DNA of 64,000 nucleotides from Candidatus Hydrogenedentota bacterium (GTDB lineage: Bacteria > UBA8481 > J006), in NCBI GenBank assembly GCA_003697085.1, contig RFFU01000002.1, forward strand, positions 18,983-82,982, given 5' to 3'. Made by a program: the position numbers and the translations under genes. The notes beneath the pieces are model-generated. The model was not told the DNA's origin and did no database searches. It was given only the letters and a program-made list of their open reading frames with translations. This document shows, in pieces, positions 1 to 64,000 of the stretch (its first letter is position 1; each line of letters opens with the position of its first letter).

Positions 1-259
1 GCACAGTGACCTTTCTTTTTCAATCATGAACATCGCCGCCGGGGAACAAATCTCACTGTTGGATCTTCTGGATACCTTGGCGGAGATCGTGGGGAGGGAG
101 ATCAAGCCGCGGTTCGCTCCGGCGCGGCCCGGCGACATACGCCATTCGTATGCTTCGATCGAGAAAGCGGGACGCGAGATCGGGTATCGGCCGCGCGTTT
201 CCTTCCGCGAAGGCCTTGAAAAAACGGTCACCTATTTCCGAGACGGAGAAGCATCGTGA
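1..259 (+). CDS. NAD-dependent epimerase/dehydratase, C-terminal fragment
   Basis: The reading frame is open from base 2, so the gene begins outside the window and only about 85 C-terminal residues are present. The visible part matches the end of extended SDR sugar epimerases/dehydratases: an 'NIAAGEQISLLDLLD' segment (usually NIGxGxxxSL), then a PxRPGDIRHSYA segment, then a closing helix around FREGLEKTV that resembles the sugar-nucleotide-binding C-terminus. It would act on a nucleotide sugar in the cytoplasm. The stop overlaps the GTG start of the next SDR gene by 4 nt, which implies translational coupling in a glycan operon. The exact substrate cannot be told. Confidence 0.8.
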   Translation, partial: HSDLSFSIMNIAAGEQISLLDLLDTLAEIVGREIKPRFAPARPGDIRHSYASIEKAGREIGYRPRVSFREGLEKTVTYFRDGEAS

Positions 260-1215
260 GGGTTTTGATAACGGGAGGAGCCGGTTTCATCGGCAGTCAT
301 CTCGCGGACGTTCACATCGATCGCGGAGACGAGGTGACGGTTCTCGACGATTTCTCGACGGGACAAGCCGCGAACATCGAGCATCTTGAGACACACCCTC
401 GTTTTCGACTGATTGTGGGTTCGGTTCTGAACAGAAGTCTTCTCGGGGAAGCGATGGCGGGTTGCGATCGGATCTATCATCTCGCAGCCGCCGTCGGAGT
501 GAAGTACATCATCGATCATCCGTTGCACAGTCTGCGCGTCAACATCCTGGGGACCGAGACCGTACTCGATCTCGCCAACGAGCGGAAGATCCCCGTTTAT
601 ATCGCTTCGACGTCGGAGGTTTACGGGAAAACAGAGAAGATTCCGTTTTCGGAAGGGGACGATCGAGTATTGGGCTCGACACGAGTGAGCCGGTGGGGAT
701 ACGCGAACACGAAAGCGACGGACGAGTTCCTTTCGCTGGCGTATTACCGAGAAAAGGGTCTTCCCGTGATCATTGGCCGGTTTTTCAACACGGTGGGGCC
801 GAGGCAATCGGGCCGGTACGGGATGGTGATTCCTCGTTTCGTCAAGGCGGCCCTTCTGGGTCATCCTCTGACCGTTTTCGGAACGGGCGAACAGACGAGG
901 TGTTTTCTCGACGTGGAAGATGCGGTTCGCTTTGTTCTTGCTCTTTTTGATTCAGGGAATGCCTTCGGAGACGTCTTCAATATCGGTTCGACGGAACGAA
1001 TCTCGATTCTGGATCTGGCCTATAAGGTCAAGGAGATGACGGGAAGTTCTTCGGAGATCGAATTCGTTCCGTACGAGAAGGCGTACGAGCAAGGGTTCGA
1101 GGATATGCTGCACCGCGTACCGGATATGACGAAATTCGAGAATGCTGTCGGTTTGAAACCGAAGTATTCGCTGGAAGAGATACTCGGACGCGTGATCGAA
1201 TATTACAGACGATAG
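256..1215 (+). CDS. NAD-dependent epimerase/dehydratase (UDP-glucuronate decarboxylase-like SDR)
   Basis: A 319-residue extended short-chain dehydrogenase. The N-terminus has the Rossmann signature GGAGFIG (residues 7-13) with an acidic stretch at the end of beta-2 for NAD(H). The catalytic set is Ser in ASTSEVYG (near 118-120) and YxxxK (Tyr149, Lys153). The segment 'VFGTGEQTRCFLDVEDAV' is the usual substrate-domain signature of UDP-glucuronate decarboxylase, dTDP-glucose dehydratase and 4-epimerase relatives. The GTG start overlaps the previous stop (GTGA). It probably makes an activated sugar for the envelope polysaccharide built by the downstream genes. Family is certain; substrate is inferred only. 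Confidence 0.88.
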   Translation: MRVLITGGAGFIGSHLADVHIDRGDEVTVLDDFSTGQAANIEHLETHPRFRLIVGSVLNRSLLGEAMAGCDRIYHLAAAVGVKYIIDHPLHSLRVNILGTETVLDLANERKIPVYIASTSEVYGKTEKIPFSEGDDRVLGSTRVSRWGYANTKATDEFLSLAYYREKGLPVIIGRFFNTVGPRQSGRYGMVIPRFVKAALLGHPLTVFGTGEQTRCFLDVEDAVRFVLALFDSGNAFGDVFNIGSTERISILDLAYKVKEMTGSSSEIEFVPYEKAYEQGFEDMLHRVPDMTKFENAVGLKPKYSLEEILGRVIEYYRR

Positions 1216-1227
1216 GAAGGGGAAGAG

Positions 1228-2553
1228 ATGAGCTCGGGAAAAAGGGTGCGGAGGAAGAAAACGCACCGGGAACGGAGTTTTCAGAAGAAAGTCGTCGGTG
1301 TCGTGGGGATGGGATATGTGGGAGTTCCTCTGGCGGTGACGTTCGGCGAGGCGGGGCATCGGGTTGTCGGGTTTGATATCAATGAACAACGTGTCGGCCG
1401 CCTGAACGCTGGAGAGGATGTCATTCTTGACGTTCCGCGGGGGGCGGTGAAGAGATTGAGACGCGCGAAACGGTTTCGCGCCACGACAAGATTTTCGGCG
1501 GTAAGGGAGTGTGACGCCGTCATCTTTTGTGTCCCGACTCCGTTGGATGAGCATAAGCAGCCGGATCTCGGACCGGTGAAAAGTGCGGTGGAGGCGGTGG
1601 TTCCCTTCCTGCGCCGGGGGCAGGTTTTGGTCTTGGAGTCCACGACGTTTCCAGGGACGACGACGGAGATCATCAAGCCGCGCATTGAGCGGGCCGGCTG
1701 GAGGATCGGAAGGGATATTTTCCTCGGTTTTTCCCCCGAGCGGGTGGACCCGGGAAATCCGCGTTTTCACACGAAAAACACTCCGAAGATCATTTCGGGG
1801 GTTACGGCGGAATGTCTCCGGCGGGTACGGGCCTTGTATTCCGGAGTCGTGGAAAAATTGGTGGAGGTATCCCGTCCCGAGGCGGCGGAGATGGCGAAAC
1901 TCCTCGAGAATATCTTTCGGAATGTGAATATCGCCTTGGTGAACGAACTGATGCTCCTTTGTGATCGTATGGGGCTCGATATTTGGGAAGTCATCGACGC
2001 GGCGGGGACGAAACCCTTCGGATTTATGCCGTTTTACCCGGGGCCGGGTGTAGGCGGTCACTGTATTCCGATCGATCCGTTTTATCTTTCGTGGAAGGCG
2101 CGGGAATACGATTTCTTTACGGATTTCATAATCCTTTCGGCGGAGGTGAACGACAACATACCGTATTTCGTGGTGGAAAAGACGGTTCGGGAGGCGAACG
2201 CGCGGCTGGGGGTCGCGATCAGGGGCTTGAGGGTTTTGGTGATCGGCGTGGCCTTCAAACCGAACATAGACGATCCCCGGAATTCACCCGCCGAGAAGAT
2301 CATCGCGGGACTCGGGAAACGGGGAGCGCGGGTCTCGTATCACGATCCCTACGTGCCGCTTTTTCGGGTCGGGGAGAAGACGTTCCGTTCCGTTTCCTTG
2401 GCGTCCCGGACGGCTCGCGAGGCGGACGTGGTGATTATTCACACGAATCATGCCGGAATCGACTGGCGGGAGATCGCGCGGAGAGCGCCCTTGGTGATCG
2501 ACACGCGCAACGCGACGAAGGGCCTGCGCCGCCGAAACATCGTGAGGATTTGA
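1228..2553 (+). CDS. Nucleotide sugar dehydrogenase (UDP-GlcNAc/ManNAc 6-dehydrogenase type)
   Basis: A 441-residue UDP-sugar 6-dehydrogenase that would oxidise C6 of a UDP-hexose or UDP-HexNAc to the uronate with 2 NAD+. Domains in order: NAD-binding Rossmann fold with VVGMGYVGVPLA (about 24-36), central dimerisation helix, and C-terminal UDP-binding domain. The catalytic Cys279 lies in GPGVGGHCIPIDPFYL, and the 'CVPTPLDEHKQPDL' and 'SPERVDPGN' motifs are intact. The sequence looks closer to WbpA/TviB-type GlcNAc enzymes than to Ugd, which is a judgement by eye. A basic N-terminal tail of about 20 residues precedes the fold. It follows the SDR gene by 12 nt with a GGAAGGGGAAG ribosome site. 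Confidence 0.9.
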   Translation: MSSGKRVRRKKTHRERSFQKKVVGVVGMGYVGVPLAVTFGEAGHRVVGFDINEQRVGRLNAGEDVILDVPRGAVKRLRRAKRFRATTRFSAVRECDAVIFCVPTPLDEHKQPDLGPVKSAVEAVVPFLRRGQVLVLESTTFPGTTTEIIKPRIERAGWRIGRDIFLGFSPERVDPGNPRFHTKNTPKIISGVTAECLRRVRALYSGVVEKLVEVSRPEAAEMAKLLENIFRNVNIALVNELMLLCDRMGLDIWEVIDAAGTKPFGFMPFYPGPGVGGHCIPIDPFYLSWKAREYDFFTDFIILSAEVNDNIPYFVVEKTVREANARLGVAIRGLRVLVIGVAFKPNIDDPRNSPAEKIIAGLGKRGARVSYHDPYVPLFRVGEKTFRSVSLASRTAREADVVIIHTNHAGIDWREIARRAPLVIDTRNATKGLRRRNIVRI

Positions 2554-2624
2554 AAATGTCGTGTCGGAGGGGCGTCTCGATAATGACCGCTCGATCATCA
2601 TAAGAGTACCAAGAGAAGATCACG

Positions 2625-3716
2625 ATGAGCGAAATCTTGATGGTTGCCGTCGCAGCGCTTTTGGTTTCCACGGTGATTTCCGCGGCCGCCGTTCCGCTGG
2701 CTTCTTCCCTTGCAACGCGTTTCGGGATCGTCGATCGACCCAACGCCCGCAAGGTCCACACGGTCCCGACTCCGATGTTGGGCGGTCTGGCGGTGCTGCT
2801 GGGATATCTCGTCGCGGCTCTCGGAGCCTACACCTGGGCGATGGGGGCTCACTGGGAGAAATTTCGTCCCTTTCAAGGAATTCTTCTGGGCAGCCTGTTC
2901 ATCTTTCTCATCGGTGTCTACGATGATGTCCGCGGTGTGTCCCCTCGAGGAAAACTTGTGGGACAATTATTGGCGGCTCTTCTTCTGATCGGATTCGAGA
3001 TACGACTCAGCCTCTTTCTTCAGCAAAATTTTCTGACCACCTTGATCACGATCCTCTGGATCGTCGGGATCATCAATTCCTTCAACCTTCTCGATAATAT
3101 GAACGGGTTGTCGGCGGGAGTCGGGACGATCGCGGCCGTTACGTTTGCCTGGATTGCGTACAATCAAGAGGATTTTCTTGTCCTCATCATCGCTGCTTCG
3201 CTTGCCGGGGCTCTTTTGGGATTTCTTCCGTACAATTTTCCGAAAGGGAGGATTTTTTTGGGCGACGGCGGGTCGCTTTTGATCGGATTCGTTCTTGCGG
3301 CGGTTTCCGTTCAGGGAATCTATCTGGCGAAAACGAAATTGACACATCTGCCGGTCATTACACCGGTGCTCGTTCTCGGCGTTCCTCTCTTTGATACGTT
3401 TTCAGTAATGGCGATCCGTTTTGCGCGAGGATTACCGATCTTCAAGGCCGATAAAAACCACTTCTCTCATCGCCTCGTCGATCTTGGAATGACCCAAAAG
3501 CAGGCGGTTCTTCTGATCTACCTCGTCTCCATCGCGGTCTCGATCCCCGCCGTGCTTCTCTCCCACGTCACGCTTAACGACGCTTTGCTCCTTCTGCTTC
3601 AGGAAGCCATCCTGTTCTTCATTATCGCCGCGCTGATGCGGTACGGGATGGTGCGCGCGGAAAGCCGCTCTCTCGGCGAACCGGAACCGAACCACTCGGG
3701 AGACAGGAGCCGGTGA
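2625..3716 (+). CDS. WecA/MraY-family undecaprenyl-phosphate sugar-1-phosphate transferase
   Basis: A 363-residue polytopic membrane protein of glycosyltransferase family 4. It would transfer a HexNAc-1-phosphate from UDP-sugar to undecaprenyl phosphate, the first membrane step of O-antigen or other envelope glycan. Diagnostic motifs: Asp100-Asp101 in VYDDVRG, NSFNLLDNMNG (Asn151, Asp157), GDGGSLLIG (213-220) and a KNHFSHRLVDLGM loop typical of WecA rather than MraY. The N-terminal 'DRPNARKVHTVPTPMLGG' is the canonical cytoplasmic loop. The ATG start follows an AAGAGAAG ribosome site. Its stop overlaps the next gene by 4 nt, so the two are probably coupled. Confidence 0.9.
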   Translation: MSEILMVAVAALLVSTVISAAAVPLASSLATRFGIVDRPNARKVHTVPTPMLGGLAVLLGYLVAALGAYTWAMGAHWEKFRPFQGILLGSLFIFLIGVYDDVRGVSPRGKLVGQLLAALLLIGFEIRLSLFLQQNFLTTLITILWIVGIINSFNLLDNMNGLSAGVGTIAAVTFAWIAYNQEDFLVLIIAASLAGALLGFLPYNFPKGRIFLGDGGSLLIGFVLAAVSVQGIYLAKTKLTHLPVITPVLVLGVPLFDTFSVMAIRFARGLPIFKADKNHFSHRLVDLGMTQKQAVLLIYLVSIAVSIPAVLLSHVTLNDALLLLLQEAILFFIIAALMRYGMVRAESRSLGEPEPNHSGDRSR

Positions 3717-4633
3717 CGCCGGTGCGTTGCTGGTTTGATTTGATCAGGGTCCGCCAATGGACGAAAAATCTCCTTGTTTTTGTTCCGCTCTTTTTTGCGG
3801 GGCGTTTTCTCGAGAAGGAGGCGATCCTTTCGGAGATTCTGCTCTTCTTTCTCTTCAGTCTGCTTTCGAGCGGAGTGTACATCATCAATGATCTTCATGA
3901 TCTCGAAAGAGACCGCCGCCATCCGCTGAAACGTCGTCGTCCCTTGGTGCGAGGATCAATTTCCCCGGCGGCAGCCGCCGGGGCGGCCTTTTTTTTCATC
4001 CTCTTCTCCTGTGGAATCGCGATTTCGCTTCTTCCTCCCGGGACCATCGTTCTTTTGGCTTCCTATCTTCTCCTACAGGTGCTCTACAATCTCCTGTTTC
4101 GGGAGCGCGCGGGAGCGGACGTGATCGTGATCGGCCTCGGCTTCGTCCTTCGGGCCGCGGCCGGTGCCGTCACGATCGGCGTACCCGCTTCCGCCTGGTT
4201 GATCCTCTGTACCTTCTTCGGTGCCGTACGGCTGGCTCTGGGGAAGCGACAGGCGGAACTTTTTGGAGGAAAAACCGGTTTTCGTCCTGGCTGGGAAAGT
4301 GTCTCACCACAAACACTCCATCTCTCCGGAGCCCTTTCGAGTGCCGTGCTGCTCTTCAGTTATCTCTCCTATTGCATCTTTTCCGCGACGGCCCGCAGGA
4401 TCGGCATTCTCGACCTCGGGCGATTGTTGAGCGATTTTCCACCCTTTCTGCTTGCCGTTCCACCGGCCTTCTTCGGAGTACTCCGGTATGAAATCCTGGC
4501 TGCTTCCGGACGAGCGGGAGAACCGGAGGCTTTGATCTTTCGGGATGCGGAACTCTTCGGGGCTCTCTTCGTCTGGATTCTGATCAATCTCGTTGTTTTG
4601 GCTCTCACTTGGTCCGGGGGGATCGGGCGATGA
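3713..4633 (+). CDS. UbiA-family prenyltransferase, decaprenyl-phosphate phosphoribosyltransferase-like
   Basis: A 306-residue membrane protein with about eight hydrophobic segments. The N-terminus 'RVRQWTKNLLVFVPLFFAG' and the Asp-rich 'NDLHDLERDRRHPLKRRRP' (first Asp motif, about residues 60-80) are the signatures of the UbiA subgroup that includes mycobacterial decaprenyl-phosphoribose-5-phosphate synthase. That enzyme attaches PRPP-derived ribose phosphate to a polyprenyl phosphate to donate an arabinose-like sugar. Its place between a WecA-like initiator and an AglD-like membrane protein fits use of polyprenyl phosphate in a cell-surface glycan. The GTG start overlaps the previous stop (GTGA). 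UbiA membership is firm; the donor is inferred. Confidence 0.82.
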   Translation: MTPVRCWFDLIRVRQWTKNLLVFVPLFFAGRFLEKEAILSEILLFFLFSLLSSGVYIINDLHDLERDRRHPLKRRRPLVRGSISPAAAAGAAFFFILFSCGIAISLLPPGTIVLLASYLLLQVLYNLLFRERAGADVIVIGLGFVLRAAAGAVTIGVPASAWLILCTFFGAVRLALGKRQAELFGGKTGFRPGWESVSPQTLHLSGALSSAVLLFSYLSYCIFSATARRIGILDLGRLLSDFPPFLLAVPPAFFGVLRYEILAASGRAGEPEALIFRDAELFGALFVWILINLVVLALTWSGGIGR

Positions 4634-4694
4634 GGAATGGCGAAGACGCGGGGCGGGAATACGGCCTAGAAGACGATCCAAGCGGGGAAAGATC

Positions 4695-5789
4695 GTGAAG
4701 GCGAGCGGAAGGAGAAGAACATGGACGGATCCACGCGTTCTTCTCGGTATCGCGATTTCGCTAATTGCGATCTGGTGGACGTTTCGCGATGCCGATTTTT
4801 CTGCAGTGGGAGGAGAACTGGCGCACCTGCGATGGAGATTTCTTTTTGGTGCCTTTCCGCTTTATTTCCTCTCCCTTCTTCTTCGCGGTTATCGCTGGAC
4901 CTACTTTATCCCTCGCGACAATTCCTCCCTCAGGAATCGGTACAACGCCTGCGTGATCGGATTTCTCGCAACCAACCTTTTTCCACTGCGCGTGGGCGAA
5001 ATCGTGAGGGCTTTTGTTTTCGCGCGCAGAAGCGGCCGGAGGCTCATCGAGATTCTTGCGACGATCGTGACGGAGCGCATCTTCGACCTTATTTCGCTTC
5101 TGATTCTGGCGATCGTCAGTTTTCCGTTCATTCCGCTGGACCGGATCGCCGCGGAGCTCGGAGCCGATTCCCTCTTCGCGCTCGGCAGAGGTCGGTTGAT
5201 GGGCTTTGCGGCGGCTTTGGCTGGCGGCCTGTTGATTGCGTTTATTCTTTTTTGTCTCTTTGGTCGGAGCGTTTTGACATTTCTTCTGGCCCGCCTCCAT
5301 TGGGAAGGAGGGCGGTTGGCTCGGTTCCTCAATACGCTTCTCGATGGGCTCGAAACGCCGGTCAAAGAACGGACGCTCTTCAAGGTTCTTCTTTGGAGTG
5401 TCGGGATTTGGTTCCTAATCTGTCTCACGTATTGGGTGACACTATACTCCGTTCCCGTACCGGTACACGGCTCCTTGGCCCAAATCGTGGGGTTATCCGG
5501 CGCGATTTTTATGCAGGTCGTCATCTGCGCCGGCATCGCCCTTCCCTCCGCTCCCGGTTTCATCGGTGTCTGGCATGCGGCGACCCGTGTCGCCTTCATT
5601 CCGTTTCTCGATTCCGCGCCCGACCTCGAGAGTAAGATCCTCGCTTATGCGGTCGTTGCCCACCTCTATTCTTATCTTCTCACGATTGCCTGCGGATTGG
5701 AGGCGTTCGTCAACGAGGGAATGCGATGGAGCGAGATGCGGGACGTGAGTGAGGGAGGCGACGAAGGAGACGGGGGAGAGCGGAGATGA
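4695..5789 (+). CDS. Lysylphosphatidylglycerol synthase TM-region (AglD/UPF0104) family protein
   Basis: A 364-residue membrane protein with about eight transmembrane helices, of the family that includes the membrane part of MprF and archaeal AglD. Supporting segments are 'LLLRGYRWTYFIPR', 'GFLATNLFPLRVGEIVRAFVFARRSG' (the conserved N-x-x-P-x-R-x-G-E motif) and 'ALPSAPGFIGVWHAA' near the C-terminus. Such proteins are proposed glycolipid transferases or flippases. I chose the GTG at 4695 because GGGGAAAG precedes it; an ATG at 4593 would add a charged 34-residue extension overlapping the UbiA gene. It ends with a 4 nt overlap with the next gene. Confidence 0.8.
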   Translation: MKASGRRRTWTDPRVLLGIAISLIAIWWTFRDADFSAVGGELAHLRWRFLFGAFPLYFLSLLLRGYRWTYFIPRDNSSLRNRYNACVIGFLATNLFPLRVGEIVRAFVFARRSGRRLIEILATIVTERIFDLISLLILAIVSFPFIPLDRIAAELGADSLFALGRGRLMGFAAALAGGLLIAFILFCLFGRSVLTFLLARLHWEGGRLARFLNTLLDGLETPVKERTLFKVLLWSVGIWFLICLTYWVTLYSVPVPVHGSLAQIVGLSGAIFMQVVICAGIALPSAPGFIGVWHAATRVAFIPFLDSAPDLESKILAYAVVAHLYSYLLTIACGLEAFVNEGMRWSEMRDVSEGGDEGDGGERR

Positions 5790-6538
5790 AGATCAGCACC
5801 GTCTCGGTTTCCGTTCCCGTATCGGGGCTCCAGAGGAGGGTCTCGATCGGGTTTGCTTCGGATTTCCACATTCGCCGGAAGAAAGAGATCCCCGCGATCA
5901 TCGAGGCGCTGGAACGCCTAGACACGGATTGCCTGCTTCTGGGAGGGGATTACTGCGAAGAGGCCGATCTGGTGGAGCCGTTTTTCGCCGAGGTGACGGA
6001 ATTGAAGCGCCGGGCCTTCGCCGTCTGGGGGAACAACGATCTTCCCTTCGAGAGGGAGTTGTTGCGGGCCGGACGGCGGTGGAGAGAGGATGATCCGGAG
6101 GAGGGAAGGGTTTGCTGGCTTTTCGACGACCTTCTTCGGCGCGAGGGCTATTTCTTGGCTGGTCTGTCGCATCTGAAGCGGCCCGATCTTCCTGAAAACC
6201 GGCTCGTTTTTTCTCAACGCCCCTTACTGATTCTTGCTCATACTCCCGACGCGATTCTTCGCCTCAGCAAGACGGAGGACGTGACGCTGTTGGCCGGGCA
6301 TTCGCATGGAGGTCAAGTGCGGCTTCCGTTTGTTCCTTGGTGGTGGTCTCACACGAAACTCGGGTATCGCCATGGGGAAGGTCTGTCGCGTAGGGGAAGA
6401 AATGTACTTTTCGTGGGAAGAGGAATCGGGTGTTCGATGTTCGAGATTCGAAATGTTCCGCGTGAGGTGTATCGGATCACGCTGGTGCCGGAGGGGGAAT
6501 GGGAGAGGGACGGGAAGGGAGACGGAGGCGGAAGTTGA
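5786..6538 (+). CDS. Calcineurin-like metallophosphoesterase (YkuE/YaeI type)
   Basis: A 250-residue two-metal phosphoesterase. All five family motifs are present: SDFH (Asp26, His28), GGDY near residue 53, GNND near 80, H in 'LILAHTPD', and GHSHGGQ near 170-176 followed by the 'VRLPF' segment characteristic of YkuE/UDP-diacylglucosamine hydrolase-like proteins. There is no membrane anchor or signal peptide. The substrate may be a phosphodiester such as a lipid or nucleotide intermediate, but nothing shows which. It starts by ATGA overlap with the AglD-like gene and overlaps the downstream Nif3-like gene, so it belongs to the same transcription unit. Confidence 0.85.
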   Translation: MKISTVSVSVPVSGLQRRVSIGFASDFHIRRKKEIPAIIEALERLDTDCLLLGGDYCEEADLVEPFFAEVTELKRRAFAVWGNNDLPFERELLRAGRRWREDDPEEGRVCWLFDDLLRREGYFLAGLSHLKRPDLPENRLVFSQRPLLILAHTPDAILRLSKTEDVTLLAGHSHGGQVRLPFVPWWWSHTKLGYRHGEGLSRRGRNVLFVGRGIGCSMFEIRNVPREVYRITLVPEGEWERDGKGDGGGS

Positions 6539-7368
6539 GGAGCGGCAAATCCATTTCGGTAGGGGATGTTCTCGAATTCCTCAACGAGATCTATCCGCCG
6601 TCGTTTGCGATGGAGGGAGACCATTGCGGTCTGTTGTGCGGACGTCGTCGCGTGCCCGTCGGAAGTATCTTAGTCGTTCTCGATCCCGATAGGCGGGCCT
6701 TCGCCGAAGCGCGTTCCGCAGGAGCCGATCTGCTGATCTCTCACCATCCGCCGTGGGCTCCGGGGCGGATTCCCCCAGGTGGCAGAACGCGTCTTCGCGC
6801 CGAGCGGGTTCCGCTGATCACCGCTCACACAAACGCGGATTTCGCTCCGGGAGGTTTATGCGATCTCCTGGCGGAAGATTTGGGATTGGAGCGGATCCGC
6901 CCGCTGATGCAGTGGCAAGGGCTTCCCGTAGGGAGGGTGGGATTGGTCCGCCCCCCGCGAAGTTGGAGGTTGTTTCGAGGGCGAATCGAACGTTCGAGCG
7001 ATGATCTTCTTCGGGTTTCGGGGGTCTTGCCAGCAAAAGTTGGGAAGGTTGCGCTTTGCAGCGGAGCCGGCGGCGATCTCATTCCGGCCGCCTTCAAGGC
7101 GGGGGCGGATCTTTTCGTGACGGGAGACATCAAATATCATTCCGCGCGCAGCGTCTTGGAATTGGCGCGAGGAAGACGAAAGGGATTCGCCGTTGTCGAT
7201 GCCGGGCATTTTGGAACGGAGAAGCGATTTATCGAGGCGACGGCGAAGCGTCTGGCGCGTGCCTTTCCGGGGTTGAGAATTCGCCGGTGGGTGGATCGGC
7301 GGCCATTCGAACCGTTGGGGGGCGCCTGGAGTCGGTGTCGGGGAAGGCGAGAGGAGAGCGGGCGATGA
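6535..7368 (+). CDS. Nif3-like dinuclear metal center protein
   Basis: A 277-residue protein of the Nif3/YbgI/YqfO family. Evidence: the N-terminal 'FAMEGDHCGLLCG' segment (usually W-D-N-x-G-L), 'DLLISHHPPW' with the paired His metal ligands, 'ITAHTNADFAPGG' and a C-terminal 'DLFVTGDIKYHSA ... VVDAGHFGTEKRF' carrying the remaining His/Glu ligands. The family forms toroidal hexamers with two metals; its chemistry is not settled, although one member has been tied to GTP cyclohydrolase I type 2 activity. I chose the TTG at 6535 because it overlaps the previous stop; an ATG at 6499 gives a purely basic extension. It ends by ATGA overlap with the next gene. Confidence 0.85.
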   Translation: MRSGKSISVGDVLEFLNEIYPPSFAMEGDHCGLLCGRRRVPVGSILVVLDPDRRAFAEARSAGADLLISHHPPWAPGRIPPGGRTRLRAERVPLITAHTNADFAPGGLCDLLAEDLGLERIRPLMQWQGLPVGRVGLVRPPRSWRLFRGRIERSSDDLLRVSGVLPAKVGKVALCSGAGGDLIPAAFKAGADLFVTGDIKYHSARSVLELARGRRKGFAVVDAGHFGTEKRFIEATAKRLARAFPGLRIRRWVDRRPFEPLGGAWSRCRGRREESGR

Positions 7369-8102
7369 GCGAGGAAGAAGCAGGAGCGAAGACGCCGTCG
7401 GCCGCGGCATTATCGGAAATTGCCAGGATTGATCGGGAGATTCGAGATTTGCGAAGGCGGCTTGAGCCTTTCGAAACACGGTTTCGGGCGGAGAAGGAGC
7501 GATGGGAGAAGGAGAATGAGGCTTGGAGGTCCGCGAAAAAAGCGCTGGAAGAAGCACGGCTCGAGGAGCGCGCCCTGGAGAGGGAACTTTCCGAATGGGA
7601 GGAAAAGCGGAATCGCGAGGAAGCGCGTTATCGTGCGGTGAAGACGGAGTCGGCGGCGAAGGCGGCCGAAAAGGAACTGGGTTTTATTATCGAGAAGATA
7701 TCGGAAATCGAGGAACGTGCTTTCGAGGCTCTGGAGTGCGTGGAGCGTTTTGAGAAGGAAGCGGATGCGTTGGAGACGCGCGTGAAGGATCTGGAGGCGA
7801 GGTGGCGGAAGACAGGAGAGGAATTGGAGGCCGAAACGTCGAGAAAGAGGGAGATCGAAGAGGATTTTGTGAGAGAGCGGGACGAATTGTTGGAGAAGTT
7901 GCCGGCGGAATGGAGCAGACGATATCGGACTCTTGTAACGTCAGGCCGAGTCGAGGATCCGGTTCTGGAAGTCGAGGATACGGGAAGTGGCTGTCCGGGA
8001 TGCGGTGGAAGGTTATTGCCGAAGGAGCGGACGGCGTTGGCGGCGGGGCGCCCCGAGTTATGTCGTGAATGTGGAAGAATCCTGATTTCGGTGTTGCGGT
8101 AG
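7365..8102 (+). CDS. Coiled-coil protein with C4 zinc ribbon
   Basis: A 245-residue soluble protein. Residues about 18-190 are nearly all charged heptad-type coiled coil rich in Glu/Lys/Arg. The C-terminus carries a four-cysteine zinc ribbon, CPGCGG ... LCRECGRIL. This layout matches the DUF164/C4-type zinc-ribbon family (chlamydial CT398-like), which is often encoded beside Nif3-like genes, as here. Chlamydial CT398 contacts sigma-54 and secretion factors, but no function can be assigned from this sequence. The ATG overlaps the Nif3 stop (ATGA). Confidence 0.8.
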   Translation: MSEEEAGAKTPSAAALSEIARIDREIRDLRRRLEPFETRFRAEKERWEKENEAWRSAKKALEEARLEERALERELSEWEEKRNREEARYRAVKTESAAKAAEKELGFIIEKISEIEERAFEALECVERFEKEADALETRVKDLEARWRKTGEELEAETSRKREIEEDFVRERDELLEKLPAEWSRRYRTLVTSGRVEDPVLEVEDTGSGCPGCGGRLLPKERTALAAGRPELCRECGRILISVLR

Positions 8103-8169
8103 GCTGGTCGCCGGAATTTTCAAAGAGGAAGGAAGCGCGGATTCTCGAAAGCTCGAGCCGTTCTTTCGG

Positions 8170-8197
8170 TTGACAAGAGCGGATCGGCGGCTATGCT
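8170..8197 (+). promoter_or_regulatory. Sigma70-type promoter for hppA
   Basis: A consensus -35 TTGACA (8170-8175) is followed after 16 nt by TATGCT (8192-8197). It lies in the 161 nt gap upstream of hppA, about 79 nt before the proposed ATG. No experimental start is known. Confidence 0.55.
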
Positions 8198-8275
8198 CTC
8201 GCGGTTACGTTGCCTTCCGGCGACCTACCGAGAATGTGAAATAAAACTACTCCTGAGGAAGAGGTGTTATTCGAA

Positions 8276-10591
8276 ATGGGTTCTTTTGGTTCGTTACCTG
8301 GTGTGTTGTTCTGGATAGCCCCCGCGGGGGCGCTCTTGGCGCTGGCGATGGCGTATGTCTTCTTCCAGCTGATGATCCGGTCGAATCCGGGAAGCGCGAG
8401 GATGATCGAGATCGCGGGGCACGTGAAGGAAGGCGCGATGGCTTACCTCTATCAGCAGTACAAGGTCGTGGGGGCCGTCTTCGTGGTTCTCTTCGTGTTG
8501 CTGGGGCTGATGGCGCTGGCGGGACTTCAGTCCCCGCTCGTTCCGGTGGCGTTTCTCACCGGCGGATTCTTTTCGGGGTTGTGCGGGTTTTTGGGGATGA
8601 AGACGGCGACATCGGCTTCGAACCGGACGGCGCAGGGGGCCAAGGAATCGCTTGACCGCGGGCTCAAGGTGGCGTTTCGTTCGGGCGCTGTCATGGGATT
8701 CGTCGTCGTGGGGTTTGCTCTCGTGGACATTTGCGCGTGGTTCTGGATTCTGCGTTATCTCGCCGTTCACAATGTCAACGCCGCCGGTGATGTCATAGTT
8801 TTCGGCATCAATCTCGGGCATCTTTCTTTGGAAGAGATTACGGTGATTATGCTCAATTTCGGAATGGGAGCCTCGACTCAGGCACTGTTCGCCCGCGTGG
8901 GAGGCGGAATTTTCACGAAGGCGGCCGATGTCGGCGCGGATCTCGTGGGAAAGGTCGAGGCGGGGATTCCGGAGGACGACCCGCGGAATCCGGCCACGAT
9001 TGCGGACAACGTCGGCGACAACGTCGGCGATGTGGCGGGGATGGGAGCGGACCTTTACGAATCGTACGCCGGATCGGTGTTGGCGACGGCGGCATTGGGA
9101 GCGGCCGCTTTCCGCGGGAATCCGAATCTCCAAATCGCTTCGGTTATCACTCCGATGGTCGTGGCGGGAATCGGGACGATCTCGTCCGTGATCGGATGCT
9201 TTCTTGTACGGGCGAAGGAAGGAGCGAGCCAAAAGCAATTGATGGCGGCGCTTTTTCGCGGGATCAATGGAGCCTCGATTCTGACGATTATCGGAGCTGC
9301 CGTGACGGTGAAGATTCTGATGCCCGGCCACTTCGGCCTGTGGTTTTCGATCCTCTCCGGACTCTGCGCAGGAATTTGGATCGCGAAGGCGACCGAGTAT
9401 TACACCTCGGATGATTATCGGCCCACGCAATGGTTGGCGACCCAGTGCAAGACGGGGCCGGCCACGACGATCATCGGCGGGATGGCGGTGGGGATGGAGT
9501 CTGTAATGCAGCCCGTTATTGCGATCGGGTTGGGAACTATTTTGGCCTTCGCTTTTGCGGGAGGCTTCAGTGAGTTCTCGATGGGGCTATATGGAGTAGG
9601 GATTGCGGCCGTGGGGATGCTTTCCACTTTGGGAATCACTCTGGCGACGGATGCCTACGGTCCTATCGCCGACAATGCGGGAGGAAACGCCCAGATGACG
9701 GAGCAGGAGCCGATCGTTCGCGAGCGGACGGATGCGCTCGATTCCCTCGGCAACACGACCGCGGCGACGGGGAAGGGATTCGCGATCGGCTCCGCGGCGT
9801 TGACGGCGTTGGCCCTTCTGGCGGCGTATATCGAGGAGATTCGCGTCGCGTTGATTCGGGTCGCGCGGGCGGGCGACGGAACGGTTCTCGTCGGGTACGG
9901 CGATCATGCGCGACAGATAGGGATCGAGGCGATCCGCCATTTGAGTTTGCCGCAGTTCATGGAGTTTTATCAAGTTCACCTGATGAATCCGAACGTCCTC
10001 ATCGGACTCTTTCTCGGTTCCATGATGGCCTTCTATTTCTGTGCCTTGACGATGAAAGCGGTCGGACGCGCGGCGGGGCAGATGGTGGAGGAGGTCAGAA
10101 ATCAGTTCCGGGAGAAGAAAGGAATCATGGAGGGGAGGGAGAAGCCCGATTACGCGCGGTGTGTCTCGATCTCCACGCAGGCGGCGCAGAAGGAGATGGT
10201 CTTTCCGTCACTTTTGGCGATCATTTGTCCGATCATTGTCGGTATCCTCTTTGATGTCTCCGGAGTCGTCGGGCTTCTTTCCGGAGCGTTATCGGCGGGT
10301 TTCGTTCTCGCGGTGATGATGGCCAACTCGGGAGGTTCCTGGGACAATGCGAAGAAGTTTATCGAGAAAGGAAATTACGGCGGCAAGGGTTCGGAGGCAC
10401 ACAAAGCCGGGGTTGTGGGAGATACGGTCGGTGATCCTTTCAAGGATACCTCCGGCCCTTCACTCAATATTCTCATCAAATTGATGTCGATGGTCTCGAT
10501 CGTCTCCTGCGGGATCGTGGCGAAGTATCCGCCGATCGTAAAGATCCTCGGGGACAATCTGGACCGCATCCTGAGGAGCTTCGGTTCCTGA
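8276..10591 (+). CDS. hppA: Membrane-bound ion-translocating pyrophosphatase, K+-dependent type
   Basis: A 771-residue integral membrane pyrophosphatase that hydrolyses PPi and pumps H+ or Na+. Around 16 hydrophobic helices are visible. Catalytic motifs are intact: '[35 protein letters not shown]' (written here by its key Asp residues), '[16 protein letters not shown]' and '[17 protein letters not shown]'. In the [10 protein letters not shown] motif Ala and Gly occupy the positions that are Lys and Thr in K+-independent enzymes, so this should be the K+-dependent class, many members of which pump Na+. The ATG at 8276 is well placed after GAGGAAGAGG; a GTG at 8264 would add four residues. It is monocistronic or reads on into metK. 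Confidence 0.95.
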
Positions 10592-10652
10592 TGGGAAGGT
10601 TGCGGGAAGGAACAAAGCGGGTTTGGAAAATTTTTCTGGAAAGGACGGGGTG

Positions 10653-13087
<2,435 letters not shown>

Positions 13088-13109
13088 GACGAGCCGGCGG
13101 GTCAAGGCG

Positions 13110-13334
13110 CTGATCGAGGGGTTAACCGCGCTGTGGGGCGAGGAAGCGATAAAGCGGCTTCTTTCCAATCCTCTGACGGCGCGGGAGATCAGTGAGACGG
13201 CACGGAGGAAAACTCTTGCGGAGATTCGCGAGGCGTTGAAGGATGCGCGTGAGGCCGGCGCGGCTCGCTGGGCGTGGGTGGCGAAACGACTGAGAGAGGG
13301 GCGGAAGGAATGGCCGGAACGAAGAAGGCGGTGA
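13110..13334 (+). CDS. Possible DnaD-like replication-initiation fragment (helicase-loader partner)
   Basis: A short frame, open from 13041 to 13334, with no ATG, GTG or TTG start before the middle. CTG at 13110 is the first plausible initiator and gives 74 residues. The product is helical: 'LTALWGEEAIKRLLSNP', then 'LAEIREALKDAREAGAARWA' followed by 'WVAKRLREGRKEW'. The last part resembles the C-terminal helix of DnaD/DnaB2 replication proteins (an aromatic-x-x-x-hydrophobic-L-x-x-W pattern). It overlaps the start of a DnaI/DnaC-like ATPase, the partner expected of DnaD in Firmicutes and phages. It may be a small gene with an unusual start or a 5'-truncated remnant. Confidence 0.35.
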   Translation: MIEGLTALWGEEAIKRLLSNPLTAREISETARRKTLAEIREALKDAREAGAARWAWVAKRLREGRKEWPERRRR

Positions 13335-14170
13335 AGAACAGAGCGCGGAAAACCGTACGGAAGGGGACGCGGAAGAGGAAATCCGCGACGTCCAGCGCAT
13401 CAGGAGAGTTTGAGTCGGCTCCGCCCGATCTCGAGGCATTGTTCCGCGAAATGATGGAGGCGGTGAAGAAACGCCGGGAGACTGCGGAGACTGTCGCAAT
13501 GCCTCCCACCTGTGGAAAGTGCGAGTACGGATTCATTATCGAGAATGGCCGGGCGCGACGTTGCGGGTGTCGAATCCGAGGAGGAATCGGAAATCGCCAA
13601 GAAGCATTGGATGAATTCCTGGCGCGCCATCGCGTCGGAATGCCGCGTCGCCTCCAGAAGGTTTCGGAGTTCACCTATTTGGTTCGGCCGGGCCGGGAGA
13701 AGATCAAGACCTTTCTGACGAATTATGTGAAGGAACTGGGGCAGGGGAAGCGGTACGGTTTGTACATTTACGGGCCGCCGGGGGTGGGAAAGTCCTTCGC
13801 GGCGGCCTATGTTGTCAATTCCGTGAAATTCGCTCGAATAATGCCGGCCGCGATGGTCAACTTCGCCCGTATGCTCTCCGCCTTGCGGAACACCTTTCAC
13901 GATCCGTTGGAGCATCAGAAACTTCTCTCCGTTATGTATGAGGTACCTCTTCTGGTATTCGATGACGTGGGGATGGAACAGAAGGTTTCCGAGAACCCGG
14001 AATTCTCATGGGGTGTTGCGGAGTTCTACAAAGTGATCGATTTTCGCCGGGACGAGGAGCTCCCGACGATCATTACGACGAACCGAACGATGGAGGAACT
14101 GGAGGAGCGAATGGGGGAGGCGGTAATGAAGCGGATCGAGGATATGACCGTACGGTTGGATATGGCGTAG
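13310..14170 (+). CDS. DnaI/DnaC-like AAA+ helicase-loader ATPase
   Basis: A 286-residue protein. Residues 1-60 are basic and low complexity. A zinc-binding knuckle follows (Cys68, Cys71, Cys85, Cys87), like the N-terminal zinc domain of Bacillus DnaI. The AAA+ domain has Walker A GPPGVGKS (155-162), Walker B VFDDVG (about 216-221) and sensor-1 'TIITTNRT'. Such proteins load the replicative helicase DnaB onto DNA; dnaB is also in this window at 43571. I chose ATG 13310 because AAGGA precedes it; a GTG/ATG further up would only add a basic tail. IstB-like transposition ATPases are related, but no transposase is adjacent and the zinc knuckle favours DnaI. Confidence 0.8.
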   Translation: MAGTKKAVKNRARKTVRKGTRKRKSATSSASGEFESAPPDLEALFREMMEAVKKRRETAETVAMPPTCGKCEYGFIIENGRARRCGCRIRGGIGNRQEALDEFLARHRVGMPRRLQKVSEFTYLVRPGREKIKTFLTNYVKELGQGKRYGLYIYGPPGVGKSFAAAYVVNSVKFARIMPAAMVNFARMLSALRNTFHDPLEHQKLLSVMYEVPLLVFDDVGMEQKVSENPEFSWGVAEFYKVIDFRRDEELPTIITTNRTMEELEERMGEAVMKRIEDMTVRLDMA

Positions 14171-14530
14171 GACCGCGAACCACGGAGCACACGGAAAAAG
14201 GGAAAGGCAAAAGTCAAAAGGAAGAAGGCAAAAAGCAAAAGGGAACAGAAGATGTAGCGATCAGTCATCGGTTACCGTTCACCGTTTATCGTTTAACGTT
14301 TCAAACTCACCGATCGATGTCCAAGGATGAAAAACGGATAACGGTAAACGAAGAACGGTGAACGAAAAAAAACCACGGAAGAGACGGAAAAAAGAAAGGA
14401 AAAATTCAAAAGCAAAAGGCAAAAGGAAAAAGAGAAAGGCAGAAGCCAAAAGGGAAAGGGCAAAAGGAAGAGGGCGAGGGCAAGAAGGGGAAGTCCTGGG
14501 AGTGCCGGCATCTTGCTTCCTCCCTGCGGG
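14171..14530. repeat. Purine-rich intergenic repeat region with composite dispersed repeat
   Basis: No credible gene here. It holds two imperfect copies of an 'ACCACGGA..ACGGAAAAA' unit (from 14178 and from 14371), each followed by an AAGGCAAAAGG-type purine tract, and a conserved CCTGGGAG...GGCATCTTGC core at 14495-14516. The same tract-plus-core order occurs on the other strand at 53454-53600. Small open frames here are low-complexity artefacts. Confidence 0.7.
14276..14364. repeat. Imperfect inverted repeat, ~24 bp arms
   Basis: The arm at 14276-14299 (starting CGTTCACCGT) is the reverse complement, with about three mismatches, of 14341-14364 (ending ACGGTGAACG). The first ten base pairs are perfect. 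The roughly 40 nt between the arms has no gene. It lies inside the repeat-rich spacer upstream of the tRNA-Asp terminator side; function is unknown. Confidence 0.6.
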
Positions 14531-14616
14531 CCTGGCCGCTCGCCTCGCGCGGCTTCCGTGCCGCGCGTTCCGCTTGTGCGGAAACGGCTCACGCCCGTTT
14601 GAATCCCGACATTTCA

Positions 14617-14657
14617 AACGGAAAGCCACCGTCCCTTCGGGACGCCGCCTTTCCGTT
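14617..14657 (-). terminator. Stem-loop just 3' of tRNA-Asp (possible terminator)
   Basis: A strong hairpin: GGAAAGCCACCGTCCC pairs with GGGACGCCGCCTTTCC across a TTC loop (13 of 16 pairs, extendable by three A/T/C pairs outward). It begins directly after the mature tRNA-Asp 3' end on the minus strand. No clear U-tract follows, so the terminator role is inferred from position. A second, competing 8 bp hairpin lies at 14596-14620. Confidence 0.45.
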
Positions 14658-14731
14658 CGGGGTGGACGGGATTCGAACCCGCAACTTCTGCCGTGACAGG
14701 GCAGTGCTCTAACCAATTGAACTACCACCCC
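14658..14731 (-). tRNA. tRNA-Asp (GTC)
   Basis: Cloverleaf on the minus strand: acceptor stem GGGGTGG (14725-14731) pairs with CCACCCC (14659-14665). The D-arm contains AGTTCAATTGGTTAGAG. The anticodon stem CTGCC/GGCAG encloses loop CTGTCAC with anticodon GTC. The T-loop is GGTTCGAATCC. Discriminator G73 fits Asp. The 3' CCA is not encoded. A consensus promoter lies just upstream. Confidence 0.96.
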
Positions 14732-14743
14732 TGTTAAGAACCA

Positions 14744-14772
14744 AGGATAGTTTTCAATATCGTTTCTGTCAA
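14744..14772 (-). promoter_or_regulatory. Sigma70 promoter for tRNA-Asp
   Basis: On the minus strand a perfect -35 TTGACA (14772-14767) and -10 TATCCT (14749-14744) are separated by exactly 17 nt. The -10 ends 12 nt before the first base of the tRNA, typical of a stable-RNA promoter. Confidence 0.7.
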
Positions 14773-15103
14773 GTTATTGAGACAAGGGACCTCGGTTACT
14801 GAATGTCACCTGCTGCGGGAGACAAGGTCGGGAATAATTTCATTTTTGAAGGTTCGAGCGGATGGTGGGGGTGTGCTTTTTTCAAGAGAACACTGTTGAC
14901 GAAATCCCTCAAAAAATCTGTGAAAAAATCAGATAAAAAGGGTGGAATTTTTGTGGCGGGTGTAGTAGAAGGTTAAGAAGAAAAAGAGATCCTGGTTGAA
15001 CCGGTTGTGTACGCGAGAGGGCACGCCGTGGTTCGAGATTTTTGGTTTGCGATGTTCCTCGGCGAACGCCTCGGGTGGATGAGAGGAAGGTGTCGGACGA
15101 AAG
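14773..15103. other. Intergenic region upstream of the molybdenum hydroxylase operon
   Basis: About 330 nt with no supported gene. It contains an A/T-rich stretch (14890-14945) where a TTGACG at 14896 could be a -35, but no good -10 sits 16-18 nt downstream, so I do not call a promoter. The leader or promoter of the following operon is expected here. Confidence 0.5.
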
Positions 15104-15919
15104 ATGATCCGTGAATTTTCCTATCAAGCCCCTCGGAAGCAGAAGGAACTTCTCGATATTCTCGCGTCGGAAAGAGAGAACGCCCGTGTGTTGGCCGGAG
15201 GGACGGACCTTCTCGTCAACATTCGGCTCGGTCTCCAGCATCCTCGTATCGTTGTGGACATCAAGAAGATCCGTGAGCACACAGCGATCCGTTTCGATGA
15301 GAAGGAAGGGCTTTCGATCGGAGCGGCGGTCACGATCAACGAGGTGATGGAGAACAGGGACGTGCAGAAGCATTTTCCCGCCTTGGTGGAGGCCGCGAAG
15401 GTTTTGGCTTCCCATCAATTACGAAATCGTGCCACGGTGATCGGCAATCTCTGCAACGCTTCGCCCTGCGCGGATATGGCTCCTCCCCTCCTTTGCTTGG
15501 ACGCTCGGGTCGAGATTGTCTCGGATTCGGGCCGGAGGAATCTTCCTCTCGAGGCCTTCTTCGCGGGTGTAAAGAAGACCCGTTTAACTCCGGGAGAATA
15601 CGTCGAACGGATCGTGGTACCTCCGAGGTGGGCGGATGCGGGGGGCGGATTCCGGAAGATGAAGCGTGTGCGGGGGCACGATATCGGGGTTTTGAGCGTC
15701 TGCCTGACGAAGAAGGGACCGTTGCGACGGGTCGCGGTCGGCTCGGCCGCCCCGACGCCGGTATTGGTCGGAGAATTTCGCGGTCGTGTCTCGACGGAGG
15801 AAGTCATCAGAAAAGCGATGCGGCGGATCAATCCGATCGACGACGTGCGTGGTTCCGCGGAGTTTCGGCGGTTCCTGACACGCCGGTACGTTGCGGAATT
15901 GATGAAGGAGGTCCGGTAA
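15104..15919 (+). CDS. Xanthine dehydrogenase family, FAD-binding subunit
   Basis: A 271-residue FAD subunit (CoxM/XdhB type) of a three-subunit molybdenum hydroxylase, carrying electrons from the iron-sulfur subunit to FAD and on to an acceptor. FAD signatures are 'VLAGGTDLLV' near residues 32-41 and 'LRNRATVIGNLCNASPCADMAP' near 105-126 (given by key residues: the second FAD loop). The C-terminal CO_deh_flav_C region is present ('FRKMKRVRGHDIGVLSVCL'). The order FAD, 2Fe-2S, molybdopterin is the usual one. The stop overlaps the next ATG. The substrate is not shown by this subunit. Confidence 0.92.
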   Translation: MIREFSYQAPRKQKELLDILASERENARVLAGGTDLLVNIRLGLQHPRIVVDIKKIREHTAIRFDEKEGLSIGAAVTINEVMENRDVQKHFPALVEAAKVLASHQLRNRATVIGNLCNASPCADMAPPLLCLDARVEIVSDSGRRNLPLEAFFAGVKKTRLTPGEYVERIVVPPRWADAGGGFRKMKRVRGHDIGVLSVCLTKKGPLRRVAVGSAAPTPVLVGEFRGRVSTEEVIRKAMRRINPIDDVRGSAEFRRFLTRRYVAELMKEVR

Positions 15920-16437
15920 TGAAGCGGGCGGAAGCGGGAGAGCCGGTCGAGATTTCGCTTCGCATCAATGGAGAGAAGGTGACGTGCCGCGTGCCGCCCC
16001 ACGTGACGCTCCTTCGTTTCCTACGGGAGTATGTCGGTCTGACGGGAACGAAGGAAGGGTGTTCCGCGGGGGAATGCGGGGCCTGCACGGTTCTGTTTAA
16101 CGGCCGCGCCGTGAACTCCTGCCTCGTTTTGGCCGTCGAGGCTGACGGAGCGAACATCAGGACGGTCGAGGGGGAATGCCGCAACAACAGACTGTCCCGC
16201 CTCCAAGAGCTTCTCGATAAACACCACGCCGTCCAATGCGGGTTCTGCACTCCAGGGATGATTATGTCGATCCGAGATCTTTTGGCCCGCCACCCGAAGC
16301 CCACGTTGCGCCAGATTCAGGAAGGGATCGAGGGAAACTTCTGCCGGTGCACCGGGTACGTACAAATCATTGAGGCGATCCTTGAATACACGGGGCAGTT
16401 GAAGAAGAAGGGAGAGTTGAAGCGTGTACGCGGATAA
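15919..16437 (+). CDS. Xanthine dehydrogenase family, [2Fe-2S] subunit
   Basis: A 172-residue subunit with both iron-sulfur clusters. The N-terminal ferredoxin-type cluster uses Cys48, Cys53, Cys56 and Cys68 (CSAGECGACTVL ... NSC). The C-terminal helical cluster uses Cys106, Cys109, Cys141 and Cys143 (QCGFCTPGM ... CRCTGY). It relays electrons from the molybdenum site to FAD. The ATG shares its A with the previous TAA, and its end overlaps the large-subunit start by 14 nt. All eight ligands are present, so it should be functional. Confidence 0.94.
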   Translation: MKRAEAGEPVEISLRINGEKVTCRVPPHVTLLRFLREYVGLTGTKEGCSAGECGACTVLFNGRAVNSCLVLAVEADGANIRTVEGECRNNRLSRLQELLDKHHAVQCGFCTPGMIMSIRDLLARHPKPTLRQIQEGIEGNFCRCTGYVQIIEAILEYTGQLKKKGELKRVRG

Positions 16438-18832
16438 GGACCCTGGTTCCTTGAAGGTTGTCGGCACACCGCAACGCCGGGTCGATGTTCTCGAGAAATT
16501 GACGGGGGCGGCACGATACACGGCCGATTTGAAGCTTCCGGGGATGTTGTACGCGAAGGTGAAGCGGAGCCCCCATGCTCGGGCGAGGATCATCCGCATC
16601 GACACATCCCGTGCGGCGGCGCTTCCGGGCGTTCGATCGATCATTACGGGCGAGGAACTTCCCTACCGCGTGGGGCTTTACATCGTAGACAAGTATGTGA
16701 TGGCAAGGGGAGTCGTGCGGCATTTCGGCGAGGCCGTGGCGGCGGTGGCGGCCGACTCGATCGAGATCGCCCAGAGAGCGGTGGATTTGATCGAGGTGGA
16801 ATACGAGGTCCTCACGCCGGTCCTCGATCCTGTCAAAGCCTTCGACAGGCGTTCCCCGCTGGTACATCCGGACTTGGGGGAGTACGAGTACGTCGAAGCG
16901 GTCTTTACTCCGGTGCCGGGAACGAACATCGCGAATCACACGAAATTGAGGAAGGGGAATCTGGCGAAGGGGTTCCGGGAAGCGGACTGGATCGTTGAAC
17001 GGGAATACACGAATCCTTCCGTGCAGCACGTACCGATGGAGACTCACGTTGCGATCGGGCAGTGGGGACCGCGAGACCAGGTGACGTTGTGGTCGTCGGC
17101 GCAGTCTCCGTTCACGGTCCGGAACCTCTTCTGTCATGCCTTCAAACTCCCGCACAAGAACGTGCGCGTGATCGTCCCGTACGTCGGAGGAGGATTCGGA
17201 GGAAAAGCGGGAATACATCTCGAACCACTCGTGGCGTGTCTTTCGAGAAAGGCGGGCGGTCGTCCCGTGCGATTGGTTGCGACACGGGAAGAGGAATTCA
17301 GTCTTCTCCCGTGCCGGAGCGCTTTGACGTATCGGATCAAGACCGGTCTGCGTAACGATGGAAGGATCGTCGCTCAGAAGATGACGATGTTTTGGGATGC
17401 CGGAGCCTATGCCGATTATGCCGTGAACGTCACGCGGGCGTCCGGCTATTCGGCTTCCGGGCCCTACGAGATTCCGAATGCATGGATCGATGCCTATACG
17501 ATGTACACGAACAAACCGTTCGGAACGGCCTATCGTGGTTTCGGTCATGTGGAGTTCTCGTGGGGAATCGAGCGGCATATGGATTTGTGCGCGCGAACGA
17601 TCGGAATGGACCCACTGGAGTTTCGGAAAGTGAACGCGTTGCGACCCGGATCGCTCACTTTGACGGGGGAAAGGATCACGGTGAATACGGGAAACGTGAC
17701 GAAGTGTATGGAGGAGGTCGCGAAGGCTATCAATTACGGCCGGCTGACGGCTCGGGAGAAGGCGCGGGAGAAACGCACGGGAAAGAAGATCGGGAAAGCG
17801 GTGGCGGCGCTGCACAAGGCTCCCGCGATGCCGCCGTTCACTTCGACGGTCGTCATTCTTCGGATGAACGAAGACGGAACGGTGACGGCGAACTTCTCTC
17901 TTTCGGAGATCGGGCAGGGGACGTACACCTCCGTTGCGCAGGTCATAGCGGAGCGGTTGAAGTTTCCGATGGAGAAGATCCGCGTCTGTCTGGATACCGA
18001 CACGGAGCACGATCCATACGATTGGCAGACCGTGGCTTCCAAGGGACTGGTTCTGACGGGCAACGCGGCGATCCTGGCGGCGGAGGATCTTCTGCGCCGC
18101 GCCTACGGGACGGCCGGTCAAATTCTTCGGGCTCACCCCCGGGATCTGGACCATGACGACGAGAAGGTTTTCCTCCGCCATCACCCGGATCGGAGTGTAA
18201 CGTTTCGAGAGATGGCCGTGGGATACGCCTATCCCGACGGCAACGGGATCGGAGGGCAGATTGTCGGTGTGGGGCGATACATCGCTCAAGGCTTGAGCAA
18301 TCTGAACAAGGAAACGGGTCAGGGCCATCCCGCGCTCGATTGGACCTACGGCGCGCACGGAATCATTGTGGAGGTCGATCCGGAGACGGGGGAATACAAC
18401 GTTTTGAAGGTGGCCTCCGCGTTCGACGTGGGAAAGGCGATCAATCCCGAGTGTGTACGTGGGCAGGCCGTCGGAGGGATGTTGCAGGGGCTGGGGACGG
18501 CCGTGTGCGAGGGGTATATGTACGACACGGAGGGGCATCTTCTCAATCCCTCCTTTACGGACAACAAAGTTCCGACGGCTATGGACCTTCCTGAGGAAGT
18601 AGAGAGTATCGCCGTGGAGACGCCGCAGATCGACGGACCGTATGGGGCGCGCGGTGTCGGGGAGCATCCGATGATTGCGGTATGCGGAGCACTGGGAAAC
18701 GCGATCCAAAACGCGGTCGGCGCCGACCTCACACATATGCCGATGCGGCAGGAAGACGTCTGGAGGGCGTTGAGAAAGAAGACATCGATCAATCATTTCA
18801 TCACTCGTTGCGGATTCGGTTGCAAACGGTGA
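16424..18832 (+). CDS. Xanthine dehydrogenase family, molybdopterin-binding subunit
   Basis: An 802-residue catalytic subunit (CoxL/XdhA type) that hydroxylates an aromatic heterocycle or aldehyde at the Mo-pterin cofactor. Visible: N-terminal a/b hammerhead ('DVLEKLTGAARYTADLKLPG', key residues), 'VGGGFGGKAG' cofactor loop, 'GTAYRGFGHVE' with the substrate-positioning Arg, and the C-terminal 'GPYGARGVGEHP' with the catalytic Glu. It lacks the AYxCSFR loop of CO dehydrogenase, so CO is unlikely. The context (AllFGH, cyclase, amidase) points to a purine, pyrimidine or related N-heterocycle. The GTG start overlaps the [2Fe-2S] gene, and the stop overlaps the next GTG. Confidence 0.93.
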   Translation: MYADKDPGSLKVVGTPQRRVDVLEKLTGAARYTADLKLPGMLYAKVKRSPHARARIIRIDTSRAAALPGVRSIITGEELPYRVGLYIVDKYVMARGVVRHFGEAVAAVAADSIEIAQRAVDLIEVEYEVLTPVLDPVKAFDRRSPLVHPDLGEYEYVEAVFTPVPGTNIANHTKLRKGNLAKGFREADWIVEREYTNPSVQHVPMETHVAIGQWGPRDQVTLWSSAQSPFTVRNLFCHAFKLPHKNVRVIVPYVGGGFGGKAGIHLEPLVACLSRKAGGRPVRLVATREEEFSLLPCRSALTYRIKTGLRNDGRIVAQKMTMFWDAGAYADYAVNVTRASGYSASGPYEIPNAWIDAYTMYTNKPFGTAYRGFGHVEFSWGIERHMDLCARTIGMDPLEFRKVNALRPGSLTLTGERITVNTGNVTKCMEEVAKAINYGRLTAREKAREKRTGKKIGKAVAALHKAPAMPPFTSTVVILRMNEDGTVTANFSLSEIGQGTYTSVAQVIAERLKFPMEKIRVCLDTDTEHDPYDWQTVASKGLVLTGNAAILAAEDLLRRAYGTAGQILRAHPRDLDHDDEKVFLRHHPDRSVTFREMAVGYAYPDGNGIGGQIVGVGRYIAQGLSNLNKETGQGHPALDWTYGAHGIIVEVDPETGEYNVLKVASAFDVGKAINPECVRGQAVGGMLQGLGTAVCEGYMYDTEGHLLNPSFTDNKVPTAMDLPEEVESIAVETPQIDGPYGARGVGEHPMIAVCGALGNAIQNAVGADLTHMPMRQEDVWRALRKKTSINHFITRCGFGCKR

Positions 18833-19659
18833 CGGTCCCGGGCGTTTCCGCCGCGGGGGACGTCTTGCAGGCAAGAACGGACGGAGAGGTCGGTTTTTTC
18901 GAGAAAGAACTTCGAGGAACGGTGGAGGCGCTGTTTCGGACCGGCTTCAGCATTCGGACCGGGAAGGGACTCTTTTGGATTACGCGGGAAAGAGAGCGGC
19001 TTCATACCCGAGCCGGTTTCCTTTCAAGGATGAATTTTCCTGATCCAGCCGTGGGGTGTGCGGTTCTGTTTCGTCCGGGGGAGATATCGTTCGGTGCGCG
19101 CCGGTTTCCTCTTTTACGAACGGTCGTTCCCCCGCGGCGTCTGAAGAGGATCGATCCCGCATTCCTCGAGAGGAACCTCCGTTTCCTAAGGCGAATCGTC
19201 ACGTTGGCTTTGGGGCAGAGAGAAAAGGAGAAGGTGCAGCGATACGAGGCGAGTGTCGAAGAGAGAGGACGATCCGGCCTTCTGAGTTTCGAGGATTTCC
19301 TTTCCTTGTTCGGAACGGGACCGGGTTCGACGCCTCTCGCCGATGATTTCTTTACAGGTCTGCTTCTTGGTGATCGCTGGTTTTGCTCGCAAAGAGGGGG
19401 AGAGGTAATCATCACGCCGTTCTTTCTCGAGCGCCTGAGGGAGCGGACGAATCACGTCGCGTGGGCACAAATCGAAATGGCCCGCCGCGGACAAAGTGTA
19501 ATATTGATTGAACGACTCTTGGCGGCGATGGGAAGAAAGAATGTTTCCGGGAGTCTGGTCTGGCGTTGCGCACGATTGGGAGCATCGTCCGGTGCCGCGA
19601 TTTTAAGCGGCCTTTGTGTTGCGGTATGCCGGAGCATGCGGCGGCGGAAAGCGGCATGA
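18829..19659 (+). CDS. allH: DUF2877 protein, AllH-like oxamate carbamoyltransferase subunit
   Basis: A 276-residue protein with the DUF2877 signature 'GTGPGSTPLADDFFTGLLLG' near residues 162-181, the length of E. coli AllH (formerly YlbF). In E. coli AllF, AllG and AllH together form oxamate carbamoyltransferase, which converts carbamoyl-oxamate and phosphate to oxamate and carbamoyl phosphate. All three subunits are consecutive here. I chose GTG 18829 because it overlaps the molybdopterin-subunit stop (GTGA); upstream codons are out-of-frame readings of that gene. The stop overlaps the FdrA start (ATGA). Family call is good; substrate identity is inference from E. coli. Confidence 0.8.
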   Translation: MTVPGVSAAGDVLQARTDGEVGFFEKELRGTVEALFRTGFSIRTGKGLFWITRERERLHTRAGFLSRMNFPDPAVGCAVLFRPGEISFGARRFPLLRTVVPPRRLKRIDPAFLERNLRFLRRIVTLALGQREKEKVQRYEASVEERGRSGLLSFEDFLSLFGTGPGSTPLADDFFTGLLLGDRWFCSQRGGEVIITPFFLERLRERTNHVAWAQIEMARRGQSVILIERLLAAMGRKNVSGSLVWRCARLGASSGAAILSGLCVAVCRSMRRRKAA

Positions 19660-21227
19660 CGGTCAAGAAGGGGCTCGTCCATCGTGATCGGTATTATGAT
19701 TCCGTGACCCTGATGCGTGTGACCAATGAGGTGCGTTCCCGCGAGGGAGTCTGCGCGGCTGTCGTCGGTATGGGCACCGATTTCAACATCGACAGCCTTA
19801 AACGAATGGGTCTGTTTCTTCCGGAGTTTGATGGAGTCACGCCGAACGATCTTCTCGTGGCGGTGGAAGCGGAGGATGACGCGGCGCTGGAGACGGCACT
19901 GGCCGTCGCCGAAGAGGAGATGACCCGGCGCCGGGTGATCAGCGGGTCCGATTATATTCCGCCGACACTGGAACGCGCCTTGGAGATGAATCCGGAGGCG
20001 CAAGTCGTGCTCGTTTCGGTTCCCGGCCGGTATGCCGCCGGCGAGGCGCGGAAAGCGCTCGAGGCTGGCCGTCACGTTATGCTCTTTTCAGACAACGTCT
20101 CGATCGAGGAGGAACGTTCACTCAAGGAACTAGCCGTGTCCAAGGGGCTCTTGATGATGGGGCCTGACTGCGGTACTGCGATTCTCAACGGCGTCCCGCT
20201 GGCGTTTGCCAACGTCGTCCGTCGCGGTTCGATCGGTGTCGTGGCCGCTTCCGGAACGGGCTTGCAGGAAGTGACTTGCCTGATCGATCGTTTCGGTTTC
20301 GGGATTTCCCAGGCTCTGGGCGTGGGAGGGCGTGATCTTTCGAAAGAGATCGGAGGATTGATGACGATCGAGTGTGTGAAGGCGCTTTTGGAGGATGCGG
20401 CGACGGAGGTGATCGTGATCGTGAGCAAGCCGCCGGCTCCGGAAGCCCAGAAGAGTCTCTTTCGGGAACTCGAAGGCGCAGTGAAACCGATTGTGATCTA
20501 CTTTATCGGGGCGGATCGAGAGCGGATCGAGGAAGCGGGATTCGTGACGGCGGGAGATCTGGAGGAAACGGCGTCCCGGGCGGTCGAGATCTTGACCGGA
20601 GAACCTGTCGGGCAACTTGTTCCCGAGAATCTCGCGAGAGAGATCGTTGCTAATCGAAAACTACCGGGACCATTTGTCCGCGGACTCTATTCCGGCGGAA
20701 CTTTTTGCGACGAGGCGCAGAGGAAATTGATGGAAGCGGGATTTGATGTGTATTCGAACACGCCCGCGCCGGGAGCGCGGTGCGTGGAAGACCTCCAGAA
20801 AAGCGTCGGGCACACGATTCTCGATCTTGGCGACGACGATTTCACGCGTGGAAGAGCGCATCCGATGATCGATCCGGCGGAGCGGATACGGAGGTTGGAG
20901 GTCGAGTTTGCGGACGATGACGCCGGGCTGATCCTATTCGACGTCGTTTTGGGGTACGGGTCTCACCCGGATATGGGAGGAGCGATGGCGGCGGCTATTC
21001 GGGCGGCGCGGGAAAAGAGCAACCGAGAACCTCTGCTTTTCTGCAATCTTTGCGGAACAGAAAGTGATCCGCAGGGCTTCGATAAGCAACGCAAGGTATT
21101 GGAGGAAGCGGGTGTCGTGGTCTTTCCATCGCACGCGTCGATGCTTCGAACGGCGACGGAACTTCTCTCGGGAAAGAACGCCTTCAAGGGGAAGGCTGCC
21201 GATCATGCGGAGGTCGGAAAAGAATGA
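19656..21227 (+). CDS. allF: FdrA/AllF-family protein (acyl-CoA synthetase-like oxamate carbamoyltransferase subunit)
   Basis: A 523-residue protein built like succinyl-CoA synthetase alpha/beta subunits. It starts 'MTVKKGLVHRDRYYDSVTLM', close to E. coli FdrA. The middle has the CoA-ligase-type 'GPDCGTAILNGVPLAF' and 'IGVVAASGTGLQEV', then 'GFGISQALGVGGRDLSKEIGG'. The C-terminal ligase-like domain has 'GLYSGGTFCDEAQ' and 'DVVLGYGSHPDMGGAM'. E. coli AllF is one of three subunits of oxamate carbamoyltransferase. ATG 19656 overlaps the previous stop (ATGA); an upstream ATG at 19626 is possible. It ends about 20 nt before a small companion gene. Confidence 0.87.
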   Translation: MTVKKGLVHRDRYYDSVTLMRVTNEVRSREGVCAAVVGMGTDFNIDSLKRMGLFLPEFDGVTPNDLLVAVEAEDDAALETALAVAEEEMTRRRVISGSDYIPPTLERALEMNPEAQVVLVSVPGRYAAGEARKALEAGRHVMLFSDNVSIEEERSLKELAVSKGLLMMGPDCGTAILNGVPLAFANVVRRGSIGVVAASGTGLQEVTCLIDRFGFGISQALGVGGRDLSKEIGGLMTIECVKALLEDAATEVIVIVSKPPAPEAQKSLFRELEGAVKPIVIYFIGADRERIEEAGFVTAGDLEETASRAVEILTGEPVGQLVPENLAREIVANRKLPGPFVRGLYSGGTFCDEAQRKLMEAGFDVYSNTPAPGARCVEDLQKSVGHTILDLGDDDFTRGRAHPMIDPAERIRRLEVEFADDDAGLILFDVVLGYGSHPDMGGAMAAAIRAAREKSNREPLLFCNLCGTESDPQGFDKQRKVLEEAGVVVFPSHASMLRTATELLSGKNAFKGKAADHAEVGKE

Positions 21228-21246
21228 GAAAGAGGTTGGCGGTGGA

Positions 21247-21435
21247 ATGAGCGGAATGCGGGAGATTTTCGGGAAAGAGGTTGTCGTAATCAACGTCGGG
21301 TTGGATCTCTTTGCCGAGGAATTGGAGAAGGCTACCGTGCCGGTTCAGCGGGTCGCGTGGCGGCCGCCGGCGCAGGGAAAGAAGAAGGTGCAAGACTTAC
21401 TTGCCCGCATCAAGAAGAAGAAGGGAAAGGAGTGA
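21247..21435 (+). CDS. Small FdrA-associated protein (62 aa)
   Basis: A 62-residue protein in the gap between the FdrA and DUF1116 genes. It has a compact N-terminal part, 'EVVVINVGLDLFAEELEKA', then 'VPVQRVAWRPPAQG' and a Lys-rich tail. I recall similar segments attached to or preceding FdrA/DUF1116 proteins in other genomes, so this may be a detached domain of the carbamoyltransferase complex; that is from memory, not a search. ATG 21247 follows GGCGGTGG, and the stop is 5 nt before the DUF1116 start, which supports translation. No catalytic motif is visible. Confidence 0.65.
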   Translation: MSGMREIFGKEVVVINVGLDLFAEELEKATVPVQRVAWRPPAQGKKKVQDLLARIKKKKGKE

Positions 21436-21440
21436 CCGGA

Positions 21441-22682
21441 ATGGCGGATTATGAGACGGCGAACGCGGAGGCGATCGCCCGAATCCAGAAGGCGCAGCCG
21501 GTGTTGAAGGGGATCGACGTTGCGGAGAAGGTCGTACCGGGAATGAGGAAGAATCTGATTCTTCACGCGGGACCGCCGATCGAGTGGGAGAAGATGTCCG
21601 GCCCGTTGCGGGGAGCGGTCATCGGGGGGCTGATGTACGAGGGGCTGGCGAAAACGAAAGAGGAAGCCGAAGCCTTGGCGGCATCGGGGGAGATAGCGTT
21701 TGAACCGTGGCACGAACATTCCGGCGTGGGACCGATGGCGGGAGTGGCCACGGCGCGAATGCCGGTCTTCATCGTCGAGAACGAGACACATGGAAACAGA
21801 ACCTTTTGTACGTTGAATGAAGGGCTCGGCAAAGTCTTGAGGTACGGTGCTTATTCCGAGGAAGTCCTGGAGCGTTTGCGGTGGATGGAGGCGGTTTTGG
21901 CTCCGGTATTGGCCGAAGCCTTGGAGAAACACGGCCCGATCAACCTGAAAACCCTCATTGCGCAGGCGCTTCAGATGGGGGATGAAGTGCACAACCGCAA
22001 CCGCGCGGGCACATCGCTTTTCATCCGTGAAATCGCCCCTTTCCTTCTCGAGGGGACGTCTGCCGTGAAAGAGCGCCGGAGGGTCTTGGAGTTCATCAAC
22101 GGAAACGACCACTTCTTTCTGAATCTCTCTATGCCCGCGGCGAAGGCGATTATGCAATCCGCGGAATGGATCGAGGGATCGACGATCGTGACGACGATGG
22201 CGCGAAACGGCACCGAGTTCGGGATCCGTGTCGCGGGATTGAAGGAGCGATGGTTCACGGGACCGGCCCAGGTGATCGACGGCCTCTTCTTTCCCGGATA
22301 TTCGGTGAAGGACGCGAATCCCGACATCGGCGACAGCGCCATTACGGAGACGTGCGGTCTGGGAGGGTTTTCGATGGCGGCGGCTCCGGCGATCGTCAAG
22401 TTTGTCGGTGGAGCCGCTTCCGATGCGCTCAACTTTACGAGAAAGATGTACGAGATCACGATGGCGGAGTCGGAGTCGTTCCAGATCCCCGCACTCGATT
22501 TCCGCGGCTCGCCCACCGGCATCGACATAATGAAGGTTTGCGAACTTGGAATTCTGCCGCAGATCAACACGGGTATTGCGCACAAGGAACCGGGCGTGGG
22601 GCAGGTCGGAGCGGGGTTGGTCAATCCCCCGATGGAATGTTTCGAAAGAGCCTTGGAGGCCTACGCGGAGACGTACGCGTGA
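21441..22682 (+). CDS. allG: DUF1116 protein, AllG-like oxamate carbamoyltransferase subunit
   Basis: A 413-residue DUF1116 protein, matching E. coli AllG (formerly YlbE) along its whole length as I remember it: 'LLHAGPPxxWxxMxGP' near residues 35-50, 'VGPMAGVATARMPVFIVEN', 'CTLNEGLGKVLRYGAY', 'NRAGTSLFIR', 'FFLNLSMPAAKA', 'DSAITETCGLGGFSMAAAP' and 'NTGIAHKEPGVGQVGAG'. In E. coli it is part of the AllFGH oxamate carbamoyltransferase. It starts 5 nt after the 62-residue gene. Presence of all three subunits with all conserved blocks argues for an active complex, though the acceptor may differ from oxamate. Confidence 0.88.
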   Translation: MADYETANAEAIARIQKAQPVLKGIDVAEKVVPGMRKNLILHAGPPIEWEKMSGPLRGAVIGGLMYEGLAKTKEEAEALAASGEIAFEPWHEHSGVGPMAGVATARMPVFIVENETHGNRTFCTLNEGLGKVLRYGAYSEEVLERLRWMEAVLAPVLAEALEKHGPINLKTLIAQALQMGDEVHNRNRAGTSLFIREIAPFLLEGTSAVKERRRVLEFINGNDHFFLNLSMPAAKAIMQSAEWIEGSTIVTTMARNGTEFGIRVAGLKERWFTGPAQVIDGLFFPGYSVKDANPDIGDSAITETCGLGGFSMAAAPAIVKFVGGAASDALNFTRKMYEITMAESESFQIPALDFRGSPTGIDIMKVCELGILPQINTGIAHKEPGVGQVGAGLVNPPMECFERALEAYAETYA

Positions 22683-22797
22683 GAAGGCCCGGAGACTTGC
22701 GGAAAAGGGAAAAGGCGCTTGCGCGCCGGAAAAAGAAATGGTGCCGGGGAATCACGGAGGGGGGGGAAGAAGGAAAAATGAAAGGAGGAAGAGTGAG

Positions 22798-23583
22798 ATG
22801 GTAAGAATGTACGATTTGACGCAGAGGCTTTCGGTGCACACGCCTCCGTGGCCCAGCTATATGCCGCTTCAGATCCAGTACTTCAAGCGGATCGCGGGAG
22901 CGCATATGGGCCAAGGTGCAAACGGGCAGATTATCAAGACGAGCAACCACGTCGGGACCCACATCGACGGCGAGATTCACTTCCATGCGTGCGGGCGCCC
23001 GATCGGGGACGTGCCGTTGGAGGAACTCTGCGGCGAAGGCGTGGTCGTCGATATATCGGATGCGGTGGAGGATTACTCGCTTTACTCTCCGCAACTTCTG
23101 ATGGACCGGGCCGAGATTCGACAGGGGGATATTCTGATCATCAATACCGGCTATCACCGGTATGCGTGGGACCAGCCGGAATCGGACGAGGTGCGATATA
23201 TGGTGAAGCATCCGGGGCCGGATCCGGAATTTCACAAATGGGCTTTGGAAATGAAGTTCAAGTGGATCGGTGTCGATTGTGGTTCGGCCGACCACCCCAT
23301 GAACACGATCCTTCGGGACTGGCATCCGAAACTCTTTCAGGAGGCGGAGGCGAAACTTAAGAAGGACCATGGAAAGAGTTGGGATGAGATGTATCCTCCG
23401 CAAGAGTATTATCAGGTGATGCACATCAAACTTTTTCCGGCGGGACTGATACACGCGGAGAATTTGGGGGGGGAAATCGATGCTTTGAAGAACAAACGGA
23501 CGTGGATCGGGTGTTTTCCGTGGAAAGGAATCGAGATGGAATCAAGTATTTGTCGGATTGTTGCGTTCGAATTTGGAGCGTAG
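22798..23583 (+). CDS. Cyclase-family metal-dependent hydrolase (kynurenine formamidase/isatin hydrolase-like)
   Basis: A 261-residue protein of the cyclase family (PF04199), which hydrolyses cyclic or linear amides using Zn2+ or Mn2+. The family metal motif is clear: 'SNHVGTHIDGEIHFH', with His51, His55 and Asp57 as ligands, followed by 'DILIINTGYHRYAW' and 'WIGVDCGSADHP'. Known members include kynurenine formamidase and isatin hydrolase. Next to a molybdenum hydroxylase and AllFGH, a ring-opening role on a hydroxylated heterocycle is plausible. ATG 22798 sits after a strong AAAGGAGGAAG site. The 115 nt gap before it is purine-rich. Confidence 0.85.
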   Translation: MVRMYDLTQRLSVHTPPWPSYMPLQIQYFKRIAGAHMGQGANGQIIKTSNHVGTHIDGEIHFHACGRPIGDVPLEELCGEGVVVDISDAVEDYSLYSPQLLMDRAEIRQGDILIINTGYHRYAWDQPESDEVRYMVKHPGPDPEFHKWALEMKFKWIGVDCGSADHPMNTILRDWHPKLFQEAEAKLKKDHGKSWDEMYPPQEYYQVMHIKLFPAGLIHAENLGGEIDALKNKRTWIGCFPWKGIEMESSICRIVAFEFGA

Positions 23584-23589
23584 AGCGGC

Positions 23590-24477
23590 GTGGAAAAATT
23601 TGCAGTCGCCTGCATTCAAATCGCGCCGAGTCCCAATGCAATCTCGGAAAACACGGAAAAGTGTCTAGCGTGGATCGACGCGGCGGTTCGCGATTTTCGA
23701 CCGCGTCTCGTCGTGCTTCAGGAGACCGTCACGACGGGGTTTTCGCCCGGGATGCCGCGCGAGGAATTTTATGACCTCGTGGAACCGATCGACGGGCCTT
23801 CGGCCTGCGCCGTGGCGCGTCTGGCCCGTGATCGAAAAACAGCGGTGCTTTTTCCGATGTACGAAAAAGGGGCGGAGGCCCCTGTCGTTTACAACAGTGC
23901 GCTTCTTTTCGACGAACGCGGAGAGCGTCGCGGCCTTTATCGCAAGACCCATCCCTTTCCGACGGAACGGATCGAGGGAGGAGGTTGGACGACGCCGGGA
24001 AATTCTCTCGACGTTTTCGACCTCGGTTTCGTCAAGGTAGGAGTGACGATCTGTTACGAAGGAGACTTTCCGGAACCGTCGCGGATTCTCTCTCTCAAGG
24101 GGGCGGAAGTGATACTGCGGCCTTCCGCCCTTTTGCGGAGTTTCGAAATCTGGGAATTAACGAATCGAGCGCGAGCCTACGACAATCATGTTTACGTCGT
24201 TGGAGTCAACGCGGTCGGATCAGATGCGGCGGGGAACCATTATTTCGGGCATTCCATGGTGGTCGACCCGATCGCGAGAAAATTGGCTCAGGCGCGCGGG
24301 ACGGAAGAGATCATCGGTGTCGAATTGGATCCGGAGCCGCTCAAGTACGTGACGTACGGTGCCCATTCTCCCATGCTCTTCGACCACATTGAGGATAGGA
24401 ATCTCGATGTGTACGATGGCCTCTTAGCCGAGGGGCGTTGTCCATTCGAACCAAGTCGGAGGATTCCGTACCGGTAG
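23590..24477 (+). CDS. Carbon-nitrogen hydrolase (nitrilase superfamily amidase)
   Basis: A 295-residue nitrilase-superfamily enzyme with the complete catalytic triad: Glu45 (VVLQETVTTG), Lys119 (GLYRKTHPF) and Cys155 (VGVTICYEGDF). The superfamily hydrolyses amides, carbamoyl groups or nitriles by a thiol mechanism. It begins with GTG 6 nt after the cyclase-family stop, so it is the last gene of the operon. A likely job is removing a carbamoyl or amide group from the ring-opened intermediate. It is distinct from the N-carbamoylputrescine amidase at 28278. Confidence 0.87.
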   Translation: MEKFAVACIQIAPSPNAISENTEKCLAWIDAAVRDFRPRLVVLQETVTTGFSPGMPREEFYDLVEPIDGPSACAVARLARDRKTAVLFPMYEKGAEAPVVYNSALLFDERGERRGLYRKTHPFPTERIEGGGWTTPGNSLDVFDLGFVKVGVTICYEGDFPEPSRILSLKGAEVILRPSALLRSFEIWELTNRARAYDNHVYVVGVNAVGSDAAGNHYFGHSMVVDPIARKLAQARGTEEIIGVELDPEPLKYVTYGAHSPMLFDHIEDRNLDVYDGLLAEGRCPFEPSRRIPYR

Positions 24478-24597
24478 AGATGCCGGACATCGAATCCGGA
24501 TCGGAAGGGAGACGAGGTCTGAATGGGAGGGAGCAAAGGAAATCGGGATAAGATAGACTTCTTTCGGGAGAATGCCCGGGCCCCTTCCATGTCCGCG

Positions 24598-26301
24598 TCA
24601 TGGGGAAAGAACCAACTCGACCGCCGGCATGCCGGTCTGAACCGTTATCGTTGAAATGCGGTCACGAATCTTAATCCGTAAATTTTGAAATTCTCTCGAT
24701 TTGGTGAAAGCAGCCTCGAGGCGCTTGGCGGCTGCAATCCCTCCTCGGCTTCCGGGATAATGGCCGAGGGAGAGCGCGCGGGCTTGTCTTCCGGACGGAA
24801 GATAGCAGTCGAGGAAAACGGCGGGGCCGATAAATATCGACCGGCGCAACGCTTCCGTGTCGTTTGTTCCGTTTGGAAGCCTCAGGAGCCGGTATTCTTT
24901 ACCGAAGGCAACGGATAAGATTTTGCGCAACGCCGTGTCGAGTGGGGAGAGGCTTTGCGTGGATCGAACCATGACATTTTTTCTGCGAAAAGGAATAGCA
25001 GCACCGTAGGAGAGAGGATTGGTGCTTTTCCGGTTTCTGAATGCTTTTGGTCTCCCCACGGTGACGCGAAACATCACGATCGGCGAGTCTTCCCGTCCGG
25101 AAACGCCTTTTTCTTCCGCAGCGGGGAGGGAAGGGGGGGGAAAGAGGAGGCGGAAGGAATCAGGAAGGGTTACGCCAATAGTGGCGATGGGGCGTTCTCG
25201 TGAAGAGCCGGTAATAAAGATATGACGCGTGTCGAAGACGATGTCTCGGCTGATCGATGAAGGGAAACGCCATTCGAGAAGTTCCTTCGTTTCGTCGCCG
25301 ACCCGTTGAGGAAGAAACGTGTCGTAACCGGGGACGAGAAAAGCGAAGAGCGTTCCTGCTTGAGAGGGGGAAAGAGTACGGAAGGAATCGTTACTTTGGT
25401 TTCGGTCTCTCTGGAGGTTCGCACTCGGGGAAGCGATTTGTGGTTCGGGATCGACGCGCAAAGTCAAGGTTCCGTCGGCGGAAAGAGACCGCGATTGAAG
25501 AAACGGTTTGACCGGCTGACTTGCGAAATACTCGATGATTCCACGATAGTAGGCGAGTGCCTCGCGCATCAGCGCGCCGTTCGTTCTCAAAACGTCTTCG
25601 TTGCGAGGATGGGAGAGATACGAGGGTTCTCCGAGGATCGCGGGGCAGTGGGTCTTGCGGAGGATGAAATAATTTCCGAAGTGAACCGAGGTTGGGAGTC
25701 CGAGTAGATTTTCGAATTCCGCAGCGACGTTCCGAGCCACGGCGGCGGAGGCGTTAGGGCCGAAGAGAGGAAAACGGTAGAAGACCCGGGAGTTGTTGAC
25801 GGCCGGGTCAGCCGAGGAGTTGTGATGAATGGAGACGAGGAGGTCGGGATCGAGGAGATTAATATATTTCGCGCGCTGGGCGAGGTCACCGCGGCGTGTG
25901 GGAGTATCGACCTCAACGGTTTCCGTGTGAGCCGTGCGGCGGGTGAGATAAACCCTGGCGCCGCTGGATTCAAGTAGCGCCTGGAGGTGGAGCGCGACGG
26001 TGAGGTTGAGGTCCATTTCGCGAGTTCCCCGAGGACCGATCGCCCCGGGGGCGCTGCTGAAATGTCCCGGATCGAGAACGATCGTTCGACCGGCGAGACT
26101 ATCATTTGGTCGAATTGCATCGTACAACTCGGGAAGGCCCTCGGCGCCTTTGACCACGGAAGGAGCGGGAAGACAGGCCGAGAGAAAGACGACCGCAGAA
26201 AGGGCGGGAAGAAACGAAGACGGAAAAGCGCAAAGCGGGGAACGAAGAATATGGGAAAGGCGAAGAAATGCAGGAGGTCGTTTGGAGATTTGATCATTCA
26301 T
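24598..26301 (-). CDS. N-acetylmuramoyl-L-alanine amidase (Amidase_3), probable lipoprotein
   Basis: A 567-residue cell-wall hydrolase that cuts the bond between N-acetylmuramic acid and L-alanine. The N-terminal hydrophobic stretch ends in LSAC (about residues 41-44), a lipobox, so it is probably a secreted lipoprotein. The amidase domain (about 70-270) shows zinc ligands in 'IVLDPGHFSS', 'TREMDLNL' and 'SIHHNSSAD'. The remaining 300 residues match no domain I recognise. A recurrent RIxxITVQTGMPAVEL end follows. The gene overlaps the Ppx gene by 8 nt, closing a four-gene minus-strand operon. Confidence 0.88.
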   Translation of the reverse strand: MNDQISKRPPAFLRLSHILRSPLCAFPSSFLPALSAVVFLSACLPAPSVVKGAEGLPELYDAIRPNDSLAGRTIVLDPGHFSSAPGAIGPRGTREMDLNLTVALHLQALLESSGARVYLTRRTAHTETVEVDTPTRRGDLAQRAKYINLLDPDLLVSIHHNSSADPAVNNSRVFYRFPLFGPNASAAVARNVAAEFENLLGLPTSVHFGNYFILRKTHCPAILGEPSYLSHPRNEDVLRTNGALMREALAYYRGIIEYFASQPVKPFLQSRSLSADGTLTLRVDPEPQIASPSANLQRDRNQSNDSFRTLSPSQAGTLFAFLVPGYDTFLPQRVGDETKELLEWRFPSSISRDIVFDTRHIFITGSSRERPIATIGVTLPDSFRLLFPPPSLPAAEEKGVSGREDSPIVMFRVTVGRPKAFRNRKSTNPLSYGAAIPFRRKNVMVRSTQSLSPLDTALRKILSVAFGKEYRLLRLPNGTNDTEALRRSIFIGPAVFLDCYLPSGRQARALSLGHYPGSRGGIAAAKRLEAAFTKSREFQNLRIKIRDRISTITVQTGMPAVELVLSP

Positions 26302-27223
26302 CGAGAAACAATGCTCCCCACAAGGAATCGTATTCGCTTACCGTGACTTCGGTCAAACCTGTTGCTTTGAGTGTCTCCTCGAGAATTACAGTTCCCGCGA
26401 TAACGGTCACGGCGCGTTCCGGAACCATTCCGGGAAGCGCGCGCCGTTTTTCCAGAGGTAAATGTTCGAGGGTACTTCGCCAGCGGGAGATTGTATCGAG
26501 TGAAAGACGATACCCGTGAATGCGTTCGGGGTCGTATTTTTCAAGAGCGAGATCGAGCGCGGCGAGCTGAGTGACACTGCCGGCCACTCCGATCAGACGG
26601 GTCGGACTCAAGTCTCCGATTCCTCGTTTGACCAACGCGGCCGTTTCCGCATGCAGAGCGGCGAGTTCTTCGGGAGCCGGCGGATCGGTTCGGAGAAAAC
26701 GCTCGGTCTGTCGAACGGAACCCAACGCCAGAGAGCGGGATTGAATCGAATCGGGAGTAGTTGCGTCTCCGGCGATGAACTCGGTCGAGCCGCCGCCGAT
26801 ATCGAGAACAAGCGTCTCGGAAAGCGGTGTGAAGGCGAGAGTGACTCCGCGGAAAGTGACAGCCGCTTCTTCCGTTCCCGTCAGAACACGGATCGGCCTT
26901 CCCGCGGCCTTCTCGATGATTTCGCGGATGTCGGAGGCGTTTTTCGCTTCGCGCAGCGCGGCCGTGCCGAAGACCGTAATTCTTTCGGCGTGGAGTTCCC
27001 GCGCCTGTTCGGCGAAACGGCCGACGGCGGCGGTTGTCCGCGCGGCGGCGTCCGCGGTGATCAGGCCGGTGGAATCGAGCGAGCGGCCCAGGCCCGTGAT
27101 CTCGAGATTGGAAAAGACCTTTCGAGGAGGATGACCGGAGAGATCGGCGACGAGAAGGCGGACGGAATTCGTGCCGATGTCGATCGAGGCCGCGATCGAA
27201 CCGGAGTGCGCCGGAACGGTCAT
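26294..27223 (-). CDS. Ppx/GppA family exopolyphosphatase
   Basis: A 309-residue member of the exopolyphosphatase/guanosine pentaphosphatase family (ASKHA fold). Motifs: 'SIDIGTNSVRLLVADL' at residues about 11-26 (phosphate-1 loop), 'VLDIGGGSTEFIAGD' (phosphate-2 loop) and 'LIGVAGSVTQLAAL'. It lacks the C-terminal HD domain of E. coli Ppx, so it is the short form. It acts on polyphosphate or (p)ppGpp; which one is not shown. I chose ATG 27223 because it overlaps the agmatine deiminase stop by 4 nt; an upstream ATG at 27286 lies inside that gene. Confidence 0.87.
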   Translation of the reverse strand: MTVPAHSGSIAASIDIGTNSVRLLVADLSGHPPRKVFSNLEITGLGRSLDSTGLITADAAARTTAAVGRFAEQARELHAERITVFGTAALREAKNASDIREIIEKAAGRPIRVLTGTEEAAVTFRGVTLAFTPLSETLVLDIGGGSTEFIAGDATTPDSIQSRSLALGSVRQTERFLRTDPPAPEELAALHAETAALVKRGIGDLSPTRLIGVAGSVTQLAALDLALEKYDPERIHGYRLSLDTISRWRSTLEHLPLEKRRALPGMVPERAVTVIAGTVILEETLKATGLTEVTVSEYDSLWGALFLDE

Positions 27224-28281
27224 AACGCCTCGCCGCGGACGGCGGGTTGCTGTTGGGTCGAACAGTGAACCGATCCAAAACCCCATGCGAGATCGACCGA
27301 GTGAATGCCGACGACTTCACGATCGGGAAAGCATTCGGCAATCAATTCCAAGGCTGTTCGATCACGGGGGTCGTTGAAGGTTGGCACGAGCACGACTGAG
27401 TCGGCGATGTAGAAATTGAGGTAGGAGGCCGGGAGGCGGTGTTTTCGGAAAAAGATCGGCTGCGGTGCGGGCACCGTGATAATCGTGGGCCGCCGGCCGT
27501 TTTCGAGCCGTGCGGAACGAAGACGGAGGAGATTCTCGGCGGCCGCTTCCGCGTCCGCCCCGGAGAGACTTTCCGGGGCCAGTGTCAGGATCGTAGTAGG
27601 ATTGACGAAACGTGCGAGTTGATCGACGTGGCCGCCGGTGTCGTCGCCCGCCAGGCCGCGCGCGAGCCAGACGACATTCGGGGCACCGAGAAATCGAGTG
27701 AAGACCCTCCGGTAATCGGTCTTTGAAAAATCCGGATTGCGGGGTTGACGGCGCCTGTCGAGAAGGCATTCTTCCGTCGTCAAGAGAGTCCCTCGGCCGT
27801 TGACATCGATGGCTCCCCCCTCGAGGACGATTGGATGCGATCGAAACGAACATCGAAGGAGCGGCAGGGAGAGTTTGTGTGCGGCGCGCCGCGGGACGGC
27901 GGCATCCCGGCGGTAATTTAAGTATCGACCCCAACCGTTGAAACGGAAGCCCGCGATCACAATCCGTTTCCGTTTTCCCCGAGTTTCCTCCAGGAAGATC
28001 GGGCCGTAATCCCGGCACCACGAACGGTCGGTGGGGATGGAGAGAAAAGTGATGGGGTCGAGTGGTAGGGAGATATCGGAGATGAGCCGCCGCACGCGCG
28101 CCTCCGCCCGGCTGTTCGGAACCAGTAACGTAACACGTTCGGATCGAATGAGGTGACGAAGGATTTCAAGATAAACGAAGGGGATCGTGGCGAACTTGCC
28201 CGGCCAGTCCTCGGAATTGTGCGGCCACGAGAGCCAGGTGGATTGATGAGGCTCCCATTCCGCCGGAAGGCGAAGACTCAT
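27220..28281 (-). CDS. aguA: Agmatine deiminase
   Basis: A 353-residue agmatine deiminase of the Porphyromonas-type peptidyl-arginine deiminase family, converting agmatine to N-carbamoylputrescine and ammonia. Key residues: 'DRSWCRDYGPIF', 'EGGAIDVNGRGTLLTTEECLL' (key Glu/Asp), 'GDDTGGHVDQLARFV' and the catalytic Cys340 in 'GFGSVHCSTQQ'. The neighbouring N-carbamoylputrescine amidase gene overlaps it by 4 nt, which fixes the pathway: agmatine to putrescine without ornithine decarboxylase. Confidence 0.93.
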   Translation of the reverse strand: MSLRLPAEWEPHQSTWLSWPHNSEDWPGKFATIPFVYLEILRHLIRSERVTLLVPNSRAEARVRRLISDISLPLDPITFLSIPTDRSWCRDYGPIFLEETRGKRKRIVIAGFRFNGWGRYLNYRRDAAVPRRAAHKLSLPLLRCSFRSHPIVLEGGAIDVNGRGTLLTTEECLLDRRRQPRNPDFSKTDYRRVFTRFLGAPNVVWLARGLAGDDTGGHVDQLARFVNPTTILTLAPESLSGADAEAAAENLLRLRSARLENGRRPTIITVPAPQPIFFRKHRLPASYLNFYIADSVVLVPTFNDPRDRTALELIAECFPDREVVGIHSVDLAWGFGSVHCSTQQQPAVRGEAL

Positions 28282-29216
28282 CGGCGTTTGGAAGACGAGA
28301 AGGAAGGGTCGAGAGACGACGAGGAAGGCGGATGAGTGTCGGACCTGAAACGTTGCAGAAGGCCATCGTAGGCGTCGATTCTACGATCCCGCAGGAAAGG
28401 CCAGTTCCGCCGTGTCTCTTCGACCAGGGAGAGGTCGATCTCGGTCATGAGAATCTCTTCGGCGTCGCGAGCAGCCTCGGCCAGAACCCGGCCCTGTGGA
28501 TCCGAGACGAAGGAACCACCCCAAAACTCGATCGACGAATCTTCGATCTCTTCCCTCCCGGCCCGGTTCACCGTGGCCGCGAAGAGACCGTTGGCGATGG
28601 CGTGGCCGCGTTGAACGGTTCGCCAGGCATCGTACTGCGTCTCTCCGAATTCCGCCTTCTCCTGGGGAAGCCAGCCGATTGCCGTCGGGTAGAAGAGGAT
28701 TTCCGCACCGTCAAGCGCCGCCAACCTTGCCGCTTCCGGAAACCACTGGTCCCAACAGATGAGGACCGCGATACGGGCATGCGGTGTGTCTACGGCAAAG
28801 AAACCGGTATCGCCGGGAGTAAAATAGAATTTCTCGTAGTAGGAAGGATCATCGGGGATGTGCATCTTCCGGTAGAGCGTTTGGATGTCGCCGGAGGGGG
28901 AAAGGATTGCGGCCGAGTTGTGATAGAGACCGGGGCCGCGTTTTTCGAAAAGAGGGGCGATGATCGTCGTTTCTGTTTCGAGCGCAACGGTTCCGAGACG
29001 GTCGACGGTCGGTCCCGGGATCGGCTCGGCCAGATCGAAAAAGGTCGCGTCCTCCTTCTGACAGAAATATCGGGAACGGAAGAGTTCGGGGAGGCAGAGG
29101 ATCACGGCCCCCTTAGCCGCCGCCTCGCGGCACATCCTTTCCGCGCGGAGGAGGTTTGCTTCCGGGTCGTTCTCCGGAGTCGTTTGAATGAGCGCTATGC
29201 GAAACGGCTCTGTCAT
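28278..29216 (-). CDS. aguB: N-carbamoylputrescine amidase
   Basis: A 312-residue nitrilase-superfamily amidase hydrolysing N-carbamoylputrescine to putrescine, CO2 and ammonia. Triad: Glu44 (CLPELFRSRYF), Lys117 (LYRKMHIPDD) and Cys154 (VLICWDQWFPE). The combination 'MHIPDDPSYYEKFYFTPGD' and 'LICWDQWFPEAARL' is characteristic of AguB. The preferred ATG at 29216 gives a normal N-terminus (FRIALIQTTP); a longer frame adds 51 residues without homology. It is first in the operon with aguA, a Ppx/GppA gene and the amidase. Confidence 0.93.
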   Translation of the reverse strand: MTEPFRIALIQTTPENDPEANLLRAERMCREAAAKGAVILCLPELFRSRYFCQKEDATFFDLAEPIPGPTVDRLGTVALETETTIIAPLFEKRGPGLYHNSAAILSPSGDIQTLYRKMHIPDDPSYYEKFYFTPGDTGFFAVDTPHARIAVLICWDQWFPEAARLAALDGAEILFYPTAIGWLPQEKAEFGETQYDAWRTVQRGHAIANGLFAATVNRAGREEIEDSSIEFWGGSFVSDPQGRVLAEAARDAEEILMTEIDLSLVEETRRNWPFLRDRRIDAYDGLLQRFRSDTHPPSSSSLDPSFSSSKRR

Positions 29217-29846
29217 CGGTGAAGAGAACCCCCGATTCGGCCTCTCGGCGGACGGACACCCGCGGCAAACGAAAACGAAGTGTGAAACATAGGAAAGGCT
29301 CCTTTCGAAAGAGGTCGCGGTTGCTCGGAAAAATCGAGCGTGTTCATTCTTCAAAAAACCCTCTTCCAAAACAAGAAAAAAGGTGTCATTCTTACAATTT
29401 GACAGTTTCGCGAACGGCTGATTTTCAAAAGACGGTGACGAATTTCGGCCGCGCCATATTGCACATCGCGTGACGTTTGCGCTTCCGTGCCCGCCCTTCG
29501 GTTTCGCAGAATACGGGGTAGAACCTTCGTTGGAGACGTTCCTATGTGGGAGGTCGGGAACGGGGAGGAGAACGGTTCCTAAGCCGTACCTGCTTTGGTG
29601 TCGGCGAAATATCGTCTCACCGAAACGGTTGGTTGTGCTTTCGGGAAATTTCCGATCTGTAGCCTTACAACTTCAATTTCTCGCGGCGTCGGACTGTCGA
29701 ACGTAAGAAGAAAATGGTTTGGATTCCGGCAAACTCTGATTTCGTTTGGCACAAAAAGTTCGGTTCTTGTTGTCTCCCTCTTGCCTGTTACGACACGGGT
29801 TCATAAAGTTTCTGTTGACGATGGATGTCGTGTTGGATCGCGATCG
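29217..29846. other. 630 nt intergenic region between divergent units
   Basis: No gene I can support. Open frames here are short and lack ribosome sites or domain content. The right part holds a promoter candidate for the plus-strand gene at 29847; the left part should hold the minus-strand aguB promoter, which I could not pick out. Confidence 0.5.
29781..29809 (+). promoter_or_regulatory. Candidate promoter for the arrestin-like pair
   Basis: TTGCCT (29781-29786) and TAAAGT (29804-29809) are separated by 17 nt, 38 nt before the ATG at 29847. Each element has one or two departures from consensus. Confidence 0.35.
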
Positions 29847-30608
29847 ATGATCGAAGATAAACGATGGAGAAAAATGACGCCTTTGAGAGACGGGACGATG
29901 AGAATGTATGGGAGTAGCGCTGCGAGTCCGCGGCGAACAGAGGAGGGATTCGTTTTCGAATATGGTTCCCTCAGCCCCGTCTTTTTTTACGCAAATATGT
30001 TGATGAGTGTCCTGGCCCCTCTCCTGTTCCTTTCGGTTGGGTATTTCGAGGAGAGTGTAATAGCGCTTGTTTTCGGCGCCATTGCGCTTATTTGCAGTCC
30101 GTTCTTGTTTCGAAATGCACTGGCCGGTTTACGCCTCGGTTCGGCCCGCCTCGTCCTTTCGAAGTGGCCTCTTCGAATGGGAGAGGAGATCGAGGTGGTG
30201 TTCTCGCGAGAACCGTGGTCTCCCGCGCGAATCCAACGACTCGAAGGGGAACTGATTATGGAGGAAAACGCAACATTCGAAATGAAGACTTCGATTCATG
30301 CCCTCATTCTGTTCCTGAAAAGAGAGGGGACACTTTTTGGAAGAAGTTCGGGTACAAGATACTGCGTCGTTACCCATAAGGCGAAGTCGTTTTCCTTGCC
30401 CTCCGTCGATCTTCTCTCCGGTTCTGACGCGGTGGCGCGTTGGAAGGTCGTTATACCGAGAGAAGGGCCCAGCACCTTTCAAGGCCGTTTCAATTCTCTC
30501 CAGTGGAGGCTTAAAGTGAAGACCGTCGCTCAGGGAGTTCAGAATGCTTATTCTTTCTCTCATTTTCCGCTCGTCGTTCTTCCGGAAGTTGTCCGGAGGG
30601 CGTCGTGA
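29847..30608 (+). CDS. Membrane-anchored protein with probable beta-sandwich (arrestin-like) domain
   Basis: A 253-residue protein I do not recognise by name. Two hydrophobic helices (about residues 45-90) are followed by a beta-rich domain of about 150 residues. The pattern 'RMGEEIEVVFSREPW', 'MEENATFEM' and 'WKVVIPREGPSTFQGRFNSLQWRLKV' resembles arrestin/sporulation-control-type beta-sandwiches, in which a 'GP..Y.G....W.L.V' strand is typical. The start ATG 29847 is chosen from the frame; its ribosome site is weak. Its stop overlaps the next gene by 4 nt, and that gene has the same strand pattern, so the two probably act together. Confidence 0.6.
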   Translation: MIEDKRWRKMTPLRDGTMRMYGSSAASPRRTEEGFVFEYGSLSPVFFYANMLMSVLAPLLFLSVGYFEESVIALVFGAIALICSPFLFRNALAGLRLGSARLVLSKWPLRMGEEIEVVFSREPWSPARIQRLEGELIMEENATFEMKTSIHALILFLKREGTLFGRSSGTRYCVVTHKAKSFSLPSVDLLSGSDAVARWKVVIPREGPSTFQGRFNSLQWRLKVKTVAQGVQNAYSFSHFPLVVLPEVVRRAS

Positions 30609-30985
30609 TCGGAATCCTTCTCGACGCGCCCGAAGTCGAGGTGGGTGGAAAGGTCGCGGGAAGGGTCGTCGGTACACCCGAAAAGAAATGGCAAGCCGTT
30701 GCGATCGAGGTCGGGTGGCGGACGGAAGGACGCGGAACCCCTGAACAAGTGACGGTAGCGACCGTAAGGAGAACACCGGAAGAAGATGGGGCATTCATTG
30801 CCGGGGCTTCCATTCCCGTAGACGTTCCTTTCGAGGTGGAGATTCCGTCCGAAGGGCCGATTTCATACGACGGCCAGATTGTACGGTTCATCTGGTGTGT
30901 TTCAGCAACGCTCGAAATCCCATGGGCGCGGGATGAGAAGAAGGAGGTCGTCTTTCGGGTCGTACCGCGGTTCATCGAAATATGA
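30605..30985 (+). CDS. Small arrestin-like beta-sandwich protein
   Basis: A 126-residue soluble protein. The opening 'LLDAPEVEVGGKVAGRVV' and the closing 'EGPISYDGQIVRFIWCVSATLEIPWA' match the pattern of arrestin-like/sporulation-control domains (G-x-x-S-Y-x-G-x-x-V-R-x-x-W), as far as I can judge by eye. No enzyme motif is present. It starts with GTG overlapping the stop of the membrane partner (GTGA). The two genes are a clear translationally coupled pair of unknown function. Confidence 0.6.
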   Translation: MIGILLDAPEVEVGGKVAGRVVGTPEKKWQAVAIEVGWRTEGRGTPEQVTVATVRRTPEEDGAFIAGASIPVDVPFEVEIPSEGPISYDGQIVRFIWCVSATLEIPWARDEKKEVVFRVVPRFIEI

Positions 30986-31076
30986 CCTTTGGTGGTCTAT
31001 TTTAATTTAAATGTGAATAACTTCACCGTGCTCTGTCGTTAAATTGCTTTCATAATAAATCAAGATGGGAAAACGG

Positions 31077-31088
31077 AAGGAGGTGATC
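31077..31088 (+). promoter_or_regulatory. Full-length Shine-Dalgarno site
   Basis: AAGGAGGTGATC matches the complete anti-Shine-Dalgarno complement at the end of 16S rRNA. GGAGG is 10 nt from the ATG at 31094. This is the strongest ribosome site in the window and marks the following 50-codon frame as a real, well translated gene. Confidence 0.85.
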
Positions 31089-31093
31089 GTAAG

Positions 31094-31246
31094 ATGGAAG
31101 ATGAGAGGGACGACAAGGAATTGAACGAAGAAGAATTGGAGAAAACCTCGGGCGGGTCGTTTAACGCCTATGCGTACCACCGGTTGAAGGAAAGGATCAA
31201 ATTTGATCCGAAGATCTCGAGGGATTCCGAGGAGCCGAAGAAGTAA
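31094..31246 (+). CDS. Double-glycine-leader small peptide (bacteriocin/secreted-peptide-like)
   Basis: A 50-residue frame too short for common ORF cut-offs. Residues 9-21, ELNEEELEKTSGG, fit the leader consensus for C39-peptidase ABC exporters: Leu at -12, Glu at -8, Leu at -7 and Gly-Gly at -2/-1; only Thr at -4 departs from the usual Ile/Val/Met. Cleavage would release a 29-residue core (22-50) beginning SFNAYAYHRL and rich in Lys/Arg/Glu, without Cys. The perfect ribosome site upstream supports translation. No C39 transporter or modifying enzyme is in the window, so export is inferred. It sits between the arrestin-like pair and convergent topoisomerase VI genes. Confidence 0.7.
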   Translation: MEDERDDKELNEEELEKTSGGSFNAYAYHRLKERIKFDPKISRDSEEPKK

Positions 31247-31345
31247 CTGCCGCTGAGGGAACGGTCGAGGATTCGGAGAAGGACCACGGAACGGTCGAGC
31301 GCGGCGCGGTTCAAGCGCGCCGGGGAGGCGGCGTACGACAACGGT

Positions 31346-32479
31346 CTACGGCAGGAAGGCTTTGGGGTTCTTCAGCTTCCGGGGAAGGTACTCTTCCATC
31401 ACATAATTGAGTCCCCATTTTGCCAGCGCTTGTTGTTCAGCGCGCACTCCCATCTTCAGCAGCAGTTCGAGGGCGCGTTGCCAGGGTTTGTGGTGCAGGA
31501 AGAACGGATCGTTCTTCAAGGCGTCTTTCGCCCGTTTGATGTCCACGTCTTTTAGAGGATGGGTCGGAAGTTTGTAGTCGACGATGTCCTGGGGTGTAAC
31601 TCCGAGAAAACGAGCGGCGGGAACGGAAAAGAAGCGGCTGATATGTGCCGCGTTGCCGGAGCCGACCTTGAGGGAACGGTAGATGTTGGCGATTCCGTAG
31701 GGGTCGCAATCGACGAAGGCATAGACGGGGATCTTCTTTTCTTCGGAGAGCCGACGGAGAAACCGCCGGCAGGCGCGGGTCGGAACCCCGCCCATACTCA
31801 CGAGGATGCAGTTCGCCCGGCGCCAAAATTTGTGAGCGGCCAGCCTCTGAAACATCCCGCCCGTTTCGATGACGAGAATGAACTTCGCTTTCGTTTCAAA
31901 TTCCAGATGCTCGACAGAGGAAGGAACGGAATAGGCCCCCGACCCGAAAGCCGTGCAGTCGATACGAATCTTCTTTCCCGTCTCCCAATCCCGATCGATC
32001 ACGGTGAGCCGTCCGGCGATGTCGCCGCCTTTCTCCTCGGGATAAAACCGGAGATGTTCGCGATTCAAGCCACTGGTCGAAAAGAGCGCCTCGATATCGT
32101 CCATCACAGCATCCGATTCTTCCTGCGCGTCGAACCGCGCCTCCTCCCAGTTCTTCGACTGGTAATAAGCATCTCGCTTCGTCGCGAAATCGTTGGTTTC
32201 CACCAACTCCTTCGAAAGGGCCATCATCCGCAGTGTCTGGGCGAAGGTCCGGACCGTTCCAACGGTGAGGGTTCGTGATTTTCGAGCCCGCCCGATCTCA
32301 AAATACCCCTTCCGCACGTCATAACGAACGTTCGAAAGGGAACGGATGGGGAAGGAGAGTTCCGGTTTCTTCAAGCGGCGGATTCGATTGTAAACATCCC
32401 GGGCTTGTTCCGTAATTCGGTCGATCACCTTCTTGTCGATCGCCGTTTGAGCGGCGGTGCGTCTTCCCCGTCGTGCCAT
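31346..32479 (-). CDS. top6A: DNA topoisomerase VI subunit A
   Basis: A 377-residue Spo11-like catalytic subunit of type IIB topoisomerase, which makes two-nucleotide-staggered double-strand breaks. The winged-helix domain carries the active-site Tyr in 'ATKRDAYYQSKNW' (Tyr105/106). The Toprim domain shows 'VLVSMGGVPTRACRRFL'-type and 'VYAFVDCDPYGIANIYRSLK' segments (given by key acidic residues D-x-D). Length is normal for archaeal Top6A. The ATG shares its A with the TGA of top6B (TGATG), so the subunits are co-translated. Topo VI is common in archaea and plants but uncommon in bacteria. Confidence 0.95.
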   Translation of the reverse strand: MARRGRRTAAQTAIDKKVIDRITEQARDVYNRIRRLKKPELSFPIRSLSNVRYDVRKGYFEIGRARKSRTLTVGTVRTFAQTLRMMALSKELVETNDFATKRDAYYQSKNWEEARFDAQEESDAVMDDIEALFSTSGLNREHLRFYPEEKGGDIAGRLTVIDRDWETGKKIRIDCTAFGSGAYSVPSSVEHLEFETKAKFILVIETGGMFQRLAAHKFWRRANCILVSMGGVPTRACRRFLRRLSEEKKIPVYAFVDCDPYGIANIYRSLKVGSGNAAHISRFFSVPAARFLGVTPQDIVDYKLPTHPLKDVDIKRAKDALKNDPFFLHHKPWQRALELLLKMGVRAEQQALAKWGLNYVMEEYLPRKLKNPKAFLP

Positions 32480-34305
32480 CAGAATTTCCTCGACTTCTCA
32501 AGTATCGTCGTCAAGTTCCGCGTTGCTTTTTTCGTGCTTGCCTCGGAGAGGGATAGGATTTGTTGAAGCGCCAGGGCGACTTGCGGGATATAGGTCTGGA
32601 TGTACGATCGTTTCTTTTCCGCATCGGCGATCCGTGCTTTCTTTCGGATGTGGATTCCGAGACGCCGGCCGCATTCTTGAAGGGCCAATCGAATTTCCTT
32701 GAGGATCTCGGGATAGGAGGCGATCGCTTCCTTCGACTCGCTCGTGAACGGAACCCATGCGCTGGCGATGTGCACCGCGATGACGAGCGGCCCTTGCGGC
32801 AATGCGGTGCGAGGATGCGTCAGACCGTAGGCGCGCCAATTCAATCCGACGACCGCTTTCGTGATCGCGCAACCGGCTTGTTGATATTGCAGCGGAACGC
32901 GGTTGGCAAAACGGACGAGGTCGGCGGGGGAATCGGCGTCCCGTCCCTCCACCCCCCAGGCCAGGGCTGCTTCGACAAGAAACGGATTGCCGCGGTACAC
33001 GGCGGGATTTCGAGAGACGGCCGTCGAGAACTCGGCCTTCCCGGCCACGCGTTTCAGCCCGGCCAGCATCAACTCTTCCCCGATCGGCGAGAGACAATTC
33101 GTCGGAGGGCGCGGAATCTTTGTCTTGCGGACGGCCCGGTACAAGGCATCGGCTTCCTGGCGCGCAATCCGGGAGGGGCGGGCCGTGGGAGGCAACTTGG
33201 CATTCGCGCAGATCGTTTCGGCGATCGTCGGGCCCACCCGCGCGAACTCCGTGGTCAGAAACCCCTTCAGATTGCGGGCCCGCGTCGCCTTCAACATCTG
33301 CATCAAAAGCCCCAATTCGATTCCGTGCGGGTGCGGTTTGATCTCCGCCGCTTCAATCGGCAGAATCTCCGTGGCGCGCTTCCGATACATTTCCTGACCG
33401 TCCGGCGCCTTGTAGTGCAATGTGACATGAGGATTCGCGATCAGTACCTGCTCGAGGTATTCCTCGATCGATCGCCGCCCGCGCTGGAAAATCCCCTCCA
33501 GATGAATCTCGACACGTGTCCCGTGTTCCCGGTTCCATTCGACGACTTCGTCCTTGACGACTTCAGGCGCGTTGCGCTTCGTGTCGATGTGGATCTCGAA
33601 GTAGTGCGCCGGACGCTTGGGACCGGTTCGGGAAATGATGCGGCACGACGTGCCGGTGGTGAGTTGGCCGTACATCGCCGCGGCTGAGATACCGATGCCT
33701 TGCTGGCCGCGGGACTGCTTCAAGCGGTGGAACTTCGATCCGTAAAGAAGTTTTCCGAAAATCCTCGGAATCTGGCTTTTTACGATTCCCGGACCGTTGT
33801 CCTCTATGACCACCTTGAATCGGTCTTGTCCCTCCGGTGTGATCTCCACGAAAACCTCCGGAAGGATTCCCCCTTCTTCGCAAGCGTCGAGCGCGTTGTC
33901 CACCGCCTCTTTGACCGTCGTCAGTAGCGCTTTCTTCGGATTATCGAAACCGAGGAGATGGCGGTTCTTCGTGAAGAACTCGGCCACCGAAATCTCGCGC
34001 TGTCGCGTTGCCATCTCGGCGGCGGATCGCCCGCGCTTTGCCGCAGAGGTTGCCGGAACTTCATTTTTTGGGGATTGTCCTTGCGTGGCGGCTGGGGCCA
34101 CCGGGGTTCGAGATTCGGTTTCCGCCCGCCGGTTCTTTATTCCTGTCGAAGGCTCTTGCCTCGAACTCTTTTTCACCTTCCTGGTCTGTTTCGCCTCCCC
34201 GGAGGATTTTTTTGCATTGGAACGGGGAGAACCCGTGGAACGCCTTGCCGTTCGCTTCTTCTTTCCGTTTTTTGGTTTGCTGGCCTTTTTCCCTCGACTC
34301 ACCAC
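32479..34305 (-). CDS. top6B: DNA topoisomerase VI subunit B
   Basis: A 608-residue GHKL ATPase subunit. Motifs: N-box '[14 protein letters not shown]' (Asn137), '[27 protein letters not shown]' (G1 and a family-specific block, given by key residues), '[17 protein letters not shown]' (G2). H2TH and transducer domains follow. The first about 95 residues are an unusual Lys/Arg/Ser/Thr-rich tail with no counterpart in archaeal proteins I know; ATG codons at the end of the tail are alternatives. Partner of Top6A, with which it overlaps by one base. Confidence 0.95.
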
Positions 34306-34933
34306 GTTTATCCTCGACCTCGCACAGCTTCCCGATCACTGAATTATTCCGGAAAATCACGAGAAGGGAAACGCGCGGAAATGGTTTGGAATTTTTTGAA
34401 ATATATTTTCTTTTCGGAAGGGTGTCAACAGGCGGAAGGCGAAAGGAAAAAGGGAAAAGAAGAAAGAAACGAGAGGGCGAAAGGACGGAGAGGGAGAGGA
34501 AGGGGACCGAGAGGGAAGGCGCGGGAGGGAAAGAAGAGAGAGAACGAAGGGGAGGGAGAAGGGAAGAGGGAGAACTCGGGATGACGCCAGTGTGTCGCTT
34601 CGCTCCCCGTGGTGTCATTCCGAGGAGGGCGAAGTTCGACGAGGAATCCCCTGGAGCGCCGACCAGCCCCTCGGACGGGGTATCGCGTGAAGGGGATTCC
34701 TCACAGAGCCTGTCCCGAGCGAGTGCGAGGGATTCGGAAAGAAATCGCAGGTGCGGGGCGCCTCGCAGATGGAGCGGCGGGCGTCCTGGGCCCTCCAGGT
34801 GCCTCACCATGGACCTGTGTATTTCCCGGAACACGCCATCGGATAGTTGCATTTCAGTGAGCACTGTTTTAGCATCGCATCGCAAATCGCGGTTTTCTGC
34901 AGAAAGAGAAACGAGTGGGGGAGGGTGAAGAGA
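34306..34933. repeat. Non-coding spacer with purine tract and dispersed repeat
   Basis: About 630 nt without a supported gene. 34430-34580 is an almost pure purine tract (GGGAAAAGAAG-, GGGAGAGG- units). 34609-34655 holds a repeat, TGTCATTCCGAGGAGGGCGA then GAGGAATCCCC, whose relative is on the opposite strand at 53265-53310. Another 'GGGATTCCTC' copy in inverse orientation follows near 34692. Confidence 0.65.
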
Positions 34934-36361
34934 GTGGCGAAGACACGAAAAGCGGCCGGCGGGGTGCCGGCTTCTTGGAAGAAACGGCCTCAAAAAAAGA
35001 GTTCCATCGATTCAATCATCATCGGAATCACAGTTGCCGCATTCGGTGTCACGCTTTTGGTCGTGGCGGTTGTTCTGATCTTTCTGAAGCTCGAATCGCC
35101 TTTTGGTTCGAAGAAACGATTGACTGCGGATCTGATGACGACTTCGGAGGAGACAGGGGGATTTCGGTGGCGGGGAAGTTCGGAGCTGAGCAAAGCCTTG
35201 GCGAAGAAAGATTGGGTAGCCGCGGTGCGGATTCTCGAGGCGGAATATCGGAAACACGGAACGAGCGCGGATATTCGGCACGACCTGGGGCAGGCGCATC
35301 TCAACGCCGCCCTCGAGATTTTGGGAAGGGATGCGAAAGCGAGTGCTCTTTTGAAGAAGGCGTCGCTTCACCTTCAGCGCGCGGCATCTCTTTTGGTCAC
35401 TGACAAAAGATTAAGTCTTCGCGTAGCGCAAGCGGAGGCCTCGTTGGGCGTACGGGAGTACGAGACCGGATTGAAGAGCGCCGGAACGGCCCGTGTGGAA
35501 CGAGCGCTGAGGAAAGCGGGGACCGATCCTTTTGTCAACTATCTTCGCGGGTACATTTATTATCTGGAAGGGCGGTATCGAAAGGCGGAGCCGTATCTCA
35601 AACGAGCGGTCTTCGCGAAGGAAGCGGATATCCGTAGGGCGGCCCAAGGTATGCTGAGCGAAATCAAGACGGATCTAGCGGAGGAGAAAACCTTCAACGT
35701 TGAAGAGACTTCACGATTTGTGCTGAAGTATCAGGGGCCGGTTCGGCCGGATCTGGCTTCGAAGGTCCTTTCGGCTCTGGAGCGATCCGAGGCGTCGGTG
35801 GCGACGATCGTGGGAAGGGCTCCTCAACGGAAGGTCGTGGTGATCCTTTACACCGGTGCATCGTACAAGAGCGCCCGGGAGATCCCCGACTGGTCCTCGG
35901 CCTCTTTCGACGGCCGGATTCGTCTCAGCGAGGGCGATATCAATTCTTCTTCCTTCGAGAGGACGGTTCGGCACGAGTACACCCATGCGGCCACATTCGA
36001 TTATCTCGGACGATCTCCTCCCGCCTGGCTCGACGAAGGAGCCGCCCAATGTGTCGCCGAGGGGGTCTCGCCGCCGCTGGAAAGATTACGTTCCGAGATC
36101 GGAGCGCGCTGGTATTCGTTGTCTCGGTTGAACGGTTCTTTCTCGAGGTACTCCCGCGCCGACGCCGATCGAGCCTACGCCATTTCTTATGCGGCGGTCG
36201 GATATCTTATACGGCGGTACGGCAGCGGGATCGTTCAATCGCTGTTGGAGGAGATGAAGCATTCGCGTTCGCTGGATGCGGCCCTTCGTATCCGGACAGG
36301 CTTGTCTCTCAACGATCTCGATCGGGAAACCCAGCGATGGGTCGGGTTTTCGGGTCAGTGA
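34934..36361 (+). CDS. Membrane-anchored TPR/gluzincin (peptidase MA-like) protein
   Basis: A 475-residue protein. A basic N-terminus leads to one transmembrane helix (about 27-50), leaving the rest outside the cytoplasmic membrane. Residues about 85-250 are TPR-like helical repeats ('LRGYIYYLEGRYRKAEPYLKRAV'). The C-terminal part has 'TVRHEYTHAATFDYLG ... PAWLDEGAAQCV', the HExxH + downstream E pattern of MA-type metalloproteases (zinc ligands His, His, Glu). It could be a periplasmic protease or inactive scaffold; the His-Glu-x-x-His here is HEYTH, which is intact. GTG 34934 has GGGAGG 9 nt upstream; GTG 34925 is an alternative. Confidence 0.75.
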   Translation: MAKTRKAAGGVPASWKKRPQKKSSIDSIIIGITVAAFGVTLLVVAVVLIFLKLESPFGSKKRLTADLMTTSEETGGFRWRGSSELSKALAKKDWVAAVRILEAEYRKHGTSADIRHDLGQAHLNAALEILGRDAKASALLKKASLHLQRAASLLVTDKRLSLRVAQAEASLGVREYETGLKSAGTARVERALRKAGTDPFVNYLRGYIYYLEGRYRKAEPYLKRAVFAKEADIRRAAQGMLSEIKTDLAEEKTFNVEETSRFVLKYQGPVRPDLASKVLSALERSEASVATIVGRAPQRKVVVILYTGASYKSAREIPDWSSASFDGRIRLSEGDINSSSFERTVRHEYTHAATFDYLGRSPPAWLDEGAAQCVAEGVSPPLERLRSEIGARWYSLSRLNGSFSRYSRADADRAYAISYAAVGYLIRRYGSGIVQSLLEEMKHSRSLDAALRIRTGLSLNDLDRETQRWVGFSGQ

Positions 36362-37680
36362 GGGAAGTCGGACAGCATCTGGAGAAATCCTTTCGCGTTT
36401 GAGGAAACGATTCGAAGCGGCAGGGGGGATTCCGCGCGGGCCTCGTCGAGTGTCACGCCGTCGATGAAGACCTTCTCTTCGTTGAGAAGCACGTCGGGCA
36501 GGATCGCCGTGTAACCGGCGACGTCGTTTCTCTGGTGCAAGACGCGCGCGACGTCTTTCCAACCGAGAAGGCCGGTCACGGTTGTTTCTTTTCCGAAGGT
36601 CTCGTTCGGAACGGCGACAACCTTCGCCGAAACATCGGAACGGCGGGTGATTCGCCGTCCCAGGCGCTCGATCCACCGGAAGGGCGAACGGCCGGTCAAA
36701 ATGAGATATTTTCCTTTGGCCATGTCCGGAAAGGTGAGAGATTCGAATTCGTCGAGCATTCTGCGGACCATTCCGACCCCATTCTCCTCGACCGCCAGAT
36801 CGGCGTAGTATTCGGCTTCCGGGGGGTCTTTTTCGAGGATCGAGAACCATTCATCGGCCGCTTGCAGGAAGCCGCGCGGGAAGCGAAGGCCGAGTTGGAG
36901 AATCTCGTCCAATGCTTTGGCGGCGTTGCCTTTCGTCCAGCGTCCGACGCCGCCGGCGTGATAGGCTGTGAGCCCAACGGGAACGACGGCCAATGTCAGC
37001 ACTCCGGGGTGCCGCTCGAAGAGCGCTCCGGCCGTTTCAACGAGCACCGTTCCATCGTTGATTCCCGGGCAGAGAACGACTTGTGTGTGAAATTGTATTC
37101 CCTCAGCGAGGAGGTGGTCGAGGAGAGGAAGGATCTCAGCGCCGCGTTTCCGTCCAAGCAAACGAGCTCGAATCGCCGGATCCGTGGCGTGAACGCTGAC
37201 ATAGAGTGGAGAGAGGTGTTTGTCGACGATTCGGCAGATATCCTCTTCGCGGAGATTGGTCAAAGTGACGTAGTGGCCGAAGAGGAAGGAGTAACGATAA
37301 TCATCGTCGCGAAGGTCGAGGCCCGGGCGAAGCGCCTTGTCGTTGGGAGCCTGATCGACAAAACAGAACGGACAGCGATTGTTGCACTCCTTGATGGGAG
37401 GCAATTCGAGGAGGAGACCGTGGTCCTCGGTATGATCTTTTCTTCGAAACGTCGTCGCGATCCGAGCGTTTCCGCGCAAAAGGACCACTTCCGCCGTCTC
37501 CTCGGCGAGGTGATAGAGAACGTCGATACAATCGGAAAGAGGAAAGCCGTCGATGGAAAGGAGGCGGTCACCGGCACGGATTCCGGCATGTTCCGCCGCG
37601 GAGTCGTGACGCACGGAGAGAACCTTTACTCCGGGAGAGGTTTGCTGTTCGCGGCGGGATTGTCGGGAGAGTATTGTCAT
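36355..37680 (-). CDS. PDZ-radical SAM DUF512 protein
   Basis: A 441-residue protein of unknown role. The N-terminus (about 16-75) is a PDZ-like domain ('SAAEHAGIRAGDRLLSIDGFPL'). The radical SAM [4Fe-4S] motif follows as C-x3-C-x2-C (Cys99, Cys103, Cys106) in KECNNRCPFCF, and the C-terminal DUF512 region follows, ending with 'FIDGVTLDEARAESPLPLRIV'. This architecture is known in cyanobacteria and clostridia, where the reaction is unknown; I could not assign a substrate. The frame ends on top of the preceding peptidase-MA gene by 7 nt (convergent tails). It is divergent from htpX, sharing a short promoter region. Confidence 0.85.
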   Translation of the reverse strand: MTILSRQSRREQQTSPGVKVLSVRHDSAAEHAGIRAGDRLLSIDGFPLSDCIDVLYHLAEETAEVVLLRGNARIATTFRRKDHTEDHGLLLELPPIKECNNRCPFCFVDQAPNDKALRPGLDLRDDDYRYSFLFGHYVTLTNLREEDICRIVDKHLSPLYVSVHATDPAIRARLLGRKRGAEILPLLDHLLAEGIQFHTQVVLCPGINDGTVLVETAGALFERHPGVLTLAVVPVGLTAYHAGGVGRWTKGNAAKALDEILQLGLRFPRGFLQAADEWFSILEKDPPEAEYYADLAVEENGVGMVRRMLDEFESLTFPDMAKGKYLILTGRSPFRWIERLGRRITRRSDVSAKVVAVPNETFGKETTVTGLLGWKDVARVLHQRNDVAGYTAILPDVLLNEEKVFIDGVTLDEARAESPLPLRIVSSNAKGFLQMLSDFPH

Positions 37681-37768
37681 TGTTCGGTGATTGTATCAGA
37701 GGGGAGCGCGAAAAGAAAAAGGAAGGACAGTTGAAGGAAAAAGAAGAGAGACGAACGGGTGTTCCTTT

Positions 37769-37777
37769 TGATATAAT
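37769..37777 (+). promoter_or_regulatory. Extended -10 promoter for htpX
   Basis: TGATATAAT at 37769-37777 is a perfect extended -10 (TGnTATAAT), 52 nt before the htpX ATG. No good -35 is visible, as expected for this promoter class. Confidence 0.55.
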
Positions 37778-37829
37778 CGAGATTCAGGGAAGGGGGAAAT
37801 TCGCCGAGTCCGAGGGAGGTGTGAGCGAG

Positions 37830-38684
37830 ATGATGAATACGATCAAGACGACGTTCCTTATGGCCCTGATGATCGTTTTGCTCATTTTCGTGGGAAACGT
37901 CATCGGAGGCCGGGAAGGAGCGACGATTGCTTTCGGATTCGCGCTGATCTTCAATTTTCTTTCCTACTATTTTTCCGACCGGATCGTGCTCGCGGCCTAC
38001 GGGGCGCGCGAAGTAACGCGCGAGGAGATCCCTTGGCTCCACGACGCGGTGGGCGAATTGAGCCGCCGGGCGGGGATTCCAATGCCGCGGCTTTTCGTCA
38101 TTGATTCTCCGCAACCGAACGCCTTTGCCACGGGAAGGAATCCTTCTCACGCGGCGGTTGCCGTCAACCGGGGATTGCTGAATCTGATGAATCGCGAAGA
38201 AGTTGTCGGAGTTCTGGCTCACGAACTCTCGCATATTCTCCATCGGGACACCTTGATCTCGATGCTGGCCGCCGCTTTCGCCGGAGCAATTATGTATCTC
38301 GCCTCGATGGCTCGCTGGGCGATGTTCTTTTATGGAGGGAGAGATCGGGATCGCGGGGGAGGCGGTCTTCTGGAGATGTTGTTAGTGGCGATTTTGGCTC
38401 CGTTAGCGGCCCTTCTGATTCAGATGGCGATCTCACGTTCGCGGGAGTATGCCGCGGACGCGGGGGCCGCGCGATTGACGGAAAATCCGCTTTCCTTGGC
38501 CTCGGCGCTGGAGAAACTGGCGTATGCCGCCGACCGGATTCCGATGGAGGCGTCCCCGGCGACGGCGCATCTCTTCATCGTCAATCCGCTCTCCGGTGGA
38601 GGCGTCGCTTCGCTCTTCTCGACCCATCCGCCGATCGAGGAACGTATCCGGCGATTGCGTGAGATGGCGGGGGTCGTCGGATAA
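37830..38684 (+). CDS. htpX: HtpX-like membrane metalloprotease
   Basis: A 284-residue M48B membrane protease that degrades damaged membrane proteins. Two N-terminal transmembrane helices (about 5-50) precede the protease domain with HELSH (131-135) and further helices ('LLEMLLVAILAPLAALLIQMAI'). The third zinc ligand, Glu in 'SREYAADAGAARLT', is present, as is the C-terminal 'STHPPIEERIRRL'. The ATG pair at 37830/37833 follows GAGGGAGGTG. An extended -10 promoter lies upstream. The next gene is convergent. Confidence 0.93.
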   Translation: MMNTIKTTFLMALMIVLLIFVGNVIGGREGATIAFGFALIFNFLSYYFSDRIVLAAYGAREVTREEIPWLHDAVGELSRRAGIPMPRLFVIDSPQPNAFATGRNPSHAAVAVNRGLLNLMNREEVVGVLAHELSHILHRDTLISMLAAAFAGAIMYLASMARWAMFFYGGRDRDRGGGGLLEMLLVAILAPLAALLIQMAISRSREYAADAGAARLTENPLSLASALEKLAYAADRIPMEASPATAHLFIVNPLSGGGVASLFSTHPPIEERIRRLREMAGVVG

Positions 38685-38721
38685 GTCGGAAGAAAACTGG
38701 GATCGTCCCCCCCTCGGGGCT

Positions 38722-38745
38722 CTGCTCCGGGGGTCGGCGGAGCAG
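38722..38745. terminator. Hairpin between convergent htpX and CLC genes
   Basis: CTGCTCCG (38722-38729) pairs with CGGAGCAG (38738-38745), an 8 bp stem with an 8 nt loop. No U-tract follows on either strand. The position between convergent genes suggests a bidirectional terminator. Confidence 0.35.
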
Positions 38746-38831
38746 GGGAAAGGACGTTTCGTCGGTCGCTGCCGGAACGAAAAGTAAAATGAAGAGAAAA
38801 GGCGAGCGCTGCGCCTTCATCCTCGCGGGCC

Positions 38832-40601
38832 TCAAAACTCTTCTTGCACGAGGAGTTCCTTTCGGTAGTGATCCATAATTGTGGATTTGGAAATGAGTCC
38901 GAGGAAACGGCCGTCCTGAGGGGAAACGACGGGGAGACTCCAAAGACGACTCCGGTCGAAGATATCGAAGACTTCCACGAGGTCGTCGTCGGGCGTGACG
39001 GTGGGAATATTCGTGTCCATGAGTTCCTCAACGAGGACGGTGTGGTAAAGTTCTGTTTCAAAGAGATATTCACGGATATCGTTCAGGCAGACGAGGCCGA
39101 GGAAACGGTGCGTCTGCGGGTCTTCGACGGGAAAATAGTTCCGCGATGTCCGCTTGACCCGTTCGATGAGATCGGCGAGAAACATTCTCGGATGGACCAT
39201 CTCGCAATCGGTCTCGAGGAGCTCCGGTATTCGAATTTCGTGGAGAATCTGCCGATCCGTGCGCGGACGCATCAATTCACGACGTTCGAGGAGTTCCTTG
39301 TGATAGAAGGAGACGGGCTCGAAGAGATGGCTGATGGAGAGGCTGACGGCGGCCACGAGCGTAACGGAGACGAGCAGATGATAACTGCCGGTGATTTCGG
39401 AGATGAGCAAGATGGCGGTGAGAGGGGCGTGGAGGACGCCCGTGAGAAGGCCGGCCATTCCAAGAAGCGGGTAATATCCATTGGTCGCCCAAGAGAGATT
39501 GGGAAAGAGGCGAAGAAGCGCGTCCTGGTAGGCGGCTCCGAGAAAGGCACCGAGAACGAGGCAGGGCGCGAAGAGGCCCCCGGTTCCTCCGCTTCCGATC
39601 GTCAAGGAGGAGGCGAAGAGTTTCACGAGGAAGAGGAGGAGCATGAAGAGAAAGAAGGAGGAGAATTCCCCGTGAAGGGTCCGGCGAAGGATGCCGTATC
39701 CATCGCCGAGGATTTGCGGAAACGCGAGACCGAAAAGGCCCACGAGGGTACCGGCGACGAAAGCGCGAAGCGTTCTCCGGGGGAGGTGATTTGAGAGAAA
39801 GGAGGCCGTGCCGCGGAGGGAACGGGAGAAGAGGACGGAGCCGAAGGCGGTCAAGACGGCGAGACCGCATCCGGCGAAGAGGTCGTGGAGAGGCACTCCG
39901 GTGATAAGACTTGAGAAAGGAACTCGATTTCCCTGAAAGAGCCGGCTGACGATGGTGCCCGTGACGGAAGCGATGGCGATGGGAACAAGGTAGGCGGAGT
40001 TCCATTCGCCGAGGATGACCTCGAGGCTGAAAAGCAGCCCGGCCATGGGGGCGTTGAAGATGGCCGCGATAGCGGCGGCGCCGCCGCCGGCGACGAGACA
40101 GATTCGTTCCCGGGTGCGAAGCCGAAAGAGGCGTCCGACCGCGGAGCTGAGAGCGGATCCGATCACAACCACGGGCGCTTCGGGGCCCGCCGACCCCCCG
40201 GTTCCAATCGTCAGGATACATCCGATCAGGCGCCCCAGGGCCGTCCTTCGCTTCAGGTACCCGTCCTTTTGTGTGATGGAATAAATGACCTCGGGCACGC
40301 CATGTCCGCTGCGATCTCTTAGGACGCGGGTCAGCAGGACAACGCTGACGGCCGCCCCCAGACCCGGGTAAAGGAAACGCAGAGACGATGAGGGAAGACG
40401 ATGGAGAAAATCCGCGAAGACCTCGAGACCGGTATTGAGCAGGAGGGCTGCGGTGGCGCCGGAGAGTCCCGCGAGAAGGGAAAGAACGGGAAGAGCGATA
40501 CGCTGATCGAGATCGACACGAAGTCGGCGGACGAACGGAGGGGGACTCATTGGGTCTGCATGCTTCTTAATCCGAGATGACATCGGAGGCCGAATCTTCA
40601 A
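38832..40601 (-). CDS. CLC-family chloride channel/transporter with CBS pair
   Basis: A 589-residue CLC protein with about ten or more hydrophobic helices and a cytoplasmic C-terminal pair of CBS domains (about residues 460-585) that can sense adenine nucleotides. Selectivity motifs: 'RSGHGVPEV' (GxGxP) near residues 97-105 and 'GSAGPEAPVV' near 136-145, in which Glu141 is the gating/proton Glu of GxxGPEGP-type loops. Keeping this Glu favours a Cl-/H+ antiporter over a pure channel. ATG 40601 overlaps the HTH-PtsN stop by 4 nt; inner ATGs at 40583 and 40550 are possible. It is probably expressed with the upstream regulator. Confidence 0.9.
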   Translation of the reverse strand: MKIRPPMSSRIKKHADPMSPPPFVRRLRVDLDQRIALPVLSLLAGLSGATAALLLNTGLEVFADFLHRLPSSSLRFLYPGLGAAVSVVLLTRVLRDRSGHGVPEVIYSITQKDGYLKRRTALGRLIGCILTIGTGGSAGPEAPVVVIGSALSSAVGRLFRLRTRERICLVAGGGAAAIAAIFNAPMAGLLFSLEVILGEWNSAYLVPIAIASVTGTIVSRLFQGNRVPFSSLITGVPLHDLFAGCGLAVLTAFGSVLFSRSLRGTASFLSNHLPRRTLRAFVAGTLVGLFGLAFPQILGDGYGILRRTLHGEFSSFFLFMLLLFLVKLFASSLTIGSGGTGGLFAPCLVLGAFLGAAYQDALLRLFPNLSWATNGYYPLLGMAGLLTGVLHAPLTAILLISEITGSYHLLVSVTLVAAVSLSISHLFEPVSFYHKELLERRELMRPRTDRQILHEIRIPELLETDCEMVHPRMFLADLIERVKRTSRNYFPVEDPQTHRFLGLVCLNDIREYLFETELYHTVLVEELMDTNIPTVTPDDDLVEVFDIFDRSRLWSLPVVSPQDGRFLGLISKSTIMDHYRKELLVQEEF

Positions 40602-41290
40602 CGCGGTTGTTCGAAGGACGATTCGATCTGTTCCACGCGGGCCAGAATTTCCTTGGCCTCGGCTTGCTCCTTCAGAAGCCCGTAGAATTGTTCATCGTGA
40701 AAGAAATGGCTCAGACGCGCGAGAAAATGGAGATGAGATTTCATCGTTATACTGAAGAGGAAGAAGAGAACAAAAACGGGTTGGCCGTCTATCGCGCCGT
40801 AGTCGATCGGATGTTCCGGGAAGCCGACGGCGATGACACCCGGTTCAGGAATGTCCTGAACGGGATGGCGTGGATGGGGAATGGCGATTCCGCGTCCGAT
40901 TCCCGTTGAGGCGAGCCGCTCGCGCTGAATCAGAAGATCAAGAACGAAGGAACGTTGAATCGTGTCCGGAAGGGGAATGAGTTTCAAGCCGTTGGAGAGA
41001 ATGTCCTCACGGGAGTCACCGGGGATTCCGTAATGGATACCGCCTCGCCTTAAGAGCGACCCCAGAGGAACAGATTTGTAAGATCGGCTGTCTCCATTCT
41101 GCTGGTAATTCCGGTTCAAAAAGATGTTGTGATGCCAGCTCCACTTCAGCAATTTTTTTTGATCGAAGAGATATCGGCCGTCCTCGGCTTCCGAGGCGGG
41201 GATCTTACCCTCCCTGGCCCAGCGAAGGATTGTTTGCGGCGGGAGGTCGAGCATCTTGGCGGCATCATCGAGGGTCAGCACGTTTGTCAT
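40598..41290 (-). CDS. HTH-PTS EIIA (PtsN-like) fusion protein
   Basis: A 230-residue two-domain protein. Residues 1-55 are an excisionase/MerR-like helix-turn-helix ('LTLDDAAKMLDLPPQTILRWAREGKIP'). Residues about 75-225 are a fructose/nitrogen-type PTS EIIA domain with the phosphorylatable His139 in 'GRGIAIPHPRHP'. Such fusions could bind DNA according to PTS phosphorylation. The stop overlaps the CLC gene start by 4 nt, so the regulator and CLC transporter are co-translated. A direct link between PTS phosphorylation and this transporter is inference. Confidence 0.85.
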   Translation of the reverse strand: MTNVLTLDDAAKMLDLPPQTILRWAREGKIPASEAEDGRYLFDQKKLLKWSWHHNIFLNRNYQQNGDSRSYKSVPLGSLLRRGGIHYGIPGDSREDILSNGLKLIPLPDTIQRSFVLDLLIQRERLASTGIGRGIAIPHPRHPVQDIPEPGVIAVGFPEHPIDYGAIDGQPVFVLFFLFSITMKSHLHFLARLSHFFHDEQFYGLLKEQAEAKEILARVEQIESSFEQPR

Positions 41291-41422
41291 CTCCTTTCCG
41301 AGGTAAAAAAAGGGGCGTCCCGTTTCGAAGGGAGGAAACGAAGACCATTGGAGACATTATAGTTTTTTTTTCTGAAAGATAAATAGTGACTGTAAATGGC
41401 TATTTGTTCCCTCATTCTTTTC

Positions 41423-41450
41423 TTGCCGAACGCCGGGTTTGTGATAGGCT
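41423..41450 (+). promoter_or_regulatory. Promoter for the rpsF-ssb-rpsR-rplI operon
   Basis: TTGCCG (41423-41428) is followed after 16 nt by TAGGCT (41445-41450), which has an extended TGA before it. It lies 137 nt upstream of rpsF. Confidence 0.45.
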
Positions 41451-41464
41451 CAATCCTCGAATTC

Positions 41465-41502
41465 CGGTTTTATGAAAAACCGCCGCTCCGTGAAAACGGG
41501 GC
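41465..41502 (+). promoter_or_regulatory. Two tandem hairpins in rpsF leader
   Basis: CGGTTTT/AAAACCG (41465-41482) and GCTCCGT-GAAA-ACGGGGC (41485-41502, GNRA-type tetraloop) are adjacent 7 bp hairpins just after the promoter. S6:S18 complexes bind rpsF leaders in many bacteria, so this could be an autoregulatory leader, though I cannot confirm that motif here. Confidence 0.4.
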
Positions 41503-41587
41503 TCCTTCGTGAATGGGCTCTCCGAAGACGGCGTCGAACCTGTTGTTTCCGGAGAGTCGATGCGAAGAGATCCAAGGAGGTTGGCTT

Positions 41588-42166
41588 ATGGAAGAAGAGA
41601 ATGTGTCGGTGTCGGATGATCGGGATGGTGTAACGGGGGAGGAGAGGAAACCGCTTGCGGAATCGGCGGTTTCGGAAGATCGTTCCGAATCAGCGGTCGC
41701 ATTTGAGGAAGAAAAGAAGGGGACGGTTCCGGAAGAGCGGGAGGGGGAAGAGAACGCGGCCGAGAATTCGGATTCTTCCGCCGGAGATCCTTTGTTGCAG
41801 AAGGAAGAAGCGGCGGAAAAAAAGGAGACTCCGGAGAAAATCTCGCGGGTGGTTCCGACAGGTCCGGGACGCGACTATGAAACACTGGTCCTGCTTTCCT
41901 CCCGACTGGACACGGAGGCGGTCAAGAAGGTTGCGGATGAGATTCAAGCCTTTTTGGAATCGAACGGAGCCAACGCCGTGGTTCAGGATCATCGTCTCGG
42001 CCGTCGGCGGTTGGCCTATGAAATTGGGGATCACACGGAGGGGGTGTATGTAAACTTCACATATCGGGCGTTACCGCCCGTTTTGGGGCTTTTGGATCAT
42101 TTTCTGAAGATGCGGGAAGATGTTTTGAGATTCTTGACGACGCTGAAAAGCGGGGAGAAAAGATGA
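41588..42166 (+). CDS. rpsF: 30S ribosomal protein S6 with long acidic N-terminal extension
   Basis: A 192-residue protein. The S6 fold occupies about residues 98-190 ('DYETLVLLSSRLDTEAVKKV', 'RLGRRRLAYEIGDHTEGVYVNF'). Usual S6 length is about 95-135, so the first about 95 residues are an extra Glu/Ser/Asp-rich tail without predicted fold. ATG 41588 is supported by AAGGAGG six nt upstream; no inner start has a good site. It starts the standard S6-SSB-S18-L9 operon. The stop overlaps ssb. Confidence 0.92.
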   Translation: MEEENVSVSDDRDGVTGEERKPLAESAVSEDRSESAVAFEEEKKGTVPEEREGEENAAENSDSSAGDPLLQKEEAAEKKETPEKISRVVPTGPGRDYETLVLLSSRLDTEAVKKVADEIQAFLESNGANAVVQDHRLGRRRLAYEIGDHTEGVYVNFTYRALPPVLGLLDHFLKMREDVLRFLTTLKSGEKR

Positions 42167-42567
42167 TGAGCGATTTCAACAAAGTGATTTTGATGGGCCG
42201 ATTGACGCAGAAGCCGGAGTTGCGATACACGACCGGGGGTGATCCGGTAGCGACGCTGAATGTCGCCAGCAGTTATCAGTATCGATCGCGGGACGGGGAG
42301 GATCGAGAGGATACGTGTTTCGTGGATGTAGTGGTTTGGCGTCGGCAGGCGGAGACTTGCACGGAATACCTTGTGAAGGGGCAGCGTGTTCTGGTGGAGG
42401 GGCGATTGACGCTTCGCCGCTGGGAGACGGCTCAGGGCGAAAAACGGCGGACATATGAGATCCAGGCTTCGCGGGTAATCTTTCTTGAGAAGCCGCGTGG
42501 GGCCGCGGCGGAGGCGCCGCCCCCGGCGGAACTCGAGGAAGAGGAGGGCGAGGATGTTCCGTTTTAG
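42163..42567 (+). CDS. ssb: Single-stranded DNA-binding protein
   Basis: A 134-residue OB-fold SSB protecting ssDNA in replication and repair. Motifs: '[18 protein letters not shown]', '[25 protein letters not shown]'-type core strand and the acidic C-terminal '[10 protein letters not shown]', the DxPF-like tip that recruits partner proteins. It overlaps rpsF by 4 nt; starts at ATG 42163 or 42166. Confidence 0.94.
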
Positions 42568-42611
42568 AGAGGGGAGTCGAAAGGAAGAAAGCGAGGCGGA
42601 GGAAGAGAAAC

Positions 42612-42953
42612 ATGAGTGAAGCATCCGACAACGAGAGGAAGAGTACCGCGCGCTCCGGGCGATCGTCCGGGCACATCCGCGGGTCGCGAACGCGCGTTCG
42701 AGGCGCGAACATTCGCCGGAAGAAGAAGACCTGTCCGTTTTGTCACGATCGGGTTTTGGGAGCGTTGGATTACAAGGCTGTCGATCGGCTGAAGCGTTTC
42801 CTTACGGATCGAGGGAAGATCGTGCCGCAACGTGTAGCCGGTACTTGCGCCAAGCACCAACGCCGGTTGACCGTTCTGATCAAACGGGCGAGGATGATGG
42901 CGTTGCTTCCGTACGTCGGTAGTTTTCAGCGCGAAGGGAGGGAGCGGTCGTGA
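42612..42953 (+). CDS. rpsR: 30S ribosomal protein S18 (zinc-binding form)
   Basis: A 113-residue S18. The core '[23 protein letters not shown]' and '[25 protein letters not shown]' are canonical. Upstream Cys residues CPFC (about 41-44) together with the Cys in GTCAKHQ and its His form a likely zinc site, the C+ form of S18. A basic N-terminal extension of about 35 residues precedes it. Stop overlaps rplI by 4 nt. Confidence 0.94.
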
Positions 42954-43402
42954 GGGTGATTTTGAAGGAGAGCGTGGAGAATCTCGGAGTTTTGGGAGAC
43001 GTCGTGGAGGTGCGGGACGGTTACGCCCGCAACTTTCTCCTTCCGAAGGCTTTGGCCGAACCGGCGACGCCGCAGGCTCTGGCGCTTTTGGAGCAGAGGC
43101 GAAAGAAGATCGAGCGGGAGCGGCGAAGTGTCCTTGAGGAAGCGCAAAAGTTGGCCCAGCGCCTTTCGGGGCAGGCAATCAACATCGAGGTCCGCGTCGG
43201 CGAGGAGGGGCAGATGTACGGCTCGGTGGGGGCCGGCGAGATCGTCTCCCGAATCGCCGAAGAATTGGGAGTGGAGATTGAGAAACGTCAAGTGCTTCTC
43301 CCGGAGCCGATTCGAGAGTTGGGCGTCCACGAGGTGGGAATCCGTTTGCATCCGGAAGTGACGGTGCAGGTCAAGTTCCTTGTCATGAAGGCGGCGAACT
43401 GA
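42950..43402 (+). CDS. rplI: 50S ribosomal protein L9
   Basis: A 150-residue L9: N-terminal rRNA-binding domain '[30 protein letters not shown]' (shown by key residues: GxxGxxxxVxxGYARNxLxP), long connecting helix, and C-terminal domain with '[13 protein letters not shown]' and '[14 protein letters not shown]'. Length is normal. The GTG overlaps the rpsR stop (GTGA). Last ribosomal gene before dnaB. Confidence 0.95.
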
Positions 43403-43570
43403 CGTAAACGCGGGGGAAGGCATCCGTTTCGGAAATCGGGAGCGCGGGGCGAATGTGTCACGTTTCGTCGGGCAGGGCGGGAGGCAAGAGAGAAACGAGC
43501 ACCCGAGCGGGTAGGAAGAAAGAAGGGGGAGAGAGCGGGTTGAAGGCGGAAGCCGGAGGGAAAAAGTGTC

Positions 43571-44929
43571 GTGAGTGAGATGATGTTGCCCCACGCCGAG
43601 GAGGCGGAACGCTCGATTCTCGGAGCAATCCTGATTGATCCCTCTATGGTGAACCTGGCGATCGACCTTGTCTCCCCCAACGATTTCTATCGCGAGGCGA
43701 ACAGGATCATCTTCGAGTCGATTCTGGAGTTGGCGGCGAAGGATGTAGCGGCGGACACGATCGCCGTTGCGGATCATCTCCAGAGCCGCGGTCAGTTGGA
43801 GCGCGTGGGCGGCTACGCGTATCTCGGCCAACTTGCCGCGGAAACCGCCACGGCCGCGAATATCGAGTCACACTGTCGGATCGTCGCGGAGAAATCGATC
43901 CTTCGCCGGCTTCTTCTGGCCACGGAGCGGATCCGGAAGGCCGTCCGGGAAGAGGGAAGTTCCGTCCAGGACGTTCTTGAAACGGCCGAGCACGAGATAT
44001 TTTCGGTGGCGACCGACCGGTCCCGCAAAGACCCTGTACCCGTTCGGGAAGAGATTCGCGGCGCCCTCACCCGTATCGTGGAACTTCAAAAGAGTCCTAC
44101 GCGGATGACGGGGGTGCCGAGCGGATATCCGGATCTCGACCGATTGACGAACGGCTTTCAACCTTCCGACCTGATCATTCTGGCCGGCCGGCCGTCGATG
44201 GGAAAGACCTCGCTGGCCGTAAACATCATCGAACACATTGCGCTGGAGGAGAAACGCCCTGTTTTCTTCTTCTCACTGGAGATGCCTGTTGAATCGGTTT
44301 TGCGGCGGCTTCTCGCCTCGCGGGCCCGCGTGGCGTACGAAAAGATTCTGTCCGGGGACCTTACGGAGGACGAGGTGAGCCGAATCGTGCGCGCGTCCAC
44401 TCCGTTCTGCTCGGCCGACATCTTCATCGATGACTCCTCCAGCCTCACCCCGCTCGAACTGCGGTCCCGTGCGCGGAGGTTGATCTCGCGCGTCGGCGAT
44501 CCCGGGTTGATCGTCGTGGATTATCTTCAACTGATGCACAGCGGCCGCCGTATCGACAATCGGGTTCAGGAGGTCACGGAGATTTCACGGATGCTCAAAT
44601 GCGTGGCGCGTGAGCTGCGGGCTCCCGTGTTGGCGCTTTCGCAACTCTCCCGCGCTCCCACACATCGTTCCGACCGACGTCCCCAACTCTCCGATCTGCG
44701 GGATTCGGGAGCGATCGAGCAGGACGCTGATCTCGTCGCGTTTATTCATCGGGAAGAATACTATGAAGCCGGAGAGGCGGAGCGCACGGGGGAAGCCGAG
44801 TTGTTGATCCGGAAACACCGCAACGGTCCCACCGGCACGGTGACACTCGTCTTCATCGGAGAACTGATGCGGTTCGAATCGGCGGCCATGGATATGGAGC
44901 CGGACGCCGAGACGTCCGTGTACGCCTGA
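43571..44929 (+). CDS. dnaB: Replicative DNA helicase DnaB
   Basis: A 452-residue hexameric 5'-3' helicase. N-terminal primase-interaction domain (about 5-110, 'HAEEAERSILGAIL'), linker, and RecA-like domain with Walker A GRPSMGKTS (206-214), Walker B 'LIVVDYLQLM', and 'RDSGAIEQDADLVAFIHREEYY'. No intein is present. The GTG start is preceded by GGAGGGAAAAAG. The region between rplI and dnaB (168 nt) is purine-rich without features. Its loader could be the DnaI-like ATPase at 13310. Confidence 0.96.
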   Translation: MSEMMLPHAEEAERSILGAILIDPSMVNLAIDLVSPNDFYREANRIIFESILELAAKDVAADTIAVADHLQSRGQLERVGGYAYLGQLAAETATAANIESHCRIVAEKSILRRLLLATERIRKAVREEGSSVQDVLETAEHEIFSVATDRSRKDPVPVREEIRGALTRIVELQKSPTRMTGVPSGYPDLDRLTNGFQPSDLIILAGRPSMGKTSLAVNIIEHIALEEKRPVFFFSLEMPVESVLRRLLASRARVAYEKILSGDLTEDEVSRIVRASTPFCSADIFIDDSSSLTPLELRSRARRLISRVGDPGLIVVDYLQLMHSGRRIDNRVQEVTEISRMLKCVARELRAPVLALSQLSRAPTHRSDRRPQLSDLRDSGAIEQDADLVAFIHREEYYEAGEAERTGEAELLIRKHRNGPTGTVTLVFIGELMRFESAAMDMEPDAETSVYA

Positions 44930-44955
44930 GGACCGAGCCGGAAGCCCGGGAGACG

Positions 44956-46284
44956 ATGGAGCCGGACCTATTCGAGGGGCGGTTGGGGGAGTTCGAGCCG
45001 CTGGCGCGGAGGATGCGTCCGCGGGACCTGTCCGAGTTCGTGGGGCAGGAGAAGATTCTGGAACGCGGTGCCCTGCTCGAAAGGATCCTCGACCGCGGTA
45101 TCCTTTCTTCGCTCGTCCTTTTCGGCCCTCCGGGAACGGGGAAGACGGCGATGGCTCACCTCATTGCGCAGCGGTTGAATGCGGAGTTCGTACCGATCAA
45201 CGCCGTGACCTCGGGAGTGGCCGATCTGCGGAGGGAATCGGAGGCGGCCCGTCGCCGACTGAAACACCATTCCCGCCGCACCGTCCTCTTCATCGACGAG
45301 ATTCATCGCTTCAACAAAGCCCAGCAGGATGCTCTCCTCCCCGACCTCGAGAACGGCATATTGGTTCTTGTCGGAGCGACGACTCACAATCCGGCTTTCG
45401 TCCTCAACGACGCCTTGGCGTCGCGGACGCATTTCGTCGAGTTCGAGGCGTTGTCGGACGAGGCAATTCGCCGATTGGTGAAGCGGGCCCTGGAGGACGA
45501 GGAGCGTGGTCTCGGAGGCCGCGCTCCGCTATTGACGGAGACGGCGCTCGACACCCTTGTGCGGCTGGCCTGCGGTGATGCCCGCCGCGCTCTCAACCTC
45601 CTCGAACTCTGTGCTACGGGAAACGCCGGGAAGACCGTCGAGGATACGGATGTGGAGCGCTTGGCCGGACGGAGAATCGTTCGATACGATCGCGACGAGG
45701 ATTCCCATTACGATCATGCCAGCGCCTTCATAAAGTCGATGCGAGGCTCCGATCCCGATGCGGCGGTCTATTATATGGCTCGAATGTTGGAGGGCGGGGA
45801 GGATCCTCGTTTTATCGCTCGCCGGATGATGATTCTGGCTTCGGAAGATGTGGGGAACGCTGATGCGAAGGCGCTGATTTTGGCGGCGGCGGCGGCGGAA
45901 GCGGTGGAGCGGGTTGGAATGCCGGAGGCCAGAATCATTCTGGCGCAGTGCGCCACCTACCTCGCTTGTGCTCCGAAATCCAACGCCGCCTACCTCGCCG
46001 TGGACGAGGCGCTGAGTGATATCCGCGCGGGGAGGGAGTGTCCGGTGCCGCAATTTCTCAAGGATGCCTCTTATGCCGACGCGAAATGCCGCGGTCACGG
46101 AAAGGGGTATCTCTATCCCCACGACCACGGCGGGTTCGTCAAGAGACCGTATCTTTCGAACCCACGGACCTATTACCGTCCCACGGAACACGGTGAAGAG
46201 AAGCGCCTCCGGGAGAGATTGATACGCCTCTGGGGGGAGTGGCCGCGCCGGGGTAAGGAGTCCCCGAAAGAGAAGAAAAGGTGA
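44956..46284 (+). CDS. rarA: Replication-associated recombination protein RarA (MgsA)
   Basis: A 442-residue AAA+ ATPase of the RarA/MgsA/WRNIP1 family, acting at stalled forks. Features: 'MRPRDLSEFVGQEKIL' (family N-terminus), Walker A FGPPGTGKTA (56-65), Walker B 'LFIDEIHRFNKAQQDALL', sensor region 'LVGATTHNPAFVLN', and C-terminal 'HYDHASAFIKSMRGSDPDAAVYYMARML' (key residues of the MgsA_C domain). It follows dnaB by 26 nt and its stop overlaps murI by 4 nt. Confidence 0.95.
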   Translation: MEPDLFEGRLGEFEPLARRMRPRDLSEFVGQEKILERGALLERILDRGILSSLVLFGPPGTGKTAMAHLIAQRLNAEFVPINAVTSGVADLRRESEAARRRLKHHSRRTVLFIDEIHRFNKAQQDALLPDLENGILVLVGATTHNPAFVLNDALASRTHFVEFEALSDEAIRRLVKRALEDEERGLGGRAPLLTETALDTLVRLACGDARRALNLLELCATGNAGKTVEDTDVERLAGRRIVRYDRDEDSHYDHASAFIKSMRGSDPDAAVYYMARMLEGGEDPRFIARRMMILASEDVGNADAKALILAAAAAEAVERVGMPEARIILAQCATYLACAPKSNAAYLAVDEALSDIRAGRECPVPQFLKDASYADAKCRGHGKGYLYPHDHGGFVKRPYLSNPRTYYRPTEHGEEKRLRERLIRLWGEWPRRGKESPKEKKR

Positions 46285-47186
46285 CGGCCTTGGATTCCCG
46301 CCCGATCGGTGTCTTCGATTCCGGTTACGGAGGTTTGACGGTCCTGAGGGAGATTCGAAAGCGCCTTCCGGGAGAGAGATTCATCTATGTCGGGGACACG
46401 GCGCGGATTCCATACGGGCCCAAGAGCCCGGAGGTGATCCGGCGGTTTGCGCTCGAGATCGGAATTTACCTCGAACAGAGCGGCGTTAAGGCGATCGTCG
46501 TCGCCTGCAACACGGCCTCCTCATTTGGTCTGGCGGAATTGAGCCGGCGGCTGGCGCCCCCCGTCGTGGGAGTCGTAAACCCCGGCGCGCGCGTGGCGGT
46601 TCGATGTAGCAAGCGAAAACGAATCGGTGTGATCGGAACCCGGGGAACAATCTCCTCCAGCGCTTATCAGAACGCCATCCTTGCGGTCGATCCCGCGGCG
46701 AAAGTGGCGGCCGTCTCGACGCCGTTGTTGGTTCCGCTCGTCGAGGAGGGATTCACCTCCGGAAAGATTCTGGAATGCGTCCTGGACCTTTCTCTTCCGC
46801 GGTTGATCGAGGAAGAGATCGATGTTCTCGTGTTGGGCTGCACGCACTATCCCTTGCTTCGCGAATCGATAGCGGAGTATCTCGCGGCGAAGGGGCGGCC
46901 GGACATTGTGATTGTCGATTCCGCGGAGGCCGCCGCGGAAGAACTGGCTCGGATAGTGAAGGATCGCGGAGGGAGTGAGCGCGCGGAAGAAGGACTGCGG
47001 GAAAGAGAAGAGGTGGGAGAGGAGAGACGCGGGGAAGAGGGGAGAGGAAACGGCATCTTTTACGCCACCGATGATCCCGCGCGGTTCGCCTTGTTGGGGG
47101 AGAAGTTCCTGGGGGAGCGAATTCCTGCCGTACAACACCTGCCGCTTGAAATCCTTGCGGAAGGCGCGGCTCGCCGTTTCCTCTGA
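46281..47186 (+). CDS. murI: Glutamate racemase
   Basis: A 301-residue racemase making D-glutamate for peptidoglycan. Catalytic Cys76 (VVACNTASS) and the second Cys in 'LGCTHYPLL' are present, with 'VFDSGYGGLTVL' at residues 11-22. Between the core and the last strand (about 229-257) there is a 25-30 residue Glu/Arg-rich low-complexity insertion not usual in the family, encoded by an almost pure purine run. GTG start overlaps the rarA stop (GTGA). Confidence 0.93.
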   Translation: MTALDSRPIGVFDSGYGGLTVLREIRKRLPGERFIYVGDTARIPYGPKSPEVIRRFALEIGIYLEQSGVKAIVVACNTASSFGLAELSRRLAPPVVGVVNPGARVAVRCSKRKRIGVIGTRGTISSSAYQNAILAVDPAAKVAAVSTPLLVPLVEEGFTSGKILECVLDLSLPRLIEEEIDVLVLGCTHYPLLRESIAEYLAAKGRPDIVIVDSAEAAAEELARIVKDRGGSERAEEGLREREEVGEERRGEEGRGNGIFYATDDPARFALLGEKFLGERIPAVQHLPLEILAEGAARRFL

Positions 47187-47329
47187 ATTCCCGGGGCCCA
47201 ACGCCCGGTCCCGTTCTCGCGGCTCGAGAATACGCGCTCCATTCCGCTTCCCCACGGACCCATCGGGCGGAGGGTTAGGGCGAGGTGGAAGTCTCCTTCG
47301 CTTCTCCCTTTTACCTTTCGCCTTTGGCC

Positions 47330-47995
47330 TTATCTAATGAGGCCGATCCGGTTGAAGGGATAGAAGCGGATCGTGGCGTGCCCGATGATGTTCTCCTCGG
47401 GAAGCGTGCCCCAATAGCGGGAGTCAAGCGAGCGGTTGCGGTTGTCTCCCATCATGAAGTAGTGTCCCGGCGGAACGGTGATCGGACCGAAATGATCCCG
47501 AGCCGGTTCCGTAACGTAAGGCTCGTCCAGGAGTTTTCCGTTGACCAGGACTCCGGTTCGGGGGACCACCTCGACGACGTCTCCGGGGGTTCCGATGACG
47601 CGTTTGATCATGGCGCGATCGTCGTAGAGGCCGAAGGAAGAGATGATCAGTTGAGAAAAAGTCGGTTTCGGATCACCCGGTTTATAAAAGACCAGAATGT
47701 CTCCGCGATCCGGGGATTTGAAGTGACGGGAAACGAGTTCGACGAGGAGCCGGTCACCTTCCAGCAGCCCGGGATGCATCGAGCCGGAAGGGATGTAACG
47801 AGCCTGAACGACGGCGTTGCGGAGCACGAGGAAGAGGAGAAGGGTGACGAGAATTTCCTTGAGGACATAGAGGATGCGGGAGCCGAGGGTGGGAACGGAG
47901 GAGGAATCCTCGGTGGAGACTTCCGCAATGTCCGGAGGTTCCGCGGCTTCTTCCCGGGCGGTCTCATACGGATGAGTCTCAGTATCGGCTTTCAT
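47330..47995 (-). CDS. lepB: Signal peptidase I
   Basis: A 221-residue type I signal peptidase. A transmembrane helix (about 41-60) is followed by the catalytic Ser72 (YIPSGSMHPGL), the catalytic Lys131 (RAMIKRVIGTPGD), and 'MMGDNRNRSLDSRYWG' box E. It cleaves signal peptides outside the cytoplasmic membrane. Last gene of the minus-strand unit running from 53.2 kb; the gap to mlaD is 71 nt. Confidence 0.94.
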   Translation of the reverse strand: MKADTETHPYETAREEAAEPPDIAEVSTEDSSSVPTLGSRILYVLKEILVTLLLFLVLRNAVVQARYIPSGSMHPGLLEGDRLLVELVSRHFKSPDRGDILVFYKPGDPKPTFSQLIISSFGLYDDRAMIKRVIGTPGDVVEVVPRTGVLVNGKLLDEPYVTEPARDHFGPITVPPGHYFMMGDNRNRSLDSRYWGTLPEENIIGHATIRFYPFNRIGLIR

Positions 47996-48066
47996 TTGCT
48001 GTCACGTTCCTTTCTTTTTTTCGCCGCGGTCTTTTCCGTGATTGTGTACGACGTTTTGAAATTCCA

Positions 48067-49059
48067 TCAGTGGTACGCGAAGGGATTGCGGCGTTTCTTA
48101 CGAGAAGACGCGGAAGACGGTTGCGATGCGGAGGTGTTGTCGGGCGCAGGTTTCTTGAGCGAGGCATTGAGCAGTTCGGGATCGCGTTCCTCGACGCGCC
48201 TGGCCCAATCTTGATCCTCCCACACGAGCCTCCACGGGGACTCGGCGAGGCCGTAAGAGAGGACCCGGGCGTTGGTCATCGTCTCATCGGCGTTGACCAG
48301 AATGGTCGTCACGGTGTCGCGTGATTCGAGAACGAGATCATTGATATTGGCCGTGAGATCACGCGCGTTGGCTGCGGTTTGATGAATGTTCCGACGAAAC
48401 GCCGGGTCCGCAACGATCTTCCGCGTCCCTTCCAAGATATCATCGACCTGCTCGCTGTAATGATCGAAGTTCCTCGTCAAGGTTCGGACGTCACCGACGA
48501 CTTTGTCGGCGCCCTTGAGGATATGGCCGAGGCGCTTGCTCTGGCCGTCCAGGCGCCGCGTGAACTTACGCACATCATCGAGGATATAACCGGCCTTCGC
48601 CAGGATGATCCCGTAGGTGGAAGGATCAATCGCGTCGATTTCGAGGACCCCGTGACGTTTCCGGATCTTCTTCCTTCCGCGGACGAGAAGTTTGTCGTCG
48701 ATCTGCCGGAAGTCCGATGTGATCTCGATGTAGGGATCGGAGAGCAAGGAAGGTTGCGTGATAACGGCGACGGCTTCCTCGGGGATCGGAAAATCCTTCT
48801 TGATCGTCATCGTGACCTTGATTCGGTTGTGCTTCGCGTCATACGTGATCTTTTCGACCTTGCCGATGGGGACCCCCTGATAGGTGACCTCGACCTGCTC
48901 CTTGAGCCCCCCGATATTGTTGAACCAGGTCACGGCCGGTCTCATCTCTGCAAACCAGCGTTCAAATCCACCGCCCATCCAGGAGAGAAAGATGAGGAAT
49001 ACGGCCACCGAGAATATGACGAAGAGACCCGCGAAGAGTTCCGACGCTTTCGGTTTCAT
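48067..49059 (-). CDS. mlaD: MlaD/MCE-domain phospholipid transport protein
   Basis: A 330-residue MCE protein. One N-terminal transmembrane helix (about 8-30) anchors it to the inner membrane; the MCE domain (about 40-125) includes 'VTYQGVPIGKVEKITYD' and 'LLSDPYIEI'. The rest is a long helical region, as in substrate-carrying MCE proteins. It should hexamerise over MlaE and pass phospholipids between membranes. Adjacent to mlaF with 19 nt between. The C-terminus is Ser/Lys-rich. Confidence 0.9.
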   Translation of the reverse strand: MKPKASELFAGLFVIFSVAVFLIFLSWMGGGFERWFAEMRPAVTWFNNIGGLKEQVEVTYQGVPIGKVEKITYDAKHNRIKVTMTIKKDFPIPEEAVAVITQPSLLSDPYIEITSDFRQIDDKLLVRGRKKIRKRHGVLEIDAIDPSTYGIILAKAGYILDDVRKFTRRLDGQSKRLGHILKGADKVVGDVRTLTRNFDHYSEQVDDILEGTRKIVADPAFRRNIHQTAANARDLTANINDLVLESRDTVTTILVNADETMTNARVLSYGLAESPWRLVWEDQDWARRVEERDPELLNASLKKPAPDNTSASQPSSASSRKKRRNPFAYH

Positions 49060-49078
49060 TCTTTCCTTCGTCCCCTTT

Positions 49079-49930
49079 CTATGTTTTGTCGATCCGTTCG
49101 TCCGCGAACCCGGCCAGGGTCTGCAGATAGACGTCCCGGGAAGTCTTCAATGGAATCGGACCGTCCGGCTCGCCGCGTATAAATTGCTGAACGATCGGAT
49201 CGTCCGAATTCCGTATTTCATCCGGAGTACCATATGCCAAAACACGCCCCTGGTAAAGATATACCATCTTGTCCGCGATCTTGAAAGCGGAATCCATATG
49301 ATGTGTTACGACAACCGAAGTGATACCCATCTTGTTTTTGAGGTCAAGGATCAGTTCGTCGATGACGGCGGAGACGACCGGATCCAAACCGGCGGACGGC
49401 TCGTCGTAGAAGACAAGTTCCGGATCGAGAGCGATTGCGCGGGCCAACCCGACGCGCTTTTTCATCCCTCCCGAAATCTCGCTCGGCTTCAGATGCTCGA
49501 AACCGGTCAACCCTACCATCTCCAACTTCATCCGCACCATAATCTGGATGATGTTCTCATCGAGATCGCTGTGTTGTTGGAGGGGAAGTGCGACGTTTTC
49601 GCCGACGGTCATCGAATTGAAGAGGGCTCCCGACTGGAAGAGGACACCAAATCGCCGGCGCAGAGCGTTGAACTCCTTCTCGCTGGCCTGACTGATCTCC
49701 TTTCCGAAGAGCCAGGCGCGGCCCCCGTTGAGTTTCTCCAATCCAATCAGAATCCGCAGTGTCGTTGATTTTCCACAGCCGGAACCTCCCATAATCACAA
49801 GAACTTCGCCCCTCTTTACATCGAAAGAGACCCCGTCCAACACGCGGCGCCCGTCGAATTCCTTCACGAGCCCATGCGCGCGCAGGATGATATCCTCGGG
49901 CGGTGGTTCGTTGGGAACGGGCGCGTTCAT
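49079..49930 (-). CDS. mlaF: MlaF-like ABC ATPase
   Basis: A 283-residue ABC ATPase powering the Mla transporter. Walker A GGSGCGKST (48-56), signature 'SGGMKKRVGLARAIALDPELVFYDEPSAGLDP' (key residues of C-loop and Walker B), and the MlaF-typical 'LFQSGALFNSMTVGENVALPL'. No membrane segment. ATG 49930 overlaps the mlaE stop by 4 nt. Confidence 0.94.
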   Translation of the reverse strand: MNAPVPNEPPPEDIILRAHGLVKEFDGRRVLDGVSFDVKRGEVLVIMGGSGCGKSTTLRILIGLEKLNGGRAWLFGKEISQASEKEFNALRRRFGVLFQSGALFNSMTVGENVALPLQQHSDLDENIIQIMVRMKLEMVGLTGFEHLKPSEISGGMKKRVGLARAIALDPELVFYDEPSAGLDPVVSAVIDELILDLKNKMGITSVVVTHHMDSAFKIADKMVYLYQGRVLAYGTPDEIRNSDDPIVQQFIRGEPDGPIPLKTSRDVYLQTLAGFADERIDKT

Positions 49931-50724
49931 GGGAAGATGAAGTAAAAGATCGCCGTGAAGATTCCGTCAACCAAGATGATCGCGAAGATCGAATGGACGA
50001 CGGTTTGGGTTGTGGCTCGTCCCACTCCTTCCGCACCTCCGGTTACCGTGATGCCTTTGTAACAGGCGATCCCGGAGATGAGAAGGCTGAAGACGGCCGC
50101 CTTGAGGAGACCGGACCAGAGATCCCGAGCCACCATATATTCAAAGGCGAACTGCCGGAATTTCGCGGCCGACATCTGGAGCGCCGAGGCGCCGAAGGCA
50201 TAGGCGCCGAAGATGCTGGCGGCGTCGGCCAGCATAGCCAGACAAGGCAACATAATCAAAAGCGCCCCCACCTTGGGAACGATGAGAAACCGGGTCGGGT
50301 GAAGTGCCATGCAACGCAACGCGTCGATCTCCTCGGCGACGACCATCGTCCCCAACTCCGCCGCAATCGCGGCTCCGACACGTCCCGAAATGATAATGGA
50401 AGCGATCAGAGGACCCAATTCGCGAACCGTGGCGATCGCCACCAGGGGAGGCATATAACTCTCCGCTCCCAATTTCCGCAGATTGTACGCCGTCTGCATT
50501 GCGAGAATGAGCCCGACGGTGAACGAGAGAAGCGCCACTATGGGGATCGACTTGATTCCCTCCTCGACGAGCTGTTTTCCGAAATTCTTTCTGTCGGGAA
50601 ATTCTCCTCGAAAGGGAGCAACAAAGGCGAAATAACATGTTTCCACCAGCAAGGTGGCCACTCCGCCGATCTCCCGAATCACATCGAGAAAGATGCGGCC
50701 GATCAGTTCGATGGTCTTCACCAT
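49927..50724 (-). CDS. mlaE: MlaE-like ABC permease
   Basis: A 265-residue permease with about five hydrophobic helices and the family motifs 'RELGPLIASIIISGRVGAAIAAELGTM' (by key residues R-E-L-G-P) and 'EIDALRCMALHPTRFLIVPKV'. It forms the membrane channel of the MlaFEDB lipid transporter, keeping the outer-membrane lipid balance. Together with mlaF and mlaD it shows that the cell has an outer membrane. First of the mla genes; 297 nt separate it from the STAS gene. Confidence 0.94.
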   Translation of the reverse strand: MVKTIELIGRIFLDVIREIGGVATLLVETCYFAFVAPFRGEFPDRKNFGKQLVEEGIKSIPIVALLSFTVGLILAMQTAYNLRKLGAESYMPPLVAIATVRELGPLIASIIISGRVGAAIAAELGTMVVAEEIDALRCMALHPTRFLIVPKVGALLIMLPCLAMLADAASIFGAYAFGASALQMSAAKFRQFAFEYMVARDLWSGLLKAAVFSLLISGIACYKGITVTGGAEGVGRATTQTVVHSIFAIILVDGIFTAIFYFIFP

Positions 50725-51021
50725 TCCGGATCCTTTCCGCAGTTCTCAAGAGCGGCTTCCTTGGGGGAGACCAGAGAGAACGTGTCCGTAAGACCGGCGC
50801 GATGAAGACGTTCGGTTCCTTCGGAATCGCGTACGCGGTTCCGTGGCGCGCCGAACGCGGCGGCCGGAGAGAGGAGAGGGGAGCCCGGGGCGCGGAAAGG
50901 AGAGGATGAGGAGCGGCCTTGGGCGGGTAAGACGGGATCCGGAAGGACGCCTTCCGAAGCGTTTTCCCCCGCGACCGGTCTGATTCGAACTGCAAAAGGA
51001 AACTTCACGGAACCGGCGTCT
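50725..51021. other. Gap between STAS gene and mlaE
   Basis: 297 nt with no gene. A 7 bp hairpin, CGGAAGG/CCTTCCG at 50940-50956, lies just beyond the STAS gene's end on the minus strand and could act as a weak terminator. A promoter for mlaE is expected here but none stands out. Confidence 0.4.
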
Positions 51022-51378
51022 TCAGGCCAGACCTAGTTCGCGGGCGGCGTCTTCCATCGACGGAAACATAGGAAAGATGCCGTCCAGATGCGCAATCTCG
51101 AAGATGTCTTTTACGCGCTGCGTGACTCGCACCAGCGCCAACTTTCCCTGGAAGGTATTGAGCATCTGAAGCGCCTCCACGAAGGTCGCGATGCCGGAGG
51201 AGTCGATGTAGGAGCAATTCTCGAGGTCGATCAGAAGCGCCGGCGGTTTTTGAGAGAGAACTTGTTGCAGCTCGGAGCGCAGGCTGGGCGAACTCTTCAA
51301 ATCCACCTCGCCGGTGATCCGCAAGATACGACTGTCCCCCGGTCCTTGGTCTTGGGTTACCTGCATTTCCCGCACCAT
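51022..51378 (-). CDS. STAS-domain anti-anti-sigma-like protein
   Basis: A 118-residue STAS protein. The phosphorylation loop 'SYIDSSGIATFVEAL' (Ser60/61) is of the SpoIIAA type, and 'ILRITGEVDLKSSPSLR' is the N-terminal strand. It could be the substrate switch for the adjacent phosphatase/kinase fusion, or serve as MlaB, the STAS subunit of the Mla transporter encoded just downstream. The upstream frame extends to 51480 through the kinase gene, but ATG 51378 fits a normal STAS size. The gap to the fusion gene is 82 nt. Confidence 0.82.
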   Translation of the reverse strand: MVREMQVTQDQGPGDSRILRITGEVDLKSSPSLRSELQQVLSQKPPALLIDLENCSYIDSSGIATFVEALQMLNTFQGKLALVRVTQRVKDIFEIAHLDGIFPMFPSMEDAARELGLA

Positions 51379-51460
51379 CCTTCCCGCTTTTCCCTCGGTT
51401 CGGAAAACGACCTTCCTGAAGAAACGAGCCGCTCCGCCCCTCTGTCCGCCGAAACTATCC

Positions 51461-53164
51461 TCATTCAAAACCTCCTTCAAGGTTTTTCTTCGTCCGCAAT
51501 GTGCAACCTCCCTCCGGATTCCGCGTAAACGTCACGCTGTCCATCACCTCGTTGAGGATGATCAAGCCCAGTCCGCCCGGCTTGAGTTCGCTTTCCGAGT
51601 CGGTCTGGGGAGGGAATTCCGGAATCCGCCCCATTCCCTTGTCCTTGAACTCGAAATAGACCGCTCCATTCTCGACCCATCCTCGAATTGTCACCGGGCC
51701 TCCTTTTCCCTGATAGGCATGCCGGTAAATATTGGTGCAGACTTCGTCCGCCGCCAGTACTATTTTCACCCGTTCCCGCTCGGGAAGAGCCAATTGCGCC
51801 AGGAAGGTCTCCACTTGCCGGCGCATTTCAGCCAGATCGTCCGGGGTCAGGCAGGAGTAGGTGATCAAGAGCACGGGGCCTCCGGAGCCATAGGCGAGAG
51901 AAAGGACCGTTAAATCATCCGCCCGTTCGGCTCCTCGTTCAAAGATCTTCACGTGTTCGAAAACCGTCGCCGGGATCTTCTCGGGTGTTTTTCGCACCGA
52001 TTCACACGCGGCGCGCAAACGGGAAAGTTCGAAGAACTCCTTCGAGGGAGAAGCGGCTTCGGTGACTCCGTCGGTGTAGAAAACGAGAACCTCACCTTCC
52101 TGAAGGGAGGTGGTGGCGCTGGTGTAGGCGGCTCCCGGAACGATGCCCAAGGGGGGGTTCTTCGTGGACGGAAGAGAGGCGTCCGCGCGGTCGGAGAGAT
52201 ACAACGGAAGGGGATGCCCCGCCGAGACATACTCAACAACGCCTCCGGGATTCAAGAGCATAACGAGAAAGGTGACGAAGAGACCGCGTTGGGATGTCGC
52301 GCAGAGGTAGGAGTTGAGATTTTTGACCATCTCCGAAAGCGATTCCATATGGAGCACGTCGGCCCGGAGACGGGACAAGGTGTTCGACATCAACAAGGCC
52401 GCCGGCACCCCTTTTCCGCTGACATCTCCGATCGCCACCAGCGCCTTATCTTCTCCCAGCGATATCCAGTCGTAGAAATCGCCGCCGACGCTGCGAGCGG
52501 GAATCGAGAGAGCCGTGAAACGAAAAGCCTCGAACTGCGCCGTCTCAGGCCCCTGCATTCCCGTCTGGATCTGGCGGGCGATGTCGAGTTCTCGTTCGAC
52601 CAACTCCTGTCGAACTAGGCGTTCGTGCATCCGCGCGTTCTCGATGGCGATTCCCGCCAGCGACGCGTACGCCTCGAAGAGGGGGAGATCGTCCTTCGTG
52701 AATGCCCCATCCTTCTTATTGATCGCCTCGGCGACCCCGATGATCTTTTCCTTGGCGCGTAACGGCACCGCCAGCATCGAACGTGTTACGAAGCCGGTGG
52801 TGTCATCCGCCTTCTTGTAGAATCGCGGGTCGTTTCGCGCATCCTCGATCACAACCGGTTCTTCGTTTTGGACGACCCAGCCGGCGATTCCCTCTCCCGG
52901 CGGAATCCGGATTTCCTTGACCTTCTCCGAAGCGTCACCGGCCGCTTGTTGAAAATACAGTTCTCCGGTTTCTTCGTCCAACAACATTACCGAACTGGCT
53001 TCGCAATTCATAACCTGCATCGCCGTGGAAATGGAACGATTCAAGACGGATTCAAGATCGAGCGAGGAACCGACGATGTTCATCGCCGCAAGACAGGCTT
53101 CCAGTTCCCGCGTCTTCCTGTCTAGTTCCTCCAGCTTACTCTTCGTTTCCTCATCAGGTGTCAT
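51461..53164 (-). CDS. GAF-PP2C phosphatase-anti-sigma kinase fusion
   Basis: A 567-residue sensor. A short coiled coil and a GAF domain (about 15-185) lead to a SpoIIE-type PP2C phosphatase (about 205-400; metal ligands in 'VGGDFYDW' and 'VAIGDVSGKGVPAALLM'). The C-terminal HATPase (about 430-567) has the RsbW-type motifs 'ADEVCTNIYRHAY' (N-box), 'FKDKGMGRIP' (G1) and 'GGLGLIILNEV' (G2). Phosphatase and opposing kinase in one chain, next to a STAS target, make a self-contained partner switch. Sigma-factor control or control of Mla are both possible. Confidence 0.88.
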   Translation of the reverse strand: MTPDEETKSKLEELDRKTRELEACLAAMNIVGSSLDLESVLNRSISTAMQVMNCEASSVMLLDEETGELYFQQAAGDASEKVKEIRIPPGEGIAGWVVQNEEPVVIEDARNDPRFYKKADDTTGFVTRSMLAVPLRAKEKIIGVAEAINKKDGAFTKDDLPLFEAYASLAGIAIENARMHERLVRQELVERELDIARQIQTGMQGPETAQFEAFRFTALSIPARSVGGDFYDWISLGEDKALVAIGDVSGKGVPAALLMSNTLSRLRADVLHMESLSEMVKNLNSYLCATSQRGLFVTFLVMLLNPGGVVEYVSAGHPLPLYLSDRADASLPSTKNPPLGIVPGAAYTSATTSLQEGEVLVFYTDGVTEAASPSKEFFELSRLRAACESVRKTPEKIPATVFEHVKIFERGAERADDLTVLSLAYGSGGPVLLITYSCLTPDDLAEMRRQVETFLAQLALPERERVKIVLAADEVCTNIYRHAYQGKGGPVTIRGWVENGAVYFEFKDKGMGRIPEFPPQTDSESELKPGGLGLIILNEVMDSVTFTRNPEGGCTLRTKKNLEGGFE

Positions 53165-53704
53165 ATCCCGCCTCTTTCCTCGGTAAGGAAACTAAACGCC
53201 TCCTCGCCTCCAATCAAGGAAATAACGCGAGATACGGGAAGAGTCCTTCTTCCGAGTAACGTTTGCCCCGCCTGGGGGATTCCTCGGCGCCAAGGCGCTT
53301 CGGAATGACAGAAGGCGGTGCACGATTCGCTCCACAGGTTCGAGAACGTGTGGCCTATTTTTTTTCGGCAGGCGGGCGCGCACTCCCAGGTTGGCATTCT
53401 TTGTCGCTTTCTCTCTTTCGCAGGTTGGAGAACCAGCGCTCCAGTTTCTGCCGGCAAGATGCCCGCGCTCCCAGGGATTGCTTTTCCCAGCCTTTTCCCT
53501 CTTCCCTCTTCCCTTCTTCCTTTTTTCTTTTTCCTTTTTCTTTTTTCCTTTTTCCTTTTTTCTTTCTCTTGCCCTTGCCCCTGCCCTTGCCCTGATTCGG
53601 CATCCCGCGGTTCTTGTATCTTTCCAGTTAAAAAATTGCACACCTCGGCCGATAGAGTAGGTAACAGGGGAGACGAAAGGAAAGCGAGGAGGAGAGAAGC
53701 GAAG
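53165..53704. repeat. Non-coding composite repeat region upstream of flgD
   Basis: 540 nt with no gene. On the minus strand it reads: a purine tract (53600 down to 53485), a CCTGGGAG..GGCATCTTGC core (53475-53454), a second CCTGGGAG copy (53390-53367), then the TGTCATTCCGA...GAGGAATCCCC repeat (53310-53265). These are relatives of repeats at 14171-14530 and 34609-34655. Frames here, including a 110-residue one full of Leu/Phe/Ser, are artefacts of composition. Confidence 0.65.
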
Positions 53705-54187
53705 ATGGAGATTGGAACGACGAATACGAATCCCAGCGCGGCGCCGGCGCCCCAGCCGTCATCCTCCTCCGCTTCCACGGCGCTCGATATCACAAAGAGT
53801 CTCGGCAAGGATGAATTCCTCAAACTTCTCCTCACGGAACTTCGATTTCAGGACGCTCTGGAGCCCGTGAAGGACAAGGAGTTCATTGCGCAGATGGCGC
53901 AGTTCTCGGCGCTCGAACAGACGACGAATCTGGCCAAATCCTTCGCGGAGTTCGCGCAGGAGAGTCGAAGCACGAAGGCGCTGGCGATGTTGGGGCAGAG
54001 GGTTGCCGCGACGAAGGAATCCGGGGAACTCGTGGAAGGCGTCGTCAATTCCGTCGTTTTCGCGAAGGATGACCCGGAGATTTCCCTCTCGTTGGATGAC
54101 GGGAGAATTTCAGTTGTGAAACTCTCTGAAATCTCGGGAGTCGTTCTTGCAGACTCTCCGGCCGCGAATGCCCTGGCGGGAGGTTAA
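53705..54187 (+). CDS. flgD: Flagellar hook-capping protein FlgD
   Basis: A 160-residue FlgD, the cap that lets hook subunits polymerise. The N-terminal signature 'LGKDEFLKLLLTELRFQDALEPVKDKEFIAQMAQFSALEQ' is complete (key residues only quoted here: L-G-x-D-x-F-L-x-L-L). It is shorter than E. coli FlgD (231), ending after the 'AKDDPEISLSLDDGRISV' part, so the C-terminal domain is reduced. ATG 53705 follows GAGGAGAGAAG. flgE1 follows after 248 nt. Confidence 0.93.
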   Translation: MEIGTTNTNPSAAPAPQPSSSSASTALDITKSLGKDEFLKLLLTELRFQDALEPVKDKEFIAQMAQFSALEQTTNLAKSFAEFAQESRSTKALAMLGQRVAATKESGELVEGVVNSVVFAKDDPEISLSLDDGRISVVKLSEISGVVLADSPAANALAGG

Positions 54188-54435
54188 GTCGCGCGGAATT
54201 TCGGCCGAATACCTTTTCGAGAAGTGAGGGCGAGACAGTAGAGACCCCGAGGCGATTCCATCGCGAATGGAACGGGGAAGCATTCCGGAAAAGATGAATA
54301 ATACCTGAGGCGAAATTGGAGGGACGGTCGGACTTCCTGGAGAAGAGACCGTGCGCTGCGGATCGACGGAAGCGGCGCGAAATAACGGACGGCGGCGGAA
54401 TCGTCGCGGTCCCTCGGGTCTTGGAGGAAGGTTAT

Positions 54436-56979
54436 ATGCTCCCGGGTTTCTGGATTGGAGCCTCGGGACTCAACCAGCACCAGAAGGGGCTGGATGTTGT
54501 CTCGAATAACGTCGCCAACGTCAACACCGTGGGGTACAAGGGCTCGCGGGTCTTCTTCGAGGATATCTTTTCCCAGACGATCAAACTGGGTGGCGCGCCG
54601 GACGCCGAAGCGACGAGCACGGTCAATCCCGTTCAGAAGGGAATGGGAGTTCAACTCGGTGCGATCGCCAGGAATCTCAAACAGGGAACCTTCGATTTCA
54701 CGGGGATGGATACCGACATCGGGATTCAAGGACCGGGATTCTTCGTTCTGCGCGCGCCGAACGACACGGAGAATCTCGGGCAGAGCCCCGCGCTCTATTA
54801 CACCAGGGCCGGCAATTTCTCGATCGATGCCAACGCGGGAGTCACTCCCGCGGATCCCAACAACGTCACCGCCGGACCGATCACACTGGTGTCCTCTGAG
54901 GGCTACACGCTCCAGGGGGTCAACGCGACGTTGGACGCGACGACCGGCGAATATGTGCTCCCGACGACGACGCCGACGACCTTGTCCGACATCACATTCG
55001 ATCCAACGGCGAAACTGGGACCGTTCGCCACGACGCAGGTCACCTTCGGCCAGAACCTCGACGCCCTCAGCCCCCTTGCGATCGACCCTCAGACGCTCTC
55101 GATGTCGAAACTGGGGGTCGATCACACGATCCGAATCGAGTTCCAAAAGGCGACGGCGCAAGGGATGTATTATTTCTTCCGTGTAACGGATCCGACGGCC
55201 GATCCAACCACGGGAGTCTTCGCGACGCAGACGGACGGCATCACGGGGCAGCCGATCGAAGGAGTGGTGCAACTGGATTCGAGCGGAAATGTCGTGGGTG
55301 TCTTTCAGAAACCGGCTTCCGACACGGATGACTACCTTACAACCGCGGAGATCGCTTCGCTTTCGGCGTGGACGAACGTGGATGGAAGCGGCAATCCGAT
55401 CTTCACGGTCGGTGCGGCTCCGCTGCCTCCGATCGTCGGGGAGACTGCGATCACGACGACGGCGCCGGCGGCCTTCAATCTGGCCGGAAGTCCCGATGCG
55501 GGAAGCCTCGTCTTGACCGATTCGACCGGCGGCAAGACGCTCGTCGAGAACGTCGATTATACTCTGGCGGGACAGACGGTCACGCCGCTGACGGCATGGC
55601 CGGCGGGGAATTACATTGCTTCTTACACGACGAACGGAGGGGCGGTCCAAGTGCAAGGCGAGACCGTCACTGTCGCCAATGCGAATCCGACGAAGAGTTT
55701 CATCGTAGCGAACCCGCCCATCCAAGCGGGGACGGTGACCGTCAACGGAACGCGCGGCGGCGCGGCGCTCGTGGAAGGAACGGACTTTACGGTCGATGTC
55801 GAAACTGGAAAGATCACGCCGTTGACCTTCTGGGATCCCGCAACGGTAACGGTGGATTACACGCAGGCCGACACGAGGATCACCGTCAAGCATAATGTGA
55901 CGGGCAATCCCATCAGTTTCATCGACACCTCGGTTCCGAGCGGCGGGACGGTGAGCGTAATGCCGCGCCCCGACGGCGACGTCCAGGTGGGAACTTCGGT
56001 GAGCGCCTTCGACAGCCTCGGGAACGAGCACAGCCTGACCTTCTCGCTCGAACGGCTTTCGGACAACCGCTGGGTCTGGACGGCCACACCGACCTACCGG
56101 TCCGTGCTGGGGGCCTCGGACGTGGTGGACAATCCACAAGGCGGAGGGACGAACGCCGACGGGATCACCGTCTTGCCGAACACACTGAAATTGAAACCCG
56201 ATGGAACCTACGACATCACGATTACGGTGGACGAGGGAACGGGGCCGATCGAGTTCAAGCAGTTGCCTCCCGGAAGCACGTTTCCCTCCGTTTCGGGGAG
56301 CAGCAACTATTTCATGGTGACGGATCCCACCACGGGAGCGATCGCCTTTTCCCGGGATATCGACACCTCGAACGCGAATTTGGCGATCCAGACGAATTAT
56401 CTCTCGGCAACGACGGCCGGCGAAGGGATCATCGCCTTCGATCTGAACGGGAATTACGACACGACCGCGGGCAACTTCGGGACGCAGATCATCACTCCGA
56501 TCCAATTCACACCGCAGGGAGCCGATCCCGTCTCGATCACCGCCGATTTCAACAACGTGAAGCAGTACCGGCGGAAGTCGGACTTTACCGCAATGGATGT
56601 GAACGGATTCTCGGCGGGGGATCTTCTGGATTGGGAGATCGACGACACGGGCCGAGTGGTCGCGAAATACTCGAACGGGAAGGTGCAATATCTCGCTCAG
56701 GTCGCTCTGGCGCGCTTTCCGAATCCCGAGGGTTTGCATCACCGGGGCGAGACGACCTTTCTCGTCTCGAATGCTTCAGGGGATCCGGAAGTCATTCTGG
56801 CGGGGAGCGGCGACGGAGCGGGCACAAAGATCGTTCCGCGGGCCCTGGAGCAGTCGAACGTCGATCTGAGCGAGGAACTGACGAATATGATCTTGTTTCA
56901 AAGAGCGTACCAGTTCAATTCTCGGATCATCACGACCGAGGACGAATTGATTCAGGAAGCGATCAGCATCAAGAGGTGA
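54436..56979 (+). CDS. flgE: Flagellar hook protein FlgE (paralog 1, 847 aa)
   Basis: A hook subunit. N-terminal D0 'WIGASGLNQHQKGLDVVSNNVANVNTVGYKG' region (short quote of key residues: SGLNxHQxxLDVxSNNxANVxTxGYK) and C-terminal D0 'ALEQSNVDLSEELTNMILFQRAYQFNSR' pattern are complete, with 'GIQGPGFFVLR' of the D1 domain. The middle (about 150-640) is a long variable surface region with repeated 'VxVNGT' strands, explaining the large size against 400 residues in E. coli. ATG 54436 follows TTGGAGGAAGG. A 1133-residue paralog is downstream. Confidence 0.92.
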   Translation: MLPGFWIGASGLNQHQKGLDVVSNNVANVNTVGYKGSRVFFEDIFSQTIKLGGAPDAEATSTVNPVQKGMGVQLGAIARNLKQGTFDFTGMDTDIGIQGPGFFVLRAPNDTENLGQSPALYYTRAGNFSIDANAGVTPADPNNVTAGPITLVSSEGYTLQGVNATLDATTGEYVLPTTTPTTLSDITFDPTAKLGPFATTQVTFGQNLDALSPLAIDPQTLSMSKLGVDHTIRIEFQKATAQGMYYFFRVTDPTADPTTGVFATQTDGITGQPIEGVVQLDSSGNVVGVFQKPASDTDDYLTTAEIASLSAWTNVDGSGNPIFTVGAAPLPPIVGETAITTTAPAAFNLAGSPDAGSLVLTDSTGGKTLVENVDYTLAGQTVTPLTAWPAGNYIASYTTNGGAVQVQGETVTVANANPTKSFIVANPPIQAGTVTVNGTRGGAALVEGTDFTVDVETGKITPLTFWDPATVTVDYTQADTRITVKHNVTGNPISFIDTSVPSGGTVSVMPRPDGDVQVGTSVSAFDSLGNEHSLTFSLERLSDNRWVWTATPTYRSVLGASDVVDNPQGGGTNADGITVLPNTLKLKPDGTYDITITVDEGTGPIEFKQLPPGSTFPSVSGSSNYFMVTDPTTGAIAFSRDIDTSNANLAIQTNYLSATTAGEGIIAFDLNGNYDTTAGNFGTQIITPIQFTPQGADPVSITADFNNVKQYRRKSDFTAMDVNGFSAGDLLDWEIDDTGRVVAKYSNGKVQYLAQVALARFPNPEGLHHRGETTFLVSNASGDPEVILAGSGDGAGTKIVPRALEQSNVDLSEELTNMILFQRAYQFNSRIITTEDELIQEAISIKR

Positions 56980-57019
56980 GGAAAATGAGAGAAGACTGGA
57001 AGGAAGGAGCGAACGGGCG

Positions 57020-58846
57020 ATGAATCAACATCAACTGGCGGTTGCGGCGTCCAAGAAAGAGGCAGGGAACAAGCAGAAGGAGCGGACGGTCGGAAAGGAA
57101 GAGAGAAAGCTTCTTGCGGCGATGACCTTGAAGCGGTCTTTTAAGGTCAATTTCGACTCGATGTTCTTGGATATGCTTCTTCCGACGGATCGGGTCGTCA
57201 AGATCGATCCGCCGAGGGAAGAGAATCCGAGAGGGACAGAGCCCCCGAAAGTCCGCACCGAGGTTGGAGAGCGCGCACCGGCTCCGCACGCTCCCGAACC
57301 TCCGAAGGAGCAACCCCAGGCTCGTCCGGCGGAAACGCAGCCGCGGAAGAAGAGCGGTTCGGAAGCGAAGGAAGCATCTCGGCCGGAAAGAACGACGGAG
57401 AAGCACGGTAAAGAAAGCGGGAAGGTGGATCGAAAGGAACCCGTTCGAGAGGAAAAGAGGGCGGAGAAGAAGAAGGAGAAGAATGCGGCCGGTGAAGGGG
57501 CTGTCCAGAACACGCTGGCCGAGGTACGGATCGTGAAATACGAGCTGCACGCGCGGTTCGAGAAGGCGTTGAGCAAGGAGCAGCGCGATGCGCTCAAGAA
57601 GAAGATCCAGAAGATTCTCGAGGACGATTCCCTGACGGCGAAGGAGTTCATTGCGCAGGCGGCGATAGTGATCCGGGAACTCGCCGCCGCGCTGAAGGAT
57701 AACAATGTCGAGATTCAGGAGAGTCTTTCGGTTGTGACAGCGGAGTCCTTCGGAAACGACCTCGATCTCCTGGCCTTGTTGCAAGAGGGAGACGCGGAGG
57801 CTCTATCGAGGAGGAAGCGTTTTCTCAAGAGGTTCCTGAAGAACCTCCGCGACGCCCTTGAGACGGCGAAAGAGAATCTTTCCGCCGATGAAAGCGGGGC
57901 GGAAACGCGGGAGGCGCCGGAAAAGGCGGCCGATGAGGCGTTCCTGAAATTGGTCAAGAGGAATCCGGGGCGGAATTCTCATGCGAAGGTGGTGGCGCAG
58001 GAAGCCGGGTCCGGGATGGAGCAGGTGACGAATCAGATCTTGAAACCGCTGCTCGAGGCGATGGAACTTGTCTCGAAGAGCGACGAGAGTGGGGGAGACT
58101 CCGAAACAACGATCAAGGAACGCAAGTCTTCCGGACCGGGGCTCCAGAATCGGCAGCAGCGGATTCGGACCGCCACTCAGCCGCAGGTGCAGGCGCTGGC
58201 GGAGGAATTGGTAAAGGCGGAGGGAAGGACGCGGGGAAGAGGGAGACACCACGGCGGAGGAAGGACGGTCACGAGGAGCGTCGAGATTGAGGAGGCTTCA
58301 AAGGGAGGAGGTGCTGGTAAGGAAGCGCCGTGGCAGAATTCGTATGGGCAGAATTCGTCGTTGAAGGGCTTGGACCTTCCACGCCGAGCGCGCAAGGCCC
58401 AGGCTCCTCCCCGCCCGGCCCCGAGGCAGGTGCTCGAACAGATCGTTCAGAACGCCAAGATCGTCGTCAAGGGCGGCAAGGGGGAGGCGACCATTCGGCT
58501 CCAACCGGAATTCCTCGGGAAGGTGGAACTGAAGGTGGTCGTGGAGAACGGAAAGGCGACGGTGCGGATGACGGCGGAGAATCCGTCGGTGCGCCAGATC
58601 ATCGCGGACAACGTGCAGGACCTCAGAAGGAATCTGACGGAGTTAGGGCTGGAGATCGAGACGGTGATCGTGACGACAGGCGGCGGATTCACCGAGAGCG
58701 GCGCCGGCGAGGAGGGAAACGAATCGGGGAAGAGGCAACACGGCCGTGCGGGAATCGAGGGTCTCAACCTTGATCTCGAGGAGGAAGAAGATGGTGAGCG
58801 AATCGGTCCGCGGATGGACGGTTCGACGGTGAGGTACGTGGCGTGA
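57020..58846 (+). CDS. fliK: Flagellar hook-length control protein FliK
   Basis: A 608-residue secreted ruler. Long Lys/Glu-rich, low-complexity N-terminal and middle parts (1-480) fit a molecular ruler. The C-terminal Flg_hook domain is clear: 'GEATIRLQPEFLGKVELKVV', 'NGKATVRMTAENPSVRQIIADN' and 'LRRNLTELGLEIETVIV' (short key residues: L-x-P-x-x-L-G-x-V). The ruler is longer than in E. coli (375), which agrees with the large hook proteins around it. It lies between the two flgE genes. The stop overlaps the TIGR02530 gene by 4 nt. Confidence 0.88.
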   Translation: MNQHQLAVAASKKEAGNKQKERTVGKEERKLLAAMTLKRSFKVNFDSMFLDMLLPTDRVVKIDPPREENPRGTEPPKVRTEVGERAPAPHAPEPPKEQPQARPAETQPRKKSGSEAKEASRPERTTEKHGKESGKVDRKEPVREEKRAEKKKEKNAAGEGAVQNTLAEVRIVKYELHARFEKALSKEQRDALKKKIQKILEDDSLTAKEFIAQAAIVIRELAAALKDNNVEIQESLSVVTAESFGNDLDLLALLQEGDAEALSRRKRFLKRFLKNLRDALETAKENLSADESGAETREAPEKAADEAFLKLVKRNPGRNSHAKVVAQEAGSGMEQVTNQILKPLLEAMELVSKSDESGGDSETTIKERKSSGPGLQNRQQRIRTATQPQVQALAEELVKAEGRTRGRGRHHGGGRTVTRSVEIEEASKGGGAGKEAPWQNSYGQNSSLKGLDLPRRARKAQAPPRPAPRQVLEQIVQNAKIVVKGGKGEATIRLQPEFLGKVELKVVVENGKATVRMTAENPSVRQIIADNVQDLRRNLTELGLEIETVIVTTGGGFTESGAGEEGNESGKRQHGRAGIEGLNLDLEEEEDGERIGPRMDGSTVRYVA

Positions 58847-59226
58847 TCAACGGACCGAAGATCGATCCGAAGCAGGTTCCGGTCGAGAGTCTGGGACAGG
58901 CGGGGGCGGCCTTCCGAACCGGACCGGCTGCAGTCGGAGAGGGATTTCAGAAGGTCCTGAGGGAGCGATTGACAGGCTTGAAGTTCTCGGCGCACGCCGA
59001 GGAGCGGATCGAGAGGAGACGGATTGCTCTGACGGTGAACGATCTCGAACGCCTCAAGGAGGCGGTTCAGCGCGCGGAGGCGAAGGGGAGTCGTGATTCG
59101 CTGGTGCTGGTGGACGACAAGGCGTTCGTGGTCTCCATCAAGAACAAGACGGTCATCACCGCCCTTTCGGGATCGAGTGTCAAGGAAGGCGTCTTTACAA
59201 ATATAGACAGCGCGGTTGTCGTGTGA
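58843..59226 (+). CDS. Flagellar operon protein (TIGR02530 family)
   Basis: A 127-residue protein common beside flgD/flgE in several phyla. The core 'GLKFSAHAEERIERRRIALT' and 'SLVLVDDKAFVVSIKNKTVITALSG' (key: F-S-x-H-A-x-x-R; V-D-x-x-A-F-V-V-x-x-x-x-x-T-V-I-T) is diagnostic. Role unknown; it is linked to hook assembly by position. The GTG overlaps the fliK stop (GTGA). Confidence 0.9.
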   Translation: MINGPKIDPKQVPVESLGQAGAAFRTGPAAVGEGFQKVLRERLTGLKFSAHAEERIERRRIALTVNDLERLKEAVQRAEAKGSRDSLVLVDDKAFVVSIKNKTVITALSGSSVKEGVFTNIDSAVVV

Positions 59227-59233
59227 TGGGTGA

Positions 59234-59437
59234 ATGGTGATTGGTGATGAGGTGGTTGGAAGTTATCGTGATATGGAGACTTGGAAGAAAGGAAAGGAGA
59301 TTGTGAATTCGGGTTACGAAAAGGGAAAGCGATTTCCGATTACGATTCACAAATCACGATTCATGAAACACGGGATAGCGGAGCACGGATGCTTCGGTTG
59401 GACTTTCAGGGACGGAATCTTGAAAGTAAAGGAGTGA
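59234..59437 (+). pseudogene. Possible 23S rRNA IVP/four-helix-bundle remnant
   Basis: A 67-residue frame in the short gap before flgE2. Only 'SYRDMETWKKGKEIVN' looks like a family start, that of four-helix-bundle/23S rRNA intervening-sequence proteins (Y-x-D-L-x-V-W-x-x-x-x-x-L-V). The rest, 'ITIHKSRFMKHG', is encoded by a direct repeat (ACGATTCA ... ACGATTCA, about 59341-59365), so it is probably a decayed fragment. It is flanked by low-complexity GGTGAATGGTGATTGG DNA. Confidence 0.35.
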
Positions 59438-59444
59438 TGGGAAA

Positions 59445-62400
59445 ATGTTGAGGTCATTGTTTTCAGGGATCAGCGGTCTGAAGGTCCATCAGGTCCGGTT
59501 GGACGTCGTCTCGAACAACATAGCCAACGTCAACACGACGGGCTTCAAGGCGTCGCGGGTCCGGTTCGACGATGTGATGTCGCAGACGATCGAGATCGCG
59601 ACGGCGCCGGAGTCGGGGCGGGGAGGGCAGAATCCGAAGCAGATCGGGCTCGGCGTTCTCGGCACGACGATTACGAGGAATATGGAACAGGGGGCCATCG
59701 AGATCACGAACGAGACGACGAATCTCGCGATTCAAGGCGGGGGATTCTTCATCCTGAGGGACGGAGAAAATATCGGCGAGTATTACAGCCGCGACGGAAA
59801 TTTTACTGTGGATTCCAATGGCGATCTGGTTCTGGCGTCCAACGGGTTCCGCGTTCAGGGCTGGAACGCTTTTCTCGACACGAAAACCAACACAATGACC
59901 ATCAACTCCTCCAATCCCGTCGAGGACATTCATATCAATATGGACCAACAGATGGCGCCGATTGCAACAACCCAGGTTAATATGAGCGGCAACCTGGACT
60001 CCCGTTTGAGCACCGCGATCGATCCGGTGCGCGTGTCGTGGACGAAGAACGGGACGACACGGGAGGTGGAGTTCCGTTTCACGCACGTCGATCCCACGCA
60101 GGAACTGTATCTGTGGGAGGTGTATGACCCAAACACGATCGATCCAACAACGGGGGATTTCCAGAAGATCACGACGGATTTCACCGGCGGGGATGCCTCG
60201 GGGATCGTCAAGATCGACGAAAACGGAAAAGTGATCGCGAATTACATCAATACAGCGGATGATGACGCCAGCGACCCGGCGACCAACTTTCTTTCGAGCA
60301 CGGAGATACCGGATGACAGCAAACTCTGGGCTCTGAACAACTCGACCCGGACCTTCAACGGGTACGATTTCATTACGCTGGACACCAACGGCGACGGCGA
60401 TGCGATCCAGCAGGAGACGAATTCGCGGTTGACGAGTCAAACGACGGCCACGAATGCCTTGGATCCGAACGTCAACGACGTGACGATTACGGTTCCGAAC
60501 GCGCCCCTTTCTTCGAATCCGAAGGTCGGCGGCGATTATCCGAACGGTTTCACGCAGGACGCCGTATTTCAGACAGGAACACCCTGGCAGGGAAACTCGG
60601 CCCTTCCCGGCGACGGATTGGGCGTGCCGGTGCAGTATATTGAGTCGGTGACGAATGAAGTCGTGAGCCGGATATCGGCGGATCGGACGAAATTGCAATT
60701 GGCTCATCCGAACATCATCGACTCGAAACGGGCCAATCCCGCCAGCGACGGCAAGATGTCCTCGACGAACGGAACGGACGCCGATTCGCTCAAACTCTTC
60801 ATCGACGGTGTTCAGTACACGCGGATCGACAACACGCAGGCGTTCACCGCCGGCGCCACGGAATTCAAATTGGACCCGGACAACGGTGTCATTACGCTGG
60901 GATCAGCGCTGGCGAACGGAGTGAATGCGATCGTGTCGTATGATTATGAGATCCGCCCGACGAACACGCGGTCGATTCCCGGAGGGAGAACGATCGGAGC
61001 GGAATTCGGCGCCTCGGCCGTAGGCGGAGGTGGAGGGGGACTGGTCTTCGGAGCGCCGGGCGGAGGAACTCAGACAAGTTCCGCCGACGGTTCGATGTTT
61101 TATGTCCCCGGCTCCGCGACACTTACCGTGACGGACACGAGCGCAAGTAAGACGGAGACGTTCACGGAGGTTCCGTTCGACGCCACGAAAGTCGCCGGCT
61201 GGGGTACAGCGACGGATCGGAACACCTTCATGATCAATCCCCAGGACGGCACGCTCTACATCGGTGATTTCAGCGACGGAACCGCAATCGATGCGGCGAA
61301 CGATACGATTTCCGGTTCCTACGATACCTTTCGGAGGTTCGGAGGCGAGACGCAGGTGACGGTGGCCAGCGGTACGTCGGCGACCGCCATCGACGCCGCG
61401 TTTCCGAACGGGTACGGCGGCGGCGCGCCCCGGCAACCTTATGTGCTCAATTCCGTCGGAACGCTTACCATCATTCATAACTCCGGAACCGGTGGAGGAG
61501 CCGCCGAGATATTTACGGAGGTCCCTCCCGGAACGACACTGGGAGCGCGACAGTTCTCGATCGACCCCGCCACGAACACGATCTCCTTCGGCAACTTCTT
61601 CAACGGCGAACCGGTTCTGGCGGCCGACACGCTCAGCGGCAACGCCACCTTCGATTTCTACAACGTCGAGATCGATGTGGACGGAGATACGAATGCGGAC
61701 AATGTTTTGGGGCAAAACGACCTCTGGAGGGTGCTCGAGATTCCCAACGGCGGAGCCGAGACCGGAAACCTCAACCTCTGGCTCCAAGGTGATGGGCTCA
61801 ACGGCGCTACACCGAATCGGCCTTCCGATACTTCGCTAAAATATCTTCCGAATATCGGTACGACGTATCCCGAACGACGAGCCGAGCTCAATTACGAGTC
61901 CGATGATCGTGTAAATATTATTATTCCTAACGGATTAACGAAAAATCCGAATGTTGATCCCCTTGTGGATAAGACGCCGGAAACTTTTGCTATTGCTCCC
62001 AATGTCACTCAGATCACCGGGAACAACGGAAACAACAATCAGGCCGATTCGGGTGATTCCCAAACGGTGGCATTTAATGTCCCGGAAGACTACACTTTCG
62101 CGACTGCGATAGAGGTCTATGACTCCCTTGGGACCCCCTGGAATGTCCCACTGAAGTTCGAGAGGATGAGTACCAATTTATGGATTATGTACGCGATCGA
62201 CCCGACCGACCCGGACGGGCAGAGAATAGCCTTCAAGCGGCTGATCGCCTTCGACGCGAACGGGAATTTCGATTCGGCCTCGACGATTCCATACGAGGCG
62301 CCGACGGCGAACGGGACGGCGAACGACGGTTTTCAGGGAATCTACTTCGATCCTTCTCAGGCGGGCGGTGCTGCGCCACCCGAAGAAGGAGCGGATCCCG

Positions 62401-62846
62401 TGACTATCAATCTCGACTTCACCGATCTCGTTCAGACCGCGCGAAAGTCGGATGCGGTCGTCGCGTCCCAGAACGGAGCACCGCCAGGGCGGCTGGAGAC
62501 CTTTTCGTTCAACGATGAAGGATTCCTCGTGGGGCTTTTCGACAACGGTCAAAGTATGAATCTGGCACGAGTCGCGCTTCAGGGCTTCGTGAACCCGGCG
62601 GGACTAGTTGCCGTCGGAAGTAATCTCTATAAGGACACGGTCAATGCGGGGAAATTCGGCTCACCGCAACGGCCTGGTTTCGACGGCGTCGGAACGATCG
62701 TTCCGGGAGCGCTCGAGAACTCGAACGTGGATCTCTCGGTCGAGTTTGTCGATCTGATCATCACACAACGCGGATTCCAGGCTCAGTCCCGGTCGATTAC
62801 GACTTCGGACCAGGTCCTTCAGGAGATCCTGACGCTGAAGCGGTAA
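59445..62846 (+). CDS. flgE: Flagellar hook protein FlgE (paralog 2, 1133 aa)
   Basis: A very large hook-type axial protein. The N-terminal D0 'LFSGISGLKVHQVRLDVVSNNIANVNTTGFKASR' region (key: SGLxxHQxxLDVVSNNIANVNTTGFK) and the C-terminal 'GALENSNVDLSVEFVDLIITQRGFQAQSR' match FlgE. The central 800 residues are Thr/Asp/Asn/Gly-rich with Gly-rich loops, suggesting a long variable, possibly adhesive, surface domain. It is the second hook paralog here; ATG 59445 follows AAAGGAGTGATGGG. Which paralog builds the hook and which has a specialised role is unknown. Confidence 0.92.
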   Translation: MLRSLFSGISGLKVHQVRLDVVSNNIANVNTTGFKASRVRFDDVMSQTIEIATAPESGRGGQNPKQIGLGVLGTTITRNMEQGAIEITNETTNLAIQGGGFFILRDGENIGEYYSRDGNFTVDSNGDLVLASNGFRVQGWNAFLDTKTNTMTINSSNPVEDIHINMDQQMAPIATTQVNMSGNLDSRLSTAIDPVRVSWTKNGTTREVEFRFTHVDPTQELYLWEVYDPNTIDPTTGDFQKITTDFTGGDASGIVKIDENGKVIANYINTADDDASDPATNFLSSTEIPDDSKLWALNNSTRTFNGYDFITLDTNGDGDAIQQETNSRLTSQTTATNALDPNVNDVTITVPNAPLSSNPKVGGDYPNGFTQDAVFQTGTPWQGNSALPGDGLGVPVQYIESVTNEVVSRISADRTKLQLAHPNIIDSKRANPASDGKMSSTNGTDADSLKLFIDGVQYTRIDNTQAFTAGATEFKLDPDNGVITLGSALANGVNAIVSYDYEIRPTNTRSIPGGRTIGAEFGASAVGGGGGGLVFGAPGGGTQTSSADGSMFYVPGSATLTVTDTSASKTETFTEVPFDATKVAGWGTATDRNTFMINPQDGTLYIGDFSDGTAIDAANDTISGSYDTFRRFGGETQVTVASGTSATAIDAAFPNGYGGGAPRQPYVLNSVGTLTIIHNSGTGGGAAEIFTEVPPGTTLGARQFSIDPATNTISFGNFFNGEPVLAADTLSGNATFDFYNVEIDVDGDTNADNVLGQNDLWRVLEIPNGGAETGNLNLWLQGDGLNGATPNRPSDTSLKYLPNIGTTYPERRAELNYESDDRVNIIIPNGLTKNPNVDPLVDKTPETFAIAPNVTQITGNNGNNNQADSGDSQTVAFNVPEDYTFATAIEVYDSLGTPWNVPLKFERMSTNLWIMYAIDPTDPDGQRIAFKRLIAFDANGNFDSASTIPYEAPTANGTANDGFQGIYFDPSQAGGAAPPEEGADPVTINLDFTDLVQTARKSDAVVASQNGAPPGRLETFSFNDEGFLVGLFDNGQSMNLARVALQGFVNPAGLVAVGSNLYKDTVNAGKFGSPQRPGFDGVGTIVPGALENSNVDLSVEFVDLIITQRGFQAQSRSITTSDQVLQEILTLKR

Positions 62847-63051
62847 CGATTTCGCGTCCCGACATTGATGACGGGGACTCCCTTGGGGGGAAATGAGGGG
62901 AAAGCCTGAGGGGCTTGCCCGCACAAAGACCCGCATGGAGGGCCAATCCTGGGAGCGCAGGCATCCTGCCTGCAGGAAGGAAGTGCATATGCAATCCTGG
63001 AAGCCGTCGATGTCCTGTCGCCCGCGCTCCCCTTCTCCGTCCGGCGATGAA
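62847..63051. repeat. Intergenic region with dispersed repeat copy
   Basis: No gene. The CCTGGGAG...GGCATCCTGC core of the dispersed repeat occurs at 62948-62969, followed by CTGCAGG-type palindrome, and a partial 'CAATCCTGG' copy near 62992. It lies between convergent flgE2 and the minus-strand M48-like gene. Confidence 0.6.
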
Positions 63052-64000
63052 TTATGACGCTTCAGTCAGTTCGGAGGGGAGCAACGGTGGAACCGGAGCG
63101 CCCAAGCCGTCCGCGATGGCACGCAGAATCTCCGCCTCCTGGATCGTGACGGTTCCGTCGAGCAGGACGGTATCCGTGAGTGCGGCCAGAAGGCACTCTT
63201 GTTGGGGAAACGGTGCTCTCGAAAGAGCCTCGATCGCCGCCGTAATCCGTGGATAGGAGAGATCTGAGAGCGGAAGCAGGGAAAGATCGCGGGCTTTCGG
63301 AAAGAGGTCCTCGATGCGGGCACGGCCCGCAAGAAACGCTCGTTGGATTTCCGTTTCCTCCCAATGGCCCATCCGTGCCGTGACGGAGAGTAAGACGCAG
63401 GCGTTTTCGAGAACGGCGTCGGTTCCGGCCACCGCCGCGCCTCTTTGCTTCTCGGCCGAGGTCTGAAGCCGCCGGAAAATCATCTGCTGAAGAGTATATT
63501 CGAAGAGACTCAGCTGTCGATCGGCCTCGGAAAGGAAACCCACCGCCTCGCGGAACGCCTCCTTTTGAGGTTCGGAGAGATCCTTCAACGAGACGAGCGC
63601 AAGATCGGCGATGGGGATGAAGAAGGCTTCCCCCAACCGGGATACCGGAGCACTGATGCGACGGGTTTCCTCGGCGACGGGCTTTCCGAGGCGGGATTCG
63701 AGATATTCGAGTTGTTTTCGTCGAATCGCGGGATCGGAATCGAGAAGAAGGGCATAGACGACGGCCGCGGCTCCGCACGGCTCCTCGCAGGCCTTTCGGA
63801 TTTTCTCGGGTATCGATTCGAGAACCACCCGAGCGTAGGCGAAATGATTCTCCGATGGGGTTCCAATGGAAGAAAGGACGGCTCGGGTTTCAGAACTCAA
63901 GGAAGGAGAGGGCTCCGTTTTCCGTTCCAAGGAAGGTGCCGACGAAAGGGAGGGTTCTGGGGGCGGGATCGAGGCGGCTCCGGCCGCCGCGGCCGTCCCC
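63052..64000 (-). CDS. C-terminal part of probable M48-family peptidase (5'-truncated by window)
   Basis: A frame of 315 residues, open to the window end on its 5' side. A Pro/Ser-rich linker (first about 40 residues) leads to a helical domain with 'EEPCGAAAVVYALLLDSDPAIRRKQLEYL', 'FIPIADLALVSLKDLSEPQKEAF', 'DRQLSLFEYTLQQM' and a C-terminal TerB/calcium-like segment 'LLAALTDTVLLDGTVTIQEAEILRAIADGL'. I recall this pattern as the region after the M48 protease domain in some bacterial membrane proteases, so the HExxH domain would lie outside the window. I have not confirmed this. Confidence 0.6.
   Translation of the reverse strand, partial: GTAAAAGAASIPPPEPSLSSAPSLERKTEPSPSLSSETRAVLSSIGTPSENHFAYARVVLESIPEKIRKACEEPCGAAAVVYALLLDSDPAIRRKQLEYLESRLGKPVAEETRRISAPVSRLGEAFFIPIADLALVSLKDLSEPQKEAFREAVGFLSEADRQLSLFEYTLQQMIFRRLQTSAEKQRGAAVAGTDAVLENACVLLSVTARMGHWEETEIQRAFLAGRARIEDLFPKARDLSLLPLSDLSYPRITAAIEALSRAPFPQQECLLAALTDTVLLDGTVTIQEAEILRAIADGLGAPVPPLLPSELTEAS

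Follow-up and report, generated by a model that had tools for sequence, protein, structure and literature searches.

The window, a 64,000-nucleotide stretch of a Candidatus Hydrogenedentota genome (3.2 Mb in 145 contigs, 94.6% complete), carries at positions 15104–24477 nine genes on the forward strand that encode an XO-family molybdenum hydroxylase of three subunits, AllH, AllF, a 62-aa protein, AllG, a cyclase-family hydrolase and an amidase:

15104..15919, + strand: FAD subunit of the XO-family molybdenum hydroxylase (PF00941, FAD_binding_5, 167.9 bits)
15919..16437, + strand: [2Fe-2S] subunit of the molybdenum hydroxylase (PF01799, Fer2_2, 95 bits; PF00111)
16424..18832, + strand: molybdopterin-binding large subunit (PF02738/PF20256, MoCoBD_1/2, 266/244 bits)
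18829..19659, + strand: AllH (DUF2877) carbamoyltransferase subunit (PF11392, 50.6 bits, cut-off 25)
19656..21227, + strand: AllF/FdrA minus its C-terminal ~46 residues (NF004760, NCBIfam PRK06091, 456 bits, cut-off 433)
21247..21435, + strand: 62-aa stand-alone gene, the detached AllF C-terminal domain (NF004760 positions 509–554, E 1.9e-8)
21441..22682, + strand: AllG (DUF1116) subunit (PF06545, 339.6 bits)
22798..23583, + strand: cyclase-family metal hydrolase (PF04199, 113 bits, HxGTHxDxxxH motif)
23590..24477, + strand: nitrilase-type amidase (CN_hydrolase; PF00795, 164 bits)

The Pfam and NCBIfam matches of the operon proteins are well over their cut-offs. Overlaps join the FAD and [2Fe-2S] genes (1 nt), the [2Fe-2S] and large-subunit genes (14 nt), the large-subunit gene and AllH (about 4 nt; the AllH start codon is uncertain, TTG at 18820 or GTG at 18829) and AllH and AllF (4 nt), and the remaining four junctions, from AllF onward, are gaps of 19, 5, 115 and 6 nt. 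The original prediction, made from sequence alone, had named these genes on a single strand, and all are present where it placed them; its 'eight-plus' genes are nine by our count, the 62-aa open reading frame having been overlooked. Two of its statements held only in part: AllFGH is complete in that all three subunits are present, but AllF is split into two genes, and the overlaps said to run through most of the set occur at four of the eight junctions.

All three subunits of the AllFGH carbamoyltransferase exceed their family cut-offs (PF06545, PF11392 and NF004760). AllF spans positions 5–498 of the 555-position FdrA model and the 62-aa protein positions 509–554, so that the requirement for an AllF C-terminal domain is satisfied, but by a separate gene. 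A motif scan (VINxGxxxFxxxLxxxxxPVxxVxWxPP) places this domain as a stand-alone protein in the clade of the window genome and at the AllG N-terminus in Spirochaetes, Bacteroidota and Peptoclostridium; in E. coli the equivalent domain, judged by eye, lies at the AllF C-terminus. Dismissal of the small open reading frame as noise is ruled out by its recurrence in these three arrangements and by its supplying the FdrA domain that AllF lacks. We infer that it is likely a mobile domain of the AllFGH enzyme, serving in this operon as a fourth subunit.

The hydroxylase contains FAD, [2Fe-2S] and molybdenum domains plus the active-site Glu, Arg and Glu. Alignment of the large subunit shows that it retains these residues (REE-Glu, RGFG-Arg and GxGE-Glu) as in E. 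coli XdhA, including the first Glu, which is absent from the aldehyde oxidoreductase PaoC; its nearest solved structure is 4-hydroxybenzoyl-CoA reductase. The enzyme has three subunits, cofactor domains and the XDH-type Glu/Arg/Glu set in common with XdhABC and 4-hydroxybenzoyl-CoA reductase, but forms a subfamily of its own (41–76% identity within clusters), and its large subunit missed the NCBIfam xanthine dehydrogenase equivalog cut-offs, scoring about half to two thirds of them (495 versus 780 bits for XdhA and 455 versus 916 bits for PRK09970). XO-family enzymes normally hydroxylate an sp2 carbon (C–H) adjoining nitrogen. Uracil C6 suits this chemistry because it is an sp2 carbon next to nitrogen, and the large subunit is, by inference and with its activity unassayed, a candidate uracil (pyrimidine) C6 hydroxylase. 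The cyclase carries the HxGTHxDxxxH metal motif in alignment, and the best structural matches of its AlphaFold model (pLDDT 79) in the PDB are isatin hydrolases. Fold and metal motif are common to isatin hydrolase and kynurenine formamidase (PF04199), but the window protein is only ~20% identical to isatin hydrolase and belongs to a conserved subfamily of its own, linked to AllG. Isatin hydrolase opens a cyclic amide, and the window cyclase is proposed to do likewise; it would be a candidate ring-opening (barbiturase-type) enzyme, the ring opening being inferred from the fold and the substrate also inferred. No AtzD/TrzD-type barbiturase was found among the nine cluster proteins, to which the profile search was confined.

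A scan for AllG across 84,980 species genomes yielded 67 loci with two kinds of neighbourhood. In the first kind, AllG is followed by the cyclase, an adjacency found in 46 other loci from many phyla: Riflebacteria, Elusimicrobiota, Chloroflexota, Clostridia, Spirochaetota, Bacteroidota, Chlorobiota, Cloacimonadota, Planctomycetota, Fermentibacterota and unclassified bacteria. Several source genomes are metagenome-assembled genomes (MAGs) with doubtful labels; 'Erysipelotrichia' L012 and 'Methylomirabilis' L041, for instance, fall inside Riflebacteria on the tree. The only other genome of the same phylum available for comparison lacks AllG. The second kind commonly places carbamate kinase after AllHFG, or else includes AllHFG in an allantoin cluster; at the one non-cyclase example locus examined, AllHFG and carbamate kinase are accompanied by genes for a xanthine permease and a cysteine hydrolase. 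The cyclase label requires 4 changes on the AllG tree versus 20.0 for shuffled labels (0/500 shuffles as low), and the AllG of E. coli, whose AllFGH cluster has neither hydroxylase nor cyclase, groups with that of Lentilactobacillus on a long branch of their own, apart from the cyclase clades.

A hydroxylase of the same subfamily (at least 41% identity) lies inside the locus in 24 of the 46 cyclase-type rows, and loci shared by hydroxylase and AllFGH occur in about eleven phyla and in both orientations. Linkage is not required for co-occurrence: many Riflebacteria have the hydroxylase 12–30 kb from AllG or on another contig, yet retain it in the genome at 71–76% identity. Overall, a hydroxylase ortholog was found in 19/19 cyclase-type genomes (44–76% identity, at least 68% in 18) versus 0/8 other AllG genomes (at most 38%), a contrast whose Fisher probability of 4.5e-7 is overstated, as many of the genomes are related. 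The cyclase itself is present in 31/31 cyclase-type genomes searched, in one of which (L010) it lies away from AllG, whereas 13 other AllG genomes or records contain nothing above 31% identity. Three genomes first labelled non-cyclase (L047, L058 and L067) each have a cyclase at 46–63%, and none was found in the Sumerlaeota MAG L039, where the contig breaks off within AllG. Orthologs of the nitrilase-type amidase (44–66%) occur in 16/16 genomes of the window's clade; outside it none was found, with nothing above 48% and that only over a short stretch. These shared loci, the unlinked co-occurrence and the nitrilase distribution rule out a chance neighbourhood; the genes are conserved together as a unit.

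Further genes that recur with the set encode a UraA-like permease, PucR and a class III CoA-transferase, joined in other clades by a malonamidase E2-like amidase. In the cultured strain Alkalispirochaeta alkalica DSM 8900, AllH, AllF, AllG, cyclase, CoA-transferase and an amidase-signature amidase stand in one unbroken run, and the same contig carries the hydroxylase genes beside a MocA-like gene, with carbamate kinase about 4 kb on. Some clusters add a trio of thiolase, OB-fold protein and GNAT-fold protein, which the simple scheme set out below leaves unexplained; the window genome has no copy of the trio's GNAT gene. Assignment of this GNAT-like partner (c11) as malonyl-CoA decarboxylase is unsupported, given its ordinary GNAT fold and the absence of the gene from the window genome.

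The window amidase belongs to the CN hydrolase fold family, with E, K and C triad motifs in its sequence, and is by inference a candidate malonamate amidohydrolase. It lies within 27–70 nt of a class III CoA-transferase in 6/6 Riflebacteria-clade genomes compared; the window genome has a related CoA-transferase on contig C70, and in Chloroflexota the same CoA-transferase directly follows the cyclase. The CoA-transferase scores near equally as oxalate, mesaconate or glutarate type, and its use to decide between malonate and oxalate was dropped as uninformative. Two amidases from other clusters have as closest solved relative the Bradyrhizobium malonamidase E2, an amidase-signature enzyme where the window operon has a nitrilase-type one: that of a Bacteroidota cluster (174 bits versus 160 for the next structure) and that of A. 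alkalica (165 versus 145). The Chloroflexota amidase is closest to peptide amidase, and its assignment as a malonamidase is unsupported. Clostridial clusters contain no amidase. In two of them the cyclase gene is followed by one for an auxin-efflux-type carrier; that this carrier might export the amide is possible but speculative. Carbamate kinase scores above its cut-off in 20 of 22 genomes and in 2 of 14 controls, and it is encoded in the window genome at C19:3167–4096 (378.8 bits, cut-off 358).

Permeases adjoining cyclase-type clusters, linked in Clostridia, Chloroflexota, a Spirochaete and a Riflebacterium, bear the UraA/RutG-type Glu (Y-x-E-N, in one case Y-x-E-V) where XanQ has F-x-Q-N; the xanthine-type sequences branch separately. 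The window genome is without a UraA-type permease, its two PF00860 members being one xanthine-type and one outlying; possibly, the organism imports nucleosides or uses internal bases. In the nearest complete relative, an Elusimicrobia MAG, a purine-type-looking PF00860 permease lies about 2 kb downstream of the cluster. A cytosine-deaminase-like gene, with N-isopropylammelide hydrolase as closest solved relative, occurs in two Chloroflexota clusters. No oxalyl-CoA decarboxylase was over cut-off in the 22 genomes, no allantoinase was over cut-off in the window genome (best match 285 bits versus 358), and no allantoin genes lie near the window cluster.

We propose the following pathway. The molybdenum hydroxylase would oxygenate uracil at C6, giving barbiturate and two electrons, and the isatin-hydrolase-like cyclase would open barbiturate to ureidomalonate (HOOC-CH2-CO-NH-CO-NH2), both substrates being inferred. 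Opening of the barbiturate ring yields ureidomalonate, which is oxalurate plus one CH2; oxalurate is an N-acylurea, and E. coli AllFGH splits it with phosphate into oxamate and carbamoyl phosphate (PMC11326118). By inference, AllFGH of this clade, here of four polypeptides, would convert ureidomalonate and phosphate to malonamate and carbamoyl phosphate; the family is shown, the substrate is not, and no enzyme was assayed. Carbamate kinase, whose gene is shown but lies outside the operon, would turn carbamoyl phosphate into ATP, NH3 and CO2. The nitrilase-type amidase may then free NH3 from malonamate, a step predicted in other clades for the amidase-signature enzyme related to malonamidase E2, and the class III CoA-transferase, again with gene shown and substrate inferred, would yield malonyl-CoA.

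The logic of oxidation, ring opening, phosphorolysis and amide removal is very likely, even though no enzyme of the pathway has been assayed. On uracil itself our confidence is lower: no substrate was tested, and the evidence tips the balance only modestly in its favour. The uracil route is favoured because of AllFGH chemistry, permease motifs, the cytosine-deaminase-like gene, hydroxylase residues, the cyclase fold, the missing oxalyl-CoA decarboxylase and XO chemistry. The original prediction of a single pathway (hydroxylation, ring opening, transfer of carbamoyl to phosphate and de-amidation) is supported by genomic context, without biochemistry, and its 'purine, pyrimidine or related' ring is narrowed to a pyrimidine (uracil) by inference only. 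Neither outcome it had named as refuting occurred: gene order is kept across phyla, and the hydroxylase and AllFGH are not independent neighbours with standard allantoin genes elsewhere, no allantoinase being over cut-off in the window genome. Its report of no carbamate kinase in view held for the window, one being found elsewhere in the genome.

The main rival, which we consider unlikely, applies the same logic to a five-membered ring: hydantoin or a derivative would be oxidised to parabanate, opened by the cyclase to oxalurate and split by AllFGH into oxamate and carbamoyl phosphate, after which the amidase would form oxalate and the CoA-transferase oxalyl-CoA. In its favour, E. coli AllFGH has been shown to act on oxalurate (PMC11326118), a 1965 report cited in PMC3364942 describes induction of oxamate transcarbamylase by parabanic acid in a Streptococcus, and the CoA-transferase resembles oxalate CoA-transferases. 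Against it, the cluster permeases are pyrimidine-type, oxalyl-CoA decarboxylase was not over cut-off in any of the 22 genomes, and two cluster amidases are closest to malonamidase. Moreover, hydantoin C5 is sp3 and needs two oxidations, and the XO family prefers an sp2 C–H by nitrogen. Under a second and likewise unlikely alternative, the same pathway acts on another ring (thymine, orotate, a 5-substituted or modified base, or a pyrimidine-like pollutant), giving a substituted ureidomalonate. Permease and hydroxylase-residue context fit it equally well, and the thiolase/GNAT/OB-fold trio hints at a longer acyl-CoA product in some clades; however, uracil is the commonest such substrate in nature, the GNAT member is missing from the window genome, and malonamidase-type amidases favour, if weakly, an unsubstituted C3 product. 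A purine-linked reading, in which the hydroxylase acts on a purine, AllFGH ends allantoin degradation as in E. coli and the cyclase and nitrilase are side enzymes, draws on AllFGH family membership, the xanthine-type permease of the window genome and the purine-type permease near the Elusimicrobia cluster. It is very unlikely, given the lack of an over-cut-off allantoinase and of nearby allantoin genes, the long separate branch of E. coli AllG and the E. coli cluster without hydroxylase or cyclase. Finally, that AllFGH and the hydroxylase serve different pathways and adjoin by chance, as their separation by 12–30 kb or onto different contigs in many Riflebacteria might suggest, is all but excluded by their complete co-occurrence in the genomes compared and by the loci that hold both, in either orientation, in about eleven phyla.

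Under the uracil reading, a candidate gene can be named for every step of what would be a modified form of oxidative pyrimidine degradation, the substrate being inferred. Known pyrimidine routes are listed as oxidative, reductive, Rut and URC (PMC12507026). The classical oxidative route comprises uracil dehydrogenase, an AtzD/TrzD-family barbiturase and ureidomalonase. It has the proposed intermediates barbiturate, ureidomalonate and malonate in common with ours, but here the ring would be opened by a PF04199 enzyme and carbamoyl phosphate formed instead of urea, with ATP therefore gained. The anaerobic uric acid pathway with YgeW/YqeA (PMC12507026) similarly uses reversible ureido phosphorolysis to carbamoyl phosphate for ATP, but is reductive, acts on a purine and employs an unrelated carbamoyltransferase. 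The window system resembles E. coli AllFGH/AllK (PMC11326118, PMC9843812) in its three homologous subunits, a genomic carbamate kinase and the proposed N-acylurea chemistry; by contrast, it has no nearby allantoin genes, its carbamate kinase is unlinked, AllFGH is joined to a molybdenum hydroxylase and a cyclase, AllF occupies two genes, and E. coli AllG is far on the tree from the window AllG and every other cyclase-type AllG. In nitrifiers, AllFGHK has been interpreted as oxalurate degradation (PMC12625717). In the open-access PMC literature searched, we found no paper tying AllFGH to pyrimidines, a molybdenum hydroxylase or a cyclase; the enzyme families are known, and it is their combination and the phosphorolytic pyrimidine route that were not found there.

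A bolder reading, for which we see the case as evenly balanced, is that a widespread and hitherto undescribed route gains ATP from uracil by Mo-dependent oxidation to barbiturate, ring opening through a new PF04199 barbiturase family not related to the AtzD/TrzD enzymes, and ureidomalonate phosphorolysis by a re-purposed AllFGH, with malonate passed on as malonyl-CoA or, in clostridia, malonamate exported. Pyrimidines are abundant in dead biomass, and their known degradation routes come mostly from well-studied cultured organisms. The gene set described here occurs in about a dozen phyla, many of them uncultured and from sediments or digesters, for which an energy-conserving route is proposed, and the complete set is found in a cultured strain, Alkalispirochaeta alkalica. 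The proposal points to a gene that may serve in uracil hydroxylation and assigns a possible role to a cyclase-family clade without annotation. If true, it would provide genes for an oxidative uracil pathway and a second substrate for AllFGH, an enzyme whose genes were assigned only in 2024 and for which a new substrate is now proposed.

A trio of genes encoding a GNAT-fold protein, a thiolase and an OB-fold/Zn-ribbon protein accompanies the cyclase-type cluster (AllG with a PF04199 cyclase-family hydrolase, as in the window operon) in several phyla, as exemplified by one AllG locus:

L046, 4411-6681: GNAT-fold, thiolase and OB-fold/Zn-ribbon genes

The trio was further found with loci L036, L039, L041, L042, L048, L049, L008, L009 and L056; its GNAT-fold member had no Pfam match. 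On the AllG tree, the proteins of L012 and L041 were placed inside Riflebacteria, so that the labels of these MAGs ('Erysipelotrichia' and 'Methylomirabilis', respectively) are doubtful.

AllG relatives were also present in 193 plasmid records (Escherichia, 96; conjugative, 140). The single plasmid inspected, from E. coli, carries an operon that is separate from chromosomal allFGH:

L003 (NZ_OY856300.1), 8642-14200: cysteine hydrolase-AllH-AllF-AllG-carbamate kinase operon

Elsewhere in the window, four features were recorded:

14658-14731, minus strand: tRNA gene, immediately upstream of the operon and opposite to it
27220-29369, minus strand: agmatine deiminase-like ORF (ORF reading) adjoining the window's second CN hydrolase (family match, 210 bits)
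31346-34305, minus strand: neighbouring genes for both type IIB topoisomerase VI subunits, with family matches of 204 bits (Topo VI A) and 188 bits (Topo VI B transducer)
46281-47186, plus strand: member of the Asp/Glu/hydantoin racemase family (match to PF01177, 91 bits)

Type IIB topoisomerase VI, whose A and B subunit genes lie side by side here, is seldom carried by Bacteria. The racemase-family gene, which adjoins a gene for an MgsA/RarA-type AAA ATPase, might encode merely a glutamate racemase. The second CN hydrolase is probably N-carbamoylputrescine amidase, and with its neighbour appears to constitute an ordinary gene pair converting agmatine to putrescine, distinct from the AllFGH-hydroxylase operon.
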